Source: Auriscalpium vulgare (Eukaryota; Basidiomycota; Agaricomycetes; Russulales; Auriscalpiaceae). Taken from it: a DNA stretch of 64,000 bases. Under the pieces are notes generated by a model that saw only the letters and a list, made by a program, of their open reading frames with translations, did no database searches and was not told the DNA's origin. The stretch is from contig JAHBBC010000008.1 in assembly GCA_019915015.1 (NCBI GenBank), forward strand, positions 1,426,001-1,490,000, written 5' to 3'. Shown here in pieces: positions 1-64,000 of this stretch. Numbering within the stretch: the first letter of the stretch is position 1; each line of letters starts with the position of its first letter. A program made the translations under genes and the position numbers.

Positions 1-178
1 GCGCTGAGGCGCGTAAACGAAAGCGAGAAAGAAAAGAGAAGTCGCCGCTACGCGGCGGCTATGAGCGTACCAGGCAATTCAGGAGCGTACCCGCCACTTT
101 GCGTGGACGTGGTGTGCGGGGCAACGTGATGGGATTGCGGTCCCGGAGAACCGTCGGCGAAACCCTGATGGGCACGCG
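1..178. other. DIRS 3' non-coding end
   Basis: No gene. A CGCCGC-TAC-GCGGCG hairpin lies at about 43-57 and two direct copies of GAGCGTACC at 63-71 and 83-91. This is where a DIRS terminal or internal complementary repeat would sit, but the window ends before it can be matched. Confidence 0.4.
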
Positions 179-1228
179 TCAGGCCAACACGTTGGTGCCG
201 CGGAAACCCAGCGGGTCGGCAGCGGTGCCTGGGGAGAGGGCCACATCATGGAGGGCGCGCGAGAGGTGGACGAGCCTGGGCCGGTCCACCTCTAGGTACA
301 GGCGGTAGGCGTCGCTTCGCCAGCGACCTAGCAGCTGGATCTCGTAGTCGGAGAACCCAGCCGATGCCGCGGCAGAAGCGGCGCCTCGGCGGAAGCTGTG
401 CCCTGAGAAGGCGCCGGACTCCAGACCGGCGCGGGAGAGCGCGCTGCGTATGGCGTGTATGAATTTGTCCCGCGTGAGCGGGACGCCTGGCGACTGCTCG
501 AAGAGCGGCGCGTTAGCGGCGCGGGGCTCGCTGGCCAGGAGTGAGCGGATGGCGGCGACAGGGTCTGTGGGCTGCCCTGGTGCGGCCGAGATCGTGATCG
601 TGATCCCCTTGCGGAAGGGATCGGTTTTGGAGGCTGGGAGGACGAGTTGGAGATAGGACGGGTGCTCGGCATCCGGGAGAAGCGTGAGTGATCCGCGGGT
701 GACGTGAAAGTCGGGGCTGTAGGCGCCGTTTTTCGAAGTGAATTCCCCGCACCTGAGGAAGCCCGCGTATGCGAGGCAGCAAGCGGCGTAAATGGTGGGG
801 TAGAGGGGTCCAGGCTCCAGGTGCGCGAGGAGGGCTCGGAGGACGGAGAGCGTGATCGGCTGTTTGGGCTTACGTCCGCGCTCCCCGTGATAGTGTTTGA
901 TGCCCCGGATAAGTCTGCCGACTGTGGGAGACTCGACGGCTGAAAAGGGTAAGTCGGCTTCGACGTGCATGGATCTGACGTGAGTGAGATATGCTTTGAT
1001 CGTCTTGGGCTGCACCCTGCCGGCAAGGTTGCTGCACCACGCGAGAATACTTCCGAGGGATGCGGGGAGGATTGATCCGTCGGGATTGGCCAGGCCGTGT
1101 AGCTGGACGAACTGGATGTACGAGCGCTGGCCGACTGCGTAGGTAGACCGGGTACTGGACGCGATGCCGTGCCAAAGGTAAAAAGCGACGGGCGCGGGCC
1201 ATTGGCGATAGCGTTCGTACCATTCCAT
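179..1228 (-). CDS. DIRS tyrosine recombinase
   Basis: 349 residues. An N-terminal SAM-like core-binding half (STYAVGQRSYIQF, then a KTIKAYLTHVRSMH helix) precedes the catalytic half. Visible catalytic residues are Arg in GFLRCGEF, HSFRR (the HxxR box), GRW, and Tyr in YRLYLEVDR. It would integrate the circular DIRS DNA by site-specific recombination instead of a DDE integrase. The ATG at 1228 lies just past the RNase H end, overlapping the RT frame in a different register. The frame is open back to 1312, so it could start by reinitiation or frameshift. Confidence 0.85.
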   Translation of the reverse strand: MEWYERYRQWPAPVAFYLWHGIASSTRSTYAVGQRSYIQFVQLHGLANPDGSILPASLGSILAWCSNLAGRVQPKTIKAYLTHVRSMHVEADLPFSAVESPTVGRLIRGIKHYHGERGRKPKQPITLSVLRALLAHLEPGPLYPTIYAACCLAYAGFLRCGEFTSKNGAYSPDFHVTRGSLTLLPDAEHPSYLQLVLPASKTDPFRKGITITISAAPGQPTDPVAAIRSLLASEPRAANAPLFEQSPGVPLTRDKFIHAIRSALSRAGLESGAFSGHSFRRGAASAAASAGFSDYEIQLLGRWRSDAYRLYLEVDRPRLVHLSRALHDVALSPGTAADPLGFRGTNVLA

Positions 1229-2949
1229 GGGAGGCGCCGGTAGGAAGGCTGCGGGTCGAGGTACGGGGCCAGTTCGAATAATCGGGAATATAAAAAACGA
1301 GAAGCGGCGTCAGCGAGCGGATTAGACTTTGTAGCGATCCAAAAAGGAGAAAAAGTGAGATCGAGGCGGCAGGCGAGATCCAGGAAGCGGCGCAGCAGAT
1401 CCATCGTGGGTGTAGATCGGATCGAGAGAGATTGCAAGGCGATTGCCACAGCCTGATTGTCGATATGGAAGATGACGTGTTTGCCCCAAAGTTTCTCCCC
1501 CCAGCAGAGAACCGCGTGGACGACCGCGAACAGTTCCTTGAATTGGATGTCGCGGTGGCGCATGCGCCGCGGGAGGCGGCATGCGAACCAGTGGGTGCCG
1601 AAGACGCCGCCAATGCCTTTGGCGCCGCTGGCGTCTGTGTGAATATGAACTTCTTCGCGGGACGGCGCTAAGAAGTGGACCCCGTTCCAGTGAGTGGCGA
1701 TCGAACGCCACCAAGCAAGATCTCGGCGGACGGCGCCTGGTAAGCGCCGCCGCGCGTGCTGATCTCGGAACGTCGACGAGAAGCGATATGCGTTGTGCAG
1801 GAACGCCCGGGACAGCGGGATGACCTGTGACACGAACTGGAGATATCCGGTCAGCTCCTGCAGCTCGCGCAGCGTGCAGTGAGACTTCGTGGACCATTCG
1901 TCCAGGAGTTCGGTCAAGATCTCGTGCTTTTCTGATGGAAGGCGAGCTTCCATCAGATTCGAATCGAGGATAAGGCCCAGAAAGTCAATGACCTGGGCAG
2001 GGCCAGAGACTTTCTCCGGCTGAAAGGTCAGGCCGAGCGCCTTTCCCAATTCGAGAGCCCAATCGAGGGCGTCCTGCACGAGCTGCGGGGGCGTCCCTGG
2101 CGCGAAGATCGCCAGGAAGTCGTCGAGATAGTGACGTAGACGGGCCGGGATGTGCCGCTGGATTATCCAGTGAAGCGCTTCCGCAAATAAATTGAAAATA
2201 TACGGTGCGGAGCGTAGGCCGAAGGCGAGCACGAGGTCGTAGAACAGCTGTCCTGCCCAGGAAAACCCGAGTAGGGGCCAGTCTGCAGGACGGACCGGGA
2301 TGTGGCGGAATGCTTGTTCCAAATCGAGTTTGATCATCAGGGAGCCGGCTCCTGATGCGATCAAATCATCGACTGCGCATCGAAACATGTCGTATTCGAT
2401 CGTGCCTTCCGAATCGGGGATGCCGTCGTTCACCGAGCTCCCGTCGGGCGCGGAGAGATGGTGGATGCGGCGGACTTTCGTCGAGCGTTTGCGAGTGACT
2501 GCCCCAAGGGGAGACACGCGGAAGTGCGGGAACGGGGCGCGGTCGAACGGGCCGGCGGAGCAGCCGCGTTTGAGCTGGGTGGCGATGTCAGATGTGACCG
2601 CATCGGGGGACTCGAGGGCCGATTTGAGATTAGCGCCGTGGTGCGTAATTTCGCGATCTCCCGTAAAGCCGATGTTGGCACCGAAGCGGATTATATTAAG
2701 CAGGGACTCTACAAACAGGGGGTTGGGGTAGTCTGATAAGTAATGAGCCCAGGCTTCATGAACAAGGGGGGATGAGACGGTGGGGAGAGGGCCGGAGTTG
2801 AGATCGGGGTGGTTGGCGCGGGGGTCCGTGTTTGGACGCGCGGGGGGAATGCCGAGTGGGGAAAAAGCCGGGGAAGCGAGGGAGCCTGTGACCGATGATA
2901 TGCCGTGTGAGGATGGTGGCGCGACGTGCGCGAGCGTCGTGCCAAGATC
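328..2949 (-). CDS. DIRS reverse transcriptase-RNase H
   Basis: The frame runs from just after the Gag TAG. An HYLSDYPN-type N-terminal block lies near 2740, then the RT fingers, then the polymerase motif YLDD near residue 270 of the frame. RNase H follows, with HTDASG, FKELFAV, HIDNQ and NPLADAASR. It copies the element RNA and removes the RNA strand. Recognisable sequence ends near 1240. The rest of the frame to 328 is Ser/Arg-rich and lies over the recombinase gene in another frame, so it is probably not all functional. No good ATG precedes the first conserved block, which favours expression as a Gag fusion by readthrough of the TAG, or by an unseen splice. Confidence 0.8.
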   Translation of the reverse strand, partial: DLGTTLAHVAPPSSHGISSVTGSLASPAFSPLGIPPARPNTDPRANHPDLNSGPLPTVSSPLVHEAWAHYLSDYPNPLFVESLLNIIRFGANIGFTGDREITHHGANLKSALESPDAVTSDIATQLKRGCSAGPFDRAPFPHFRVSPLGAVTRKRSTKVRRIHHLSAPDGSSVNDGIPDSEGTIEYDMFRCAVDDLIASGAGSLMIKLDLEQAFRHIPVRPADWPLLGFSWAGQLFYDLVLAFGLRSAPYIFNLFAEALHWIIQRHIPARLRHYLDDFLAIFAPGTPPQLVQDALDWALELGKALGLTFQPEKVSGPAQVIDFLGLILDSNLMEARLPSEKHEILTELLDEWSTKSHCTLRELQELTGYLQFVSQVIPLSRAFLHNAYRFSSTFRDQHARRRLPGAVRRDLAWWRSIATHWNGVHFLAPSREEVHIHTDASGAKGIGGVFGTHWFACRLPRRMRHRDIQFKELFAVVHAVLCWGEKLWGKHVIFHIDNQAVAIALQSLSIRSTPTMDLLRRFLDLACRLDLTFSPFWIATKSNPLADAASRFLYSRLFELAPYLDPQPSYRRLPWNGTNAIANGPRPSLFTFGTASRPVPGLPTQSASARTSSSSSYTAWPIPTDQSSPHPSEVFSRGAATLPAGCSPRRSKHISLTSDPCTSKPTYPFQPSSLPQSADLSGASNTITGSADVSPNSRSRSPSSEPSSRTWSLDPSTPPFTPLAASHTRASSGAGNSLRKTAPTAPTFTSPADHSRFSRMPSTRPISNSSSQPPKPIPSARGSRSRSRPHQGSPQTLSPPSAHSWPASPAPLTRRSSSSRQASRSRGTNSYTPYAARSPAPVWSPAPSQGTASAEAPLLPRHRLGSPTTRSSC

Positions 2950-4203
2950 CTAGCCCGATTTGGACTTTGCCTCGTGCTCGTGGGCGCCGTGCGCCTTGCC
3001 GCATACGAGGCAGGTGTGTGCGCGACCCCAATGACAGGGAGTGGTTTGGCACTGCCCGGTGTTGAACTTGAGGCAGGGGCCGCTGGACTGCGACGCGCCC
3101 TGCTGCTGTTGCTGCCCGCCGTGTGACGATTGATGCTGCTGCTGCGGCTTCTTCTTCCCGCCCGATTGGGAAGAAGGCGCTGGTGCCTGCGCGCGCAGGC
3201 GCCCGAAAAGGCGCATGGCCTGGATCCGTGTGTCAATGGTGCGCCAGCCCGTGTAGATGGCGTGCGACATCTCGCGAATGCGAGTGTCGAAAAAGAGACA
3301 ATGATAGTCGTACACTGCGGCCCACTCGTGCGTCATAGAGAAGTCCAGTAGCTGGGCGGTGTACGCGTTGAAGCCGTGCGCGATGCCGGCGATGACGGGG
3401 GCGGTGGCGCCGGAGTTACTGAGCCCGCCGAGGATGATGTTGAAGAAGGTTTGGAGGGGGATGAGGAGGGAGGAAGCGGAGCGGTAGTCCGCGCCGGCCT
3501 CGTCGACGATTTCGATCTGATCGGAATGCCCGATTCCGATCGTCTTCTTCGTCTTCTTGTCCCGATTCCGGATGTCCAGCTTCCAGAGATCCGCCGTGCG
3601 GAACTCGTGGGCGAAGATGGATGCGATGACTGCCGCCCCGATCCAAGGGTAGTCCTGATAAAAAGAGAAGGACGCACCGGCGGCGGGGTTCTGTGTGAGG
3701 GGCGGGGCGTAGGACGGAACGGGTTGCGCGTGCTGGATCGGGACTGCCGCCGGCATGGTCGGCAGTGCGGCGAATGTGGGGGCGGCGAGTGGCTGTGCCG
3801 CTGCCGCGGGTGCCGGCGTCACTGCGAGAGTGGCGCGGATGCTTTGCAGCTCAGCCTGCTGCACGCCGAGGACACGCTGGACCGACTCCTCAACGTCGGC
3901 CTGATGTTGTAGGAGCATGGGGGCGAAGATGCGCTGGAGCTGAGCGGTGAGCGCGGCCATCATGGGGTCGGGCGACGGCACGACGGCCGCGGGCGTCTGA
4001 GTGCCGTTATCGGGCGGCGGGACCGCGGGCGCCTGCAGCGCCGGGGTATTGACTGGGGGTGTGACGGGTTGTTGCGCGCCGGAGGACGAGCCAGAGCCGG
4101 AAGTGTCGTTCGAGGGAGCCATGATGAGTGAAAGGTCGAGTGGCTCAGGTGTGTTCTTAGGTAGAAAGCGTCCGTCGGGGCCTCGTGTGCGCTTAGGGCT
4201 CAT
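2950..4203 (-). CDS. DIRS Gag-like protein with C-terminal zinc fingers
   Basis: 417 residues from the ATG at 4203; the frame is open a little further up, but only from a GTG. The first 170 residues are low-complexity, rich in Pro, Ala, Gln and Ser. A globular stretch follows from about residue 190 (FYQDYPWIGA onward). The last 40 residues hold clustered Cys/His (C-x7-C-x4-C-x5-H-x-C-x2-C-x3-H-x2-H), as in nucleic-acid-binding Gag proteins of DIRS elements. It should coat the element RNA. The frame ends at a TAG (2950-2952). The RT frame directly downstream is in the same register with no other stop, so this TAG is the only barrier between Gag and RT. Confidence 0.75.
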   Translation of the reverse strand: MSPKRTRGPDGRFLPKNTPEPLDLSLIMAPSNDTSGSGSSSGAQQPVTPPVNTPALQAPAVPPPDNGTQTPAAVVPSPDPMMAALTAQLQRIFAPMLLQHQADVEESVQRVLGVQQAELQSIRATLAVTPAPAAAAQPLAAPTFAALPTMPAAVPIQHAQPVPSYAPPLTQNPAAGASFSFYQDYPWIGAAVIASIFAHEFRTADLWKLDIRNRDKKTKKTIGIGHSDQIEIVDEAGADYRSASSLLIPLQTFFNIILGGLSNSGATAPVIAGIAHGFNAYTAQLLDFSMTHEWAAVYDYHCLFFDTRIREMSHAIYTGWRTIDTRIQAMRLFGRLRAQAPAPSSQSGGKKKPQQQHQSSHGGQQQQQGASQSSGPCLKFNTGQCQTTPCHWGRAHTCLVCGKAHGAHEHEAKSKSG

Positions 4204-4362
4204 GCACTGAGGGCACGAAAATCGCACTGCGAGCGGGGCGTAAGAGACGAGGACGTCCTGCCACCATCCGCAGGCCCGGGGTAATATACGAGGAGGAAGA
4301 AAGGGAACTAAGTATAAAGCAACGGGCCGGCCGGAGCGCGCGCCACGTGCATCGACCCCTAC
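4204..4362 (-). promoter_or_regulatory. DIRS 5' leader with TATA-like box
   Basis: Between Gag and the next gene. A TATA-like stretch (TTTATACT on the minus strand, near 4311-4318) lies about 110 nt before the Gag ATG. The exact element boundary is not visible. Confidence 0.35.
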
Positions 4363-4885
4363 TCAAACCAAAGCCTTTGACTGTAACATCATATCCGGAG
4401 CGCCCGTGACCGGGGTCGGCTCTTCACGTGACCAAGGTAGCGTCGCGTCCTGGACCAGTTCCCCCGGCATGTACGCGGTGCCCGCGAGAGCAAGGCATGT
4501 GGGATCTGCAGCCAAGGTAAAGCTGCTCTCGACGTCCCAAGATCTGCGCATAATTGGCTTAGCCGGCGATGACACAACAATCGAGACAAAACACGCACGA
4601 TGTCGGCGGGGCGGGGTCTGCGTTCAGCAACAGCAATTTCAGCTGTGCGTCGATCCACAAATCCCACTCTGAAAACCAGGAGTCAACGGGCTGAGCCTGC
4701 TGCTGCTCTTTTTCCTCGACGAAGGCAGCGGATGAGATGTATGACGTCGAGGAAAGGTGCGCGGACAGCGTCGGCGATAGAGCATCATATACCGACGCCC
4801 CGGCCGTCACGTCGATGTTGAGCGCAGGGGGATCCTGACCAGTGTTAAACTCTGTGTAAAGCAAGTGCTGGGAAAAAGGATCCAT
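4363..4885 (-). CDS. small two-exon hypothetical protein beside the DIRS element
   Basis: Not recognised. My model is exon 1 at 4885-4599, a 55-nt intron at 4598-4544 (donor GTGCGT, acceptor GCGCAG) and exon 2 at 4543-4363, giving 155 residues. It starts MDPFSQH and is acidic, with Glu/Gln-rich and Trp-containing stretches. Without splicing the frame stops inside the intron after CVIAG, which looks like a prenylation box one residue too long. I therefore considered a pheromone precursor, but splicing into the longer frame is better supported. The stop lies only about 30-160 bp from the DIRS element, so the gene may have been truncated by that insertion. Confidence 0.4.
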
Positions 4886-5829
4886 TGGGAGAATGGAAAG
4901 GTGAAGCTGGTGGGGGGATGCATGATACGTATGTGGACTTTATAACAGACATGAGAACCGGCAGATGGCCCACCGAGTTCCACAAAGTAAGCGCTCGCAC
5001 ACAAGAGAAGAAGACGACGCGGGGTGCATTGAGAATTGTCCGATATGGTCGCATATATTCCCAGCCCATCCGTCTGAGTATGGTGAAGCTATGTGGCATG
5101 CGGAAGGCCAGGTTGTTGATGTACTGCTCAAATCTGCTGGCTTCTGTCTGCGTATGGCGAAACTATAAGCCTTGCGGTGTGTTATTGATGCAAGCTGTGC
5201 GGTCTTCTTCATACACATATCCGCATATGGCGAAACATCAGGGGCATGCAGCGCAAGGCCAACGCCAACGCGCCACCTGATCGACCATGCCATCATCGTC
5301 CTCGTATGGTGATACTTGCTGGTAGTGGGCCGGTGCTAAGCACGGCAGGTACGATTCCATTTCTAATGGTCTGTGAATATCATTATGTAGTTAATGTTAG
5401 TATCCATTTGCTGCGGCTACAACCTCTACTTGATGGAAGTTTGAAATGCAGTAGAGAGTCTGCATGTACTGAGAATAGTGAATGGTGTTGAAGGTAGTGA
5501 TATGCAAGTGAAAGATTGACCTGTCTCAGTCATATCTAAAGTTCAATCTGTGGCATCATGGGTAGCCCTGATACTCCTCGCTCTGCGCTACGAGGCAATC
5601 GTTCGCCAATTTTCGCACTTTTGACAAGTCAACATTCACACAATTTCAGAGTCGCAGCATCGCACAGCAGTGTTCCGACCATCCGATTAGTCTCTCCAAA
5701 TGCTCGCAAGCTTGGACCAGAGTTCCAACCACTTGTCACAGATGTCGTGAGATTGGATGGAACGTAGAGCCGTCCAAGTGAGCAACTGGGGGCGATGGGG
5801 TCACCTATTCAGTGACGCGACATGTCGTC
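4886..5829. other. spacer with no recognised gene
   Basis: Only short overlapping frames on both strands and no conserved motif or convincing intron set. AT-richer than the flanking elements. Nothing further seen. Confidence 0.5.
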
Positions 5830-6045
5830 TGTTGAGGATCGGCTCCACGCACAAGGACGATGAGGGACAACGAAGGATATTCGAATTAGCGCCGGGTAGC
5901 GTATACGAAGCTGGGCGTAATCCGTAAGGGATATCGTAGCAAAAGAGCTAGCTACATGTCCACGGAATAAGGTTCGTATGTACTGTACAGTACCCGGAAG
6001 ATGCCGGTGCGGCGTTGAGCTCGACATGCACGTGATATTCCAACA
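5830..6045 (-). repeat. TRIM LTR, left copy (3' LTR if minus orientation)
   Basis: 216 bp, identical to 6706-6921, with TG...CA termini. Preceded by TCGTC. Confidence 0.85.
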
Positions 6046-6705
6046 CACTCCCTCGAGCGAAAACGCCAACAGGAAACAGGGACAGAAAATGGGAAGGGGG
6101 ATTCAAAGGGGGATGGGAAAAGCATAACAGCAGAAGGAAGAGATAGAAGATGATGACATGCCTAGTAACCCCAGACAGTAGGAGATCCTAGCGCCTGACC
6201 CAACTCCTGGACTGATCCTGCCACTCCCTGGCTCTGGACGCACTTCCAGCCTGTCCAACCTGACCAACTTCCAAGCCCATGTCTTCATCTCCCTGCCAGT
6301 CAACCAACCACTCGGTGATGCAATTGCGCACCTAAAGCCCCGAAGCCGGACTCTCTCTGTGTGGCTGGATGCCACCTATCTCGAGAGCAGACGATGCTCT
6401 GTGAGGCGTGAGCCTCATGTCCCGTAGCGCGGACAACGGATGACGACGACAGCGAGGACGGCGGAACATCGAGTGAGGGGGGGAATCGGAAAGGAGCGTC
6501 GAAGAAGGGGGAAGGGATTTAAGGCCCAATGACGAGACAAGTGTTATGCCCACCTGGGCTATGACGCGAGGTTCGGTTACGCGAAGGCGCTGCGGCACGA
6601 GGTCCAGTTACGTGCCCACGATGCACGGCTGAGACAGGACAGCCGGTGTCCACTGTCAAGGCAAGAGGCCGGTCGATATTCCCAACGACCAAGGTAGACG
6701 GATTA

Positions 6706-6921
6706 TGTTGAGGATCGGCTCCACGCACAAGGACGATGAGGGACAACGAAGGATATTCGAATTAGCGCCGGGTAGCGTATACGAAGCTGGGCGTAATCCG
6801 TAAGGGATATCGTAGCAAAAGAGCTAGCTACATGTCCACGGAATAAGGTTCGTATGTACTGTACAGTACCCGGAAGATGCCGGTGCGGCGTTGAGCTCGA
6901 CATGCACGTGATATTCCAACA
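6706..6921 (-). repeat. TRIM LTR, right copy (5' LTR if minus orientation)
   Basis: 216 bp, identical to 5830-6045. Followed by the matching TCGTC duplication. Confidence 0.85.
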
Positions 6922-7635
6922 TCGTCCGGGCAAGGCAACATGTAGCTGTCCGGGAGTCGTCCTTTCAGAACGACGGGATGTGTGAGTGGTACGAGAGACA
7001 GGCGTTGTCTCTCGAGGAAGCTGGGTCCTATGCCTAATCCCTCATGTGTACTTTCGGAGTGTCTCGATGAAGTACGCTGGGTGAGGGTGTAAGGCAAGAA
7101 GGATGATATTAAGTAAGCAACCGCGGTGCGTAAATACAAATACAGACTAAGGAACCAGTAACACTGTGGGGTTGCAATCAAAGGTATTCAAAGGTATCAC
7201 AAGAGTAGGAAGAGAACAATATAAGTAGGATATCCAACATGTCAGTGACACAACTGTCACAGTTGTCTCACAGTCAGCTTATTATTCTCCTGGGTCTCAT
7301 CTTGTCCCATCGTCATCCCATTAGCCGTTGTGCGAGCTCTACGTTGCTCTGACTGTCTTGCGACACCGGCTATTACAGTTGCATTGCTCTCGTCCCGCAG
7401 TGATTGCACCCTCGCTCGTGTCGCACTACTCATCCTAGTCTTCCAACCATTGCCCTTGCTCTTCTGACTAGTCACATGAGTGCAATGGTTCAGTGTTGTT
7501 GTCTGCACTCCTCTCTGTTGTTCTGACCATATTTCGATGATTGTGCACACAGTGCAGTGTGCAGTCGTTCCCAGTTGCTTGCAACACACATCCTCTCCTC
7601 CAACCCCTCGTTGATGATTCTCCGACTGATCACGC
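6922..7635. other. spacer between the TRIM and the large LTR element
   Basis: No recognised gene. A minus-strand frame from about 7630 to 7490 looks mildly coding (SRRIINEGLEERM) but joins no clear partner on the far side of the 14.4-kb element. It could be part of a gene the element broke. Confidence 0.4.
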
Positions 7636-8488
7636 TGATGAGATGAACCCTGGGGGAGGCCCCGGGAACGTCGATAGAAATGGAGGGAGCGAGCAGCCAA
7701 CCGCTGGCCCAAGAGGTAGTGGGTCGGAGGAAGAAACCCAAGATCGCGACCGTGCCCCGAACAAACCACCCAGGGCCCCGCGGGTCCTGCCCTCGCCCTG
7801 CGGCCCTCTCTCTCTCTCTCTCTCTCTCCGCTCCCGTCCGACCGTCGCACGTTGCGTCTCTTCCCACACTATTCGGTGCGACCCTCCCGTCTGTCGCCGC
7901 CGGTCCGTCCTAGTTGCGGAGTCGCCCTTGCCGTCCGACCGTCCGACCTGTGTCCCCGCGCTTGTACCGTCCGAGTCGCTATCCTGGAATATAAACGTCA
8001 GTCATAAAACCTACCACACTGTATCACTCCAGTCTGTGGTTGAGTCGGGGCAGCGTAGCCCGTGGTATCGCAAAGGTGGCGCGACCTGGATGTCGCTACG
8101 GCTTCCTGGTTTAAGGCATCGTGTCGGGCTGGTCTGGCGGTGTCGCGTCGTGCGGTGCTCTCTGTGAAGCAGGAACGAAAGGTGTAGTCTCGGGTGTAGG
8201 CCCAAGGTCCAAAAGTGTCCCTACAACAAGTCGAATCGCGTCTATATACCGCTGCTTCGTCAGCTCTTCCCACGCGTCTGCGCTCCTACGCGTCCTACCA
8301 AGTTCCGCGCCCGACCGTTCCGACTCCCTACCTCGGCTCTCCGTCTCCTCCCCAGACGCTCGCTCGCTTTGTGCTGTCCCGTGGTCGTGCCGGTGCCGCG
8401 ACGCCTGTGGGGCGTCTCGGGGGTGTGTGTCTTGGTGTAGCGGTGTGATTGGTCCGTTTCGGTGCCTGTAGCGCTGCGGGTCCCATCA
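7636..8488 (-). repeat. 3' LTR of the 14.4-kb element
   Basis: 853 bp, matching 21207-22059 with about one substitution. Contains a CT microsatellite near 7807-7829 and TATA-like stretches (ATATAAA near 7989 and TATATA at 8233-8238) that could also fire towards the antisense cargo genes. Preceded by ACGC. Confidence 0.92.
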
Positions 8489-8526
8489 TCCTCCCCCCAA
8501 CTGAGCTACCGACTGCCCTCAGTCGG
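8489..8526. promoter_or_regulatory. polypurine tract and hairpin module 1 (at the 3' LTR)
   Basis: Directly after the LTR the plus strand reads TCCTCCCCCCAACTGA, then a perfect hairpin CCGACTG-CCCT-CAGTCGG (8509-8526). In the element's sense this is a GGGGGGAGGA tract abutting the 3' LTR, the expected plus-strand primer. Confidence 0.75.
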
Positions 8527-8637
8527 CGAATCCCCGGATGGCTCCTCCTGATAAAGGCTCCCTCGCGCCGTCTCGATGAGTCGTCAGGTAGCGTCGCACC
8601 GCCCGCCCGACCAACCAACCCCCCCCCACACACCATC

Positions 8638-9865
8638 ATGACCTGGTCTCCCCACACGTACCGTCGCGGTACTCTCTTGCTGTACCACCTGGGTCGGGCC
8701 CCCAGCGCGGACTTCCCGCTCGCAGCAGCCGCCGAAGCGATCGAATCGCGCGAGCGTTGGGCACAGGAGGTGTTGGCTGTCATCGTACGGTTCCCCTCTT
8801 TTCCGCCCCGTTGTCGCGCTAACCGTCCGCTCCCATCGGCTGTAGGAATCCATCACCGATTCCGACCCCAGGCTGATCATCCCCCTCGCCGAGCGCATCC
8901 TCATGCCGATACTCGAGAACGCCATCCTCCTCGTACCCGAGGTCGAGGATCGCTTCCGCTCGTGGGCGGGGCGCTTTCTTCGTCCCGCCCCGCTCCCTAC
9001 GACCGAGCTGCACCCGTGGACCTCCGTTGTTGATCGGGTCGACCTACTTGACGCCCCCAAGGTTCGGCTGACCGCGACGCTGGTTGAGGAGAACTTTTGG
9101 GTCGTGTTTCGCAAACGCGGGTGCTCGGTCGCGTCGTACTTGCGCGAGCTCGCCATTTTCCATGCCGCCATCCCCGATGACCGTCCCCTGGGCAACCAGA
9201 CGTGGGTCGCGTACGTCCTCCGAGAAGCCTTGGAATGTTCCGCGCTCTCCATTCGCCACTCGCGTGGTGGGACCGCTTTCCTTCCCGACTACGTCGCCCG
9301 CGAGTCGACCGCTTGGCCCATTTCGCCTCCCACGCAGTACGGTCGCAACCTCGGCGGACTGGGTGCGCGTCTTTTAGCTCGTTTCGAGGCCGTGTACCGC
9401 GAGACCGTCGAGGAGCTCGCTGGGGCTACGGAGAACGTCGCCAATCTGCAAGCCCTTTGGGCCGACGCTCCCTACCTGTTAGCCATCGTTCGCGACCCCT
9501 GCCTCTCCCTCGAGCACGCAACCCGACTCTTCCTGGAGTACGCAGTGACTGCGGCATACGTTCTGCGCCATTTCCCAGCCGCCCCGACCGAGCCCGACCT
9601 TTACACGAACAACCTCTTGGTGACCTTTGTGCGCCATCGTGTATTGTCGGGGCTCCCCGCCTTGCCCGCCGGTGATGGTGTCGGCTTGGTTGACGACGAT
9701 GCCGGCGGTGTCGATTCCGACGAGCAGATGCAGGGCGATCCCGTGGACGCCGGGGGTGTCGGGGATAATGTCGCTGTGATGGAGCGTGTGGTGGTCGGCG
9801 ATGTCGGCGCGATAGTGGATTACCGCAGCGATAGTGATAGCGACATCGCGAGCAGTCGCGAGTAG
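8638..9865 (+). CDS. cargo gene A: unknown protein, antisense in the LTR element
   Basis: Two exons, 8638-8784 and 8846-9865, with a 61-nt intron (donor GTACGG, branch GCTAACC, acceptor TGTAG). Exon 1 is exactly 49 codons, phase 0. The product is 388 residues, mostly helical in appearance (RERWAQEVL, AERILMPILENA, LARFEAVYRETVEEL), and ends in an acidic tail with DSDSD. I see no known domain, signal peptide or membrane segment. It resembles gene B around the shared intron position. It follows the 3' LTR by 150 bp, so its promoter may lie in that LTR or in the C6-hairpin module at 8489-8526. Confidence 0.7.
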
Positions 9866-10152
9866 TGTACCCCTTCTGTAAATGGTCTCTCCGGCCGCCA
9901 TGAATCGCACAGAACTGTGGCCCCTGATGTCTCATAGCAATGATCGTCGCGTTTCGCTGCGTGGGCGACTCATAGCGTCGCGCGGTCTCCGACCGTGTTC
10001 TGATGGATCGCGGATTCGGTTGCGCGTGGTCGGCTCTGACTTTGTCTTGTCCCGCTCCCTTCTGGCTACTTGCTCCTCGTGCACCCTGCGCAGGCTGGTC
10101 ACCCGTCGCCGAGAAAATCCCTATCTTTCTCCTCGTCGCTCGTGACTGGCCA
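9866..10152. other. 3' side of cargo gene A
   Basis: No gene seen between the gene A stop and module 2. A further 95 bp separate module 2 from the gene B start. Confidence 0.5.
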
Positions 10153-10192
10153 TCCTCCCCCCAACTGAAATCTGCGCCTGTCCTCAGACGCA
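10153..10192. promoter_or_regulatory. polypurine tract and hairpin module 2 (between cargo genes A and B)
   Basis: TCCTCCCCCCAACTGA again, then a stem TGCGCCTG-TCCT-CAGACGCA (one mismatch, 10173-10192). Same order, spacing and CTG-N4-CAG apex as module 1. Confidence 0.7.
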
Positions 10193-10287
10193 AATTCTCC
10201 GGCCAAACCCCGGCATATCGGGTCGCGGCGGGTTTCCGACGGCCTACATAACGAGTGCGGTCGGTGCGTGCGACCCAGCCTCCGACC

Positions 10288-11469
10288 ATGTCGTCCAGTT
10301 TCACCCTTGAGGCGCGTGCTTTCGCCCTTGTCGGGCTACTCCTCACTCCGCCCGCGATTGACCTGGAGACCGCTCCCGTCGAGACCCTGGTTCTGGCTCG
10401 GGAGGAGTGGGGTCGCAAGGTTGCTACGCTCTACGTAAGTCCTCGCGCTGTCGTTGCGATCCCCGCTCACGTCCGTGTCGCGCTTATCCAGAATGAAGTG
10501 TATAACACTGCGAAGCCATCCGTCCTTCGTCTTGTCCAGGCAATTGTCAGCCCCGTCTTCGAGACGCTGTTCACTGTGTCCCCCGAGTCGCGCGCCGCGT
10601 TTGCTGAATGGGGTGGTAACCTCATCAGCGACCTCGCGCCTCCGACGTCCGCTCCTCTCGACCCGACATTTTCGGTTCGCCCGATCGCTGGATTCACCTT
10701 CCCGAACAATCGCGACCACTCTCGCCAGCTCTCGCGCCTCTGCGAGGGCGCCCTGTGGGCCGCATTTGAGTCGGGCCGCACGTCCGTTCCCCAGTACCGT
10801 CGCAGCCTTGGTGAGCTCTGCTTGGCCGCTCATCCCACCGGTCGCGGAGCGGGCATCGACGCGACAGTCCACGCGGAGTTCATTGCCGGCATGAATGCTT
10901 GCGCTTCGGCTCTTCAGCGCCTGAACGGCGGGGAAGAGGCCCTCCTGTCCGAGGTCCATCGCCTCTCCTACTCGACCACCGGCATATCCCTCCCCGACCT
11001 CCTGCGTACCCTCGCGCACCCTCTGTCCGATACGCTCATTACCCACACCACCGAGACCGTGGCGACCTTGGCGTCGATCTACGGCACCATCGCGCAACTT
11101 GCGCGACCCGACGACCGCCGCGCGCGTGGTCGCTGGGGTCCGTATGCCGACGCCTTTGACTCTGCGGATGGGTTCTTGGAGGCCGCCGCTGCCGCGTATC
11201 TGCGCGACGCCTTGCAGTGGTCCACCACTATCGACAGTCTTCATGCGCGCACCGCCATTGAGAGCGCTATCCTCGCGTCGAACCTCCCCACCGAGTTATT
11301 GGCCGACGTCCACAGCGACCCGACGATGTTCTTGGACGAGGTCGTGACGTTCCGCGCAGTCCCGATGGGTTGGCAAAACGCGCACCGTGGTCGTCGAGGC
11401 GGGGGTGCGACTCGGGGGCGCCTCACTCAGCAGGGGCGTATCCCGCGTGACGATCCTACCACGCTGTAG
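10288..11469 (+). CDS. cargo gene B: paralogue of gene A, antisense in the LTR element
   Basis: Two exons, 10288-10434 and 10492-11469, with a 57-nt intron (GTAAGT donor, GCTCAC branch region, TCCAG acceptor). Since 57 is a multiple of three the unspliced frame is also open, but the splice sites are strong. Exon 1 is again exactly 49 codons, phase 0, as in gene A. 374 residues. It aligns with A before the intron (REEWGRKVA versus RERWAQEVL) and after it (IVSPVFETLF versus ILMPILENAI; WGGNLI versus WAGRFL). The C-terminus is Arg/Gly-rich, unlike A's acidic tail. No known domain. Confidence 0.7.
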   Translation: MSSSFTLEARAFALVGLLLTPPAIDLETAPVETLVLAREEWGRKVATLYVSPRAVVAIPAHVRVALIQNEVYNTAKPSVLRLVQAIVSPVFETLFTVSPESRAAFAEWGGNLISDLAPPTSAPLDPTFSVRPIAGFTFPNNRDHSRQLSRLCEGALWAAFESGRTSVPQYRRSLGELCLAAHPTGRGAGIDATVHAEFIAGMNACASALQRLNGGEEALLSEVHRLSYSTTGISLPDLLRTLAHPLSDTLITHTTETVATLASIYGTIAQLARPDDRRARGRWGPYADAFDSADGFLEAAAAAYLRDALQWSTTIDSLHARTAIESAILASNLPTELLADVHSDPTMFLDEVVTFRAVPMGWQNAHRGRRGGGATRGRLTQQGRIPRDDPTTL

Positions 11470-11951
11470 CGTCGTCGCGCTGTCGGAGCGTCGGGAGATA
11501 AAGGGAAAGAAAGAGCCCGCGTTAGTGTAGTGCCTTGTGCCCGCATGTACGTCGTTGAATGCCTCCCAATACGAGTATTGAACTTGCGACGCGTTACCCG
11601 CTTGTGCGACGCCAGTGTACCGTGGTCGCGCCCCGTGGGAGGGGCGGGCGCCAACGACTTGTGCCATTTCGCTCGTGCCAGCGACACGTGCCCGCCACGC
11701 GGCGTCGGAGCCGCGCGTGGCGTCCCGCACCGGTCCGGGGAACGTCGCGGGATCAAATCAACGATCGCTGATCAGATCGCGGATCGTCCCGGCATCGTGG
11801 GCACTCGGAGGCAAAACCAGCGCTTTGGCCGGGCCACGCGGCCGGTCGCTCCCACGCACGCGCCTTTGTTCGTGCGCCAGTGGCGAAGTCGCCGTCGCTC
11901 GTCTTCCTTCTCCCCCATCTCCCCCCCGCTACTCACTCGCTTCCCCCCGCT
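11470..11951. other. spacer between cargo genes B and C
   Basis: Nothing recognised. A pyrimidine-rich run (CTCCCCCATCTCCCCCCC, near 11918-11937) lies just before the gene C ATG but lacks the ACTGA and hairpin of the three modules. Confidence 0.5.
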
Positions 11952-14024
11952 ATGGACGCCGCCACCGCCGCCGACTCTGCCGCCACTCGCGCGATGCTGG
12001 GACCCCAGCTCGCGATGCTGTCCGCGCTCGCCCTCAACGCCACCGACGAGACTCAACGCGCTCTGCTCCGCCCACAGGCGAACCAGCTACTGGTGCGCCC
12101 CCCGTTCTCGTCTTCTGCAACCGCCGCTCACCGCTACCGTTTTGTTCCCCCCCCCGCAGCGTACCTACTACGACGCCCATGCGCGCGGAGTGGCGTTCAC
12201 CGCCAACGAACGCCAGCGCTACGATGCGCTCGAAGACGCCATGCGCCCGCCGCCCATGGCTCGCGACGAGGAGGACGAGGAGGACGAGGAGCACCAGGAG
12301 CACGGCCCGACGACTGGGGTCGCCGCGGCCGCGCCTGTCCCGACGCCGGTTCTGGCTGCCCCCGGCGAGGGCGAAGGCGAGTCGGAGGTCGACCGCGCCC
12401 CACCCGCTCGGCCCCGCCCCAAGGTGCGTACGCAGCCCATCGCCGCTGTCGCCGCCGCTGACACTCGACCTCCCGATCGCCCCTAGGCTCGTCGCGTGCC
12501 CGCCAACCGTGCCGAGGTGGTGGTGCCGCGCGTCGCCCCGCCTCCTGCCCCTCTTTCCGCACGCGGCGAGCGCCGGGCGGCGCGAGCTGCGACCACGACC
12601 GCTCCTGCCTTGTCCAAATCGTCCGGAAAACGTCGCGCTTCGCGGTCCCCTGCGCCTGTCGCCTCCCCGCGTGCCCGCTCTTCGCGCGGTCGCCCCGCCA
12701 AAAGGGGCCGTCCGGCCTCCGTCTCCGTCGCCCCATCGTCGCCCCGCCGCCACTCACCGTCGTCGTCGCCTGAGATCGGCCTCGACGACTCCTTGTCTGA
12801 GGCGGTCGATGAAGACGGCGACGCTCTCTTCCACAAGTCGGTCGGTCGCCCCACCAACACGGAGCGCTACGCTGGCGAGCGCCTCAAGGTGAGTCGCGTC
12901 GCCCTGCCGCCGCGTCCCCTCTTACTCACGGCGCCCTTATTGTAGACCGCCACCCGCTGCTCTCGCTGCGAGCACAACTTCAAGCAGGGGCCCAAGCGAT
13001 GCGAATTCAAGCCGCATCTGCCCTCGAAGTGCATTCGTTGCCGTGCGCAGCGGAAGTCTTGCACTGGCGCCGTGCTCGCTGACGGCACGCGACCGCCCGC
13101 GCCTTCCCCCCGTACCCACCGGGGCCGCACTGGACGCCCTCGCGCTGCGTCTCGCGCCCCGCGTTCACGAGCGGCCTCCCGCAGCGCCCCGTCGTCGTTC
13201 CTCACCAAGCTGCTGGACGACTTGTTGGCGTCTGCCGACTCCATGGGTAATTTCCACTCCCGCGTGTCCGAGCTGCTACTGACGTCCCTCGTCATTTCGC
13301 AGATCCACCGCGCCGCGCCCGCGAACTTCTCGCGGAGGTCCTGTCGTCTGTCGACGCCGAGCCCCACCGTTTCGAGGAGCTCGAGGCCGCCGACCGCTTC
13401 CCGGAGGAGGCCGCCTCCATCGACCTTGTCCAGGCGGAAATGGCAGCGAGCCGGACGACCCTTCTCGTGTGGCCCCACCGCCACGACCGTCTCCTTATCC
13501 GCTGGGCGCAGCTCACGCACCGGTTCGGAGCGCGGGAGACGTCCGATGTCCCTGGCTCCGATGCCGCCTCGTCTCCCTCCTTGCCTGGCTCCCCGGTCGC
13601 TGGTCCGAGCGGTCTCCACGTCCCCGACTCCCCTGCGATCGCGACCATCCCGCCTAGTTCCGTCGCGGCTTCGACACCGGGCGACCCCGCCGACTCCGAC
13701 GAAGAGGAAGACGAGCTCGCTGCTCCCGTCAAGCCGCCGGCTTCCCATGAAGACGATGAGGACAACGGGGACGACGGTGCCTCCGGGGTTAGCGATCCCC
13801 CTCCCGTCGCGGGACCGTCGGGCGGTGTGACCGACGAGGGTGAGGAGGACGAGGCCGATGAAGAGGGCGGCCACGCGGCCGGCGAGGACGACGAGGATGA
13901 CGAGGACGGCGCCGAGGCGGCCGGCGTGGACGATGAGGACGACGAGGAAGAGGAGGACAGCGACGCGGCTCCGGCGGAGGGTGCTGCCTCTGTCGAGGTC
14001 GCCGATATGGACGTCGACGAGTAG
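11952..14024 (+). CDS. cargo gene C: protein with Zn2Cys6-like cluster and acidic tracts
   Basis: Five exons: 11952-12092, 12160-12423, 12487-12888, 12946-13246 and 13303-14024. The introns are 67, 63, 57 and 56 nt, with GT...AG ends and CTGAC or CTCAC branch points. 609 residues. In order: a short helical N-terminus; an acidic patch (DEEDEEDEE) near 80; a basic Ser/Pro/Arg region; and six Cys at 274, 277, 288, 298, 301 and 308 (C-x2-C-x10-C-x9-C-x2-C-x6-C) followed by basic residues. A long Asp/Glu-rich C-terminus comes last. The spacing resembles fungal Zn2Cys6 DNA-binding domains, though the first loop is longer than the usual six. A DNA- or chromatin-binding role is inference. Confidence 0.72.
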
Positions 14025-14258
14025 TGTAGGACCGTCCGACTCCTAGTATGTTTTTCTTGTTTCATGCTTGTATGATACGCTTCCGCTCGATGCGCTCTCC
14101 CTGTATACTCGTGCGTTATACTCCTGTACGTGCTCATAAAAATAGCAATTTAGTGTTCCCCCACCACAAAAGGAGAGAAAATAAGTTAAAACGCGTGGCC
14201 TCAGTGTACTGTCCGTGGTGTATCTCCTTAACGTGTTACCTAATTTAGTCACGTCGCG

Positions 14259-14292
14259 TCCTCCCCCCGACTGAAACTGCTGACCCCAGCAG
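14259..14292. promoter_or_regulatory. polypurine tract and hairpin module 3 (between cargo gene C and pol)
   Basis: TCCTCCCCCCGACTGA, then the hairpin CTGCTG-ACCC-CAGCAG (14277-14292), ending 15 nt from the pol stop. Third copy of the module. Confidence 0.7.
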
Positions 14293-14306
14293 ATGTACAG
14301 GGCCTG

Positions 14307-17300
14307 TCAGGCGACACTGCCGTCTTCCGCGCTGTTGCTCGCGGTGTCCGACGCGTCGCTGTCTATGCTGCGTGATTCCTGTGCTTGGGCGTCGGGGCCA
14401 GGCTGCCCGAGAAGCTCGTTTAGTCGTCGGGCGGGTATGTCGATGAACTCCGGTAGCGGAGGAAGCGTGATGTGTGGTCGCGCGAAGTATGGAATGACGC
14501 GAAACTCCGCAGTGGGCCTGTCAAAGACCGCCCCGTGCATATCGCACAGGACGTACGGTCCGCCACGTCGCCGCCCAATTACGATGAACGGACCGTCGTA
14601 GCGAGGCAGCATCTTGCGGTCGAGTGATTTCTCGAACTGCGTGAAACGTACCAGGACAAGGTCGCCTCGTTGGAAGCCGTAGTTCTTGATCGACGCTTCG
14701 TGGTCGCGCTCGAAAATCAGCGCATCCTGCCGCCGCTTGTCGAACACTTTCGAGTGGAGCGTACGGAGCTGGGTGCGGCGCTTCTGAAGTGCGACAGCCC
14801 GTCGCGCGATTAAATCCGTCGTCGACAGTATCGAGTCGGGCGGTGGTAGGAGATACGTCGCTTCTACGATATCGAGGGGCATCAATGCCTGCGTGCCGGT
14901 CGCCGCGAAGTAGGGGGAGCAGCCCATACGCCTGCGCGTTGTGATCCTGTCCGCCCAGAATACCGAGTGTGCGACCGTGGCCCACTTGCTCGCGTCACCG
15001 TCGGCGGCCTTGTACAGGGCCTGTCGGACGTCGAAATGCGATCGCTCTACGATTCCGTTGGATCGCGAGTTATAGCCTGAGATGCGGATGTGCTGCACTC
15101 CGTAATCTTCTTCGAGGTGCTTCATCGCTGCTAGGTACGGCGTCCCGTTATCCGTTACGATTTCCCGGAGCGCTCCCCAGCGACAGAGTACGTCCTCGAA
15201 TATCCATCGCGCGAGCGACTTGGCATTTTCCTGTCGCAGCATGCGCCACTCTGGGAAATGCGAGACCGAGCACCTTCCTTGTACGATGTATTTGAAACCT
15301 CGAGAAGCCGGCATGTGCATGGTATCAGCGTACATCTTGGCGAACAGCGGCGCCGGGGTCGCGACCGTTGGGGGAATGAGCACGTGCTTGACCTGTCGCA
15401 CTTGGCAAATATGGCATGATCGTACAAACCATGCGACGTCGCGATCCATGTACGGCCACCAGAAGCGTTCGAGGAGAAACATCTTGGTCGGGTACGCGCC
15501 GCGATGTCCGACATCGTCGTGACAGGCCTTCAGAGCCCCTATGCGGCGTTCCGGGGGTAGGACGAGTTGGTGGCGGCCCTGCGGCTCCTTGCGAAAGAGA
15601 CTCGTGCCGTCAAGGAAGAACTCGGTGCAGTACCGCAGGAACGTCGCGTACTCTTGGTCGGAAAAGCCATCCGGCCGCTGGAGCGTGTTGTGCCATTCCC
15701 GAACTCGCACAATTCGTTCGTCGGCTTGCTGCGCCTTGATGTCGCGGTCGACGGCGTCGTAAGACATCTCCGTCGGGGCGGCCTGGGTGACGAACGTCGC
15801 GATCGCGGCCCTTGGGTGGTCGCGTGGGTCCCCCGACCGTGGCCTTGTACTGCGCGGTACGTATGCGTTCACGAGGTGAATGAATCCATACATCGCGTCG
15901 ACCCAGTCCTCGAACCCGTCGTGCTCGTTTTCTGCCACGTCGCCCGGTTGGCGCCTTCGTCGTGACATTCCGTCAGGCCCATGAAACAGGCCGGGCACGT
16001 GAACGAGGACGAAATGGAACATTAGAATGGCGATGATCCACCTATTCATGCTGGCCGAGGGTTCAATATCAGGGTTGTCGAGCATGCCCTTAATGTAGCG
16101 TGCGTCGACTTCCACGACCATGTTCCGCACTCCGATGAGATATATCTTCAGCGCGCGGAGCGCCCGAAACAGGCCGTATAATTCTAACTTTGGTTGCGAA
16201 AAACGCGCCTCGCGATCGTTCAACGCGATGGACCCAAACCGTGCGTACCGACGCTTCTTGCGACTCTTCGGATCGTCGGCGTCAGCCTGGCACAGCAAGA
16301 ACCCGACCGCAATAGGAGACGTATCGACCGCGAGGATAACCGGTTCGCCCGACTGATAGTCGATCGGTTTCAGGGCTGGCGACTCCAGCAACGCGCTTTT
16401 GAGATCTTCCATAGCTGCTAATTGTTCCGCTCCGAATTCGAATGGCACATCTTTCCTCGTAAGGTGCGTGAGCGCATGCGCGCGATGTGCGAAATGGTGG
16501 ATGAAGATCCTCAGCACCCCGACCGTCCCGAGGAACGCCCGCACATCGGACAGGTCTTGACATGGCCCCCAATTCACAATCTTAGCCACCCGTTGTTCGT
16601 CGGGGATCCGCCCGTCCCTCGTGCAGCGGTGTCCGACCACGACAATTTCGGGCGCGCACAAAATAGTCTTCCAACCCGAAAACGTCCCGCCCGAATAACC
16701 CATGCGCTGTACGACGCGGTTGAGATTCTGGAAGTGTTCCCAGACAAATCGGCGGATGCCCTCGTTGTCAGCGATTGTCTCGTACTTCCCCTGGTCGTCC
16801 TTGTATTCGCTCGCGGGGCCCTTGACCGGTACGTCATCAATAAACGGTATCGTGACGTGGGGAATTTCCGGCCTCAGGATATGTGTGACGTCGTCGTGGA
16901 AGATAGGCACTGAATTCGTCCAGCCCATCGGTAGTGTTACCAACCGCAGCGCGCCGTAAGGGGTCTGGAACGTAGTGAGGTCGCGCGACGCTGGGTCCAA
17001 CGCTCGCTCGTCGTATCCGACGTACAGATCCAGCATCGCGCCGCAAGCCCGACCCGCGAATTGCTCGGCCAGTTGGTCGGTAAACGGGGGCACCCCGGAA
17101 TGAGCTATCGTGACGGCGTTTAACGGCTCCAGGCTGTGCACTATGCGCAGGCTCGTTCCATCCTTTTTGACCACGCAGAACCACCGCGACCTATACGACG
17201 AATTGGATGGTTCGTAGACGTTCGCGGCCAACTTCCGACTGATTTGTTCCATGACTTGGTCGTAGATTCCCGGCGGGATCGGTATGTTGCGTTGTACCCA

Positions 17301-18020
17301 TGGCGTGTGCGGTACGACGGGTATCGTGACCGGCGGAAAGAAATCTTCGCGGAAGTGGCCTCGCTCGCTGTCGTCCCACGCGAACGCACCGTTGTGCTCG
17401 CACATAAAATGGTGCATCAGCTTGCGTTCCTCCTTCCACAAGAAGTCCCCCTCGTGAACTACGTCGAATTGGTCGCGGCGCTCCTCGGTGTAACGCCCCG
17501 TCGGCCGGAAGTCAGGGGGCTTCGTCGGTAACTTGGGTAGTGTCGCTAGCGGGTCGCCTCGTATGTCGCGTATGATTCTGAACTGCCCAGGCAAGTCGGC
17601 TAGTACTGGCTTCACTTTTAGGTGGGCTGGCTTATACTTTTTCTTGGTCGCTGCGAAAACTGCGCGTGCCCGCGCGCTGCTTGGCAGCGACTTACAGTCG
17701 CGAAATTCCTGTTCGCCTGCGAACGATGGCACCCCGGCTGGGGCGAGAAAGAAAACGGGCGCCGATGGAACGTCTAAAGTCGCGTCGGTCGGCCGATCAA
17801 ATATTGGAGGGGTAGATTCTGGGAGATCGCAAAATGATAAATAGGTTGCTCGTAACTCTTCCGGCGAACTAGAGGAGTCGAAGGGGACCACGGCTTCCAC
17901 GGAAATAGGATCGGCGGCGTCGCCCGTGAACTCGAGGACGAGCGCCACTTCCGCCTGGTCGTCCAACGACGCCTCTAGAGCCGAAAATCCCTGCGCTCGC
18001 CGGCGCTCTGAACGATGCAA
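14307..18020 (-). CDS. Pol polyprotein: RT, RNase H, integrase
   Basis: About 1,237 residues. RT spans about 240-460 and has FIDD at 393-396 instead of YxDD. RNase H spans about 560-690 (AVDTSPIAVGF, KLELYGL, ARYIKG). Integrase has an H834-H839...C869-C872 zinc site and catalytic D899, D957 and E992, with 34 residues between the last two. A GPY/F-like module (GPFIV...GGPYVL) follows; no chromodomain was seen. The first codon of the open frame is TTG, not ATG, so it is probably made as a Gag-Pol fusion by -1 frameshift. The stop lies 15 nt before a hairpin and a polypurine tract. Confidence 0.92.
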   Translation of the reverse strand: MHRSERRRAQGFSALEASLDDQAEVALVLEFTGDAADPISVEAVVPFDSSSSPEELRATYLSFCDLPESTPPIFDRPTDATLDVPSAPVFFLAPAGVPSFAGEQEFRDCKSLPSSARARAVFAATKKKYKPAHLKVKPVLADLPGQFRIIRDIRGDPLATLPKLPTKPPDFRPTGRYTEERRDQFDVVHEGDFLWKEERKLMHHFMCEHNGAFAWDDSERGHFREDFFPPVTIPVVPHTPWVQRNIPIPPGIYDQVMEQISRKLAANVYEPSNSSYRSRWFCVVKKDGTSLRIVHSLEPLNAVTIAHSGVPPFTDQLAEQFAGRACGAMLDLYVGYDERALDPASRDLTTFQTPYGALRLVTLPMGWTNSVPIFHDDVTHILRPEIPHVTIPFIDDVPVKGPASEYKDDQGKYETIADNEGIRRFVWEHFQNLNRVVQRMGYSGGTFSGWKTILCAPEIVVVGHRCTRDGRIPDEQRVAKIVNWGPCQDLSDVRAFLGTVGVLRIFIHHFAHRAHALTHLTRKDVPFEFGAEQLAAMEDLKSALLESPALKPIDYQSGEPVILAVDTSPIAVGFLLCQADADDPKSRKKRRYARFGSIALNDREARFSQPKLELYGLFRALRALKIYLIGVRNMVVEVDARYIKGMLDNPDIEPSASMNRWIIAILMFHFVLVHVPGLFHGPDGMSRRRRQPGDVAENEHDGFEDWVDAMYGFIHLVNAYVPRSTRPRSGDPRDHPRAAIATFVTQAAPTEMSYDAVDRDIKAQQADERIVRVREWHNTLQRPDGFSDQEYATFLRYCTEFFLDGTSLFRKEPQGRHQLVLPPERRIGALKACHDDVGHRGAYPTKMFLLERFWWPYMDRDVAWFVRSCHICQVRQVKHVLIPPTVATPAPLFAKMYADTMHMPASRGFKYIVQGRCSVSHFPEWRMLRQENAKSLARWIFEDVLCRWGALREIVTDNGTPYLAAMKHLEEDYGVQHIRISGYNSRSNGIVERSHFDVRQALYKAADGDASKWATVAHSVFWADRITTRRRMGCSPYFAATGTQALMPLDIVEATYLLPPPDSILSTTDLIARRAVALQKRRTQLRTLHSKVFDKRRQDALIFERDHEASIKNYGFQRGDLVLVRFTQFEKSLDRKMLPRYDGPFIVIGRRRGGPYVLCDMHGAVFDRPTAEFRVIPYFARPHITLPPLPEFIDIPARRLNELLGQPGPDAQAQESRSIDSDASDTASNSAEDGSVA

Positions 18021-21000
18021 CGCGAGCCTCGCTCTACTGTCGGGACGGTCGCCGTCGCTTGAGTGTTGGGATCGGTGATCGTGATGGTCTGTCGCTCATC
18101 GACAAAGTTGCGGACTATACTCCCAGTGAGGACGTCGAAGGGCCTCCCTAGCAGGATGTCGTAGGCCGGAGAACGTATGACGTGTATCTGTACGTAGAGC
18201 GTGATGTCGCCTAGCTTTAGCGCTACGTTGCGGGCTAGCCCGAGGGATTTGTCAATCGAGCCATTGGCGGAAAGCATGTCCAGTGTGATCGCGGGATCAT
18301 ATGCCAGGCCGAGAAAATGACAAACGTCTTCGGACATGGAGATGACCTGCGACCCTGGATCCAGGATAGCCTCAATGTGCGCTTGGTTATCCACCAAGGG
18401 CAGGACCGCTCGCAATGCCGATGACTCTTTTGCGACCACCAGCGGGGCCGGTTTCTCGGCCGAGGCACTCATCAACGTCAGCATCGGGTCGGAGAGCACC
18501 AGCGACCCGCGAGGCGGCACCGCTGGCTGGCTCTGTATGGCCTGCAAGAACGACGACGGCATGTGCGAGGTGTATCCCCGCGCTCGATCTCTCTCCTGCT
18601 CGCGCTCTTCCTCGTACAAGTCGCCGGGTAGGTCCGACCACTCCTTGGTAGGCCCTTCCCCTTCCGCTACGACCGTGTGTAGGACCGCTACTGGGGAGTC
18701 CCCGCTGGACAGTACCGGGGCCGCTATGCGTCGCGGGGTGATAGCGTATCGCAACTGGGAACGTACTTCTGGCGCCAGCGACAGTAACTCGCTCTGTGTC
18801 AGAGTGACGGAAGTCTCCATCGCGCGGCCGTAGACTTCCTTCGCGACTTCCTCACTATGGATGGGCGTGTCCTTGGTATAGGCGGCGACTGGTTTCTTCC
18901 CTTTGTCTGGTCGGGACGCGTCCCCGACGGGTATGTAGGTTGCGTCGGGTACGGAGGCGAAAGGATGGATGGGTTCCGGCTCTATCTCCTCGGGGTCCTT
19001 CTCGACTGTCGGCTCACCCTCGCTCTCTTCCCTCGCCGCTTCCGCACCCTCTGGACCTTCGGGCACCGCGAACGTAACCTTCGGCCGCTTTGCCGTGAAT
19101 TTCGACGGAGATATGACCACCTCAGGGACTAGCCTCTTGGATCGCACTCTCTCCCCGGGCAGCGGACCGATTGGTGGCGGTAACTCTCCGTTGCGAATCG
19201 CTGCCTCCCTTCGGGCCCGGCCGGCGTTCCTCTGCTCCTTCATGAGGGTTAATACCGCCATCTCTTGACGCAACTCCTCGAGTCGCTCGTCGTCCGTCAA
19301 TGGCGGGATTAACTGGATGAGCCCGGCGACCGGCTGGTCGCGCGCAGGTCGGAGCGGGTAGTCGGTGACGGCGATGGGACCTGTCGATGCCAACATCATT
19401 GTTTCCGTCGCGTTGCCCGCGACTCTGGCCGCGACGTCGGCGCGCAGCCCGGACGGGTCCGTGCGATAATATTCGTCTACCCTCGCTTGAATCGGGCCTA
19501 GCCCAAATGGCACTGGCCTGCCGCTCTTGAGTACCACCTGGTTCATCTCGTTGCGTACCACCCGCCCCGTCGCTATGTAGTCTTGCAGGACGAGGCATTC
19601 GCGGATGAAGTGCTCGGGACCGTTGCAGAACGAGCACCTGGCGCCATCCTGTCCCGGGGCCGGGCGAGGACGATCGAAACGAGCGGCCGACGCCATCATC
19701 GGGCCCGGTGGCCCGCGCGTGTACGCCGACGGCTGCGGGCCTGCGTTACTCATCCCCATCGCATCGGCTCTCCCCGCGCTATACGCTTTCGCGATCTGCT
19801 CGGCCGCCTTCTCCATCAGAGCGGCAAACTGCTCGACCTTGATCGCAGGTTCTTCCGCCTTGACGGCCACGGGTTGGGACAAGTCGGCCAGACCCGCGGG
19901 GACGCTGAGCCCTGCCGATCGCGGGGTGCTCGACGTGCCGTGCAGCACGTACCGCGCCGCTTCCACTATTTGGTCCATCGGGTACGGGCCGTCGCGATCG
20001 TGGTCGGGATACTTCAGCTGCAGCCGCTGCTCTATCCTATCTTGCAGTCCCTTCTGAAATCCACGCAAGAAAGTGTAGTCGCGGTCACGCTCGGAGATAC
20101 GCTGCCGCCCTATAAGAAACTGGGAGATCGCGTAGAAACCGCGATAGTATTCCCCAACGTCGCCAATGGTCGTGACGCCTCGGCGGGCTGTCTCGGCGAC
20201 GAGCTGATCGAGGTCGCCCATCGTGTATTTGCGCTCCTCGTCCGCTCCGGGGTATAGCGCTATGATCGCGGTCACGAACTCTTCGAACGTCGCATTGCCC
20301 GCGTACTGGGGTCGGCTTTGCCACTGGTCTGCTGTAAGGACGTCCAGGTATCGCGTGGCGTGCTCCTTCTTCTCCTGGTCCTGGCCGTCCTCGATACCCG
20401 CCCGCGTGAACAAGTGCCTCAACTCCGCGAAATAGCGTTGCAGCTCGCGCGGCTTAAGATTGTCGAACTTAGGGGCTTGGCGGTCGCCACGGGTAGGCAT
20501 CGGAGTGGCCATGGTCGTGCGACGGGGTAAACGCGATAACGGAGTACTGGATTGCGATGTGGGAGAAACTGGTCGGGAAACCTGTGCGGCCGCTCCACGC
20601 CCGTCTCCTGATAAACCTCCGTGCGTTCCGACGTTTCCGCGGTCGGAAGCCAAGCGGTCGCTGTCGGAAGGCACCTGTGCCTCGTCTCGGTCCTCATCAA
20701 TCAGCGCAGCCACTTCGGGCTCCGATTCCGACGGGGTAAGCTCCGGCGACGACCATTGTCGCATCGCTCCGCCAGTCAGCAACTCGATCGACGCCTCATT
20801 GACGTCCAGGAGCTCCTGATGGAGGGACCGTCTACCATCCCAACCGTGCTCCGACTCCTCCGATTGGACAGGGCCTGCCTCCGCGTTTTGATCGCCGGGA
20901 GCCTCGCCCGCAGCATCCCCGTCGTTCTCGGGTGCTGCGTCCGACACACCCGATGCCTCGCCGTCGTCGTTTTCGTTGTCGCCCTCGGCGCCTTCAGCGC

Positions 21001-21157
21001 TGGAAGTCGCGCGCTCTTCGTCCGACGCCCCACCTTCCGACGATGCGAGGTGTCCTGGCATGGACTCCGCCCGCTGACTGGTCGAGTACTCCGACGGGGC
21101 CGATCGGGGCGGTGCGCGTCGAGTGGGCTCTACGATAACCCTCGCCTTTGGTGCCAT
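17975..21157 (-). CDS. Gag-protease polyprotein of the 14.4-kb element
   Basis: 1,060 residues from an ATG 50 nt inside the 5' LTR. The N-terminal 230 residues are acidic and low-complexity. A Ty3-type capsid region follows (about 240-400: FDNLKPRELQRYF through FLRGFQKGL). A CCHC knuckle (C-x2-C-x4-H-x4-C, CSFCNGPEHFIREC) binds nucleic acid. A retropepsin domain near the end has its active-site Asp at residue 933 in ILDPGSQ, where Pro replaces the Thr of the usual DTG, and the family's ILLGRPF near 1002-1008. It would build the particle and cleave the polyprotein. The frame ends in a 46-nt or longer overlap with pol, which is one base back. Confidence 0.9.
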   Translation of the reverse strand: MAPKARVIVEPTRRAPPRSAPSEYSTSQRAESMPGHLASSEGGASDEERATSSAEGAEGDNENDDGEASGVSDAAPENDGDAAGEAPGDQNAEAGPVQSEESEHGWDGRRSLHQELLDVNEASIELLTGGAMRQWSSPELTPSESEPEVAALIDEDRDEAQVPSDSDRLASDRGNVGTHGGLSGDGRGAAAQVSRPVSPTSQSSTPLSRLPRRTTMATPMPTRGDRQAPKFDNLKPRELQRYFAELRHLFTRAGIEDGQDQEKKEHATRYLDVLTADQWQSRPQYAGNATFEEFVTAIIALYPGADEERKYTMGDLDQLVAETARRGVTTIGDVGEYYRGFYAISQFLIGRQRISERDRDYTFLRGFQKGLQDRIEQRLQLKYPDHDRDGPYPMDQIVEAARYVLHGTSSTPRSAGLSVPAGLADLSQPVAVKAEEPAIKVEQFAALMEKAAEQIAKAYSAGRADAMGMSNAGPQPSAYTRGPPGPMMASAARFDRPRPAPGQDGARCSFCNGPEHFIRECLVLQDYIATGRVVRNEMNQVVLKSGRPVPFGLGPIQARVDEYYRTDPSGLRADVAARVAGNATETMMLASTGPIAVTDYPLRPARDQPVAGLIQLIPPLTDDERLEELRQEMAVLTLMKEQRNAGRARREAAIRNGELPPPIGPLPGERVRSKRLVPEVVISPSKFTAKRPKVTFAVPEGPEGAEAAREESEGEPTVEKDPEEIEPEPIHPFASVPDATYIPVGDASRPDKGKKPVAAYTKDTPIHSEEVAKEVYGRAMETSVTLTQSELLSLAPEVRSQLRYAITPRRIAAPVLSSGDSPVAVLHTVVAEGEGPTKEWSDLPGDLYEEEREQERDRARGYTSHMPSSFLQAIQSQPAVPPRGSLVLSDPMLTLMSASAEKPAPLVVAKESSALRAVLPLVDNQAHIEAILDPGSQVISMSEDVCHFLGLAYDPAITLDMLSANGSIDKSLGLARNVALKLGDITLYVQIHVIRSPAYDILLGRPFDVLTGSIVRNFVDERQTITITDPNTQATATVPTVERGSRCIVQSAGERRDFRL
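17984..17990 (-). other. candidate -1 frameshift site GGATTTT
   Basis: In the overlap of gag and pol the minus strand reads G GAT TTT in the gag register, 6 nt before the gag TAG. Slipping back one base gives the pol frame. GGATTTT is, as far as I know, used for -1 shifting in some fungal totiviruses. No other good heptamer is seen in the roughly 120-nt overlap. Confidence 0.45.
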
Positions 21158-21190
21158 CGGGTTGCTGAGCGGTTGACACTAGCCCCCTCG

Positions 21191-21202
21191 CGGTGGGCTC
21201 CA
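21191..21202 (-). other. probable primer binding site
   Basis: Four bases inside the 5' LTR the minus strand reads TGGAGCCCACCGCG. It begins TGG, the complement of a tRNA CCA end, as expected for minus-strand priming. I could not assign the tRNA. Confidence 0.5.
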
Positions 21203-21206
21203 CAAA

Positions 21207-22059
21207 TGATGAGATGAACCCTGGGGGAGGCCCCGGGAACGTCGATAGAAATGGAGGGAGCGAGCAGCCAACCGCTGGCCCAAGAGGTAGTGGGTCGGAG
21301 GAAGAAACCCAAGATCGCGACCATGCCCCGAACAAACCACCCAGGGCCCCGCGGGTCCTGCCCTCGCCCTGCGGCCCTCTCTCTCTCTCTCTCTCTCTCC
21401 GCTCCCGTCCGACCGTCGCACGTTGCGTCTCTTCCCACACTATTCGGTGCGACCCTCCCGTCTGTCGCCGCCGGTCCGTCCTAGTTGCGGAGTCGCCCTT
21501 GCCGTCCGACCGTCCGACCTGTGTCCCCGCGCTTGTACCGTCCGAGTCGCTATCCTGGAATATAAACGTCAGTCATAAAACCTACCACACTGTATCACTC
21601 CAGTCTGTGGTTGAGTCGGGGCAGCGTAGCCCGTGGTATCGCAAAGGTGGCGCGACCTGGATGTCGCTACGGCTTCCTGGTTTAAGGCATCGTGTCGGGC
21701 TGGTCTGGCGGTGTCGCGTCGTGCGGTGCTCTCTGTGAAGCAGGAACGAAAGGTGTAGTCTCGGGTGTAGGCCCAAGGTCCAAAAGTGTCCCTACAACAA
21801 GTCGAATCGCGTCTATATACCGCTGCTTCGTCAGCTCTTCCCACGCGTCTGCGCTCCTACGCGTCCTACCAAGTTCCGCGCCCGACCGTTCCGACTCCCT
21901 ACCTCGGCTCTCCGTCTCCTCCCCAGACGCTCGCTCGCTTTGTGCTGTCCCGTGGTCGTGCCGGTGCCGCGACGCCTGTGGGGCGTCTCGGGGGTGTGTG
22001 TCTTGGTGTAGCGGTGTGATTGGTCCGTTTCGGTGCCTGTAGCGCTGCGGGTCCCATCA
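21207..22059 (-). repeat. 5' LTR of the 14.4-kb element
   Basis: 853 bp with TGATG/CATCA ends, followed by ACGC. In the element's sense a GGTATATAGAC TATA-like box lies about 240 nt into the LTR (21814-21819), a plausible promoter for the genomic RNA. Confidence 0.92.
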
Positions 22060-22293
22060 ACGCATTCCAACCATCACCTCTGATTGCACACCTCCCTACT
22101 CTCATCGGAGACGCGCTCTGATCATCTTCGGGAGCCTGGCACTCGCTCGTACACATTGCAGTACCCTCTTCAGCGCTCAAGGGATCTGGTACTATCTGAC
22201 ACATTACCACTATACTACATGTGGGTGCCCATCATCGCTGTGCATGAACTTGCTCAGCAACATTGTGCATTGCTCCGTGAAACATGGACTCAA
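22060..22293. other. right flank of the LTR element
   Basis: Continues the sequence interrupted at 7635. Only a short minus-strand frame is present; nothing recognised. Confidence 0.4.
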
Positions 22294-22368
22294 CCATGCC
22301 CCAATTAATACCTGGCCGGCCTCGCTCGCATGCTTGCACAGGCCGCCAGGTATTAATCAGGGGCATGG
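22294..22368. repeat. 75-bp inverted repeat
   Basis: Arms of about 29 nt (CCATGCCCC...ATTAATACCTGG...GGCCT and its complement) are separated by a loop of about 17 nt. The DNA could form a long hairpin. Possibly a tiny foldback element. Confidence 0.6.
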
Positions 22369-22539
22369 TCTGCAGTTCAATTTCTGATAGAAACACTTAT
22401 ATGTACTTCACTCCGCGTAGTACTTTGGCTAGAGCTCAGACATGATATGATTTCTGGATGCACGAATGGGGAGGTGACAGACTTAGATGCTTTGAAAAGC
22501 CTAGAGGAATAGTCTATAACATATGTATTGATGTATATA

Positions 22540-22630
22540 TTGTCAATGGCTCTGTAGTCTAGTGGTATCTGCACTGTATAGTCTTCAAAACTTGGAGGTT
22601 TGCAGTTCAATTCCTGTTATAAACAGTTTT
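22540..22630 (+). repeat. tRNA-like (SINE-like) segment with pol III boxes
   Basis: A perfect A box (TAGTCTAGTGG, 22555-22565) and B box (GTTCAATTC, 22605-22613) are spaced as in a tRNA. No good cloverleaf could be closed, so a tRNA relic or SINE head is more likely than a tRNA gene. The B-box end recurs at about 22370-22395. Confidence 0.45.
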
Positions 22631-22954
22631 GAAAAGATTGGTAATCGAGTCCGGGTAGTACAGTAGCCGGAGTAGAGAGGAATGACGTAGTTTCCGAGTG
22701 CACTTGTGCTGTGCATCCGAGACTGACGTCATGGGATCAAGCGTGGGAATTATTTACCGGAAATGGCAATTATGGAGCATTTTCTTCTGACTTCAGAGCC
22801 ACTGAAATTATGTGCATATCTATTCTAGTTAGCTTAAAAAATGCGAAATACTGTCTGAAACGGGAGTCTTTTGAAGTGCGAAGAGGGGGAATTGTGTTTG
22901 CTAGGGAAATTGGACCGTGTGAACAAATAGCTATATATGGGGGGGAAGATGAAA

Positions 22955-23020
22955 GTTGCATGGGGGTCCAAAAACCGCGACTGGTGCTTACATAAGAAAC
23001 GATTCAAGGGAATCGTAACA
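22955..23020 (-). repeat. end of a MITE related to the one at 28685-29192
   Basis: The segment GTTGCATGGG...TTACATAAGAAACGATTC...GGAATCGTA matches, in reverse orientation, the left end of the MITE inside the DDE transposase. The other end of this copy was not found. Confidence 0.5.
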
Positions 23021-24718
23021 CCACTGAGCGCTGAGCGCCTAGCTATCCTATTTGCATCGCATCGTCCGACGGTTCACCACAAGTACGCGCGTCCGCCACC
23101 CGGATGTTCGCGATAGGAATGGCAGGCGTCCGCCACGCAGGCCGTGGGCCCGAATAGCTCACAACACCTTTCACCTCAGATCAGAGGAGCTTCACTGCGA
23201 CGAGAACAGCGTCGCGCCGGGCCTGGGACATCTGGTATGCGCGCCTGCGGCAGTGCTGAAGCCCAGAATAAACTGGGCCGGAGCAAAGCCTCCTCTCTGA
23301 ACAGTGCACGAGATTCGCCGGCGAAGCACTTACTTAGAAAGATAACCCCGGCCCTGCCTGTTGCGTGCCCTACGGGCCGCAGCTGCGCCCGCATATGCAA
23401 GTACAATGGAAAAAAACGTTATATTGGGGTTGGCGGTAGCCTGCGTAGGAGAGCTAGGGATGATAGACTGAGACGATGCGATTTTGCTGCAATCTGAGAC
23501 GCGACGGGGCGGACGGCGTGGGCGACGGATTTGAGCACAAACAGTACTGGACGACCCGGCCCGTAGGACATGGCTCGGTCTGCATTGACGTCACTGCGCG
23601 CTTGACCACGCCCGACATGTGTACGCGTTATCAATGTTCGTCGCCAGTGCCGGTAAGTATCGTTGGACATTGTGAAAATGCAGCCTAGCGAAAGAGATCA
23701 GTAACATTTTAAAGTCCGGGAACGTACAGGTGGCTGCGTTCCCGAGAGCGAGAGGAGTCGACTCTGTGCGTCTGCAAATCAAAGGGTGCACGCTGAAATA
23801 CAAGAATGCTAAAACGACGCTACAGAGCGTCAGAAAGAGACGGCTCAAGGTGAGGAGGGTACACGTACGGAGGTGACACGGTGCTGCCTCTGCGCCGGGT
23901 GCGCCCTGGCCGTCTCTAGCGCAGAGAGCTCGCACTGCTCGCGCATGCCACTCCGCCCATCCCAATCCACGCAAATCCACGGATTCACCACCACTGGTAT
24001 CAAGAAGAATGGGTCAGAGTGTAAGCAAGTGGAGGCCATAGGGACGCACCGGGTCGCCTCGAGCTGTGATTGATGTCTGGCGCGCGCGGCGTGGACGGAT
24101 CGCAGCTAATGGCCCACACGAGGTCCTTCTTCATAGTGCGCGGGTGCAGCAATTTGACGTGAACGCGGTATGCGGAGGAACACGGGACAACGAGGGCGAC
24201 AGTGTCACTGTCCAGGGCGGGTGGACATGGCTTGCCGTGCGCGGTCGGCGAGAAAGCGGACAAGCGACACCGTCGCGCAGGCAGGCGACAAGCGGCAGGC
24301 GCACGGTGGGACCTATGAACGAATCGAATATCAATCTAGGATTAGATGAGTATGGTCCAGAGGAGTCGGACAGCAGGATAGGAGCTATAAGGCGTACGCA
24401 AGTCGGTGACGACACGCACGAGGCGAGTCGAACAAGTAAACATGGGAAACAAATTAGCACATAGCGACACTCTGCGAAGACGCGCACCCACCTGGCATTA
24501 CGGTGCCTCTTTAGCGCATGCTTCCGCGAAAAGGTAGAGCATTAGGTGCGAGAGACAGGATAGATGAAACAAAGGCGACTCGATGTCCGTTTACAAGAGT
24601 TGAATAGGAAATCTGTGAGATGCGACAGTGAGCGAGACGAAAGAAAGAGTCAGAGAGATCTAGAGAGGCCAGAGCGACCGCGAAATACGCAAAGAAGTAA
24701 ACATGCACGGAATGCCGA

Positions 24719-24777
24719 CGCTGGGGTAGACGCTTCGTGATCTCGACTGTCGAGATCACAAAGCGTCTACCCCAGCG
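24719..24777. repeat. 59-bp near-perfect hairpin
   Basis: Two 28-nt arms (CGCTGGGGTAGACGCTT... and its complement) match at 27 of 28 positions, with a 3-nt loop. It lies in the 2.2-kb stretch absent upstream of F-box gene 2. Confidence 0.75.
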
Positions 24778-24792
24778 CTTGCGCGACGTCGC

Positions 24793-25140
24793 GTGACTAT
24801 GTTCAACAGCAAACAACGAAACGAAACAGCTGGTCAGAAGGCTCACCGTTCGCAGCCCATCCTGCGTTGCCGTTCTCTTGCGCATTTTTACCCCGACCTT
24901 GATACTGAACTCCTCCTCGCAGCCTCGGCGTCCCACCGTGTCTTGAGGTATCGTCCACGCGGACGTTCTCCTGCACGAAGGGACAGCATGTACACCTCAG
25001 TGCGGGGTGGGTCCCTGTTGTACCCAGCCGGCGATGGGGCCATGGCCGTAGATTACTGGGTATACGGGAACGTCTGGGCGCGCCTAACAGACGCCCTGAT
25101 GCAGCCGGGAGTAGAGGCGATCGTTTTTGTAGATATCTGA
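24793..25140 (+). pseudogene. coding-like relic of unknown origin
   Basis: 115-residue frame, not recognised. The last third (AVDYWVYGNVWARLTDALM) looks coding, and similar-looking sequence (AFNEIERAFSYLFNQRM) continues past the TGA in the same frame. This suggests a broken gene or a missed intron. Confidence 0.25.
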
Positions 25141-27226
25141 GCGTTTAATGAGATTGAGAGAGCGTTTAGCTACCTCTTCAATCAGAGAATGGAAGCGAGA
25201 GGACTGACCTGTGCACCCGACTTCCCTCGCTGTACCCATTCATCAAGTTTCTGGCTTCATCGCGGATAATTCGACTCATCGGAACCCAATGGCCATCAGG
25301 ACTGCAGATTTGTCACTTCAACGCGCGGAGAAAAAATGTTGAATTATGAATAAACAAGTACGATGCACGCGAGGCGAGTAGACGGATGCCGCTACAGACG
25401 ATGGGACCGTTGGGTGCCGCTGAGGGACAGGGATGCTGATGAGAAGCTAGGGCGCGAGACGAGGGAGCGGTTGATAAGGCAGCGGACGTACGACTGGGTG
25501 CTCGTCCACGTCACTAGCCCCATCCAATGCCAAATAAAATCTGCGGCCCCACCGCGTGGCGCAGCAGAGCAGCAGCTAGAAGGATTCGTCAGGCGGTGAG
25601 CGAACGTAAGGCACAGGGCACGGACCGAGGCGCGTCGAACTGGAGCTTCATGGCGAGCGCGCGCCGCTTGACCAGCTCGAAGCGTATAGCCCAATCGAGC
25701 GAGAGAAAAGCGACAGTGTCCGGAGAGAACAGACGGTGGCCGACGCGTGTACTGGAGATCAGCGCGAGTTGGTGCGAGCGGTGCTGCGATGGTGCTGTCG
25801 ATGACTAAAGGAAAAGGGTGACAGAGAAAGTAGAAAGGTCGTGTGGTGCATGCGTGATGCTTGTGATGTAGAGCAATGACTTTGTGCGTGGCTCGCCGGC
25901 TGCTGCTCGCGAGGGGTGATTCTTGAGGGCGTCGTGATATATGAGCAGGCGCGTTGTGTTCACTTTCGACGTCGAGCCGAGCGAGTGCTTTTTGGCCAGC
26001 TACCGCCATCGAAATGGCACCTCGCAGGTGTGGTGCGTTCCCTGAAAGCGAGGCACGTCAGATCGGATGTAAGCAGGGTTTCTCAGGATGCACCATCCAT
26101 TGTGTGACACGTGAATCCCAGGACGCTGACAACAGGTTCATGGTGTGAGATGAGGGCGAAGTGGTCAATGAGATAACAGACGAACACGAGCCCGCTTCCT
26201 GTGCCTCCGCCTTCTCCAGGATCATAGCGAGGGAGCGTAGGCCACCCACGTAACAAGAAGCCTGTATTCATCCCCCGTAGCACCAGCAGCAGCGGCACAG
26301 AGCTGCGTCAGACTGATAGGAAAGAGAAGGCGCAGAGGGACGCACTGGGGTCCGGTCTGCCTCGGGTTTGCCTCGGGTAAGCGCGCGCGGCTTCCACAGG
26401 TCGCAGCGCATGACCTAGTCGGGCCTGGTCTTGATAATGATGTGCTCTTATGCGCATTTGACGCGAAGGAGGACGGGGAGCAGGACATGGGTGGGTGTGC
26501 TGTTCAGAGGCCGAGTCACGCGTTGACCGTGCGTGCGCACTGCGACGTGCGAAAGTGGCGGCCCGGCCCGCGGTCGCCCCGGCGCTGCTGTGCCGCCGCG
26601 GCCGCGTCAGCTCGAACTCTCCCCCGAAACCAAGCCTGCCAGACTCCAGTTTTGCTACCGCTTATAATCCGTCAACGTCCTACCCCCATTTCTCTGCTAT
26701 CAATTTCCCTTGAAGCGCACGGCTGCAAGAACCTGCGATGGCCGCGGTCATCGATGCCAGGTGCGTGGCTTGTCGGTGTCGTTGGATCGGATCTGCCTAA
26801 CTAATATCACCTTGAAAGAATGGCACTAGATGGGAAAAGCCCCGACTCGTACTGGGCCGACGCTGCAGCGCGCAGGCTTGCGCAGCTCTCAGAAATTCAT
26901 GCGCACGACACCACTCCTACACCTATGACCCTATGGTGGGAGTCACGACTTTATGACAAATCTGGTGGCTGAAAAGTCGAGAGTTAATGGAGGCTGGTAA
27001 AAGTGCCCGATGCTGCTGAGAACCCACCAGTTAGTAGATTTAGATGTAGTGCGTCGAATGGTCGGGTCATCTTCTCGAGGCAAGAAATTTTGACTTTCTG
27101 ACCATGATTTGGCCGCCAAATACATCACGTGACTTCCATTTTCGGAAGGACGGGGTTCTCCATCACCGTCTGCTCATGCGCAGACGTGTCTCGTCGCGTT
27201 TTCAGTGCTACCAACCACTCCTCATT

Positions 27227-30200
27227 ATGCCAAGACCCTCTAAGAAGTCACAGGCAGTCCGGAAGAATGGAGGAAAATTCTCCGCACTCAAACCCGACAC
27301 TCTGAGCACACATGACGACATTGTGCCCCGACCCGACACCCTACCCCTCGAAACCGACGACGCGTCCCTCGCAGACACGTCGGACATAGAAAGCAATGAA
27401 CCTGGCGAGGATTCTGCGCTGTCAGATGATGAATGGAGGCAAATCAAGCTGCCACTCACCTGGGACGAGCGTGTCAAGCAAAGACAGGCCAACCACACAC
27501 GGGTGGTCCAGGAAAGACGGGCAGCCGACCGGAGACGCGCAGAACACTTGCTAGATGGACCATTGGAGTGTTCCGGTGGTGCTCGCAACAAGACCGGGAA
27601 AAAAAGGGGGCCTTATGGTGTCGCAGGTGACTCCGAGAGGTCCGCTCGCAGAAAGCGGGCCAAATTGTTGACGGACTTCACCAAAACAAAAGCGGACGAT
27701 GCAGGCGAGGCAACAGATGATCTGAAGCGTCGTTTGTCATCAATTCGGGCTCGCAGCAAGCCTTCTGGGAGGCAGAGCAGGCTCACCTCATTTTTCCCAG
27801 TCTTCGTGCCCGCACCAATGGAGACGTGCGAAGACTCCGACTTCGGGTTGAGTGATAATGAGGTCGAGGTGTTGGAGATGACAGGTGGGCCAGAGCAAGT
27901 GGTGCAATGCGAGGAGGAGGAAGAAGAGACGGAGACAGAGGTGGGTGAAGGAGGTGATAGCAGTGGAAGTCAGCCGTCGTCGGAGCGCGCCGATGTCACA
28001 GACGATGCCGCACCGGCTGCAGCACTGGATGAAACAGATGTTGCTGCAGAGAAGGAAGGTCACGGGGATGTCAATGCCGAAGTTATCGAGGCCGTGGAGG
28101 AAGTGGAAGTGGTGGCTGAGTGGTTGGATGATGTTCTTGACGACGCGGCATCGAAGGACCTGAAACAACTCCAAGCCATGGCTCGTGAGTGTCTCAAGAA
28201 GGCGAGGAAAGCAAAGAATTACCGCTCCGAAATCATGTTTGCTTCCCTCGTCGACTTCTACCAATGGATCCCGCGACAAGGCCGTGTCAAGGCTGCTGCA
28301 CGGATCACCCATAATCTTGGGCGAGGTCCTGCATTCGCGCGTGTTCTGTGTGCTCAAGCACGGTTCTTTGAGCAGCATGGAGCGCTGCGGGCGAGTCGTC
28401 AAGGCCAGCGGAAAGTGAGTCGGGCCTGGCTAGATGATGAAGCGGTCTTCATGGGGATCCAGCGCTGGCTCCGGACTCTCAAAACGGGACAGGTGAGCGC
28501 AGCGAGTTGTCGAGCACAATGTAATCACTCACCAAAAGCCGACATCTCAGGTAACTCCGCAACTCCTTCAACGTCACATTTGCGAGCAAATACTGCCGTC
28601 CTTGAAGACAGCAAAGAACCACATAAGTCTCTCGACTTCTTGTCGTTGGCTTTTGAGGCTTGGATATCGTCGGCGCAAGCATTACGATTCCTTCGAATCG
28701 TTTCTTATGTAATCTACATACAGCATTTTTTTGACCCATGCAACGACTATCTCAGTCGCCTTTTTTGGAACTTCACTCCCACGCTTTGTTGACTGACGAC
28801 TTTACCCCTCCTCCCTTTTGCTCCACACAATGTAAACTAATGATTGCCCAGATACACCATTTATTAGACCATGAAACAAATACATAAGTTGACAAACAGT
28901 GATATTGCAGGAAATAAGCAGCGCAGGACAACACAGGCGGAAATATGATGACATCACTCCGGGGTTTAAAATTACATTTAGAACCCGGAATGATGTCATC
29001 GCTCTCACAGCAACCACCTCAGGCTGCAACTGCACACGCAATATAATGCCCTCCAGTGCTAACCATCGTTCAGTATCCCGGGCTATTCCCAGGGCCACCA
29101 GTTGTGTTGTAGTGTCGCTCAGTACTGTTTTTTCATGTATATTTTTGATTATGTAACCAGAAACCCAGAAGTGAGACATTGGAGCGGAATCGTACCGCCG
29201 CGCTACGTGTCGGCCCACTCCCAGCAAGTTCAAAAGGGATATACTTTGACGGTCATGAGCGAAAGGACGTGCGAAAGCGACGAGCAGCTTATCTGCAGGA
29301 GACAAAAGACATCTCACGGTTAGTGTTGTTGTCTCGCGCGGACACCAACACGTTGATGGAAACAAACAATAGACTGATGGCTCAATATGAAGGACCTGAG
29401 ATGGTTGAGACACTGCCGTTGGTGGATGATGGGGAGAGGGAGCATGTCTGGGTGTTCCAAGACGAAGCGGGCTTCCACACTAATGACTCGCAAAATGTGG
29501 ACTATTGGCTCAAGGCCGGGGAACACGTCCTGAAGAAAAAAGATCGCGGCAGACTAATGATGGTTTCAGGGTATATCTGCGAAAGATATGGAAATCTCGC
29601 TCTGACGGATGAATTGGTTGAGGCTAATAAATCCCTCCCGGATGGCAGCCGACTTGCGGTCACAGACTCTCGTGTTGTTATATATCCATCGTCAAAGCCA
29701 GGGAGTGATGCATATTGGAATACAGACCAAATGATAGCCCAGGTAAAGTGAAGAATTGAATCTGTGCACGATAAATCCCTCTGACTAAGGTCCGCAGCTA
29801 AAAAATGCTATTCCGATCGCACACAGGCTCTTCCCGAAATGCATCATTCACTGGGTGCATGACAATTCTTCGTGTCATGACAGCATGGCAAAAGATGCCC
29901 TGTCGGCTGCAAAGATGAACGTGAATCCTGGCGGCAAGCAGGCAGTCATGCACGACACCGTAATTCCACTCGATAATCCATTCGGACATGGGGGCCAGCC
30001 ACAGTCCCTTGTGTTCCCCGAAAAACTGCCCTCTGATCATCCCTTCAAAGCCCAGGAGGGGAAGCCAAAGGGCATGCGCATCGTCCTCGAAGAGCGGGGG
30101 TATATTGGTCCTGGTACAAAGAAGCTTATCGGCGATTGCGAGCGGTGCAAATCTCGGAAGGCACGTAAACCGGAGGCCACCGCAGATCCCAAGGACGACA

Positions 30201-30727
30201 TCCCGTCAGAGGATTCTGGGAGCGATGATGATGATGAGGTCACTGATTGCTGCATGCGTCGGATCCTGTCAACGCAGGAGGACTTCCGAAGACAAAAATC
30301 CCTGCTGGAGCTGGTGAGTTCTAGTGCTCATCAGTAACCTGCTCTGACCCTAATGTCATAGACTATTGAAGAGGCAGGAGATGTTTGTCATTTCTTGCCG
30401 AAGTTCCATCCTGAGATGAACCCGATCGAATATTACTGGGGATGGTCGAAGCGATACTTTCGGGAGCGGTCAACCGGCCACTTCCAGAAAGGGAAGCTGC
30501 TTCTACACGAGGCGCTTGATGCCTGTCCTGTTGTCACCATTCGCCGCTTCTTTCGTCGTGCCAGGCGGTACATGAGCGTCTATGAGTTAGGGGCTACAGG
30601 TATTGTTGCTGAATATGCTGTGAAGAAGTACAAGTCCCACCGGGGCGTCTCCCAGAAGGACCTCGATGCTGCGGAGGAGGAGAGGAAGGCTCGGGAGGCG
30701 AAACTTCGGACCGGGAAGGGTCGGTGA
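27227..30727 (+). pseudogene. DDE transposase, split by a MITE
   Basis: Exons: 27227-28492; 28551-28684 continuing at about 29193-29742; 29798-30313; 30362-30727. Introns of 58, 55 and 48 nt have good GT/AG ends. The first 340 residues are charged and low-complexity. A helix-turn-helix-like part follows (VTPQLLQRHI...STSCRWLLRLGY), then KGIYFDGHER. Catalytic residues: D in VFQDEAGFHTND, D in HWVHDNSS, and E in EMNPIEYYWGW. A 508-bp MITE sits between the GY and KGIYF blocks. Removing it with one TA does not by itself rejoin the frames, so the gene is probably dead. Confidence 0.8.
28685..29192. mobile_element. 508-bp MITE with TA duplication inside the transposase
   Basis: Ends CGATTCC and GGAATCG, flanked by TA (28683-28684 and 29193-29194). 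The interior has a long palindrome (GATGACATCA...TGATGTCATC near 28948-29000) and no gene. Confidence 0.7.
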
Positions 30728-32059
30728 CCTGGCCATAATTTGGCCGCTAGATTAGGGTTAGGGTTAGAAAAATCGAAAAAATCCAACTCGGCGGATTTAC
30801 TGTCAAACAGGGGGTAGTTTCTTAACAAAATTTAATTATGGGGACTCAAATAAATTTACTCCGGGGTGACATGAAGTGATGACTCCCACCATACACTCCG
30901 CAGAGGCGTGCATCGCTTCCTTGAACTCGACTATAGATGAAGTCGCTCTGCAGCTTGTGGAGGAGGAAGAAGCCCTGCGTATCGCCTTGCGCACCCTCCG
31001 CGGCCACTTTGAGCGCCGACAAGCAGCTATTTTCGCTGCAATACGCGATGCAAATGCACAGCGGAATGCCCTCCTCCCGATCGCTCGCCTCCCCCTCGAG
31101 GTTCTCGAGGAAATTTTCATGGTGTTGTGTGCCAAAGACCCGCCGAACGCTGCATACCTCCGCTGGATCCCGAGCGCAACGCATGTCTGCCGCACGTGGC
31201 GGCGGGTCGCGCTGGCGTGTCCGCGCCTGTGGGCCATTCTCTTCATTCCGCTACGTGGGCGCAGGATGACAGACACCGTGCTCGCACGTACCGGCTCCAG
31301 GCTACTCGACCTTATCGTCACCGTGCACTACCCGTACAAGACCTTGGACCTCGTCCGCCAGAACCTATTCCGCACCAGAAGCCTGCGCTTGTCGTGCATG
31401 GATTCCGAATACTTCCACAAACTTGACTTGCCATGCCCAGTTCTTCAAAAGCTGGACATACGGGGCACAGGAATGATCCCAACACGATCTTCACCCAAGA
31501 TACTCAACGGCATCGCTCCTTGCCTTCGAGAGCTTCGCTTCGTTGTCAACCGTCACCAGGATTTCTCTTGGTCAGCTCAAGGCTTGACATCTCTCGTCAC
31601 CCTGGAGGTACTGTACGATCGCAAGGTACACCACCTAGGACGCCCTCGCGGTCAGAGAGCGAGGTTCGAAGACGTCGTCGAAGCCCTTCGGAGGATGGTC
31701 TGCCTGGAGAATCTCACAATACAGACACCTTCATTTGCCCGCGCCTCCCGCACCGAGCCAGTCCCGGACATTGTCCAGCTTCCACGGCTATCATACGTCA
31801 GCCTTGGTGCTCCACTCGCAGACGCGCAACGTTTTTTCGAGCGCGTGCTGGAGGGACTTCAGTTGGGCGGATACATCCGGGCGGGATATATCCCGCGACA
31901 GATAAATCTGTCGCGGTTTATAACCGCCCGCACAAACAGCAGGCTGGCACGCGGCACGCATATATCGGGTATCGCGCACGCTGCAAAGTTATCCGTGTTG
32001 TACGACACCACATGGATATCGGTGTGGGGTGCCGCCACACTTTTGATGTAAAATTTAGG

Positions 32060-32128
32060 TCACGCCGGGATCCGAACTAACAGTAACCCGAACTCAGGAC
32101 AAGTACAAGTTACCACTACACTATTAGG
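32060..32128 (-). repeat. tRNA-like segment inside the hAT-like element
   Basis: On the minus strand an A box (TAGTGTAGTGG, 32123-32113) and a near B box (GTTCGGATC, 32077-32069) have tRNA-like spacing. Probably a SINE-like relic. Confidence 0.35.
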
Positions 32129-32565
32129 CTTTTGCTCACAAAGCTGTGATAGAGCTCTGTTCTCCTCTACACTCCCTGCACCTTGGGTTATACATTTCAC
32201 ATCTTCCCTTACTTTTCCACTATGTCCCCCACCTGTCAGTATTAATGGCTGCTCATACTCGGATGTTGTATCATTTCTAGCGAGGGTTCATTACCAATTT
32301 CCCCTGCGAAATATGACATATAGCTGGCTCTGACTAAGCCGAGTCTCGACTTCGTCAAATTTGACCATGCTCGCGCCGCCCGCAATGAATTGTACTGCCC
32401 CGAGCCGCCTCGCACCGATTACGCCATGTATCATCGCCACCACTCACTATTTTCATTCATTGCATTGTCAGATTCGGCCTCACTCACTGTCGCGCCAGGA
32501 TGTATTATATGCATTGGAAAAGCCGTGCTAGTGTTAGCCCTGTCGCGTGATTCACTCTGTATGTC

Positions 32566-32650
32566 CTCTTGGTCAAGAGGTATGCATGGCTGGTTGATGA
32601 TTATTGTTGTTGCCGAGGAGTCTATTGGTTCGAATCCCGTTAGTGAAATA
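32566..32650 (+). repeat. second tRNA-like segment inside the hAT-like element
   Basis: A box TGGTCAAGAGG (32570-32580) and B box GTTCGAATC (32628-32636). The spacing is wide, and the start is also a CCTCTTG-GT-CAAGAGG hairpin. No acceptor stem was found. Confidence 0.35.
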
Positions 32651-33920
32651 TTTTTGACATCAACAGCGATATCTGTGCGGACACAGCGATATTTATGTGT
32701 GCATCGGCACGGATATCTGAGTGGGCTGTGTGTATAATACATGGCCACAGTTCATACTACATGTGTTTCCACTCGCAGTGATGCCCCGCAACAGATGTAT
32801 CCGTCGCGGGATATATCCCGCCCAGTTATATCTGTGCAACTGAACATATTGCGTGCTGATCCCCGCAACGGCTGCGCTGCGTGTGCAGACCCCGGAGGTC
32901 CCCCAGGCAGACACCAAAACACTTCCAACATTCTTCTCCACGCTCCGGCCATTCCTTCACAGCAGCGGACCCGACTCTCTGCCTATTACGAAGCTCTCTA
33001 TTTCTGGCTGTGTGCCGTGGTCTGCGCGTATTTCTGACAGCCTCCCAGTCATCCACGTCTCCGCCTGGCGCGGCGCGAGCCGGACCTATCATCCTCCCAT
33101 ATTGCTGACCTTTGAGCGGCAACTGCAACAGCACACGACACGCGATGTGGTCTTGACATTGGCATCGAGGCACCTACGCGAGCTCGTCATGCTCGACCCA
33201 TATTGGGGTGAAGATTCTTGGAAGACTGCCCTGGAACATGCGCCGTGCTTAGAGCGGATTTATGCGGCCGGGAGAGCAGCCGTCGCGCTCTGCGCTGTCA
33301 TCGGCTCATCTGCTAATGCGATCTTGAAAAATGGTACGTCTCATACGAATCAACCGGACGTACACTCTCTTATTTGGCCGCACTCTTAGGGCTAGCTTCG
33401 CTCGAATTGCGCGATGTCGATTTTGACCAGCCTGTATCGCCGCAAGTGCCCGGCACATCTGAAGACGACGCCAACGATGCAGGTCCTCGTGTAGGCGCCG
33501 TTTTACCGGTGTGGCTCGCATCTACCGCACATCCTGGCCACCGGTCCCTGCAGACCCTCGACATCCGCCGCTGCACCGGCATGAGCCGCAACGATATATC
33601 TCTGCTGCGCGCTGCGCTTCCAGACACCGGCATCCTCGAGCCACGCGCTGATCCGGGGGGCTGTACGTACATATTTGATTATCCCTGTTCATGCCGCGTC
33701 TTGACATGGTTCTGCTCTTTCAGCGCGCAGTCTGCACTGGGGCTCGTCGGTGAAGAGCGATAGTGCGGACAGGCGGGTGCGCGATGGGCGCCGCGGGGGA
33801 ACCCTGCTCATCTGTGCGTCGCCGCCGGCCGGGGCTGAGGGTGCCTTGGTGGTCCTGGGGGAGCTGGAGGTAAACGATGGCGACGACGTGCCACCGGAAA
33901 ATGAAATTCTCAAATTGTAG

Positions 33921-36097
33921 GAGCGAGTCTAAATGTCGCTGACAACCTATATGCGGACGTCGTTGTTGCAGGTTCCAATGATCAGTGCATGCAATCCTCA
34001 GTTATCGCATCCCAGTGAATCCCGTCTCCTTCAAATCTCGGATCGGTGGTCGTCGACTTGAACGCTGTGATGGGGGTGGGTTCGGTACACAGAGGTGCGA
34101 GGTAGGCGGGGCATGGCAGCGCGTCGCGTTGGGGCTGGTATGCGCGATTTACAAAGGCTGTTTTGTTCATGATTTATTTGGGCTTGACTAGCTCGCGCCG
34201 CGCGCGACTCGGACCTACAACTCATCCGCAGTAGTATCTTGATCATCTCACCCTTCATCTCACCGACTGGCTTTGAATTGATATCAGCGTGGACGTGCAG
34301 GGCAAAAGACGCAGGAGAGTAAGGGAGCGGAATGCCGGATTGTGTTTGAGCCGCAGGGCAGCGACATGGAGCAACACCGAGGCAACCTACCGCCTTCAAC
34401 AGCTCGAAAATGCTGTTTCCTACGATGTATTGGCCACAGTTCTTCTGCTTCGTCAGCACGCTCAGGAACTGGCTCGAGCTGAAGTTCTGGTCCTGATCTT
34501 TTGCACATCCAGTCAGACTCTGTATCAAGGAAGCTATAATCTGAGCGCCTGGACTGCGGGAGGCGGGAGTTGAAGGACTGCGCTGAACCGCATAAGTATC
34601 CTCAGCTACTGACATCGTACGCATTTTTTGCTGAACGCGTATAGTACTCTCCTAGCGTGTGTTCTTGCCGCGTGCGCATTCAACGCGTGGAGTCGGGTTC
34701 GTTGCTGCTACTATTTTTGGTCCTCGGCCAGTCTAGCTGTCGTTTGCCGCAGTCGGTCTGCCAGGGATTCCCGTCGGACGTTGTGCATCGGAGGAAAAAA
34801 TACGCGTCTGCACAGCGGCGGAGCCGGGACAACATAGCGGGCTCTCAGGCAGTCAGTCTCGCGCCAACTCTCAGAGCAGAAGGCGCCAATCAATCGCTGG
34901 ACGATGCCATCATACAATTTGGTATCGATGTGGAAGGGACAGGTGCAGATGGAAAAACATGTTATATTGGGGGTCGGCGGCAGCCTGCGTAGGAGAGCTT
35001 GGAATGACAAACATTGCGATATTGCTGCAATCTGTGACGCGATGGGGCGGACGGCGCGGGCGGCGGATTTGAGCAAAAAGGCTCGGTCTGCGTTGACGTC
35101 ACTGCGCGCTGGACGACGCCCGACATGTATGCACGTCATCATCGTCCGCCGACAGTGCCGGGATCACTGGACGTTGTGCAGATGTAGCCTTTACAAAGAG
35201 ATTAGCAACATCTGTGATATCGGGGACGTACAGGTGCGCTGCGTTCCCGGAGAGCGAGAGGAGTCGACTCGGTGCGTCTGCAAATCAAAGGGTGCGCGCT
35301 GAAAAGCATACAAGCTCAAACGACGCCACATAGCGTCAGAGGAAAACATGCTCAAGGTGATGGTACACGTACGGATGTGACCCGGTGCTGTCTCTGCGCC
35401 AGGTGCACCCCGGCCCCGGTCGTCTCTATCGCAGCGAGCTCGCACAGCTCGCGCAGCTCGCACAGATCGCACACGCCACTCCGTCCATCCCAATACACGC
35501 AAATTCAATACATCACAGCCGAAATCAAGCAGTATGCGTCAGAATGGGAACGAATGCAAGCCAAAGGGTACACACCGGGTCGCCTCGAGATGTGCCTCGA
35601 TGTATAGCGCGCGCGGCTTGAACGGATCTCAGCGAATTGCCCACTCGAGAGCGTGCGCTGCGTAAGACTGATAGATAAGAGAAAACGCAGAGGGACGCAC
35701 TGAGGTCCGGTTTGCCTCGGGTTCCCCTCCGCGCGGCTTCCAGTTCCTCAGGTCGTAGCGCATGGCCTAGTCTGGTCTGGTCTTGGAGATATTGTGTTCT
35801 TATGCATATTTCGTATAGTTGCAGCGCGCGACCAAGGAAGGGGAGCAGGACATGGTGGGTACGCTGTCAGAGGCCGAGTCTCGACACCGTGCGTTGACCA
35901 TGCGTGTGAAAATTCGGCCCGGCCCGCCGGGGCCGCGGCCGGCCTCCGAGGCGACAAGGGCCAAGGCTCTTTGTCGACCACGACGACGTCCTACTGAAAC
36001 CACTGGCACTGGCAAAGTCAGCCTCCTGTCGCTCCCGCTTTGAATCTGTCGACGGCCTAGTCTTTCCCTTTTCAATTACTCAGTGCCAGGGCATGGA
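33921..36097. other. spacer between F-box genes 1 and 2
   Basis: Holds an F-box gene fragment (listed separately). From about 34,940 the sequence matches the upstream region of gene 1, so it is probably a duplicated promoter region. No other gene recognised. Confidence 0.5.
34289..34573 (+). pseudogene. 5' fragment of an F-box gene
   Basis: The frame contains TEATYRLQQLENAVSYD, which aligns with the start of F-box gene 4 (NTAAAHRLQQLETAHSYH). The DNA before it (34,180-34,340) matches the region before gene 4 (about 41,600-41,830). It stops before any F-box, so only a relic is left. Confidence 0.5.
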
Positions 36098-38283
36098 ATG
36101 GCGGCGGTCATTGATGCTAGGTGCGTAGTAGCGCGATGTTTGCGTTGGATCTGTCTAACATCACCCGGGCAGGATGGAACTCGACCAAAAATCCCCTGAA
36201 TTGTACTGGGCCGATGCTGCAGCGTGCAGGCTCGTGCAGTTCCCAGATACCCCATCCCACGACACCACTCCGGTCCTCATGACCCAACAGTCCGCCGAGG
36301 CATACATCGCGTCCTTGAAATCAACTGTGAATGAAATTGCTCTCAAATTTGCGCAGGAGGAAAAAGCGATGCGCCGTGCCGCGCGTACCCTTCGCGATCA
36401 CTTCGAGCGCCAGAAAACGGCCATCCTACCTGCAATACGCGACGCAAGCGCACGGCGGAATGCCTTCCTCCCAATCTCTCGTCTGCCCCTTGAAGTTCTT
36501 GAGGAAATCTTTATGGTACTCTCTGCCAAGGACCCGCCAAATCCCGCCTACCTCAATTGGATCCAGAGTGCAACGCACGTCTGCCGTAGATGGCGGCGGG
36601 TCGCGCTGGCTTGTCCGCGACTGTGGGCCATGGTCGTCATTCCGCTACCTGGGCACGGCATGACAGATTCTGCGCTTGAACGTACCGGATCCATGCTGCT
36701 CGACGTCACCGTCACGGCGCACTACCCGTATTCAACCTTGGACCACGTGCGCCACAACCTTTTCCGCACCACAAGTCTGCGCATATCCTGCATGGATGCG
36801 GAATACTTTGCCAGGCTTGACTTGCCGTGTCCAGTTCTCCGACGCCTTGACATCCAGGGAACAGACATGCTGCCAACCGCTCCATCGTCACCGAAGATAC
36901 TCGATGGCATCGCTTCTTCCCTTCGGGAGCTTCGCTTCGTTATCGATCGTCACCAGAATTTCTTTTGGCCCGCTCAAGGCTTGACGTCTCTCGTCACCTT
37001 GGAGATAGTCTATGATATCAAGGTACACCATGCAGGACGCCCTGAATGCGAGAAGACAAGACTTGAAGACGTCGTCGAAGCACTTGGGAGAATGGTCTGC
37101 TTGGAGAGTCTCACATTAGAGGCACGATCATTTGCCCCCGCCTCCTTCGACGATCCAACCCCGAGCATTGTCCAGCTTCCACGGTTGTCCTACATCAACC
37201 TTTTTATTCGACCTGCAACCGACACGCAACGCTTTCTGGCACGCGTGCAGATCCCCGCAACGGCTGTGCTGCGTGTGCTGATACTGTCGCCGAACGTTAC
37301 ACCACAAGCAGCACCTTTCTCCACGCTCCAGCCATTCCTTCACGACAGCGGACCCGACTCTCTACCGATCACGAAACTCGCGATATCCGGCTGTGAGCCG
37401 TGGTCCAAACCCATCACGAACAGCACTGGTATCCGCATCTTTGCCTGGCGCGGAACGAGTCGGACCTATATTCCCCCGGTATCGCTGAGGTTTGCGTGGC
37501 GACTTGGCACGGAAATCACTCACGATGCAGTATGTGCGTTTGCATCGGAGGAATTGCGTGAGCTCGTCATGCTCGACATGGAGTGGGATGAACATGCGTG
37601 GACGACCGCCCTGGCACGCGCTCCGTACTTAGAGCGGATCGAGACGGGAGGGAAAGCAGCCGTCGCGCTCTGCGCCGTCATCGGTTCTTCTGCTAATGCA
37701 AATTTGAAGATCGGTGCGTATAAACGAATCAACTGAATGGACACATACCTGAATTTTGCTACGCTTCTAGGGCTAACTTCGCTCCGATTGCGTCATGTTG
37801 ACTTCGGAGCACGGCTGCCTATAACTGGCCCATCTGAAGACGATGTCGACGAATCAGGTCCTCGTGTAGGCGACGTATTACCGGGGTGGCTCGCGTCTAG
37901 CGCACACACTGGGCACCGGTGCCTTCGGACGCTCGACATCCGACGTTGCGCCCAAATGACCCGCAACGATCTCTCTCGGCTGCGTGATGCACTTCCAGAC
38001 ACCGACATCCTCGAGCCATGCAGCGGCCGTGCGTACATATTTCTTTTATGTCTTCCTGCTGCGTTGACATAGTGTTGCTCCTTCAGCGCGCAGTTTGCAT
38101 TGGGGTTGGACAGTGAAGAGGGATAGTGCACACAACCGGGTGCGCGATGGGCGTCGCGGGAGCACACTTCTCATCTGTAGGTCGCCTCCGGATGGAGCTG
38201 AAGGTGACTTAGTGGTCCTGGAGGAGCTGGAGGTGAACGATGGAGACGACGTGCCGCCGGACAAGGAAATTCTTGCATTGTAG
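36098..38283 (+). CDS. F-box gene 2 (intact)
   Basis: Exons 36098-36120 (23 nt), 36173-37713, 37771-38028 and 38087-38283. Introns of 52, 57 and 58 nt all have GTGCGT donors. 672 residues. N-terminus MAAVIDAR, then MELDQKSPELYWADAAA; a helical stretch; F-box at about 105-150 (LPLEVLEEIF, HVCRRWRRVALACPRLW); leucine-rich repeat-like C-terminal half; acidic tail (VVLEELEVNDGDD). Expected role is a substrate adaptor of an SCF ubiquitin ligase; the target is unknown. It is the reference for reconstructing gene 1. Confidence 0.88.
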
Positions 38284-38724
38284 GGAATGCATTCAAATGT
38301 CCGTGACAACTCTGCTGAAATTGTTGTCGCAGGTTCAAGTGATCTACGCATGCAATTCCCAGCTCTCGCTATCACACCCCACTTAATCCCGGAGTGGCGG
38401 TAATTTCCTTCGAAGTTCGCATCGCGGGTCGTCGACTTGAAGGCTGATGGAGTTTCGGTGAGTTTCGGTGCACAGAAGGCGCAGAGGTGCGATACTGCGG
38501 CCAGCGCGTTGTGTCGGGGTTGCAGCATGAATGCGTGGGCGCGAGCAGGGCACGTAGTAATATGCTTTTTTTGTCCATGATTTGATTGGGCTTGACTGTA
38601 GCTTTCACGACGCGGATATGTTTCGATGCCTCCGCACTTATTACTGTAGTCCTCTCTCGATTGACAGACGCTTCTCAATGCAACCATTCATATCTATATG
38701 TGCAAGTGATTTCCCATGATGCAA
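38284..38724. other. spacer after F-box gene 2
   Basis: No gene seen. A short stretch near 38,580 (GGGCTTGACT) recurs near 34,180, as part of the repeated F-box flanks. Confidence 0.4.
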
Positions 38725-39700
38725 CTAGGCAAAAAGAGATACAGTATACAGCCGAAAAATCATGGTAAGCTCAGAATGCGCCATTGAACTGATGCCAATC
38801 GCTCTGTCGGTATGCGCGTCCGAGAAGCAAAGGGGCGGGATGGAGTGCACGCACACTTCGAGGACAGGCAGTGAGAAAAAGCGCGATAGGCGACCGCTTG
38901 GCATCGTGATCGTGTCAATGGCAGCAGAGACGTCGGTGCAGGTGATCGGCAGACGTGTGGGTGGAGGAGAAGAAGACAGCATAGGTCAGCGACCGTTCCC
39001 TGGAGACCATGGTAACATGGGACGAACCTTTGTATACGATCGCCTCTGGCATGTTCCGTGCCATCGTTCAATTCCTCTTCTGCACCGCTATCGCTCCAGC
39101 GTCCTCGCGCCCGGGCCGTCCGCTCGCTCGGTGACCGGACACTCGGCTGATCGTCATTCTCGTTCCCCCAGTACGCATACGTGGCTGACTTATTGATGAC
39201 GGAAGAACTCGAGCACTCACCGGTACCCGTGGCTGAAAGACTCACTCTGTTCCAAGGAGGAGACGAACCGAACGTCACGGCCTGACGAGGTCGGTCTGGT
39301 TCTATACGATATTGGTACACCCGTGGTGAAGAAAAGCTCTTGGACGCCGGGAGCGGGGTCGTAGGAGCGTTCATGTTCGTGCCGGTGCGGTGAGAGCGCA
39401 TAGAATGAGGTATACATAGTGTCGGCTGCTCGAACACGTTAGAGGCATAGAGTGAAAATGATACTCACCTATCTGATTGCCCCACTTGTGATCTCGATAC
39501 CTTCATGGAGCGGCAGTCTAGAACCTTTTCTCGTATGTTCGTCGACGATCGAAAGGCAGAGAATGGGTCAGTACTCACCTACTATGCTGCGAGGAGCATC
39601 CACGTCACACGCTCTCTGCCTACTCTCTGCCCGCTACCTGTTGACTCGCTCTTCTCGTGGGCAAGACGTCCTGAAGTAACGGTGATGAAGACATATGAAC
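38725..39700 (-). CDS. intron-rich hypothetical gene, exon borders unresolved
   Basis: Not recognised. Several good minus-strand introns are visible: GTGAGT at 39579 ending in AAAAG near 39526, and GTGAGT near 39469 ending GAGCAG near 39428 with a CTAACG branch. The best exon is 39427-39210 (reading YTSFYALSPHRH ... VQELFFTTGVPISYR), with GTGAGT next. Further coding-like stretches lie at 39210-39030 and 38980-38725. I could not join them all in one frame, so the outer limits and the function are open. Confidence 0.35.
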
Positions 39701-39929
39701 GAGGAGAACATCGGGCAACATATGGTGAGAAGGAAGAGATGGGACTTAGCGAGCGACGAGCGTTGTGCGGTCGGGACACGTGGGAATACCGTGAGCAGAC
39801 CGTCCTCTGACCGTCACTGGGCGGCTGAATCCAATGGACACGTTGACTGCTCCTACTTAGCTCCTGCTGTGAGGACTCTTCTCTCTCGTCTTCGCATAAG
39901 CTCCTCGAGATGACTGGATATGACAGAAA

Positions 39930-41435
39930 ATGCCCGGCGCAGACTCATCCGCTGGCACCGCCGTGCACAACGACGTTCCCATCGCCTGTCGCCTGCCCCC
40001 GGAGATCCTCAGCAAAATCTTCATGGAGGCCTCGTCCATCGACCCACCGCACCGCGGCCATCGAGATTCAGACGACAAATACCTCGGATGGCTCACAATC
40101 ACGCACGTCTGTCAATTCTGGCGCAACGTTGCGCTTCAGGACCCCGTTCTCTGGGCCGCCAACATCATCGTGCCCTTCCCTTTCGGCGAACCGTGGGCAT
40201 CCGCCTTCCTCTCCCGCGCTCAAAACGCACGGAACATAGTCAACAGGTGCTCTTACCTCACCCTCGACACCCTGACCTCTTCTGACGCCGCGTTAACCGG
40301 CGCAAACATCGCGCGGACGCACGCCATCCTCTGCCTCCGAACCTCCTACGATGCGATGCGCAAGCTCTGCACCCCCGCGCCTCTCCTACAGACCCTGTTT
40401 CTCGCCATCCTGCAGGGCTGGGATCTTTCAGATAACCCTGCGATCCCGGCCGGCCTATTCGGCGGCGCACCCGGCCTGCCAGCGTTGCGACACCTATCCG
40501 TGAGCGCCCTCGGCGCGGTATCCTTCACGCCGCTTCTCCACGCACACCTCGTCTTCGTGGATCTCGGCGTCTTCGCGCGCGGCGTGCCCGGCGCAATGCT
40601 CGCATCCATGTTCGCCGCCCTGCACCGGATGCCCGGGCTGGAGCGGCTGACGCTGCGCATGGAGCCGATCGACTCTCAAGGGCTGCTCCTCACGCCGCTC
40701 CGCGCGCTCAAGTCCCTCAGCATCCACAGCTCTGTAAGAGGTGCTGCGCGGCTCCTCGCGCACCTCGCGCTCCCAGCGGCCGTGCGGGTCCACTGCAACA
40801 TGTATTACGCCCACAACCTGTCGACCGACCTCCCACCCTTCGTCTCGGCGCTGGCCGCCTGCGTGGACGCGCGCGCCGCGCCCATTGCGCGCATCGAAGT
40901 CAAGCCGGCCGCGGTTGAGCGGCTACTGAGCAGGCTGCCCTCAGTGGAGGTGAACGCATGGCGTAGCGGCGATACAGATGGCGCACCCGCACTGGCGATC
41001 CAGTACGGGGAGAAGAGAGACTGGTGGTCCGTGCCGTGGGTGCTGAAGCGGCTCGCGTCTCCGGATCTCGAGGCGCTGGCCATTGGCGGCGACGTGCGCG
41101 ACGCGGCGTGGCTGGGCGCGCTGGGGGGCGCGCCGCGACTGCGCCACGTCACTCTTGCGTACGAAGCAGTGTCCCCGTTCTGCGCCGCGCTCGAAGGCGC
41201 GCCGGTCACCCTCCCTGCGCTCGCCACCATTGTTGTCCGCATCCAAGAGCATCATCATCCTTTGCCCGGGAGCACTCTGACAGAAACGTTACCACGGTGC
41301 CTCGCGATCCTGGCGCGCGCTGGCAAGGCGCTGGAAGAGCTGCGGGTGGTGGGATACGCTGGGGACAACGCGTGTACGCAAGCGCTGCAAGAGGCGGTGC
41401 CGGGGATGATACTCCAATGGCAAGGGGAGGCGTAG
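39930..41435 (+). CDS. F-box gene 3, single-exon, separate subfamily
   Basis: 501 residues, no intron. An F-box is at the N-terminus (about 18-62: IACRLPPEILSKIFMEAS, THVCQFWRNVAL, LW), followed by a leucine-rich C-terminal part with many Ala and Arg. It lacks the 23-nt first exon, the N-terminal helical region and the acidic 3' exon of its neighbours, so it is a different F-box lineage within the cluster. Codon third positions are more GC-rich than in its neighbours. Confidence 0.85.
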   Translation: MPGADSSAGTAVHNDVPIACRLPPEILSKIFMEASSIDPPHRGHRDSDDKYLGWLTITHVCQFWRNVALQDPVLWAANIIVPFPFGEPWASAFLSRAQNARNIVNRCSYLTLDTLTSSDAALTGANIARTHAILCLRTSYDAMRKLCTPAPLLQTLFLAILQGWDLSDNPAIPAGLFGGAPGLPALRHLSVSALGAVSFTPLLHAHLVFVDLGVFARGVPGAMLASMFAALHRMPGLERLTLRMEPIDSQGLLLTPLRALKSLSIHSSVRGAARLLAHLALPAAVRVHCNMYYAHNLSTDLPPFVSALAACVDARAAPIARIEVKPAAVERLLSRLPSVEVNAWRSGDTDGAPALAIQYGEKRDWWSVPWVLKRLASPDLEALAIGGDVRDAAWLGALGGAPRLRHVTLAYEAVSPFCAALEGAPVTLPALATIVVRIQEHHHPLPGSTLTETLPRCLAILARAGKALEELRVVGYAGDNACTQALQEAVPGMILQWQGEA

Positions 41436-41898
41436 GGGTTAGGATGAGGGCATTCATGTGTGGGCGGCTTGCAAGACAACGTCAACCGTTGCGGCCACTC
41501 TTGTTTTTCATGAACGGTATCATCCCAGCACATGCACAGACAGTGGACGTCATAGTATGAGCGATGTACCAGGGCTGTTTCGTACGTGCTCTGGATGGAA
41601 TTGACTAGCTCGCGCGGACTGGAAATTCTGACCGCGTGCAAAATTCGAAGGCTGTCCGCGCGCCGCGCGCCAAATGTCGCTTTAATCCTTCCATGTCTCC
41701 ACGACTCATCCGCAGCGGTACATTCGTCATCTCACCGGCTGGCTTCGAGTTCGTATCAGCGGGGACGTGGCGGGACAAGTTGGAATGCGCGGCGCATAAG
41801 ACTAGGAGCGGAATGCCGGGCCGTGTTCGAGCCGTAGTAGCGCAGGCGGCAGCGGGCGACGACCGTCTCCAACGCAACAACCATCTGAACGACCTTGT
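41436..41898. other. upstream region of F-box gene 4
   Basis: No gene. 41,600-41,830 matches 34,180-34,340, the region before the F-box fragment. Confidence 0.45.
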
Positions 41899-43970
41899 AT
41901 GGCCAGCGACGTTGGAGCTCGGTGCGTTGACTATAATGTTTCCCTCCCTGTGGCATTCTGAATCGCCGCTTCGCATGTAGACACGGTGACTACATCGAGG
42001 TCAACTCGTCAACCAACACCGCCGCTGCGCACCGTCTTCAACAGCTTGAAACCGCCCATTCCTACCACGGATCCACCACATCCGCCCAGCAGCACGTGCT
42101 GGAGGATCACATAGAATCTTTGCAGAGCGCATTCGACGCAGTCGCTCAACTCAACGAGGAGGCGGGCGTCGCACCGATCCTCCGAGCCCACATCGAGCGC
42201 CAGCAAACCGCCGCCCACGCTGCTCTGCGCGATGCCCACGCCCAACGCAACACCTTCCTTCCGATCTCTCGCCTCCCGCTCGAGGTCCTCGAGGCGATCT
42301 TTGTCACGCTGTCCATCGTGGACCCTTATTCACCACTCGGGCTGGGCTGGATACTGAGCGCCACACATGTCTGCCGTGCATGGCGGAGGGCTGCGCTTGG
42401 GTTTCCTCGCCTGTGGGCTTTTATTATGGTCCCGATCTCCCAGCGTAGATGGGCCAATGCTGTGTTTGCGCGCGCCGAATCTGCGCCTCTCACCGTGGTC
42501 GTTTCGTGCATGCCCGCCGGGGACTATAGTTTGAACCTCGTTCGCGACAACCTCTTCCGCACACGCCATTTGCGTTGCGTCTTCGGCAAAGAGCTGGCTG
42601 ATGCATACAATCTGGATATGCCATGTCCTCTCCTCGAAACACTAGACATCACATTCTACCGCGCGCTTCCTACTGTCCCGCCTATTCCAGGGATTCTCCT
42701 CCACAATTCTGCCCCTGCCCTGCGCGAGCTTCGCTTGAATATCACTATAACCTCTGCGCCGATCTTGTCAGTCCCGTCTTTGACTAACCTCATTAGCTTG
42801 GACTTGACTTACGAGCCGGATGTATTTGGCTTTCGGATCCCATGGCCAGACGACATTGTCGCCGGTTTGCGCCGGCTTCCCCGCCTAGAAGTGCTCAAGC
42901 TCATCGTCTCGCCCTTCTTCATGGCCTCCGTGCCTTCTTGGACAATGGATGACCTTCCAAAGACCGTTCAGCTTCCGCGCCTCACGCACATCAGCCTCAT
43001 TGCCTCTCTGGGCGACGCGCAGTGCCTTCTGGAGCGTCTAGAGATCCCGTCAACAGCTACATTGCAGGCGCACCTCTCGTTCTATCAGAGAGGGCACGGC
43101 AAACACGCAACGCTCTTTTCTGTACTGCGGCGGTTCCTCCACGGCGGCGAAGCCAACTCGTCTCCCATTACGAAGCTCGGGATTTCCGTCCGCGAGCTGC
43201 AGCCTGACCATTTTGATTTACCAAGCAACGACGCTATCAAGGTGGTTGCTTGGCGAGGAGCGCAGCGACAATATCTTCCGCCTGTGTCGCTGACGGTGAT
43301 GTGGCCGCACGGCAGCAATGGGGAGGTTGCTTCCGATGCTGTGGCCGCGTTCGCGTCAGAGGGCTTGCGCGAGTTGGTTCTGTTCGATGCGCCGTGGGAT
43401 GAAGCCGCCTGGACAACGGCACTTGGGCATGCGCCGTGCATAGAGAGCATCGAGGTGGCGGGGAGCGCGGCGGTGATGCTGTGCGCTGCCCTCGCCAACT
43501 CTGAGCCAGGGACCTATGGAGCATGTATGACTTTCGAGCAGAATTTGTCCACTCAGTCTGACGTATCCTTTAGTAGCTGCGCTGAAACTGCGCAACGTGG
43601 ACTTTGATGACAGTCTCCACTCTGGACCACCTGGCTTGTGCAACGATACCATGGGCGCTCGACCCCGACTGGGTGACGTCCTACCAGTGTGGCTCGAAGC
43701 TGGTGCATCTCACCTCAAGATTCTCGATTTCCGGCGCTGCAGCCCAATCAGCCTCGACAATCTCTCCCAGCTCCGCACGGCATTGCCATATGTTGACATC
43801 GTCGCGCCATATATCGATCCAGGGGGACGTGCGTACCCGCTCCTCCACATGCGGACGGATTCTGATTCTGGTTATTTTGCTCAGCGCGTTCACTACGATG
43901 GGGCTCATCCGTTAGTGGCGATTGTGCGAGCAAGCGGCTTTTTGAGGGCCGACGGATGAGGTGGAGGTGA
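41899..43970 (+). CDS. F-box gene 4, C-terminus frame-damaged
   Basis: Exons 41899-41921 (23 nt, MASDVGA plus two bases), 41981-43524, 43574-43828 and 43885-43970. Introns of 59, 49 and 56 nt. 635 residues. F-box at about 95-140 (LPLEVLEAIF, HVCRAWRRAAL), leucine-rich rest. The last exon stops early. In another frame just after it the sequence reads DEVEVNDESELPP, which matches the acidic tail of genes 1 and 2, so a deletion in exon 4 has shifted the frame. The protein is probably still made without its tail. Confidence 0.82.
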
Positions 43971-44234
43971 ACGATGAGTCAGAATTGCCGCCGGTCGATG
44001 AGGTGATGGAGAAGTGACTGCGCATATATATGGTGCACCGAATGGATATGCTTACTAAAAATCTTTCTTTCGTCGCAGATGGAAGGAGTTGCTTTGAGGA
44101 AGGACTCCGGGCAACGCCCGCCAGATAGCCTGAGCATGTGCGCCGTACTGGAGACGCTCGTCCAGATGGTCGAACATTGAAACTCTGTATTTGATGTTCA
44201 TTTAAATAGCTATGTACGTCCGTGTCGAACTGCC
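43971..44234. other. converging 3' ends of F-box genes 4 and 5
   Basis: Holds the out-of-frame tail of gene 4 (to 44,016) and short 3' flanks. Genes 4 and 5 face each other. Confidence 0.5.
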
Positions 44235-46411
44235 TCAGAATACTAAGCGACGTTCTTTACCTGTTCGATTTGGCCACTCCCACTCCTTCAGAATCTCGGA
44301 CGCGTGTGGAAAACTGTCCACATCGTCGATGTCCAGTTCATCTAAGACAATTACTTCCGACTCCGTAGGTGCATGCGCACAGACAAGCAGCGTGTCACAG
44401 CTGCTACCGACTAGCTGGTTGCTGGCGCTTTCAGATTTCGACGAGCGGCAATGGAAGGATATTGCTACACTTTATCGCAGTCAAAACGGGTTATGTGCGG
44501 AGCGGTGACTATACGCACGTCCTCCAGGGTCGGCACATGCGTTGATGATTCGCAAGTTCGGCAGCATCGCTTGGAGTTGAGCCAGGTGTTCAGCGGAGAC
44601 GATGCCGCTAGATCTAAGGTCCAATCTTTCGAGCGGATGCCCTGCACCCGCCCGCTCCGACAGCCATCCCGGCAGTAAATCTTCTAGGAGACTTTCTGTG
44701 CCGTAGTTCGCATCTGAGGGTGACAGCCCGTCAACGGGGCTGCGGAAGCCAACATCTCGAAGCTTCAGCGCTATCAGCGTGGGCGCAACATCTGTACAGA
44801 AAGGCGCATCAGGATAAGTCGTTTCCAGACTGCATGAAAGCATACCTGGTGAACGGAGAGCGGCGCAGAGTGTTCCGCATGCGTTGCCGACGGCTTCAAT
44901 CCTCTCCAGGAGCGGGGTGCATGAAAGAGCGGTCTTCCAGGTGTCCTCGGTCCATTCTTCATCCATCATGACCAGCTCACGCAATCCGCTAGAAGCGAAT
45001 GCCTTGAACGTTGGCAACGTGGGTCGTTCGGCGCCGCGCCAATCGTTGTCCTTGAGTCTGATCTGGATTGGCGGCGTATAGCTTCGACAAGTGCCCCGCC
45101 ATGCCGACATAATGAGGCCAGACGATAAAAATCTGAGGGACTTTGACGACAGCGCCGTGGATGAGAATACGAGCTTGGTAATGGGTTCAGCGTTAGCGTC
45201 GAGATTTTGGAGCGCACAGATTGACTCTGCGATGGCGTCGGGTTTGACCTTGTACTTCGGTGAGTTCACGAAGACGATGTGAATAGATGCCGTCGTGGGG
45301 ATGCGTATCTTCTCGAGGAAGCGACTCAAACCAAGCGCAGGTGCTTCGAGGTAGAGATCCGATAGGCAGGGGAGCTGCACAGGGTCAATGGCACCTTGTC
45401 CACCTCCGCCATATCTGAATCCATTTTCTAACACGAGACTGAAATTCTCGAGGCAAGGCATGTTTCGCAGAGCCTTGACGACCTCCGGTAATTCGGGGTG
45501 ACTCCAATTGCGCAATTGAACCACCGTCAGACTCGTGAGGGTCGTCAAGCACGGGGCATCCCATCCAAAGGCTTCTTCCGTCTGAACGTCGAGCACACGA
45601 AGTGCAGGAGTGTACCCGGCTGGGATCATATTGGGAAATTGCGGACATGCCAGGTCTGTCTTGATCTCTTCTAGCATCGGACATGGGGAGTGGGGTGTCT
45701 CGATGTCGCTGCAAGCGTCGCTGAGCCAGCGATCGATCCAGAGAGTCTTTGTTCTGGGGAGGTTATCGCGGACGAGGGTAGAAGTCCAGTCTGGTGTGCC
45801 CTTATTCACCCTGACAAAGACGATGGCTGGAGAGGATTTCGACCGCCCATACATTGCAGAGGCCCACTTTCTGGACGGAAGCGGGAACGAAATATCTGTC
45901 CACAAGGCAGGATATCCGAGTGCGACTCGCCTCCAAGCGCTGCAAACGTAGGTGGCCGCCACCAGGTCAAACAGGTGCTCGAAAATGTCCTCGAGTATCT
46001 TGTGCGGAAGGCGAGATATGGGGATGAGGGAGTTGTGGAGCCTTCGCGCATGGAGCAGGGCCTTGCGTATGGCGGCTTCGTGCTTCTTATTGCGTTTGTG
46101 GACGGCGGACATCGCAGCACGCAGTGCCCTCTCTTCACTGCGACGCAGGACGGTGAACGCGGCTAAGTCAGCGGCTAAGGACGCCGCGCGCTCCTGGATA
46201 AGTCGTAGGTCCTGGCCAATGTGGCGAGGGTGCTGTGGGATAGCAGGGAGTTGTGCGATGCGGGTTGCGGCTGCGTCGGCCCAGTACGACCTGGCATCCG
46301 GTGTTCCAGTGGGATCGTGCGATCTGCGTGAGGGACGGAAAATCAGGACGACGTCGCAAGGGCCAGTCACAGAGAACATGCAACGCACGGAGCATCGATA
46401 TTAGCACGCAT
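44235..46411 (-). CDS. F-box gene 5
   Basis: Exons 46411-46389 (23 nt, MRANIDA), 46323-44846, 44791-44519 and 44464-44235. Introns of 65, 54, 54 nt. 667 residues. Domains: YWADAAATRIAQL start, long helical region, F-box at about 115-150 (ISRLPHKILEDIF, YVCSAWRRVALGYPALW), leucine-rich C-terminus and acidic tail (VIVLDELDIDD). About 15 residues between the two F-box halves are missing relative to genes 6 and 7. The 54-nt intron is a multiple of three, so the unspliced frame is open there too. First of three tandem minus-strand units. Confidence 0.85.
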
Positions 46412-47188
46412 CGACATCTCAGCGTTCGTCGTCGAAGACAATTCAGTTGCTGACGATGGGGAAGTCATACGAGAAGGGAACGACTGGGCAGAAAACAGCG
46501 TCCGATGCGAGCATACGTTGAGGACAAGGTGCGCGCGACACGAGGCTACAACGTTTTTACAAATTTTCGCACGCGCACGCGAGACTTGCAGGGGCCCGAG
46601 GAGATCGCTACAAACAGTCGACCGAAGAAGCGGTCGCGTAGAAGTGGGGTATGTCATTGAGGCGCAATCGAAGAGTAAGAGCGTACAGGTATAGGGCCCG
46701 CCGAGTATCAGGCAACCTATGCAGTACAAAAGACAAGGTCCTATGAAAGGCTAAGTAAGATTGAAGTAAAAACACCTCGGCACTCATAGAGTCTAGTCTG
46801 GCGCACCTAGGGAAATACACACCAAGCGCCATACGATCAACGCGCTGCGGACCCTGCCCTGTCATTGTCCCCTCGCTGCAATCTGTCTCCTTTGCGATTC
46901 GTGTCGATTGCTGTGTATATCTTGAGCTGCCTACCAGACGCGTAGAGTCAAGATCGTCGTGCTGAGCACTATGCGGTCGCCTGAAAGGAGAACAGGAAGA
47001 ACTGTGCATGTGAGCTTCAACGCAAAATCGATGGAGACCAGCGCTGAGTCGGGAGCTACAGAGTCGATCAACCGCACCTTTTCTCCTCACCGGCCGTTGC
47101 GGGACCTGTGAGCAGTCAATGCGGGGTAAGAAAGGGTGACATGGTATGGTTAATACCGGTAAAAAGTGAATACTTACACAGATAATGG

Positions 47189-47850
47189 GTGCTGACTCTG
47201 CTGAGCCTTCGCTGCGCCGGGCGATCTCTCGGGAGTTGCCGACGGCCTTCATCAGGAAGAGCCTCTCAAGATCTCACCGCCCAGCGACTCTCTCCCCGCG
47301 CACTCAAAGCACCCATCTCGCCGAGCCTCAGCGAATTTCTCAGTACAGCACTGTCGTGCGACGTGCCAATGCATGCTCTGTCGCGCGATCCCGACCTTGT
47401 GCCGGTCAGGAGACTCGATGGTGCGCCATGAACCTGTCCGCTGTAGCTTCGTACTGATGCCGCCCATCGCAGAAGCATATCAGCTTCCAGATTGCTTTCC
47501 ATGGGTGTAACTATGCTGCACTTTTGGTACTGGAGTGACGACCCCCAGAGGATGACTTGGATGGCCGCGCCAACTCAATCCGGGACTGCCACGTCACCGC
47601 GTTCAACTCGACCGGTTTCATGATGCGATCGCAACACACGGCAGGCGGGGCAAGGCAGGGAGGAGATGGTCGATGAGGCTCGCCCTTTGGTTTCAATTGG
47701 TGAGTATTGCTTGCTTCTGCTGATCCGACATGCGCTGATATCTGCTCCCAGTCGCAGTCCACGCCTTTGTCCAGCTCGCGCGCCACCGTCCTGTGGTCTT
47801 TTGCCAATCGCCTCGTTCCTCCCGGATTTATCCCATACGAGACTAAGTTC
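47189..47850 (+). pseudogene. decayed small gene, copy 1
   Basis: Not recognised. Coding-like pieces: LKAPISPSLSEFLSTALS (about 47,300) and, after a good intron (GTGAGT at 47700, CCCAG), VHAFVQLARHRPVVF. Compared with copy 2, this copy has a missing base and a stop near 47,537. It starts divergently from F-box gene 5. Confidence 0.3.
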
Positions 47851-48164
47851 GCCTAACACGAGCAAGTAGACGACAACGAGACTGGTGCGCAAAAACCTAT
47901 CATCGTAGCATTGTCCTGACAATAATGACAGAGAAGACGCTCTCGCTAGTTGTGCGTGCTATGCGAAGTCCCAGGGCAAGACGATGAGGCACAGGGTCTC
48001 TCTGGAAGCGAGTCGGAGGTGGAGAACGCACGGAGGCGGAGGTGCTGTAGAGCGGATGATCACGCGGCCGGTCTCGGCAGCGCAAGCCAACATATCAACG
48101 TCCATTGCATCTTTTGCCCTCAACATTCGCCGGCCCGCCCTCACACACATCGCATGTTATCGCG

Positions 48165-48440
48165 ATGGCGCTCATCCCAAGCCAAGCCCAGTGGCTGCCG
48201 CTCGCAGACGCATCTCCACCGCCACCTCCCAGTACCACCACGATGCCTCCCGCAAGTCTCGACTTTGCACACTCCCGCCACCTTTACATAGCCTTTCATC
48301 GTGCGCATACCCAAAATCACGGCTCCTCCGCCTTCGTCTTCTCGCCCACGACTGGTACCCACAAGTCTCAGTGGTGGCCAGGCGAATCTCATTTGCACCC
48401 CTCGCAATCAAGCTCGCGGATCTACGTGCCAGACAGATAG
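48165..48440 (+). CDS. small Pro/Ser-rich hypothetical protein, copy 1
   Basis: 91 residues (MALIPSQAQWLPLAD start). Present with one change in copy 2 (55123-55398). In the third unit a related but shifted frame occurs near 62,130-62,290 (YHRAHFHHGSFANV). Possibly one exon of a decaying gene. Confidence 0.25.
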   Translation: MALIPSQAQWLPLADASPPPPPSTTTMPPASLDFAHSRHLYIAFHRAHTQNHGSSAFVFSPTTGTHKSQWWPGESHLHPSQSSSRIYVPDR

Positions 48441-51272
48441 GCGGCACGAAGAGTCCGAGTGGGCGAGGAGTCGGATGCCATGGCGTGGACAACCCTGCGC
48501 TCTCTCGCCGCTGTATGCGCCCCCGCCTGCATACATTACATCAACGTTCTCCGCCGCTTCCCCGTGACTGCTAAATCTGCTGTGACGTCCACCCGGTTCC
48601 GAAAGGCAACCGAGCTGCCATTCTTGTGAACCAACACAATCGTCAGGACGTTGCGCACCAACTCTAGCCAGCTCCGCGCAGCGCACTCGTCCTCCCTGGT
48701 CTCTGGCCTATATCTCTTGACAACATGTTGATCTCGCCGGACGCGTGCGCGAAAATTCGAGTCTGAGCTCGCGCACGAGGTATAGCATTCACAATTGGAA
48801 ATGGGAAGCAAGACGTGAAGACGTGAGGCTCGACAGGGCGGAGAGCAGGCTGTCGGTGCGGACAGAGACGTCAATTACTCGAGTTCAGCTTTGTGGTACT
48901 TCCCCCACCCCTACGTCTCCTGTGACAGCCCGCCGACGAGTATGAGATCAGAAGCTGGACTGCTCGCAGGTGGCCCCTAAAATGTGATGCGCGCGCGCCG
49001 GGCCGGGTGTTCTGCAACCATGCGGGTCAATTACCCGCTCAATTTTCGTGATAGTCGGCGTGGAGGCTGCGGGCGATGAAATCCCGGAGCCCGGGACTCT
49101 TGTGCAGCCACACGCCAACGCGATGAGGGGGACATTCTATGCGTCCTGCGCACGGTGGTGGCCTGTGAGTTCTCCGCGGTGTGTTTCGCTGTGACCGTGC
49201 GTGCTGATGCTAAGTCTTTCTTTTTTTCGCAATCCCATAGCTCGCCATACGGGAGGCTGCCTGGCCTCTCGCTCGCGCCATGGAATATCGCTCAGAACCT
49301 CGCATCAACGTACGCCAAGCAGCGCTGCTGTGCTCCTCCCTGCAGCTGTCGAACTCTAATGCACAATAATCGCGTAGATGGAGCGCCTTGTCGACAGCGT
49401 GGACGTGTCTCGGATCTAGCTGACGAGTCGACGCGGCTAGGGCAGCAGCAGTCGCCCTCTGCATGCTCCTCGGGACCTCCTGACGAATGTTACGTCGCAT
49501 GCCGAGCCGCTAGCAAAACCGGAAACCACCCGCTCATTGACATCGACATCGCACCATCTCCCAACGTCATGGGATTCTTCCTAGCTTTGGACGACGACGA
49601 CAAGCACGACAATGGCACACACCGGGCCGTTACCTCAGCCCAGCCGCCGTCGTTCGCGCGCGCTCCGTGTCCGCCAGCTCATTCTTTGACGCTGACCACC
49701 ATCGCCATGGCGAACGGCCGCAACCTCTCCGAGTGTTCCTGCGTCCATCTACAGGACGGCATCAAAGACAAGCTACGTGCTTTTCCGGGAACTTGACGGT
49801 GGAGGATGGGAATTGCAGTGCTACTAAGGTGCGGGGGCTAATCCGTCGCTCGAATCGTGCTGACCTCTTCCTTGACATCCAGATTCCATATCCTACCTGC
49901 AGGCATCGCCTGTGCAGCATCTTCAGTCGAAATTAGCAGGATTACTGTGTCTGGATACCTTTCTCCCCCAGTGACCACATTGAGCGTCAAGCCCCAGGGT
50001 ATCCCCGCGCGCCGGGCGCTCCTTCAGCATGTTGGTTCGTTCGCCCTCTCCCGATGGAGAAATCCTGACGATTCTGTTTGCAGGCGGAATATCCCTTGCG
50101 CAGGGTAGAACGTGAATATGGAGAGTTTTGTGGATAACGGTGCGTCACATGCCGCACGACGCTCGCACTGTACTGACCTCAATTCGTTCTAGTGTCTTTC
50201 TCCGCGGCCTTCTTGCAGGTCCGTGGCAGGGAGCATTGCGAGCTAGATCGGACGCCCACACGGCGGACATCGGCCATAACTCTGTCCTCGGTGATGCATG
50301 TCCGTTCAATGTCCCAAGCAGCAACGCCACGCAGCAAGTAGTCGACGTCTCTACCTCCCAGGAGACATGCTTCTCGATTCCACAGCGGACCATCGTCTTC
50401 GCCCGTGCCAAATACCGTGTATCGCAGCCTGAGCCCGCCATGCGGCCTCGTGGTAAACCGATCCCTACACATAAGTAGGTCCCCGCATCTTTGTGGCTCT
50501 ACGACCGGCGCAAATCGACAAACTTATCTCCCTACGAAAACGGAGGTGGTCGATGGTGTCGTACAAATATCTCGGTGCGCAGTATTCTTCTGTTCAGCAT
50601 CGCAGCTTAGAGGCATTGATGTATATCCTCGCAGATTCGTGCCGTATTTTGCTGCTGGCGCGTAGACCTCCTGGGGTCGCAACATCAACGATGGACCGAC
50701 GCCATGCTCGTGGCTCATCGGCACAGGAAGAGCCCGCGTCCGCTCGAGGTGTGTTGTCTGTTCCATACGCACGCACTGGGCTGACATCCTATGCGCTGGG
50801 CGGTCTTACCGTTCCCAGCTCCACAGGGGCGTTCGCTCCAGGCTTAATCACGGCCCACACCCGTTCCTCTGCACGCGCTGTGCAATCGTGGCTCGGCAAG
50901 ATGCCGCATGGCTGTTGTAGGGAGCACAACTGGAATCGAATATGTTCTCTGGATGCTGTTTTGGAGCGTCTCTGAAGACGTATGATCAGACGGGTGTCGG
51001 GTATGTGGCTTCCGGGCATGCCTACCGCTTCATCGAATCGTGCTGATGGACATACCATGGCAATCACCCGCAGGGATGACACCGTTGTAACCTAACCGCT
51101 GCGCGCCGCAGGATCTGGGCTCAAGAGCTTCTTGTCTCCCTTGGCTTTTGTCGGTTTACAGCCAGCATGGTGCAACGACGACGGCCGGGCCTGTGCTCGT
51201 GCTCTACGGATGGGAGAAACTCTGCATGTACATGTACATTTGAATAGCTATTTACGGCCGCGTCGGACTGCA

Positions 51273-53546
51273 TCAGAATACTAAGCGCCTCTCTTCATAA
51301 AATAGCCCCATCCACGTCGTCAGCATCTCGGACGCGTGCGGAACACTGTCCACATCGTCAACTTCCAGCTCATCCAAGACAATTACTTCTGACTCCGAGT
51401 TTGACTGCTCGTCAACGCCGAGCTCGTCCGGGACAAGCACTGCTGACTCCGAGTCTGCGTCGTAGGAACGGTCAGGCGCATGCGCACAGACAAGCAGTGT
51501 GTCGCAGCTGCTATCTGAAAACGGGGCGCTGGCGCCTTTATGTTTGAACGAGGAGCGCCAATGGAAGGATATCGCTGAAACGTATTCGCAGTCAGAACAG
51601 AATATCAGCGCAGCGTTAACCATACGCACGTCCTCCGGGGTCGGTGCACGGCTCGATGATGAGCAAATTTGGTAGCGCTGCGCGGAGCTGAGCAAGGTGT
51701 GCAGCAGAGACGATGCCGCTGGACCTAAGGTCCAATCTTTCCAGCGGATGCCCTGCACCCGCCCGCTCCGACAGCCATCCCGGCAGTACGTCTTCTAGGA
51801 GACTTTCTGCGCCGCCGCGCGCATCCGAGGGCGACAGCCCGCAAACGGGACTGCTGAAGCCAGCATCCCGAAGCTTCAGCGCTATTAGTGTGGGCACAAC
51901 ATCTATACATAAAGGCGCATCAGGATAGGTCGTTTCCCGACTGCATGAAAGCATACCTGGCGAACGGAGCGCGGCGCACAATGTTCCGCATGAATTCCCG
52001 GCTGCTTCGATCCTCTCCAGTAGTGGGGCGCATGAAAGAGCGGTTTTCCATTCGTCCTCGTCCCATTTGTCATCCATCATGACTAGCTCTCGCAAAGCGT
52101 CGGAAGCAAATGCTTGGAATGTCGAAAACGTGAGCCTGACGGGGTTTCTATATTCTTCGTGAAATTCAAGACGGACCGGCGGCGTATAGCCTCTACGAGT
52201 ACCACGCCAGGCAAACATGATTGCGGCAGAGAAGTATTCATAGGATTTTGACCATGGCGCCGCAAACGAGAATGAAAGTTTGGTGATGGGTTCAGCGTTC
52301 CGGTCGTGATCTTGGAGCGCGCAGATTGACGCCGCGACAGCGTCGGGCTCGATCTTGACATTCGATGCCTTCTGGAATACGAAGTGAACCGATGCCGTCG
52401 CGGGAATGCGTATCTTCTGTAGGAGGCGACTCAAACAATCCGCAGGTGCTTCGAGGTAGAGATCCGAGAGGCGGGGGAGCTGCACAAGGTCCATGGCACT
52501 TTCTCTATCTCCCCCGTATTCGAATCTGTGTTCTACCTTGAGACTGAATCGCTCCAGACGAGGCATTCTGCGCAGAGCCTTGAAGACTTCCAGCAATGTG
52601 GGAGAAGTGCCATATTGAATCAGCTTCAGGCTCGTGAGGGTAGTCAAGCACCGGGCATCCCATCCAAACTCGACTTCCGTGTAGACGTCGAGCACACGAA
52701 GTGCAGGAGTGTACTTGGCTGGGATCATATTGGGAAAGTGCGGACGCGGGCCGTTTGTCGCGAGCTGTTCTAGCATCGGACAAGGGCGATCGAGTAGCTC
52801 GATGTCGTCGAAAGCGTCGGTGATCTCACGATCGATGCAGAGGTTCTTTGTTCTGGGGAGGTACTCGTGGGCGAGGTAGGGGACCCATTCTGGTGTGAAG
52901 TGATCTTTGCCCACCGTGGCGGTGACACTGAGCGGAAAGGATCTTGATCGCGCAGACATTGCGGAGACCCATTTCTCAGACGGAAGTGGGAGCGATATCG
53001 TCGTCCACAACGCCGGATATCTGAGTGCGACTCTCCTCCAAGCGCTACAAACGTGGGTAGACGCCTTTATGCACCATACCGACTCGCGATCGGGCGGCTC
53101 CAGGGCAAACAGAATTACAAAGATCTTCTCGAGTATTTCGTGTGGAAGGGATATGGGGATGAGGGAGTTATGGAGCCGACGGGCATGGAGTAGAGCATTG
53201 CGGATGGCGGCTTCGTGCCTCCGGTTGCGTTTCTGGACGGCGGACATTGCTGCCCGCAGTGCTTTCTCTTCGTAGCGGCGCCGACGAGTGAATGCGGTCA
53301 TGTCAGCATCTAAGGACGTCTCGCGCTCCCGGACAAGTCGTAGGTCCTGGTACGTGTGGCGAGGATACTGTGGGATAGCAGGGAATTGTGCGATGCGATT
53401 TGCGGCTGCGTCGCCCCAATACGATTTGGCATCCGTGATGCAAGTGGGATTGCGCGATCTGCGCGAGGGACGGAAAATCAGGACGACATGTGAAGGGACA
53501 GTCATAGCAAACATGCAACGCACGCAGCATCGAGATTATCACGCAT
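51273..53546 (-). CDS. F-box gene 6
   Basis: Exons 53546-53524 (23 nt, MRDNLDA), 53458-51957, 51902-51630 and 51574-51273. Introns of 65, 54, 55 nt. 699 residues. F-box at about 110-155 (LPHEILEKIF, HVCSAWRRVALRYPALW), leucine-rich half, then a longer acidic tail than gene 5 with two related Asp/Glu blocks (LVPDELGVDE, VIVLDELEVDD). Exon and intron sizes are nearly those of gene 7. Expected SCF adaptor; target unknown. Confidence 0.87.
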
Positions 53547-56500
53547 CGACATCTCAGAGTTCGTCGTCGAAGACTATTCAGTCGCTTACAATGGGGAAGT
53601 CATATGAGAAGGGAGCGACTGGGAAGAAAAGAGCGTCTAATGCGAGCATACGTTGAGGACGAGGTGCGCGCGACACGAGGCTACAACGTTTTTGCAGATT
53701 TTCGCACGCGCACGCGAGAATTGCAGGGGCCCGAAGAGATCGCTACAGAGAGTCTGCCGAAGAAGCGGTCGCGTAGAAGTGGGGTATGTCATTGAGGCGC
53801 AGACGAGAGTACTTAAGAGCGTACAGGTAGGTTGCGAGCAACAGGCAACCTATGCAGTACAAAAGACAGGGTCCTATGAAAGGCTAAGTAAGAAGACTTC
53901 GGTAATCATAGAGTCTAGTCTGGCGCACCCAAGGAAATACATACCAAGCACGATACGAGCTGCGAGCCCTGCCATGCCATTGTCCCCTCGCTTGCCCCTC
54001 GCGCCAATCTGTCTCCTTTGCGATTTGTGTCGATTGTTGTGCATATCTTGAGCTGCCTCATACACGCAGATAATTGAGATCGTTGTGCTGGGCACTATTC
54101 GGTCGTCTGAAAGGAAAACAAGAAGAACTTTGAGCTTCAACGCGAAATTGATGGAGACGGGTGGGAGAGCTCTCGGCAGTTGCCGACGGCCTTCATCAGG
54201 AGCCTCTCAAGATCTCACCGCCCAGCGACTCTTCTGCGCACTCAAAGCACCCATTTCGCCGAGCCTCACCGAATTTCTCAGTACAGCAATTTCGTGCGAC
54301 GTGTCAATGCATGCTCTATCGCGCGATCCCTACCTTGTGCCGACCAGGAGACTCGCTAGTGAGCCGTGAACCTATCCGCTGTAGCTTTGTACTGATGTCA
54401 TGCCGCCCATCGCAGAAGCATTCCAGCTTCCAGATCGCTTTCTATGGGTGTAACTATGCTGCACATTTTGGTACTGGAGCGACGACACCCAGAGGATGAC
54501 TCGGATGCCAGTGGCCGCGCCAACTTAATCAGGGACTGCCACGTCACCGCGTTTAACTCGACCGGTTTCATGATGCGATCACAACAAACGGCAGGCGGGG
54601 CAAGGCAGGGAGGAGAGGAGATGGTCGACGAGGCTCGCCCTTTGGTTTCGAAGTTGGTGAGTATTGCTTGTTTCTGCTGATCCGACATGCGCTGATATCT
54701 GTTCCCAGTCGCAGTCCACGCCCTCGTCCAGCTCGCGCGCCACCGTCCTGTGGTCTTATGCCAATCATCTCGTTCCTCCCGGATTTATCCCATACGAGAC
54801 TAAGTTCGCCTAACACGAGCAAGTAGACGACAACGAGACTGGTGCGCAAAAAAACTATCATCGTAGCATCGTCCTGACAATGATGACAGAGAAGACGCTC
54901 TCGCTAGTTGTGCGTGCTATGCGAAGTCCCAGGGCAAGACGATGAGGCACAGGGTCTCTCTGGATGCGAGTCGGAGGTGGAGAGCGCACGGAGGCAGAGG
55001 TGCTGTAGAGCAGATGATCACGCGGCCGGTCTCGGCAGCGCAAGCCAACATATCAACGTCCATTGCATCTTTTGCCCTCAACATTCGCCGGCCCGCCCTC
55101 ACACACATCGCATGTTATCGCGATGGCGCTCATCCCAAGCCAAGCCCAGTGGCTGCCGCTCGCAGACGCATCTCCACCGCCACCTCCCAGTACCACCACG
55201 ATGCCTCCCGCAAGTCTCGACTTTGCACACTCCCGCCACCTTTACATAGCCTTTCATCGTGCGCTTACCCAAAATCACGGCTCCTCCGCCTTCGTCTTCT
55301 CGCCCACGACTGGTACCCACAAGTCTCAGTGGTGGCCAGGCGAATCTCATTTGCACCCCTCGCAATCAAGCTCGCGGATCTACGTGCCAGACAGATAGGC
55401 GGCACGAAGAGTCCGAGTGGGCGAGGAGTCGGATGCCATGGCGTGGACAACCCTGCGCTCTTTCGCCGCTGTATGCGCCCCCGCCTGCATACATTACATC
55501 AACGTTCTCCGCCGCTTCCCCGTGACTGCTAAATCTGCTGTGACGTCCACCCGGTTCCGAAAGGCAACCGAGCTGCCATTCTTGTGAACCAACACAATCG
55601 TCAGGACGTTGCGCACCAACTCTAGCCAGCTCCGCGCAGCGCACTCGTCCTCCCTGGTCTCTGGCCTATATCTCTTGACAACATGTTGATCTCGCCGGAC
55701 GCGTGCGCGAAAATTCGAGTCTGAGCTCGCGCACGAGGTATAGCATTCACAATTGGAAATGGGAAGCAAGACGTAAAGACCTGAGGCTCGACAGGGCGGA
55801 CAGCAGGCTGTCGGTGCGGACAGAGACGTCAATTACTCGAGTTCAGGTTTGTGGTACTTCCCCCACCCCTACGTCTCCTGTGACAGCCCGCCGACGAGTA
55901 TGAAATCAGAAGCTGGACTGCTCGCCGTGGTGCCCCCTAAAATGTGATGCGCGCGCGCCGGGCCGGGTTTTCTGCAACCATGCAGGTCAATTACCCGGTC
56001 AATTTTTGTGATAGTCGGCGTGGAGGCTGCGGGCGATGAAATCCCGGAGCCCGGGACTTCTGTGCAGCCACACGCCAACGCGATGAGGGGGACATTCTAT
56101 GCGTCCTGCGCACGGTGGTGGCCTGTGAGTTCTCCGCGGTGTGTTTCGCAGTGACCGTGCGTGCTGATGCTAAGTCTTTCTTTTTTTCGCAATCCCATAG
56201 CTCGCCATACGGGAGGCTGCCTGGCCTCTCGCTCGCGCCATGGAATATCGCTCAGAACCTCGCATCAACGTACGCCAAGCAGCGCTGCTGTGCTCCTCCC
56301 TGCAGCTGTCGAACTCTAATGCACAATAATCGCGTAGATGGAGCGCCTTGTCGACAGCGTGGACGTGTCTCGGATCTAGCTGACGAGTCGACGCGGCTAG
56401 GGCAGCAGCAGTCGCCCTCTGCATGCTCCTCGGGACCTCCTGACGAATGTTACGTCGCATGCCGAGCCGCTAGCAAAACCGGAAACCACCCGCTCATTGA

Positions 56501-58222
56501 CATCGACATCGCACCATCTCCCAACGTCATGGGATTCTTCCTAGCTTTGGACGACGACGACAAGCACGACAATGGCACACACCGGGCCGTTACCTCAGCC
56601 CAGCCGCCGTCGTTCGCGCGCGCTCCGTGTCCGCCAGCTCATTCTTTGACGCTGACCACCATCGCCATGGCGAACGGCCGCAACCTCTCCGAGTGTTCCT
56701 GCGTCCATCTACAGGACGGCATCAAAGACAAGCTACGTGCTTTTCCGGGAACTTGACGGTGGAGGATGGGAATTGCAGTGCTACTAAGGTGCGGGGGCTA
56801 ATCCGTCGCTCGAATCGTGCTGACCTCTTCCTTGACATCCAGATTCCATATCCTACCTGCAGGCATCGCCTGTGCAGCATCTTCAGTCGAAATTAGCAGG
56901 ATTACTGTGTCTGGATACCTTTCTCCCCCAGTGACCACATTGAGCGTCAAGCCCCAGGGTATCCCCGCGCGCCGGGCGCTCCTTCAGCATGTTGGTTCGT
57001 TCGCCCTCTCCCGATGGAGAAATCCTGACGATTCTGTTTGCAGGCGGAATATCCCTTGCGCAGGGTAGAACGTGAATATGGAGAGTTTTGTGGATAACGG
57101 TGCGTCACATGCCGCACGACGCTCGCACTGTACTGACCTCAATTCGTTCTAGTGTCTTTCTCCGCGGCCTTCTTGCAGGTCCGTGGCAGGGAGCATTGCG
57201 AGCTAGATCGGACGCCCACACGGCGGACATCGGCCATAACTCTGTCCTCGGTGATGCATGTCCGTTCAATGTCCCAAGCAGCAACGCCACGCAGCAAGTA
57301 GTCGACGTCTCTACCTCCCAGGAGACATGCTTCTCGATTCCACAGCGGACCATCGTCTTCGCCCGTGCCAAATACCGTGTATCGCAGCCTGAGCCCGCCA
57401 TGCGGCCTCGTGGTAAACCGATCCCTACACATAAGTAGGTCCCCGCATCTTTGTGGCTCTACGACCGGCGCAAATCGACAAACTTATCTCCCTACGAAAA
57501 CGGAGGTGGTCGATGGTGTCGTACAAATATCTCGGTGCGCAGTATTCTTCTGTTCAGCATCGCAGCTTAGAGGCATTGATGTATATCCTCGCAGATTCGT
57601 GCCGTATTTTGCTGCTGGCGCGTAGACCTCCTGGGGTCGCAACATCAACGATGGACCGACGCCATGCTCGTGGCTCATCGGCACAGGAAGAGCCCGCGTC
57701 CGCTCGAGGTGTGTTGTCTGTTCCATACGCACGCACTGGGCTGACATCCTATGCGCTGGGCGGTCTTACCGTTCCCAGCTCCACAGGGGCGTTCGCTCCA
57801 GGCTTAATCACGGCCCACACCCGTTCCTCTGCACGCGCTGTGCAATCGTGGCTCGGCAAGATGCCGCATGGCTGTTGTAGGGAGCACAACTGGAATCGAA
57901 TATGTTCTCTGGATGCTGTTTTGGAGCGTCTCTGAAGACGTATGATCAGACGGGTGTCGGGTATGTGGCTTCCGGGCATGCCTACCGCTTCATCGAATCG
58001 TGCTGATGGACATACCATGGCAATCACCCGCAGGGATGACACCGTTGTAACCTAACCGCTGCGCGCCGCAGGATCTGGGCTCAAGAGCTTCTTGTCTCCC
58101 TTGGCTTTTGTCGGTTTACAGCCAGCATGGTGCAACGACGACGGCCGGGCCTGTGCTCGTGCTCTACGGATGGGAGAAACTCTGCATGTACATGTACATT
58201 TGAATAGCTATTTACGGCCGCG
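53547..58222. repeat. spacer of tandem unit 2 (copy of 46,412-51,262)
   Basis: Offset about 6,960 bp from unit 1. Identity is complete from about 56.1 kb to 58,222 and then falls abruptly at the 3' flank of gene 7. Holds the same unrecognised frames, including a small frame at 55123-55398 and a minus frame at 57139-57432. Confidence 0.75.
54085..54830 (+). pseudogene. decayed small gene, copy 2 (best preserved)
   Basis: Not recognised. Reads LKAPISPSLTEFLSTAIS, then HILVLERRHPEDDSD through EEMVDEARPLVSK, then after an intron (GTGAGT at 54657, TTCCCAG) VHALVQLARHRPVV. The middle part is open here but shifted in copies 1 and 3. Confidence 0.3.
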
Positions 58223-58232
58223 TTGGACTGCC

Positions 58233-60512
58233 TCAAAATACTAAGCGTCTCTCCCCATAAGAATATGGGTCCCACGTTTTGAGCATCTCGGACGCGTGCG
58301 GAACACTGTCCACGTCGTCAACTTCCAGCTCATCCAAGACAATTACTTCCGACTCTGTGTCGCCCCCCGAGTCAACGCCGAACTCTTCCGGGACAAGCAC
58401 TGCTGACTCCGAGTCTGAGTCGTAGGAACGGTCAGGCGCATGCGCACAGACAAGCAGTGTGTCGCAGCTGCTACCTAAAAAGGGGGCACTGGCGCCTTTA
58501 TGTTTGAACGACGAGCGCCACTGGAAGGATATTGCTATATATTATTCGCAGTTAGAGCGGGTTATGTGCGGAGTGGTGACTGTACGCACGTCCTCCAGGG
58601 TCGGTGCATGGGTCAATGATGAGCAAATCCGGCAGCGTCGCGTGGAGTTGAGCAAGGTGTTCAACAGAGACAATGCCGCTCGACCTAAGGTCCAATCTCT
58701 GGAGCGGGTGCCCTATACACGCTCGCTGTGAGAGCCAATCTGACAGTACGTCTTCTAGGCGAATTTTAGGGCCGTCATTCGCGTCCGAGTCCGAGCACGA
58801 CAGCCGCCAAATGGGCCTGCCGAAGATAACATCTCGAAGCTTCAGAGCCATCAACCTGGGGACAACATCTGTATATCAAGACACATTAGGATAAGTCGTT
58901 TCCTCACTGCGTGAACTCGTACCTGGTGAACGCAGAGCTGCACAGAGTGTTCCGCATGCATTCCCGACTGCTTCGATCCTCTCCAGTAGCGTGGTGCACA
59001 AAAGAGCGGTTTTCCAGGTGTCCTCGGTCCAGCTGGCATCCATCATGATCAACTCTTGCAATCCGTCAGAAACGAATGCTCGGAAAATCGACAACATGAG
59101 TTCTTGGACGGCGCCCCGATTGTCGTAGTTGCGGAATTCCAGCTGAATAGGCGGCGTATAGCCTCGACGAGTGCCACGCCAGGCAGACATGATGACTCCA
59201 CTGTCATATTCGCGCGATTTTGACCACGGCACCGTGGACGAGAATGAGAGTTTGGTGATGGGTTTGGTGTCCACGTCGGCATCTTGGAATGCACAGATCG
59301 ACGCCGCGACAGCGTCGGGCTTGATCCTGTGACTCCATGACTGAAATACGAGGTGAATCGATGCCGTGGCGGGAATGCGTATCTTCTCCAGGAAGCAATT
59401 CAGATCATCCGCAGGTGCTTCGAGGTAGAGATCCGAGAGGCGGGGGAGCTGCACAAGGTCCATGGCACTTTCTCTATCTCCCCCGTATGCGAACCTGTCT
59501 ACCTTGAGACTGAATCGCTCCAGACGAGGCATTCTGCGCAGAGCCTTGACGACTTCCAGTAATGTGGGAGAAGTGCCATATTGAACCAGCTTCAGGCTCG
59601 TGAGGGTAGTCAAGCACAGGGCATCCCATCCAAACTCGACTTCCGTGTAGACGTCGAGCACACGAAGTGCAGGAGTGTAATTGGCTCGGATCATATTGGG
59701 AAAGTGCGGACACGGGCCGTTTGTCGCGAGCTGTTCGAGCATCGGACAAGGGCGATCGAGTACCTCGATGTCGTCGAAAGCGTCGGTGATGAGACGATCG
59801 ATGCGGAGGTTCTTTGTTCTGGGGAGGTACCTGCGGGCGAGGTAGAGGACCCATTCTGGTGTGAAGTGATCTTTGCCCACCGTGGCGGTGACGCTGAGCG
59901 GAAAGGATCTTGATCGCGCAAACATTGCGGAGACCCATTTCTCAGACGGAAGCGGGAGCGAGATCGTTGTCCACAGCGGCGGATATCCGAGTGCAACTTT
60001 CCTCCAAGCGCTGCACACGTGGGTGGATGCCTTTATGCACCATACCGACTCGCGACCGGGTGGCGACAGGGCAAACAGAAGCACGAATAGTTTCTCGAGT
60101 ATCTCGTGTGGAAGGGATATGGGGATGAGGGAGTTATGGAGCCGGCGGGCATGGAGTAGAGCGTTGCGGATGGCGCCCTCGTGCCTCCGGTTGCGTTTCT
60201 GGATGGCGGAAATCGCTGCCCGCAGTGCGTTCTCTTCATAGCTGCGCCAGCGAGTGAATGCGGCCATGTCGGCTGCTAAGGATTCCTCGCGCTCCTGGAT
60301 AAGTCGTAGGTCCTGGTGCGTGTGGCGAGGATACTGTGGGATAGCAGGGAATTGTGCGATGCGATTTGTGGCTGCGTCGCCCCAATACGACCTAGCATCC
60401 GAGATGCCAGTGGGATTGTGCGATCTGCGTGAGGGACGGAAGATCAGGACGACGTCGCAAGGGCCAGTCGCAGAGGACATGCAACGCACGCAGCATCGAG
60501 ATTAGCACGCAT
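58233..60512 (-). CDS. F-box gene 7
   Basis: Exons 60512-60490 (23 nt, MRANLDA), 60424-58923, 58868-58590 and 58534-58233. Introns of 65, 54, 55 nt. 701 residues. F-box (LPHEILEKLF, HVCSAWRKVALGYPPLW), leucine-rich C-terminal half, acidic tail with LVPEEFGVD and VIVLDELEVDD. Closest to gene 6. Differences cluster in the leucine-rich half, where substrate binding would be expected. Confidence 0.87.
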
Positions 60513-61102
60513 CGGCATCCCAGCGTTTGTTGTTGAAGACGATTCAGTTTTTGACGATGGCGCAGGTATATGGGATGGGAGCGAGAGGGCAGAAAATAGC
60601 GTCTAATGCGAGTATTCGTTGAGGATGAGGTGCGCGCGACACGAGGCTACAACGTTTTTGAAAAATTTCGCACGCGCTTGCAGGGGCTCGCTACAGAGAG
60701 TCAAGCAAAGAAGCGGTCGCGTAGGAGAGCGGTAGCAAGCAGGGATGTCATTGAAGCGCAAACGTAGAGTACTTAAGAGCGTACAGGTATAGGGCCCGAG
60801 AAACAGGCAGCGGTCCTATGAAAGGCGAAGTGAGAGCACTTCGGTACTCATAGAGTCTAGTATGGCGCACCTAGGGAAGTACACACCAAGCACGATACGA
60901 TCAACGCGTTGCTCGCCCTGCCATGCCACATATTCTACCCTCGCTCGCCCCTCGCGCCAATCTGTCTCCTTTGCGATTCGTGTCGATTGTTGTGTATATC
61001 TTGAGCTGCCTTTTAAACGCGAATAATTGAGATCGTTGTGCTGGGAACTATTTGGTCGCCTGAAAAGAGAACGGGAAGAACTGTGAGCTTCAACGCGAAA
61101 TC

Positions 61103-61800
61103 GTGGAGACGGGCGGGAGAGCTCTCGGCAGTTGCCGACGACCTTCATCAGGAAGAGCCTCACCGCCCAGCGACTCTCTCCCTGCGCACTCAAAGCACCC
61201 CTTTCGCCGAGCCTCGGCGCATTTTTCAGCACAGCACTGTCGCGCGACGTGTCAATGCATGCTCGATCGCGGATCTCGACCTTGTGCCGACCAGGAGACT
61301 CGCTGGTGCGCCATGAACCTGTCTAGTCTAGCTTCATTTTGATGACCGCCCATCGCAGATTCCTTACAGCTTCCAATGGATGCTGCGCATCTTTGCGCAA
61401 GACTGAGAACGCATTGAGAGGGGGATGACTCGGATGGCCGCCCAGCCCATGCACACCGGTACCGCCACGTCACCGCGTTCAACACGACCAGCTTTCCGAA
61501 TGGGATCGCAATGCACGGCAGACAGAGCAATGTGTGGAGGAGATAGTCGAAGGGGCTCGCTCGCAGGGCTCAAAACAGGTGCGCACTGGTTGTTTCTGCT
61601 GATCCAACATGCGCTGATATTCGTTTTTAGTCCCAGTCCCCGCCCTCGTCCAGCTCGCGCACCACTGCCCTGTGCTCTCGCAGCAACAATCTCGTCCCAT
61701 CTGGACCGGAGCCGTTTCGCCACGGTCGCCCAGCACGAACCAGTCATAGACGCCAGCGAGACTGGTGCGTACCATTCTGTTTATCACAGCTTCGTCCTGA
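61103..61800 (+). pseudogene. decayed small gene, copy 3
   Basis: LKAPLSPSLGAFFSTALS, then QCVEEIVEGARSQGSK before an intron (GTGCGC at 61577, TTTTTAG), then LVQLAHHCPVL. Frames do not join cleanly. Confidence 0.3.
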
Positions 61801-62795
61801 CCGTGCAATGACAGAGCAGACATTCCCCGAATCGTGCGCGCCCTGCGGAGGGCAAGATGATGAATCTCAGGATCTGTGGATGCGAGTTTGAGGCGGAGGA
61901 TACTCGAGGCGGCGATGCAGAAGCAGATGGTCAATCGGCCGGCATCGGTATCGTCATGCAGCACAAGCGAGCCTTCGGTGTTTGACACATTTGCGGCCCT
62001 CAACACCCGCCCGCTCAGCCTTGGTCAATCCCAGCCGACCGCCCCACTCCGCCCGCCCTCAGACGCCTCATCCAGCACTTTGTCCAGTCCAATCTAGACG
62101 TCTTCCTGCAGGTCTCTCCCTCGCTCTCTCCAATGCTTCGTGTGGCATATCATCGCGCTCATTTTCATCATGGCTCCTTCGCCAATGTCCACTCTCCTCG
62201 TGCTCAAGCGCAAGGCGCCACGTTTCTGCATCAACCCTCCGAATTCGAGAAACGGGGCGGCTGGATATGTTGGAGGAGACGAGAGATCGGTCGGTGCAGG
62301 TGAAGAGGCATAGGGAGTTGGAGCCGGCGAGCAGTCAGAGAATATGGCCCGGCCCTTCCACTCTCTTAACGACACCACGCCTCTGCCTCGCCGACACCAC
62401 GCCCCTGCCTCGAATACCCCGCTATCTGTGCATACACCACGCACCCTACACCTCCGCACCCTGCGCTCAGCTCACGCCTACTCGGCCCCTGCACGTGCTC
62501 TTGTCGCTGTATGTGCCACCCCCGCATACATTCTCTCACTCAACGCCAGGCCACCCCCGCATACATTTTGTCAATGTCCGCCAACCCGTCCCCGCGACCG
62601 CCAAAGCTGCTGTGGCCTCCAACCAAGATTCGAATGTAACGGAGCTGCCATATGTGTGAATGACTGCAGCCGTCAGGACGCCTCGCCATGCTCGCGCACC
62701 CAGGCTAGCCAGCCTCTCAGCAGCGCGCTCGTCCTCCCTGGCGTGTGTCTCTCCTGACGACATGCCGACCTCCGCGGCGGCCGCGCGTGCGAAGA

Positions 62796-62871
62796 TTCGC
62801 GTCTGTCCTCACGCACGAGGTTCGCGTCTGGCATCAAGCACGAGGTTCGCGTCTGGCCTCAAGCACGAGGT
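62796..62871 (+). repeat. 25-bp minisatellite, about 2.5 units
   Basis: Unit GCACGAGGTTCGCGTCTGGC plus five bases, starting at 62813, 62838 and 62863, with a degenerate unit before. Confidence 0.65.
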
Positions 62872-62880
62872 TACCATGCG

Positions 62881-64000
62881 CGCTTGGGAATGAGAAGCAA
62901 GACGCGGAGATGGGCAGCCGACGACGCGAAGAACAGAGTCTAAACGACAACTGGGTACGGCTCCCGGCCCTTTCTGCCCCAGCTTCCCACCAGCGGACGC
63001 GTACCGGAGCAGGATTTGGACGTCATGCTGGGCCCGAACATCTGGTGCGCTCGCTGGGCAGTGTCTTCTTCCGTCATGCGGGTCACCTGTGTGCTATGCT
63101 GGCGGGTCGCATTCCGGACGTCTGGCGTGGGGGAGGGAACGGAGGCCGTGCACGATGGGCGGGAGGTAGCGCAGCCGCCGACGAAGCTATGACGTGGTCA
63201 CGCGTCGGGCGCAAGACCAAGACGTATATGGGGCTATACCGCGATACAACTCGTCGGCCAACTCTGGTGCGCGTTGCTCTGCCCCGCTCGCGGTATCCTC
63301 AACCCATAGACAACACCTCCTTCCTTTCTTGCGCCTCAATCCAGCGCGCATATTACAAGTTCAAACTGCTCGTCACCAGGCCCAAGTATCATGATGATCG
63401 TGCCAGCGAGCTGAGAATGTCTCGGAATGGGTGCCCCGTCCGCCGTCCAGCGTCGTGCGTCGGGTTGGCCCACACCAGCACGCGCGCGCAACCACTGCTG
63501 CGCTCAGAATCCCGAGATTTGCGTCGAGGGAGCACGTCGTCGGGAGCGCGGACCTGTCTGAACTCGGCCTGTCGAATTGAGGGTGGGCCTCCAGCTGTCG
63601 CTCCCCCTATGATTGCCCCTCCGGTCCTCCAACGGGTACCTTCTAACGAATGGTACGCGCAAGTCTTGATCTTAATGGAGGCGTACACATCTGATACCCG
63701 TCATTGTGTTCTATATGGATGATAGTGCGGGGAGCTGGCTGGCGCGTATCGGCAGCTGCCTGCGCACTGTGGATCGTCGCCGTAGCGTCGACCTCCGAGG
63801 CACTCTTCCCGAGCTCCTGCGTGGAGATTCTCCAGCCTGGGTTTTGTGTCCATTGACGTGCGTACACGGTCGTCGCTCGAGTTGCCATGATGTGCTTCGG
63901 ATGCGGTAATTCATCCGGTGCAGGTTTGTCGGTGCTCGAGCGAGGCCTGGTTATACGCTGAGCTCCCAAGGCCCGTTGCGGGCTCGGGACTGGGAGCCTG
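62881..64000. other. window end, no supported gene
   Basis: A 325-residue plus frame (62745-63722) spans the minisatellite and has no recognisable domain. In GC-rich DNA it may be chance. Nothing else seen. Confidence 0.4.

Follow-up and report, generated by a model that had tools for sequence, protein, structure and literature searches.

Antisense extra open reading frames (ORFs) are already known in LTR retrotransposons. Plant Ty3 elements of the Retand lineage, which include recently active copies, possess a long region between pol and the 3' LTR with conserved antisense ORFs (TRP28), one of which is possibly DNA-binding (PMC11963269). In the maize element Grande, gene23, which lies antisense between pol and the 3' LTR, encodes a nuclear product and is driven by a promoter of its own, and an antisense accessory gene occupies the region between pol and the 3' LTR in rice RIRE2 (PMC7264820). 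Among fungal LTR elements, Boty of Botrytis cinerea, with an antisense extra ORF, is named in the review of Vicient and Casacuberta (PMC7264820). A comparison with the antisense genes of the retroelement HTLV was drawn for the plant systems (PMC11963269; PMC7264820). For bdelloid rotifer LTR elements, extra ORFs (ORF3) of several types, common to different retroelement families, are described (PMC5408684).

The element of Auriscalpium vulgare analysed here, with its three antisense genes A, B, and C, is a further variant of the arrangement known from Grande, Retand, and Boty. It shares with Retand the antisense ORFs between pol and the 3' LTR and the recent activity, but A, B, and C gave no TRP28 match, and the antisense genes of the Auriscalpium element number three, are spliced, and include both a paralogous pair and exchangeable C alleles; the word "intron" is absent from the main text of the Retand paper (PMC11963269). 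Compared by description, Grande and RIRE2 show the same gene position and antisense orientation, but in plant hosts, whereas three genes and a cysteine cluster are present here. Boty, also compared by description, likewise has an antisense extra ORF, its host being an ascomycete. HTLV has an antisense accessory gene too, and no homology is claimed; in the Auriscalpium element, a polypurine-tract-hairpin motif recurs upstream of the element's own genes. The ORF3 types of the rotifer elements are enzymes or membrane proteins (PMC5408684), whereas the Auriscalpium trio is antisense and without a known domain. Antisense frames in fungal Ty3 elements are precedented by Boty (PMC7264820); no fungal three-gene antisense module was found in the literature searched.

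Structure of the element and its antisense genes

The window (the whole analysed stretch of 64,000 nt) contains, at positions 7636-22059, a complete and recent Ty3-type LTR retrotransposon, of which the minus strand encodes gag-protease and pol (Table 1). The LTRs differ at 1 of 853 aligned positions, with no gaps, and the target site duplication ACGC flanks the element at both ends. The Pfam matches in pol above the cut-off are RT_RNaseH, RT_RNaseH_2, and Integrase_H2C2; RVT_1 (residues 341-427) stays under it, at 15.3 versus 29.6 bits, as does rve_3. The protease lies at the end of the gag ORF, followed in pol by RNase H (residues 555-690) and the integrase zinc domain (847-901). By its sequence features, that is, the LTR pair with TG..CA ends and duplication and the protease-reverse transcriptase-RNase H-integrase order, the element is assigned to Ty3/gypsy (Metaviridae). 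No primer tRNA turned up when the window was scanned for tRNAs. Since 15 more LTR pairs spaced 13.5-13.7 kb occur in the same genome, besides two shortened pairs, the element pattern is more than chance. The sequence-only reading had claimed complete LTRs with the ACGC duplication, an intact gag-protease and reverse transcriptase-RNase H-integrase on the minus strand, and three multi-exon plus-strand genes between integrase and the 3' LTR; the analysis bears out all of this, and every modelled intron of A, B, and C is GT..AG.

Table 1. Features of the Auriscalpium element, in window positions
Feature	Position	Strand	Details
3' LTR	7636..8488	-	853 nt, TGATG..CATCA ends, ACGC directly before 7636
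Polypurine tract and hairpin	8490..8525	-	beside 3' LTR, also 5' of gene A; CCTCCCCCCAACTGA and stem
Gene A	8638..9865	+	exons 8638-8784, 8846-9865; 388 aa
Internal motif copy	10154..10190	-	5' of gene B; exact 15-mer, hairpin with one mismatched pair
Gene B	10288..11469	+	exons 10288-10434, 10492-11469; 374 aa
Divergence peak between copies (C types)	11850..14250	.	alignment profiles; tails off across integrase until about 16 kb
Gene C	11952..14024	+	exons 11952-12092, 12160-12423, 12487-12888, 12946-13246, 13303-14024; 609 aa
Internal motif copy	14260..14292	-	just past pol stop; polypurine tract and hairpin
pol open frame	14307..18095	-	reverse transcriptase, RNase H, integrase
gag-protease	17975..21157	-	1060 aa, overlaps pol in another frame; Pfam Asp_protease_2 above cut-off
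Candidate primer binding site	21191..21202	-	TGGAGCCCACCG, four bases inside 5' LTR
5' LTR	21207..22059	-	TGATG..CATCA ends, ACGC directly after 22059

A and B are paralogues. The genes are open in most of the 18 copies scored (A in 13, B in 15, C in 17; A is broken in 5 and B in 3). Despite strongly diverged DNA, the five-exon model of C stays open in the representatives of each of the four C types, and the gag-protease frame is open in the four C-type representatives compared. Independent support for the C splice sites comes from the NCBI-annotated A. vulgare protein P0003 (595 aa), which aligns end to end with the spliced C of locus L018 at 94.6% and with one gap opening.

The product of C has a six-cysteine cluster, basic stretches, and an acidic tail, and its six cysteines are invariant in six sequences (those of the four C types plus family 2 and family 3, described below). 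Fungal Zn2Cys6 transcription factors follow the spacing C-X2-C-X6-C-X5-12-C-X2-C-X6-8-C. In the window's C, the spacing is X2, X10, X9, X2, X6, a similar layout, but with the second spacing too long, and a Pfam search relaxed to E 5 still did not yield Zn_clus. C thus does not match this class in domain or spacing. Pfam searches of the A, B, and C exons, P0003, and P0005 revealed no known domain, including no TRP28. Of two PDB sequence searches, one had a designed helical protein (E 0.12) as its sole match, and the other gave none. The AlphaFold model of B exon 2 is all helical, with a mean pLDDT of 61.5, and Foldseek comparison of this model with PDB and viral models gave nothing with an E value of 0.001 or lower. 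Searches of protein databases, with candidates limited to about 8000, returned 2, 1, and 3 proteins, all labelled as A. vulgare.

Element families and the types of gene C

Matches in the same genome were sorted into families by integrase identity, with C27:210720, C42:24248, and C5:295061 placed in family 1, the window's own, and C17:1046687 in family 3. In family 1, 30 of the 41 integrase rows that were scored have C-B-A opposite pol, as do all nine of family 2 (79% integrase identity). Family 3, at about 73-74% integrase identity, has diverged C, B, and A; 39 of its 51 integrase rows have C and A, and B'' is present in 50 match rows. Some copies are reduced: L024 is without most of B, C, and part of the integrase, although its two LTRs show a single difference over 713 positions, and in several family 3 copies A is joined to the tail of C. 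Such derivatives could have been mobilised with help from others or deleted after insertion.

Within family 1, there are at least four C types, with 56-71% protein identity to the window's C and dS of 0.7-1.1, while the backbones outside C are mostly 98-100% identical. In each of the four types, the two LTRs of a pair are identical or differ at one position. The copies are mosaics, with separate divergence patterns for C, for B, for integrase, and for part of the LTR, and one C allele (99.8% protein identity) occurs on backgrounds whose B is 87.2% identical. A tie of C to one LTR, B, or integrase type is ruled out by L037 and by the window and L018, which have the same integrase but different C. 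By these alignments, C is allelic and exchanged between element copies. Hypervariability of C was rejected as a general rule: family 3, whose lower translated C identities are due to frameshifts, has one C type in the aligned copies, with L030 being 94-100% identical per 150 columns to L038, L039, and L040 over A, B, and C.

It is quite plausible, if short of an even chance, that the trio is functional and the C types are relics of once-separate subfamilies, the rest having been homogenised by recombination with no selection for C diversity. The mosaic copies with their separate divergence patterns are consistent with such a history, as is the single C type of family 3, and the dN/dS of C (0.22-0.35 at dS 0.71-1.08, overall below 1) gives no direct sign of positive selection. 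However, all four types were recently copied in one genome, and divergence peaks sharply on C between uniform flanks. More tentatively, C may be a type-specific element factor, with several old alleles under balancing or diversifying selection and the cassette shuffled between uniform, co-active copies. If this is correct, then C would play in a transposon the part that phage immunity loci or self-recognition loci play elsewhere, or would be what the element brings to an arms race with fungal silencing. The polypurine tract adjoining the 3' LTR is clear, and the repeated polypurine-tract hairpins suggest that duplication or recombination there may spread gene modules.

Selection on the trio and its origin

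Between the window and L037, dN/dS is 0.075 for B (dS 0.91) and 0.167 for A (dS 0.063). Integrase comparisons give 0.026-0.056 at dS 0.18-0.37. The substitutions in B fall 38, 21, and 151 on the three codon positions, and the 57 gap runs counted across three pairs in the coding part of C have lengths divisible by three, although the pairs share the window sequence and the runs are not independent. These data indicate purifying selection on the trio, strong on B. Chance open frames are ruled out by the codon-position bias, the frame-keeping gaps, and the dN/dS of B. The same kind of evidence, reading-frame conservation, third-position bias, and frame-keeping gaps, points to selection at the protein level and makes it improbable that antisense transcription itself is what matters, through double-stranded RNA or copy-number self-limitation with the proteins secondary, even if double-stranded RNA from antisense transcripts was proposed for plant elements (PMC7264820).

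The trio is also not a nested insertion of another element, as no terminal repeat (minimum 40 nt) surrounds it and it occupies the same place in three families. Accidental capture, meaning a single uptake of host genes that then multiplied as passengers and do nothing for the element, is very improbable and was rejected as the main reading: introns and plus-strand orientation do resemble host genes, and some copies lose genes, but order and orientation are kept across three pol families though protein identity falls to about 26-43% in matched parts, B is under strong purifying selection, and in the own genome, with top candidates scored, no separate single-copy host locus for A, B, or C was seen, the diverged matches lying in element families. 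The sequence-only reading had itself proposed that related elements without these genes, together with matches to single-copy host genes, would speak for such a capture; searched for in the own genome, where 58 of 272 match rows are without an assigned scored integrase, this combination was not found. Its claim that the trio is maintained by the element agrees with the related elements carrying A, B, and C at the same place. The term "cargo", implying captured passengers, was misleading, and the data point instead to A, B, and C as the element's own long-standing genes.

A proposed role for the accessory module

On balance, we favour a recently active Ty3/gypsy lineage with an old, element-owned accessory module in antisense, comprising the paralogues A and B and the cysteine-cluster protein C, with a regulatory role and a diversifying C. 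Our best guess from the sequences is that A, B, and C are nuclear regulatory or anti-silencing accessory genes. Each gene would be transcribed from its own antisense promoter, so that the proteins could be made without full-length genomic RNA. The introns would remain unspliced in the genomic RNA and survive reverse transcription because they lie on its opposite strand. It is proposed that C is imported into the nucleus, where its cysteine cluster and basic stretches would contact nucleic acid or chromatin, and that it influences expression, silencing, or integration of the element, with A and B as possible helical partners. C might diversify because it faces a moving opponent, either other copies or the silencing machinery of the host, while co-packaged RNAs, by recombining, would keep the remainder of the family uniform. 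Counting against this reading are the copies with broken A or B, the derivatives that have lost genes, the uniform C of family 3, the overall dN/dS of C below 1, and the negative outcome of the domain and fold searches.

The work on plants leaves the role of antisense accessory genes in LTR retrotransposons open (PMC7264820; PMC11963269). The fungal lineage described here offers three such genes that are spliced, recently copied, and conserved across families. Natural C alleles on near-identical backbones are rare and permit direct comparison of type-specific effects, and the case illustrates that, by antisense orientation, introns can persist in an LTR element.

Structure of the element and its antisense genes

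The window element is a Ty3-type LTR retrotransposon whose gag-protease and pol are both open frames that overlap, and it carries three spliced genes, A, B and C, the last with a six-cysteine cluster. Their exons were picked by eye from the sequence and then checked on other element copies. In an alignment of 18 copies (the window and 17 of 20 loci; L024, L025 and L026, internally deleted or partial, were excluded) open frames number 13 for A, 15 for B and 17 for C. The introns of these antisense genes would, owing to their orientation, not be spliced from the genomic RNA of the element.

Features of the element in the window
Feature	Position	Strand	Description
LTR retrotransposon	7636-22059	minus	853-nt LTRs, 1 difference between the pair; ACGC target duplication
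Gene A	8638-9865	plus	two exons, 388 aa; between pol stop and 3' LTR
Gene B	10288-11469	plus	two exons, 374 aa; between pol stop and 3' LTR
Gene C	11952-14024	plus	five exons, 609 aa; between pol stop and 3' LTR
Motif copy	8490		polypurine tract adjoining 3' LTR
Motif copy	10154		5' of B
Motif copy	14260		after pol

The protein matches to the trio are hypothetical proteins of Auriscalpium vulgare (Russulales). The spliced C of locus L018 aligns end to end with P0003, an NCBI-annotated protein of 595 aa (94.6%, one gap opening); P0003 is of the L018 type, the remaining C types matching it at 59-73%. Two proteins with the consecutive tags FA95DRAFT_1609791 and FA95DRAFT_1609792, recorded on contigs of equal length, match A and B, neither of them full-length and gap-free.

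Elsewhere in the window, a 1,092-nt unit at 5830-6921 resembles a miniature LTR element of the TRIM type: its two 216-nt ends (TGTTG..CAACA) are identical, and TCGTC flanks it on either side. On the minus strand, the open frames at 44481-46388 and 51616-53523 both encode exactly 635 aa and are possibly a duplicated gene or element.

The trio across element families

Element copies were searched for in the same genome (51.6 Mb, 96 contigs). The LTR probe, with the best 40 of 112 candidates scored, gave at least 15 LTR pairs besides that of the window spaced 13.5-13.7 kb apart, and two more at 8.1 and 8.8 kb. Searches with B, the cysteine exon of C and integrase revealed a second family (79% integrase identity, at least nine copies), and family-3 queries a third (mostly 73-74%). 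Match tables were paired by position and strand, with four rows re-sorted, and the integrase rows are the best 100 of 426 candidates, hence the trio counts are lower bounds. Among the integrase rows listed, the 41 of family 1, the window element's own, are followed by C-B-A in 30 cases, C-B in four, C-A, C only and B only in one each, and none in four; C-B-A accompanies 9/9 in family 2. The 51 of family 3, including one 77% row, have C and A in 39, C only in six and none in six; its counterpart of B, B'', was missed by the B query, and a separate B'' search gave 50 match rows. A same-strand match within 9 kb is additionally present at four integrase rows, and 58 of 272 A, B or C match rows have no assignment to a scored integrase. 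No trio was found within the 8 kb examined beyond the integrase of L036 (77-79%). L034 (C19:155200-164600), a diverged family-2 relative with an internal deletion, retains an open A, 85% identical, and a remnant of B exon 1 adjoining gag, and is otherwise devoid of B, C and pol. As judged from sequence, A, B and C behave as genes belonging to the element.

Shortened copies also occur. L024 (family 1; LTR pair 1/713 differences) lacks most of B, C and part of integrase; L025 (family 1; 0/711) retains A, B and C and lacks pol and part of gag. In several family-3 derivatives, at L035 (C19:515800-520300) and similar places, A is fused to the tail of C, and B and most of C are missing.

Exchange of gene C and selection on the trio

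At least four diverged versions of gene C occur in family 1. Per 150 columns, the LTRs, A, B, gag, protease and RT-RNase H of the main types are mostly 98-100% identical, the lowest full windows outside the C region (95-97%) lying in the LTR, whereas C drops to about 50-86%; beside C the divergence tapers off across integrase and is gone by about 14.4 kb when the window is compared with L018, and by about 16 kb in the other comparisons. The window C protein is 71, 56 and 66% identical to the other three types. LTR pairs of one copy per type differ at 1/853, 0/722, 0/849 and 0/850 positions, so all C types were copied recently. The C of L037 is the allele of L016 (99.8% protein identity, introns included), despite a B only 87.2% identical and a diverged LTR stretch, which argues that C moves as a unit. 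Gene C is allelic and exchanged between family-1 copies, whose C types may be kept apart by selection or by neutral mosaicism; its hypervariability was looked for in family 3 and not seen. The L037 LTR itself is mosaic, being 70-83% identical to other copies at window-equivalent 8233-8400 and 92-100% in the rest.

Selection was estimated as dN/dS by Nei-Gojobori, the values being rough where dS is high. Between the window and L037, B has dS 0.91, dN 0.069 and a ratio of 0.075, with 38, 21 and 151 changes at codon positions 1, 2 and 3 and 17 changes in 57 intron sites; A has dS 0.063 and a ratio of 0.167. Between the main types each of these two genes has 0-7 changes, which makes the ratios unstable, with some B values exceeding 1. 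The integrase part gives dS 0.019 and a ratio of 0.135 for the window versus L018, and dS 0.18-0.37 with ratios of 0.026-0.056 for the remaining five pairs. For C, the ratio is 0.22-0.35 between types (dS 0.71-1.08, dN 0.19-0.33) and 0.84 within a single type (L011 versus L022). Along C, sliding windows show the strongest constraint in parts that include the cysteine-cluster region, and the weakest in the acidic tail.

Paralogy, a repeated motif and known elements

A and B are, by alignment and exon pattern, paralogues. They align collinearly (A1 versus B1, E 1e-5 or 1e-8 depending on direction; A2 versus B1, about 1e-11), and exon 1 runs for 49 or 50 codons up to a phase-0 intron in 6/6 A and B genes from three families. 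B'' has diverged from B beyond the reach of a significant BLAST match; its assignment rests on position, exon pattern and alignment. The family-3 counterpart of C, C'', has a weak match to C (E 0.08-0.2) and is identified from position and the six cysteines.

Three places in the window carry the motif CCTCCCCCCRACTGA with a short hairpin after it (3 matches at up to 2 mismatches versus 0.25 expected; 0/100 shuffles reach 3), and genome-wide it has 195 exact matches and its reversed pattern 0. The hairpin was analyzed in 8 hand-picked instances from three families, aligned to the stem by eye with a spacer of 2, 5 or 6 bases, a weaker copy at L029 5347 being excluded. In these 8, 95.2% of cells pair and both sides changed in 3/6 pairs; the covariation score is reached by 0/500 shuffles, the number of changed pairs by 28/500 and that of pair types by 24/500. 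A duplicated "motif plus gene" unit would explain the origin of A and B, and the motif may provide additional plus-strand start sites or be part of an antisense promoter.

Antisense extra ORFs between pol and the 3' LTR are described in plants for Grande and RIRE2 (reviewed in PMC7264820) and Retand (PMC11963269), and in a fungus for Boty (same review); A, B and C of the window element are antisense at the same position. In the main text of PMC3248453, the terms "antisense" and "additional ORF" are absent. No fungal element with three spliced antisense genes turned up in the literature search; as this covered open papers only, such a module may be described elsewhere.
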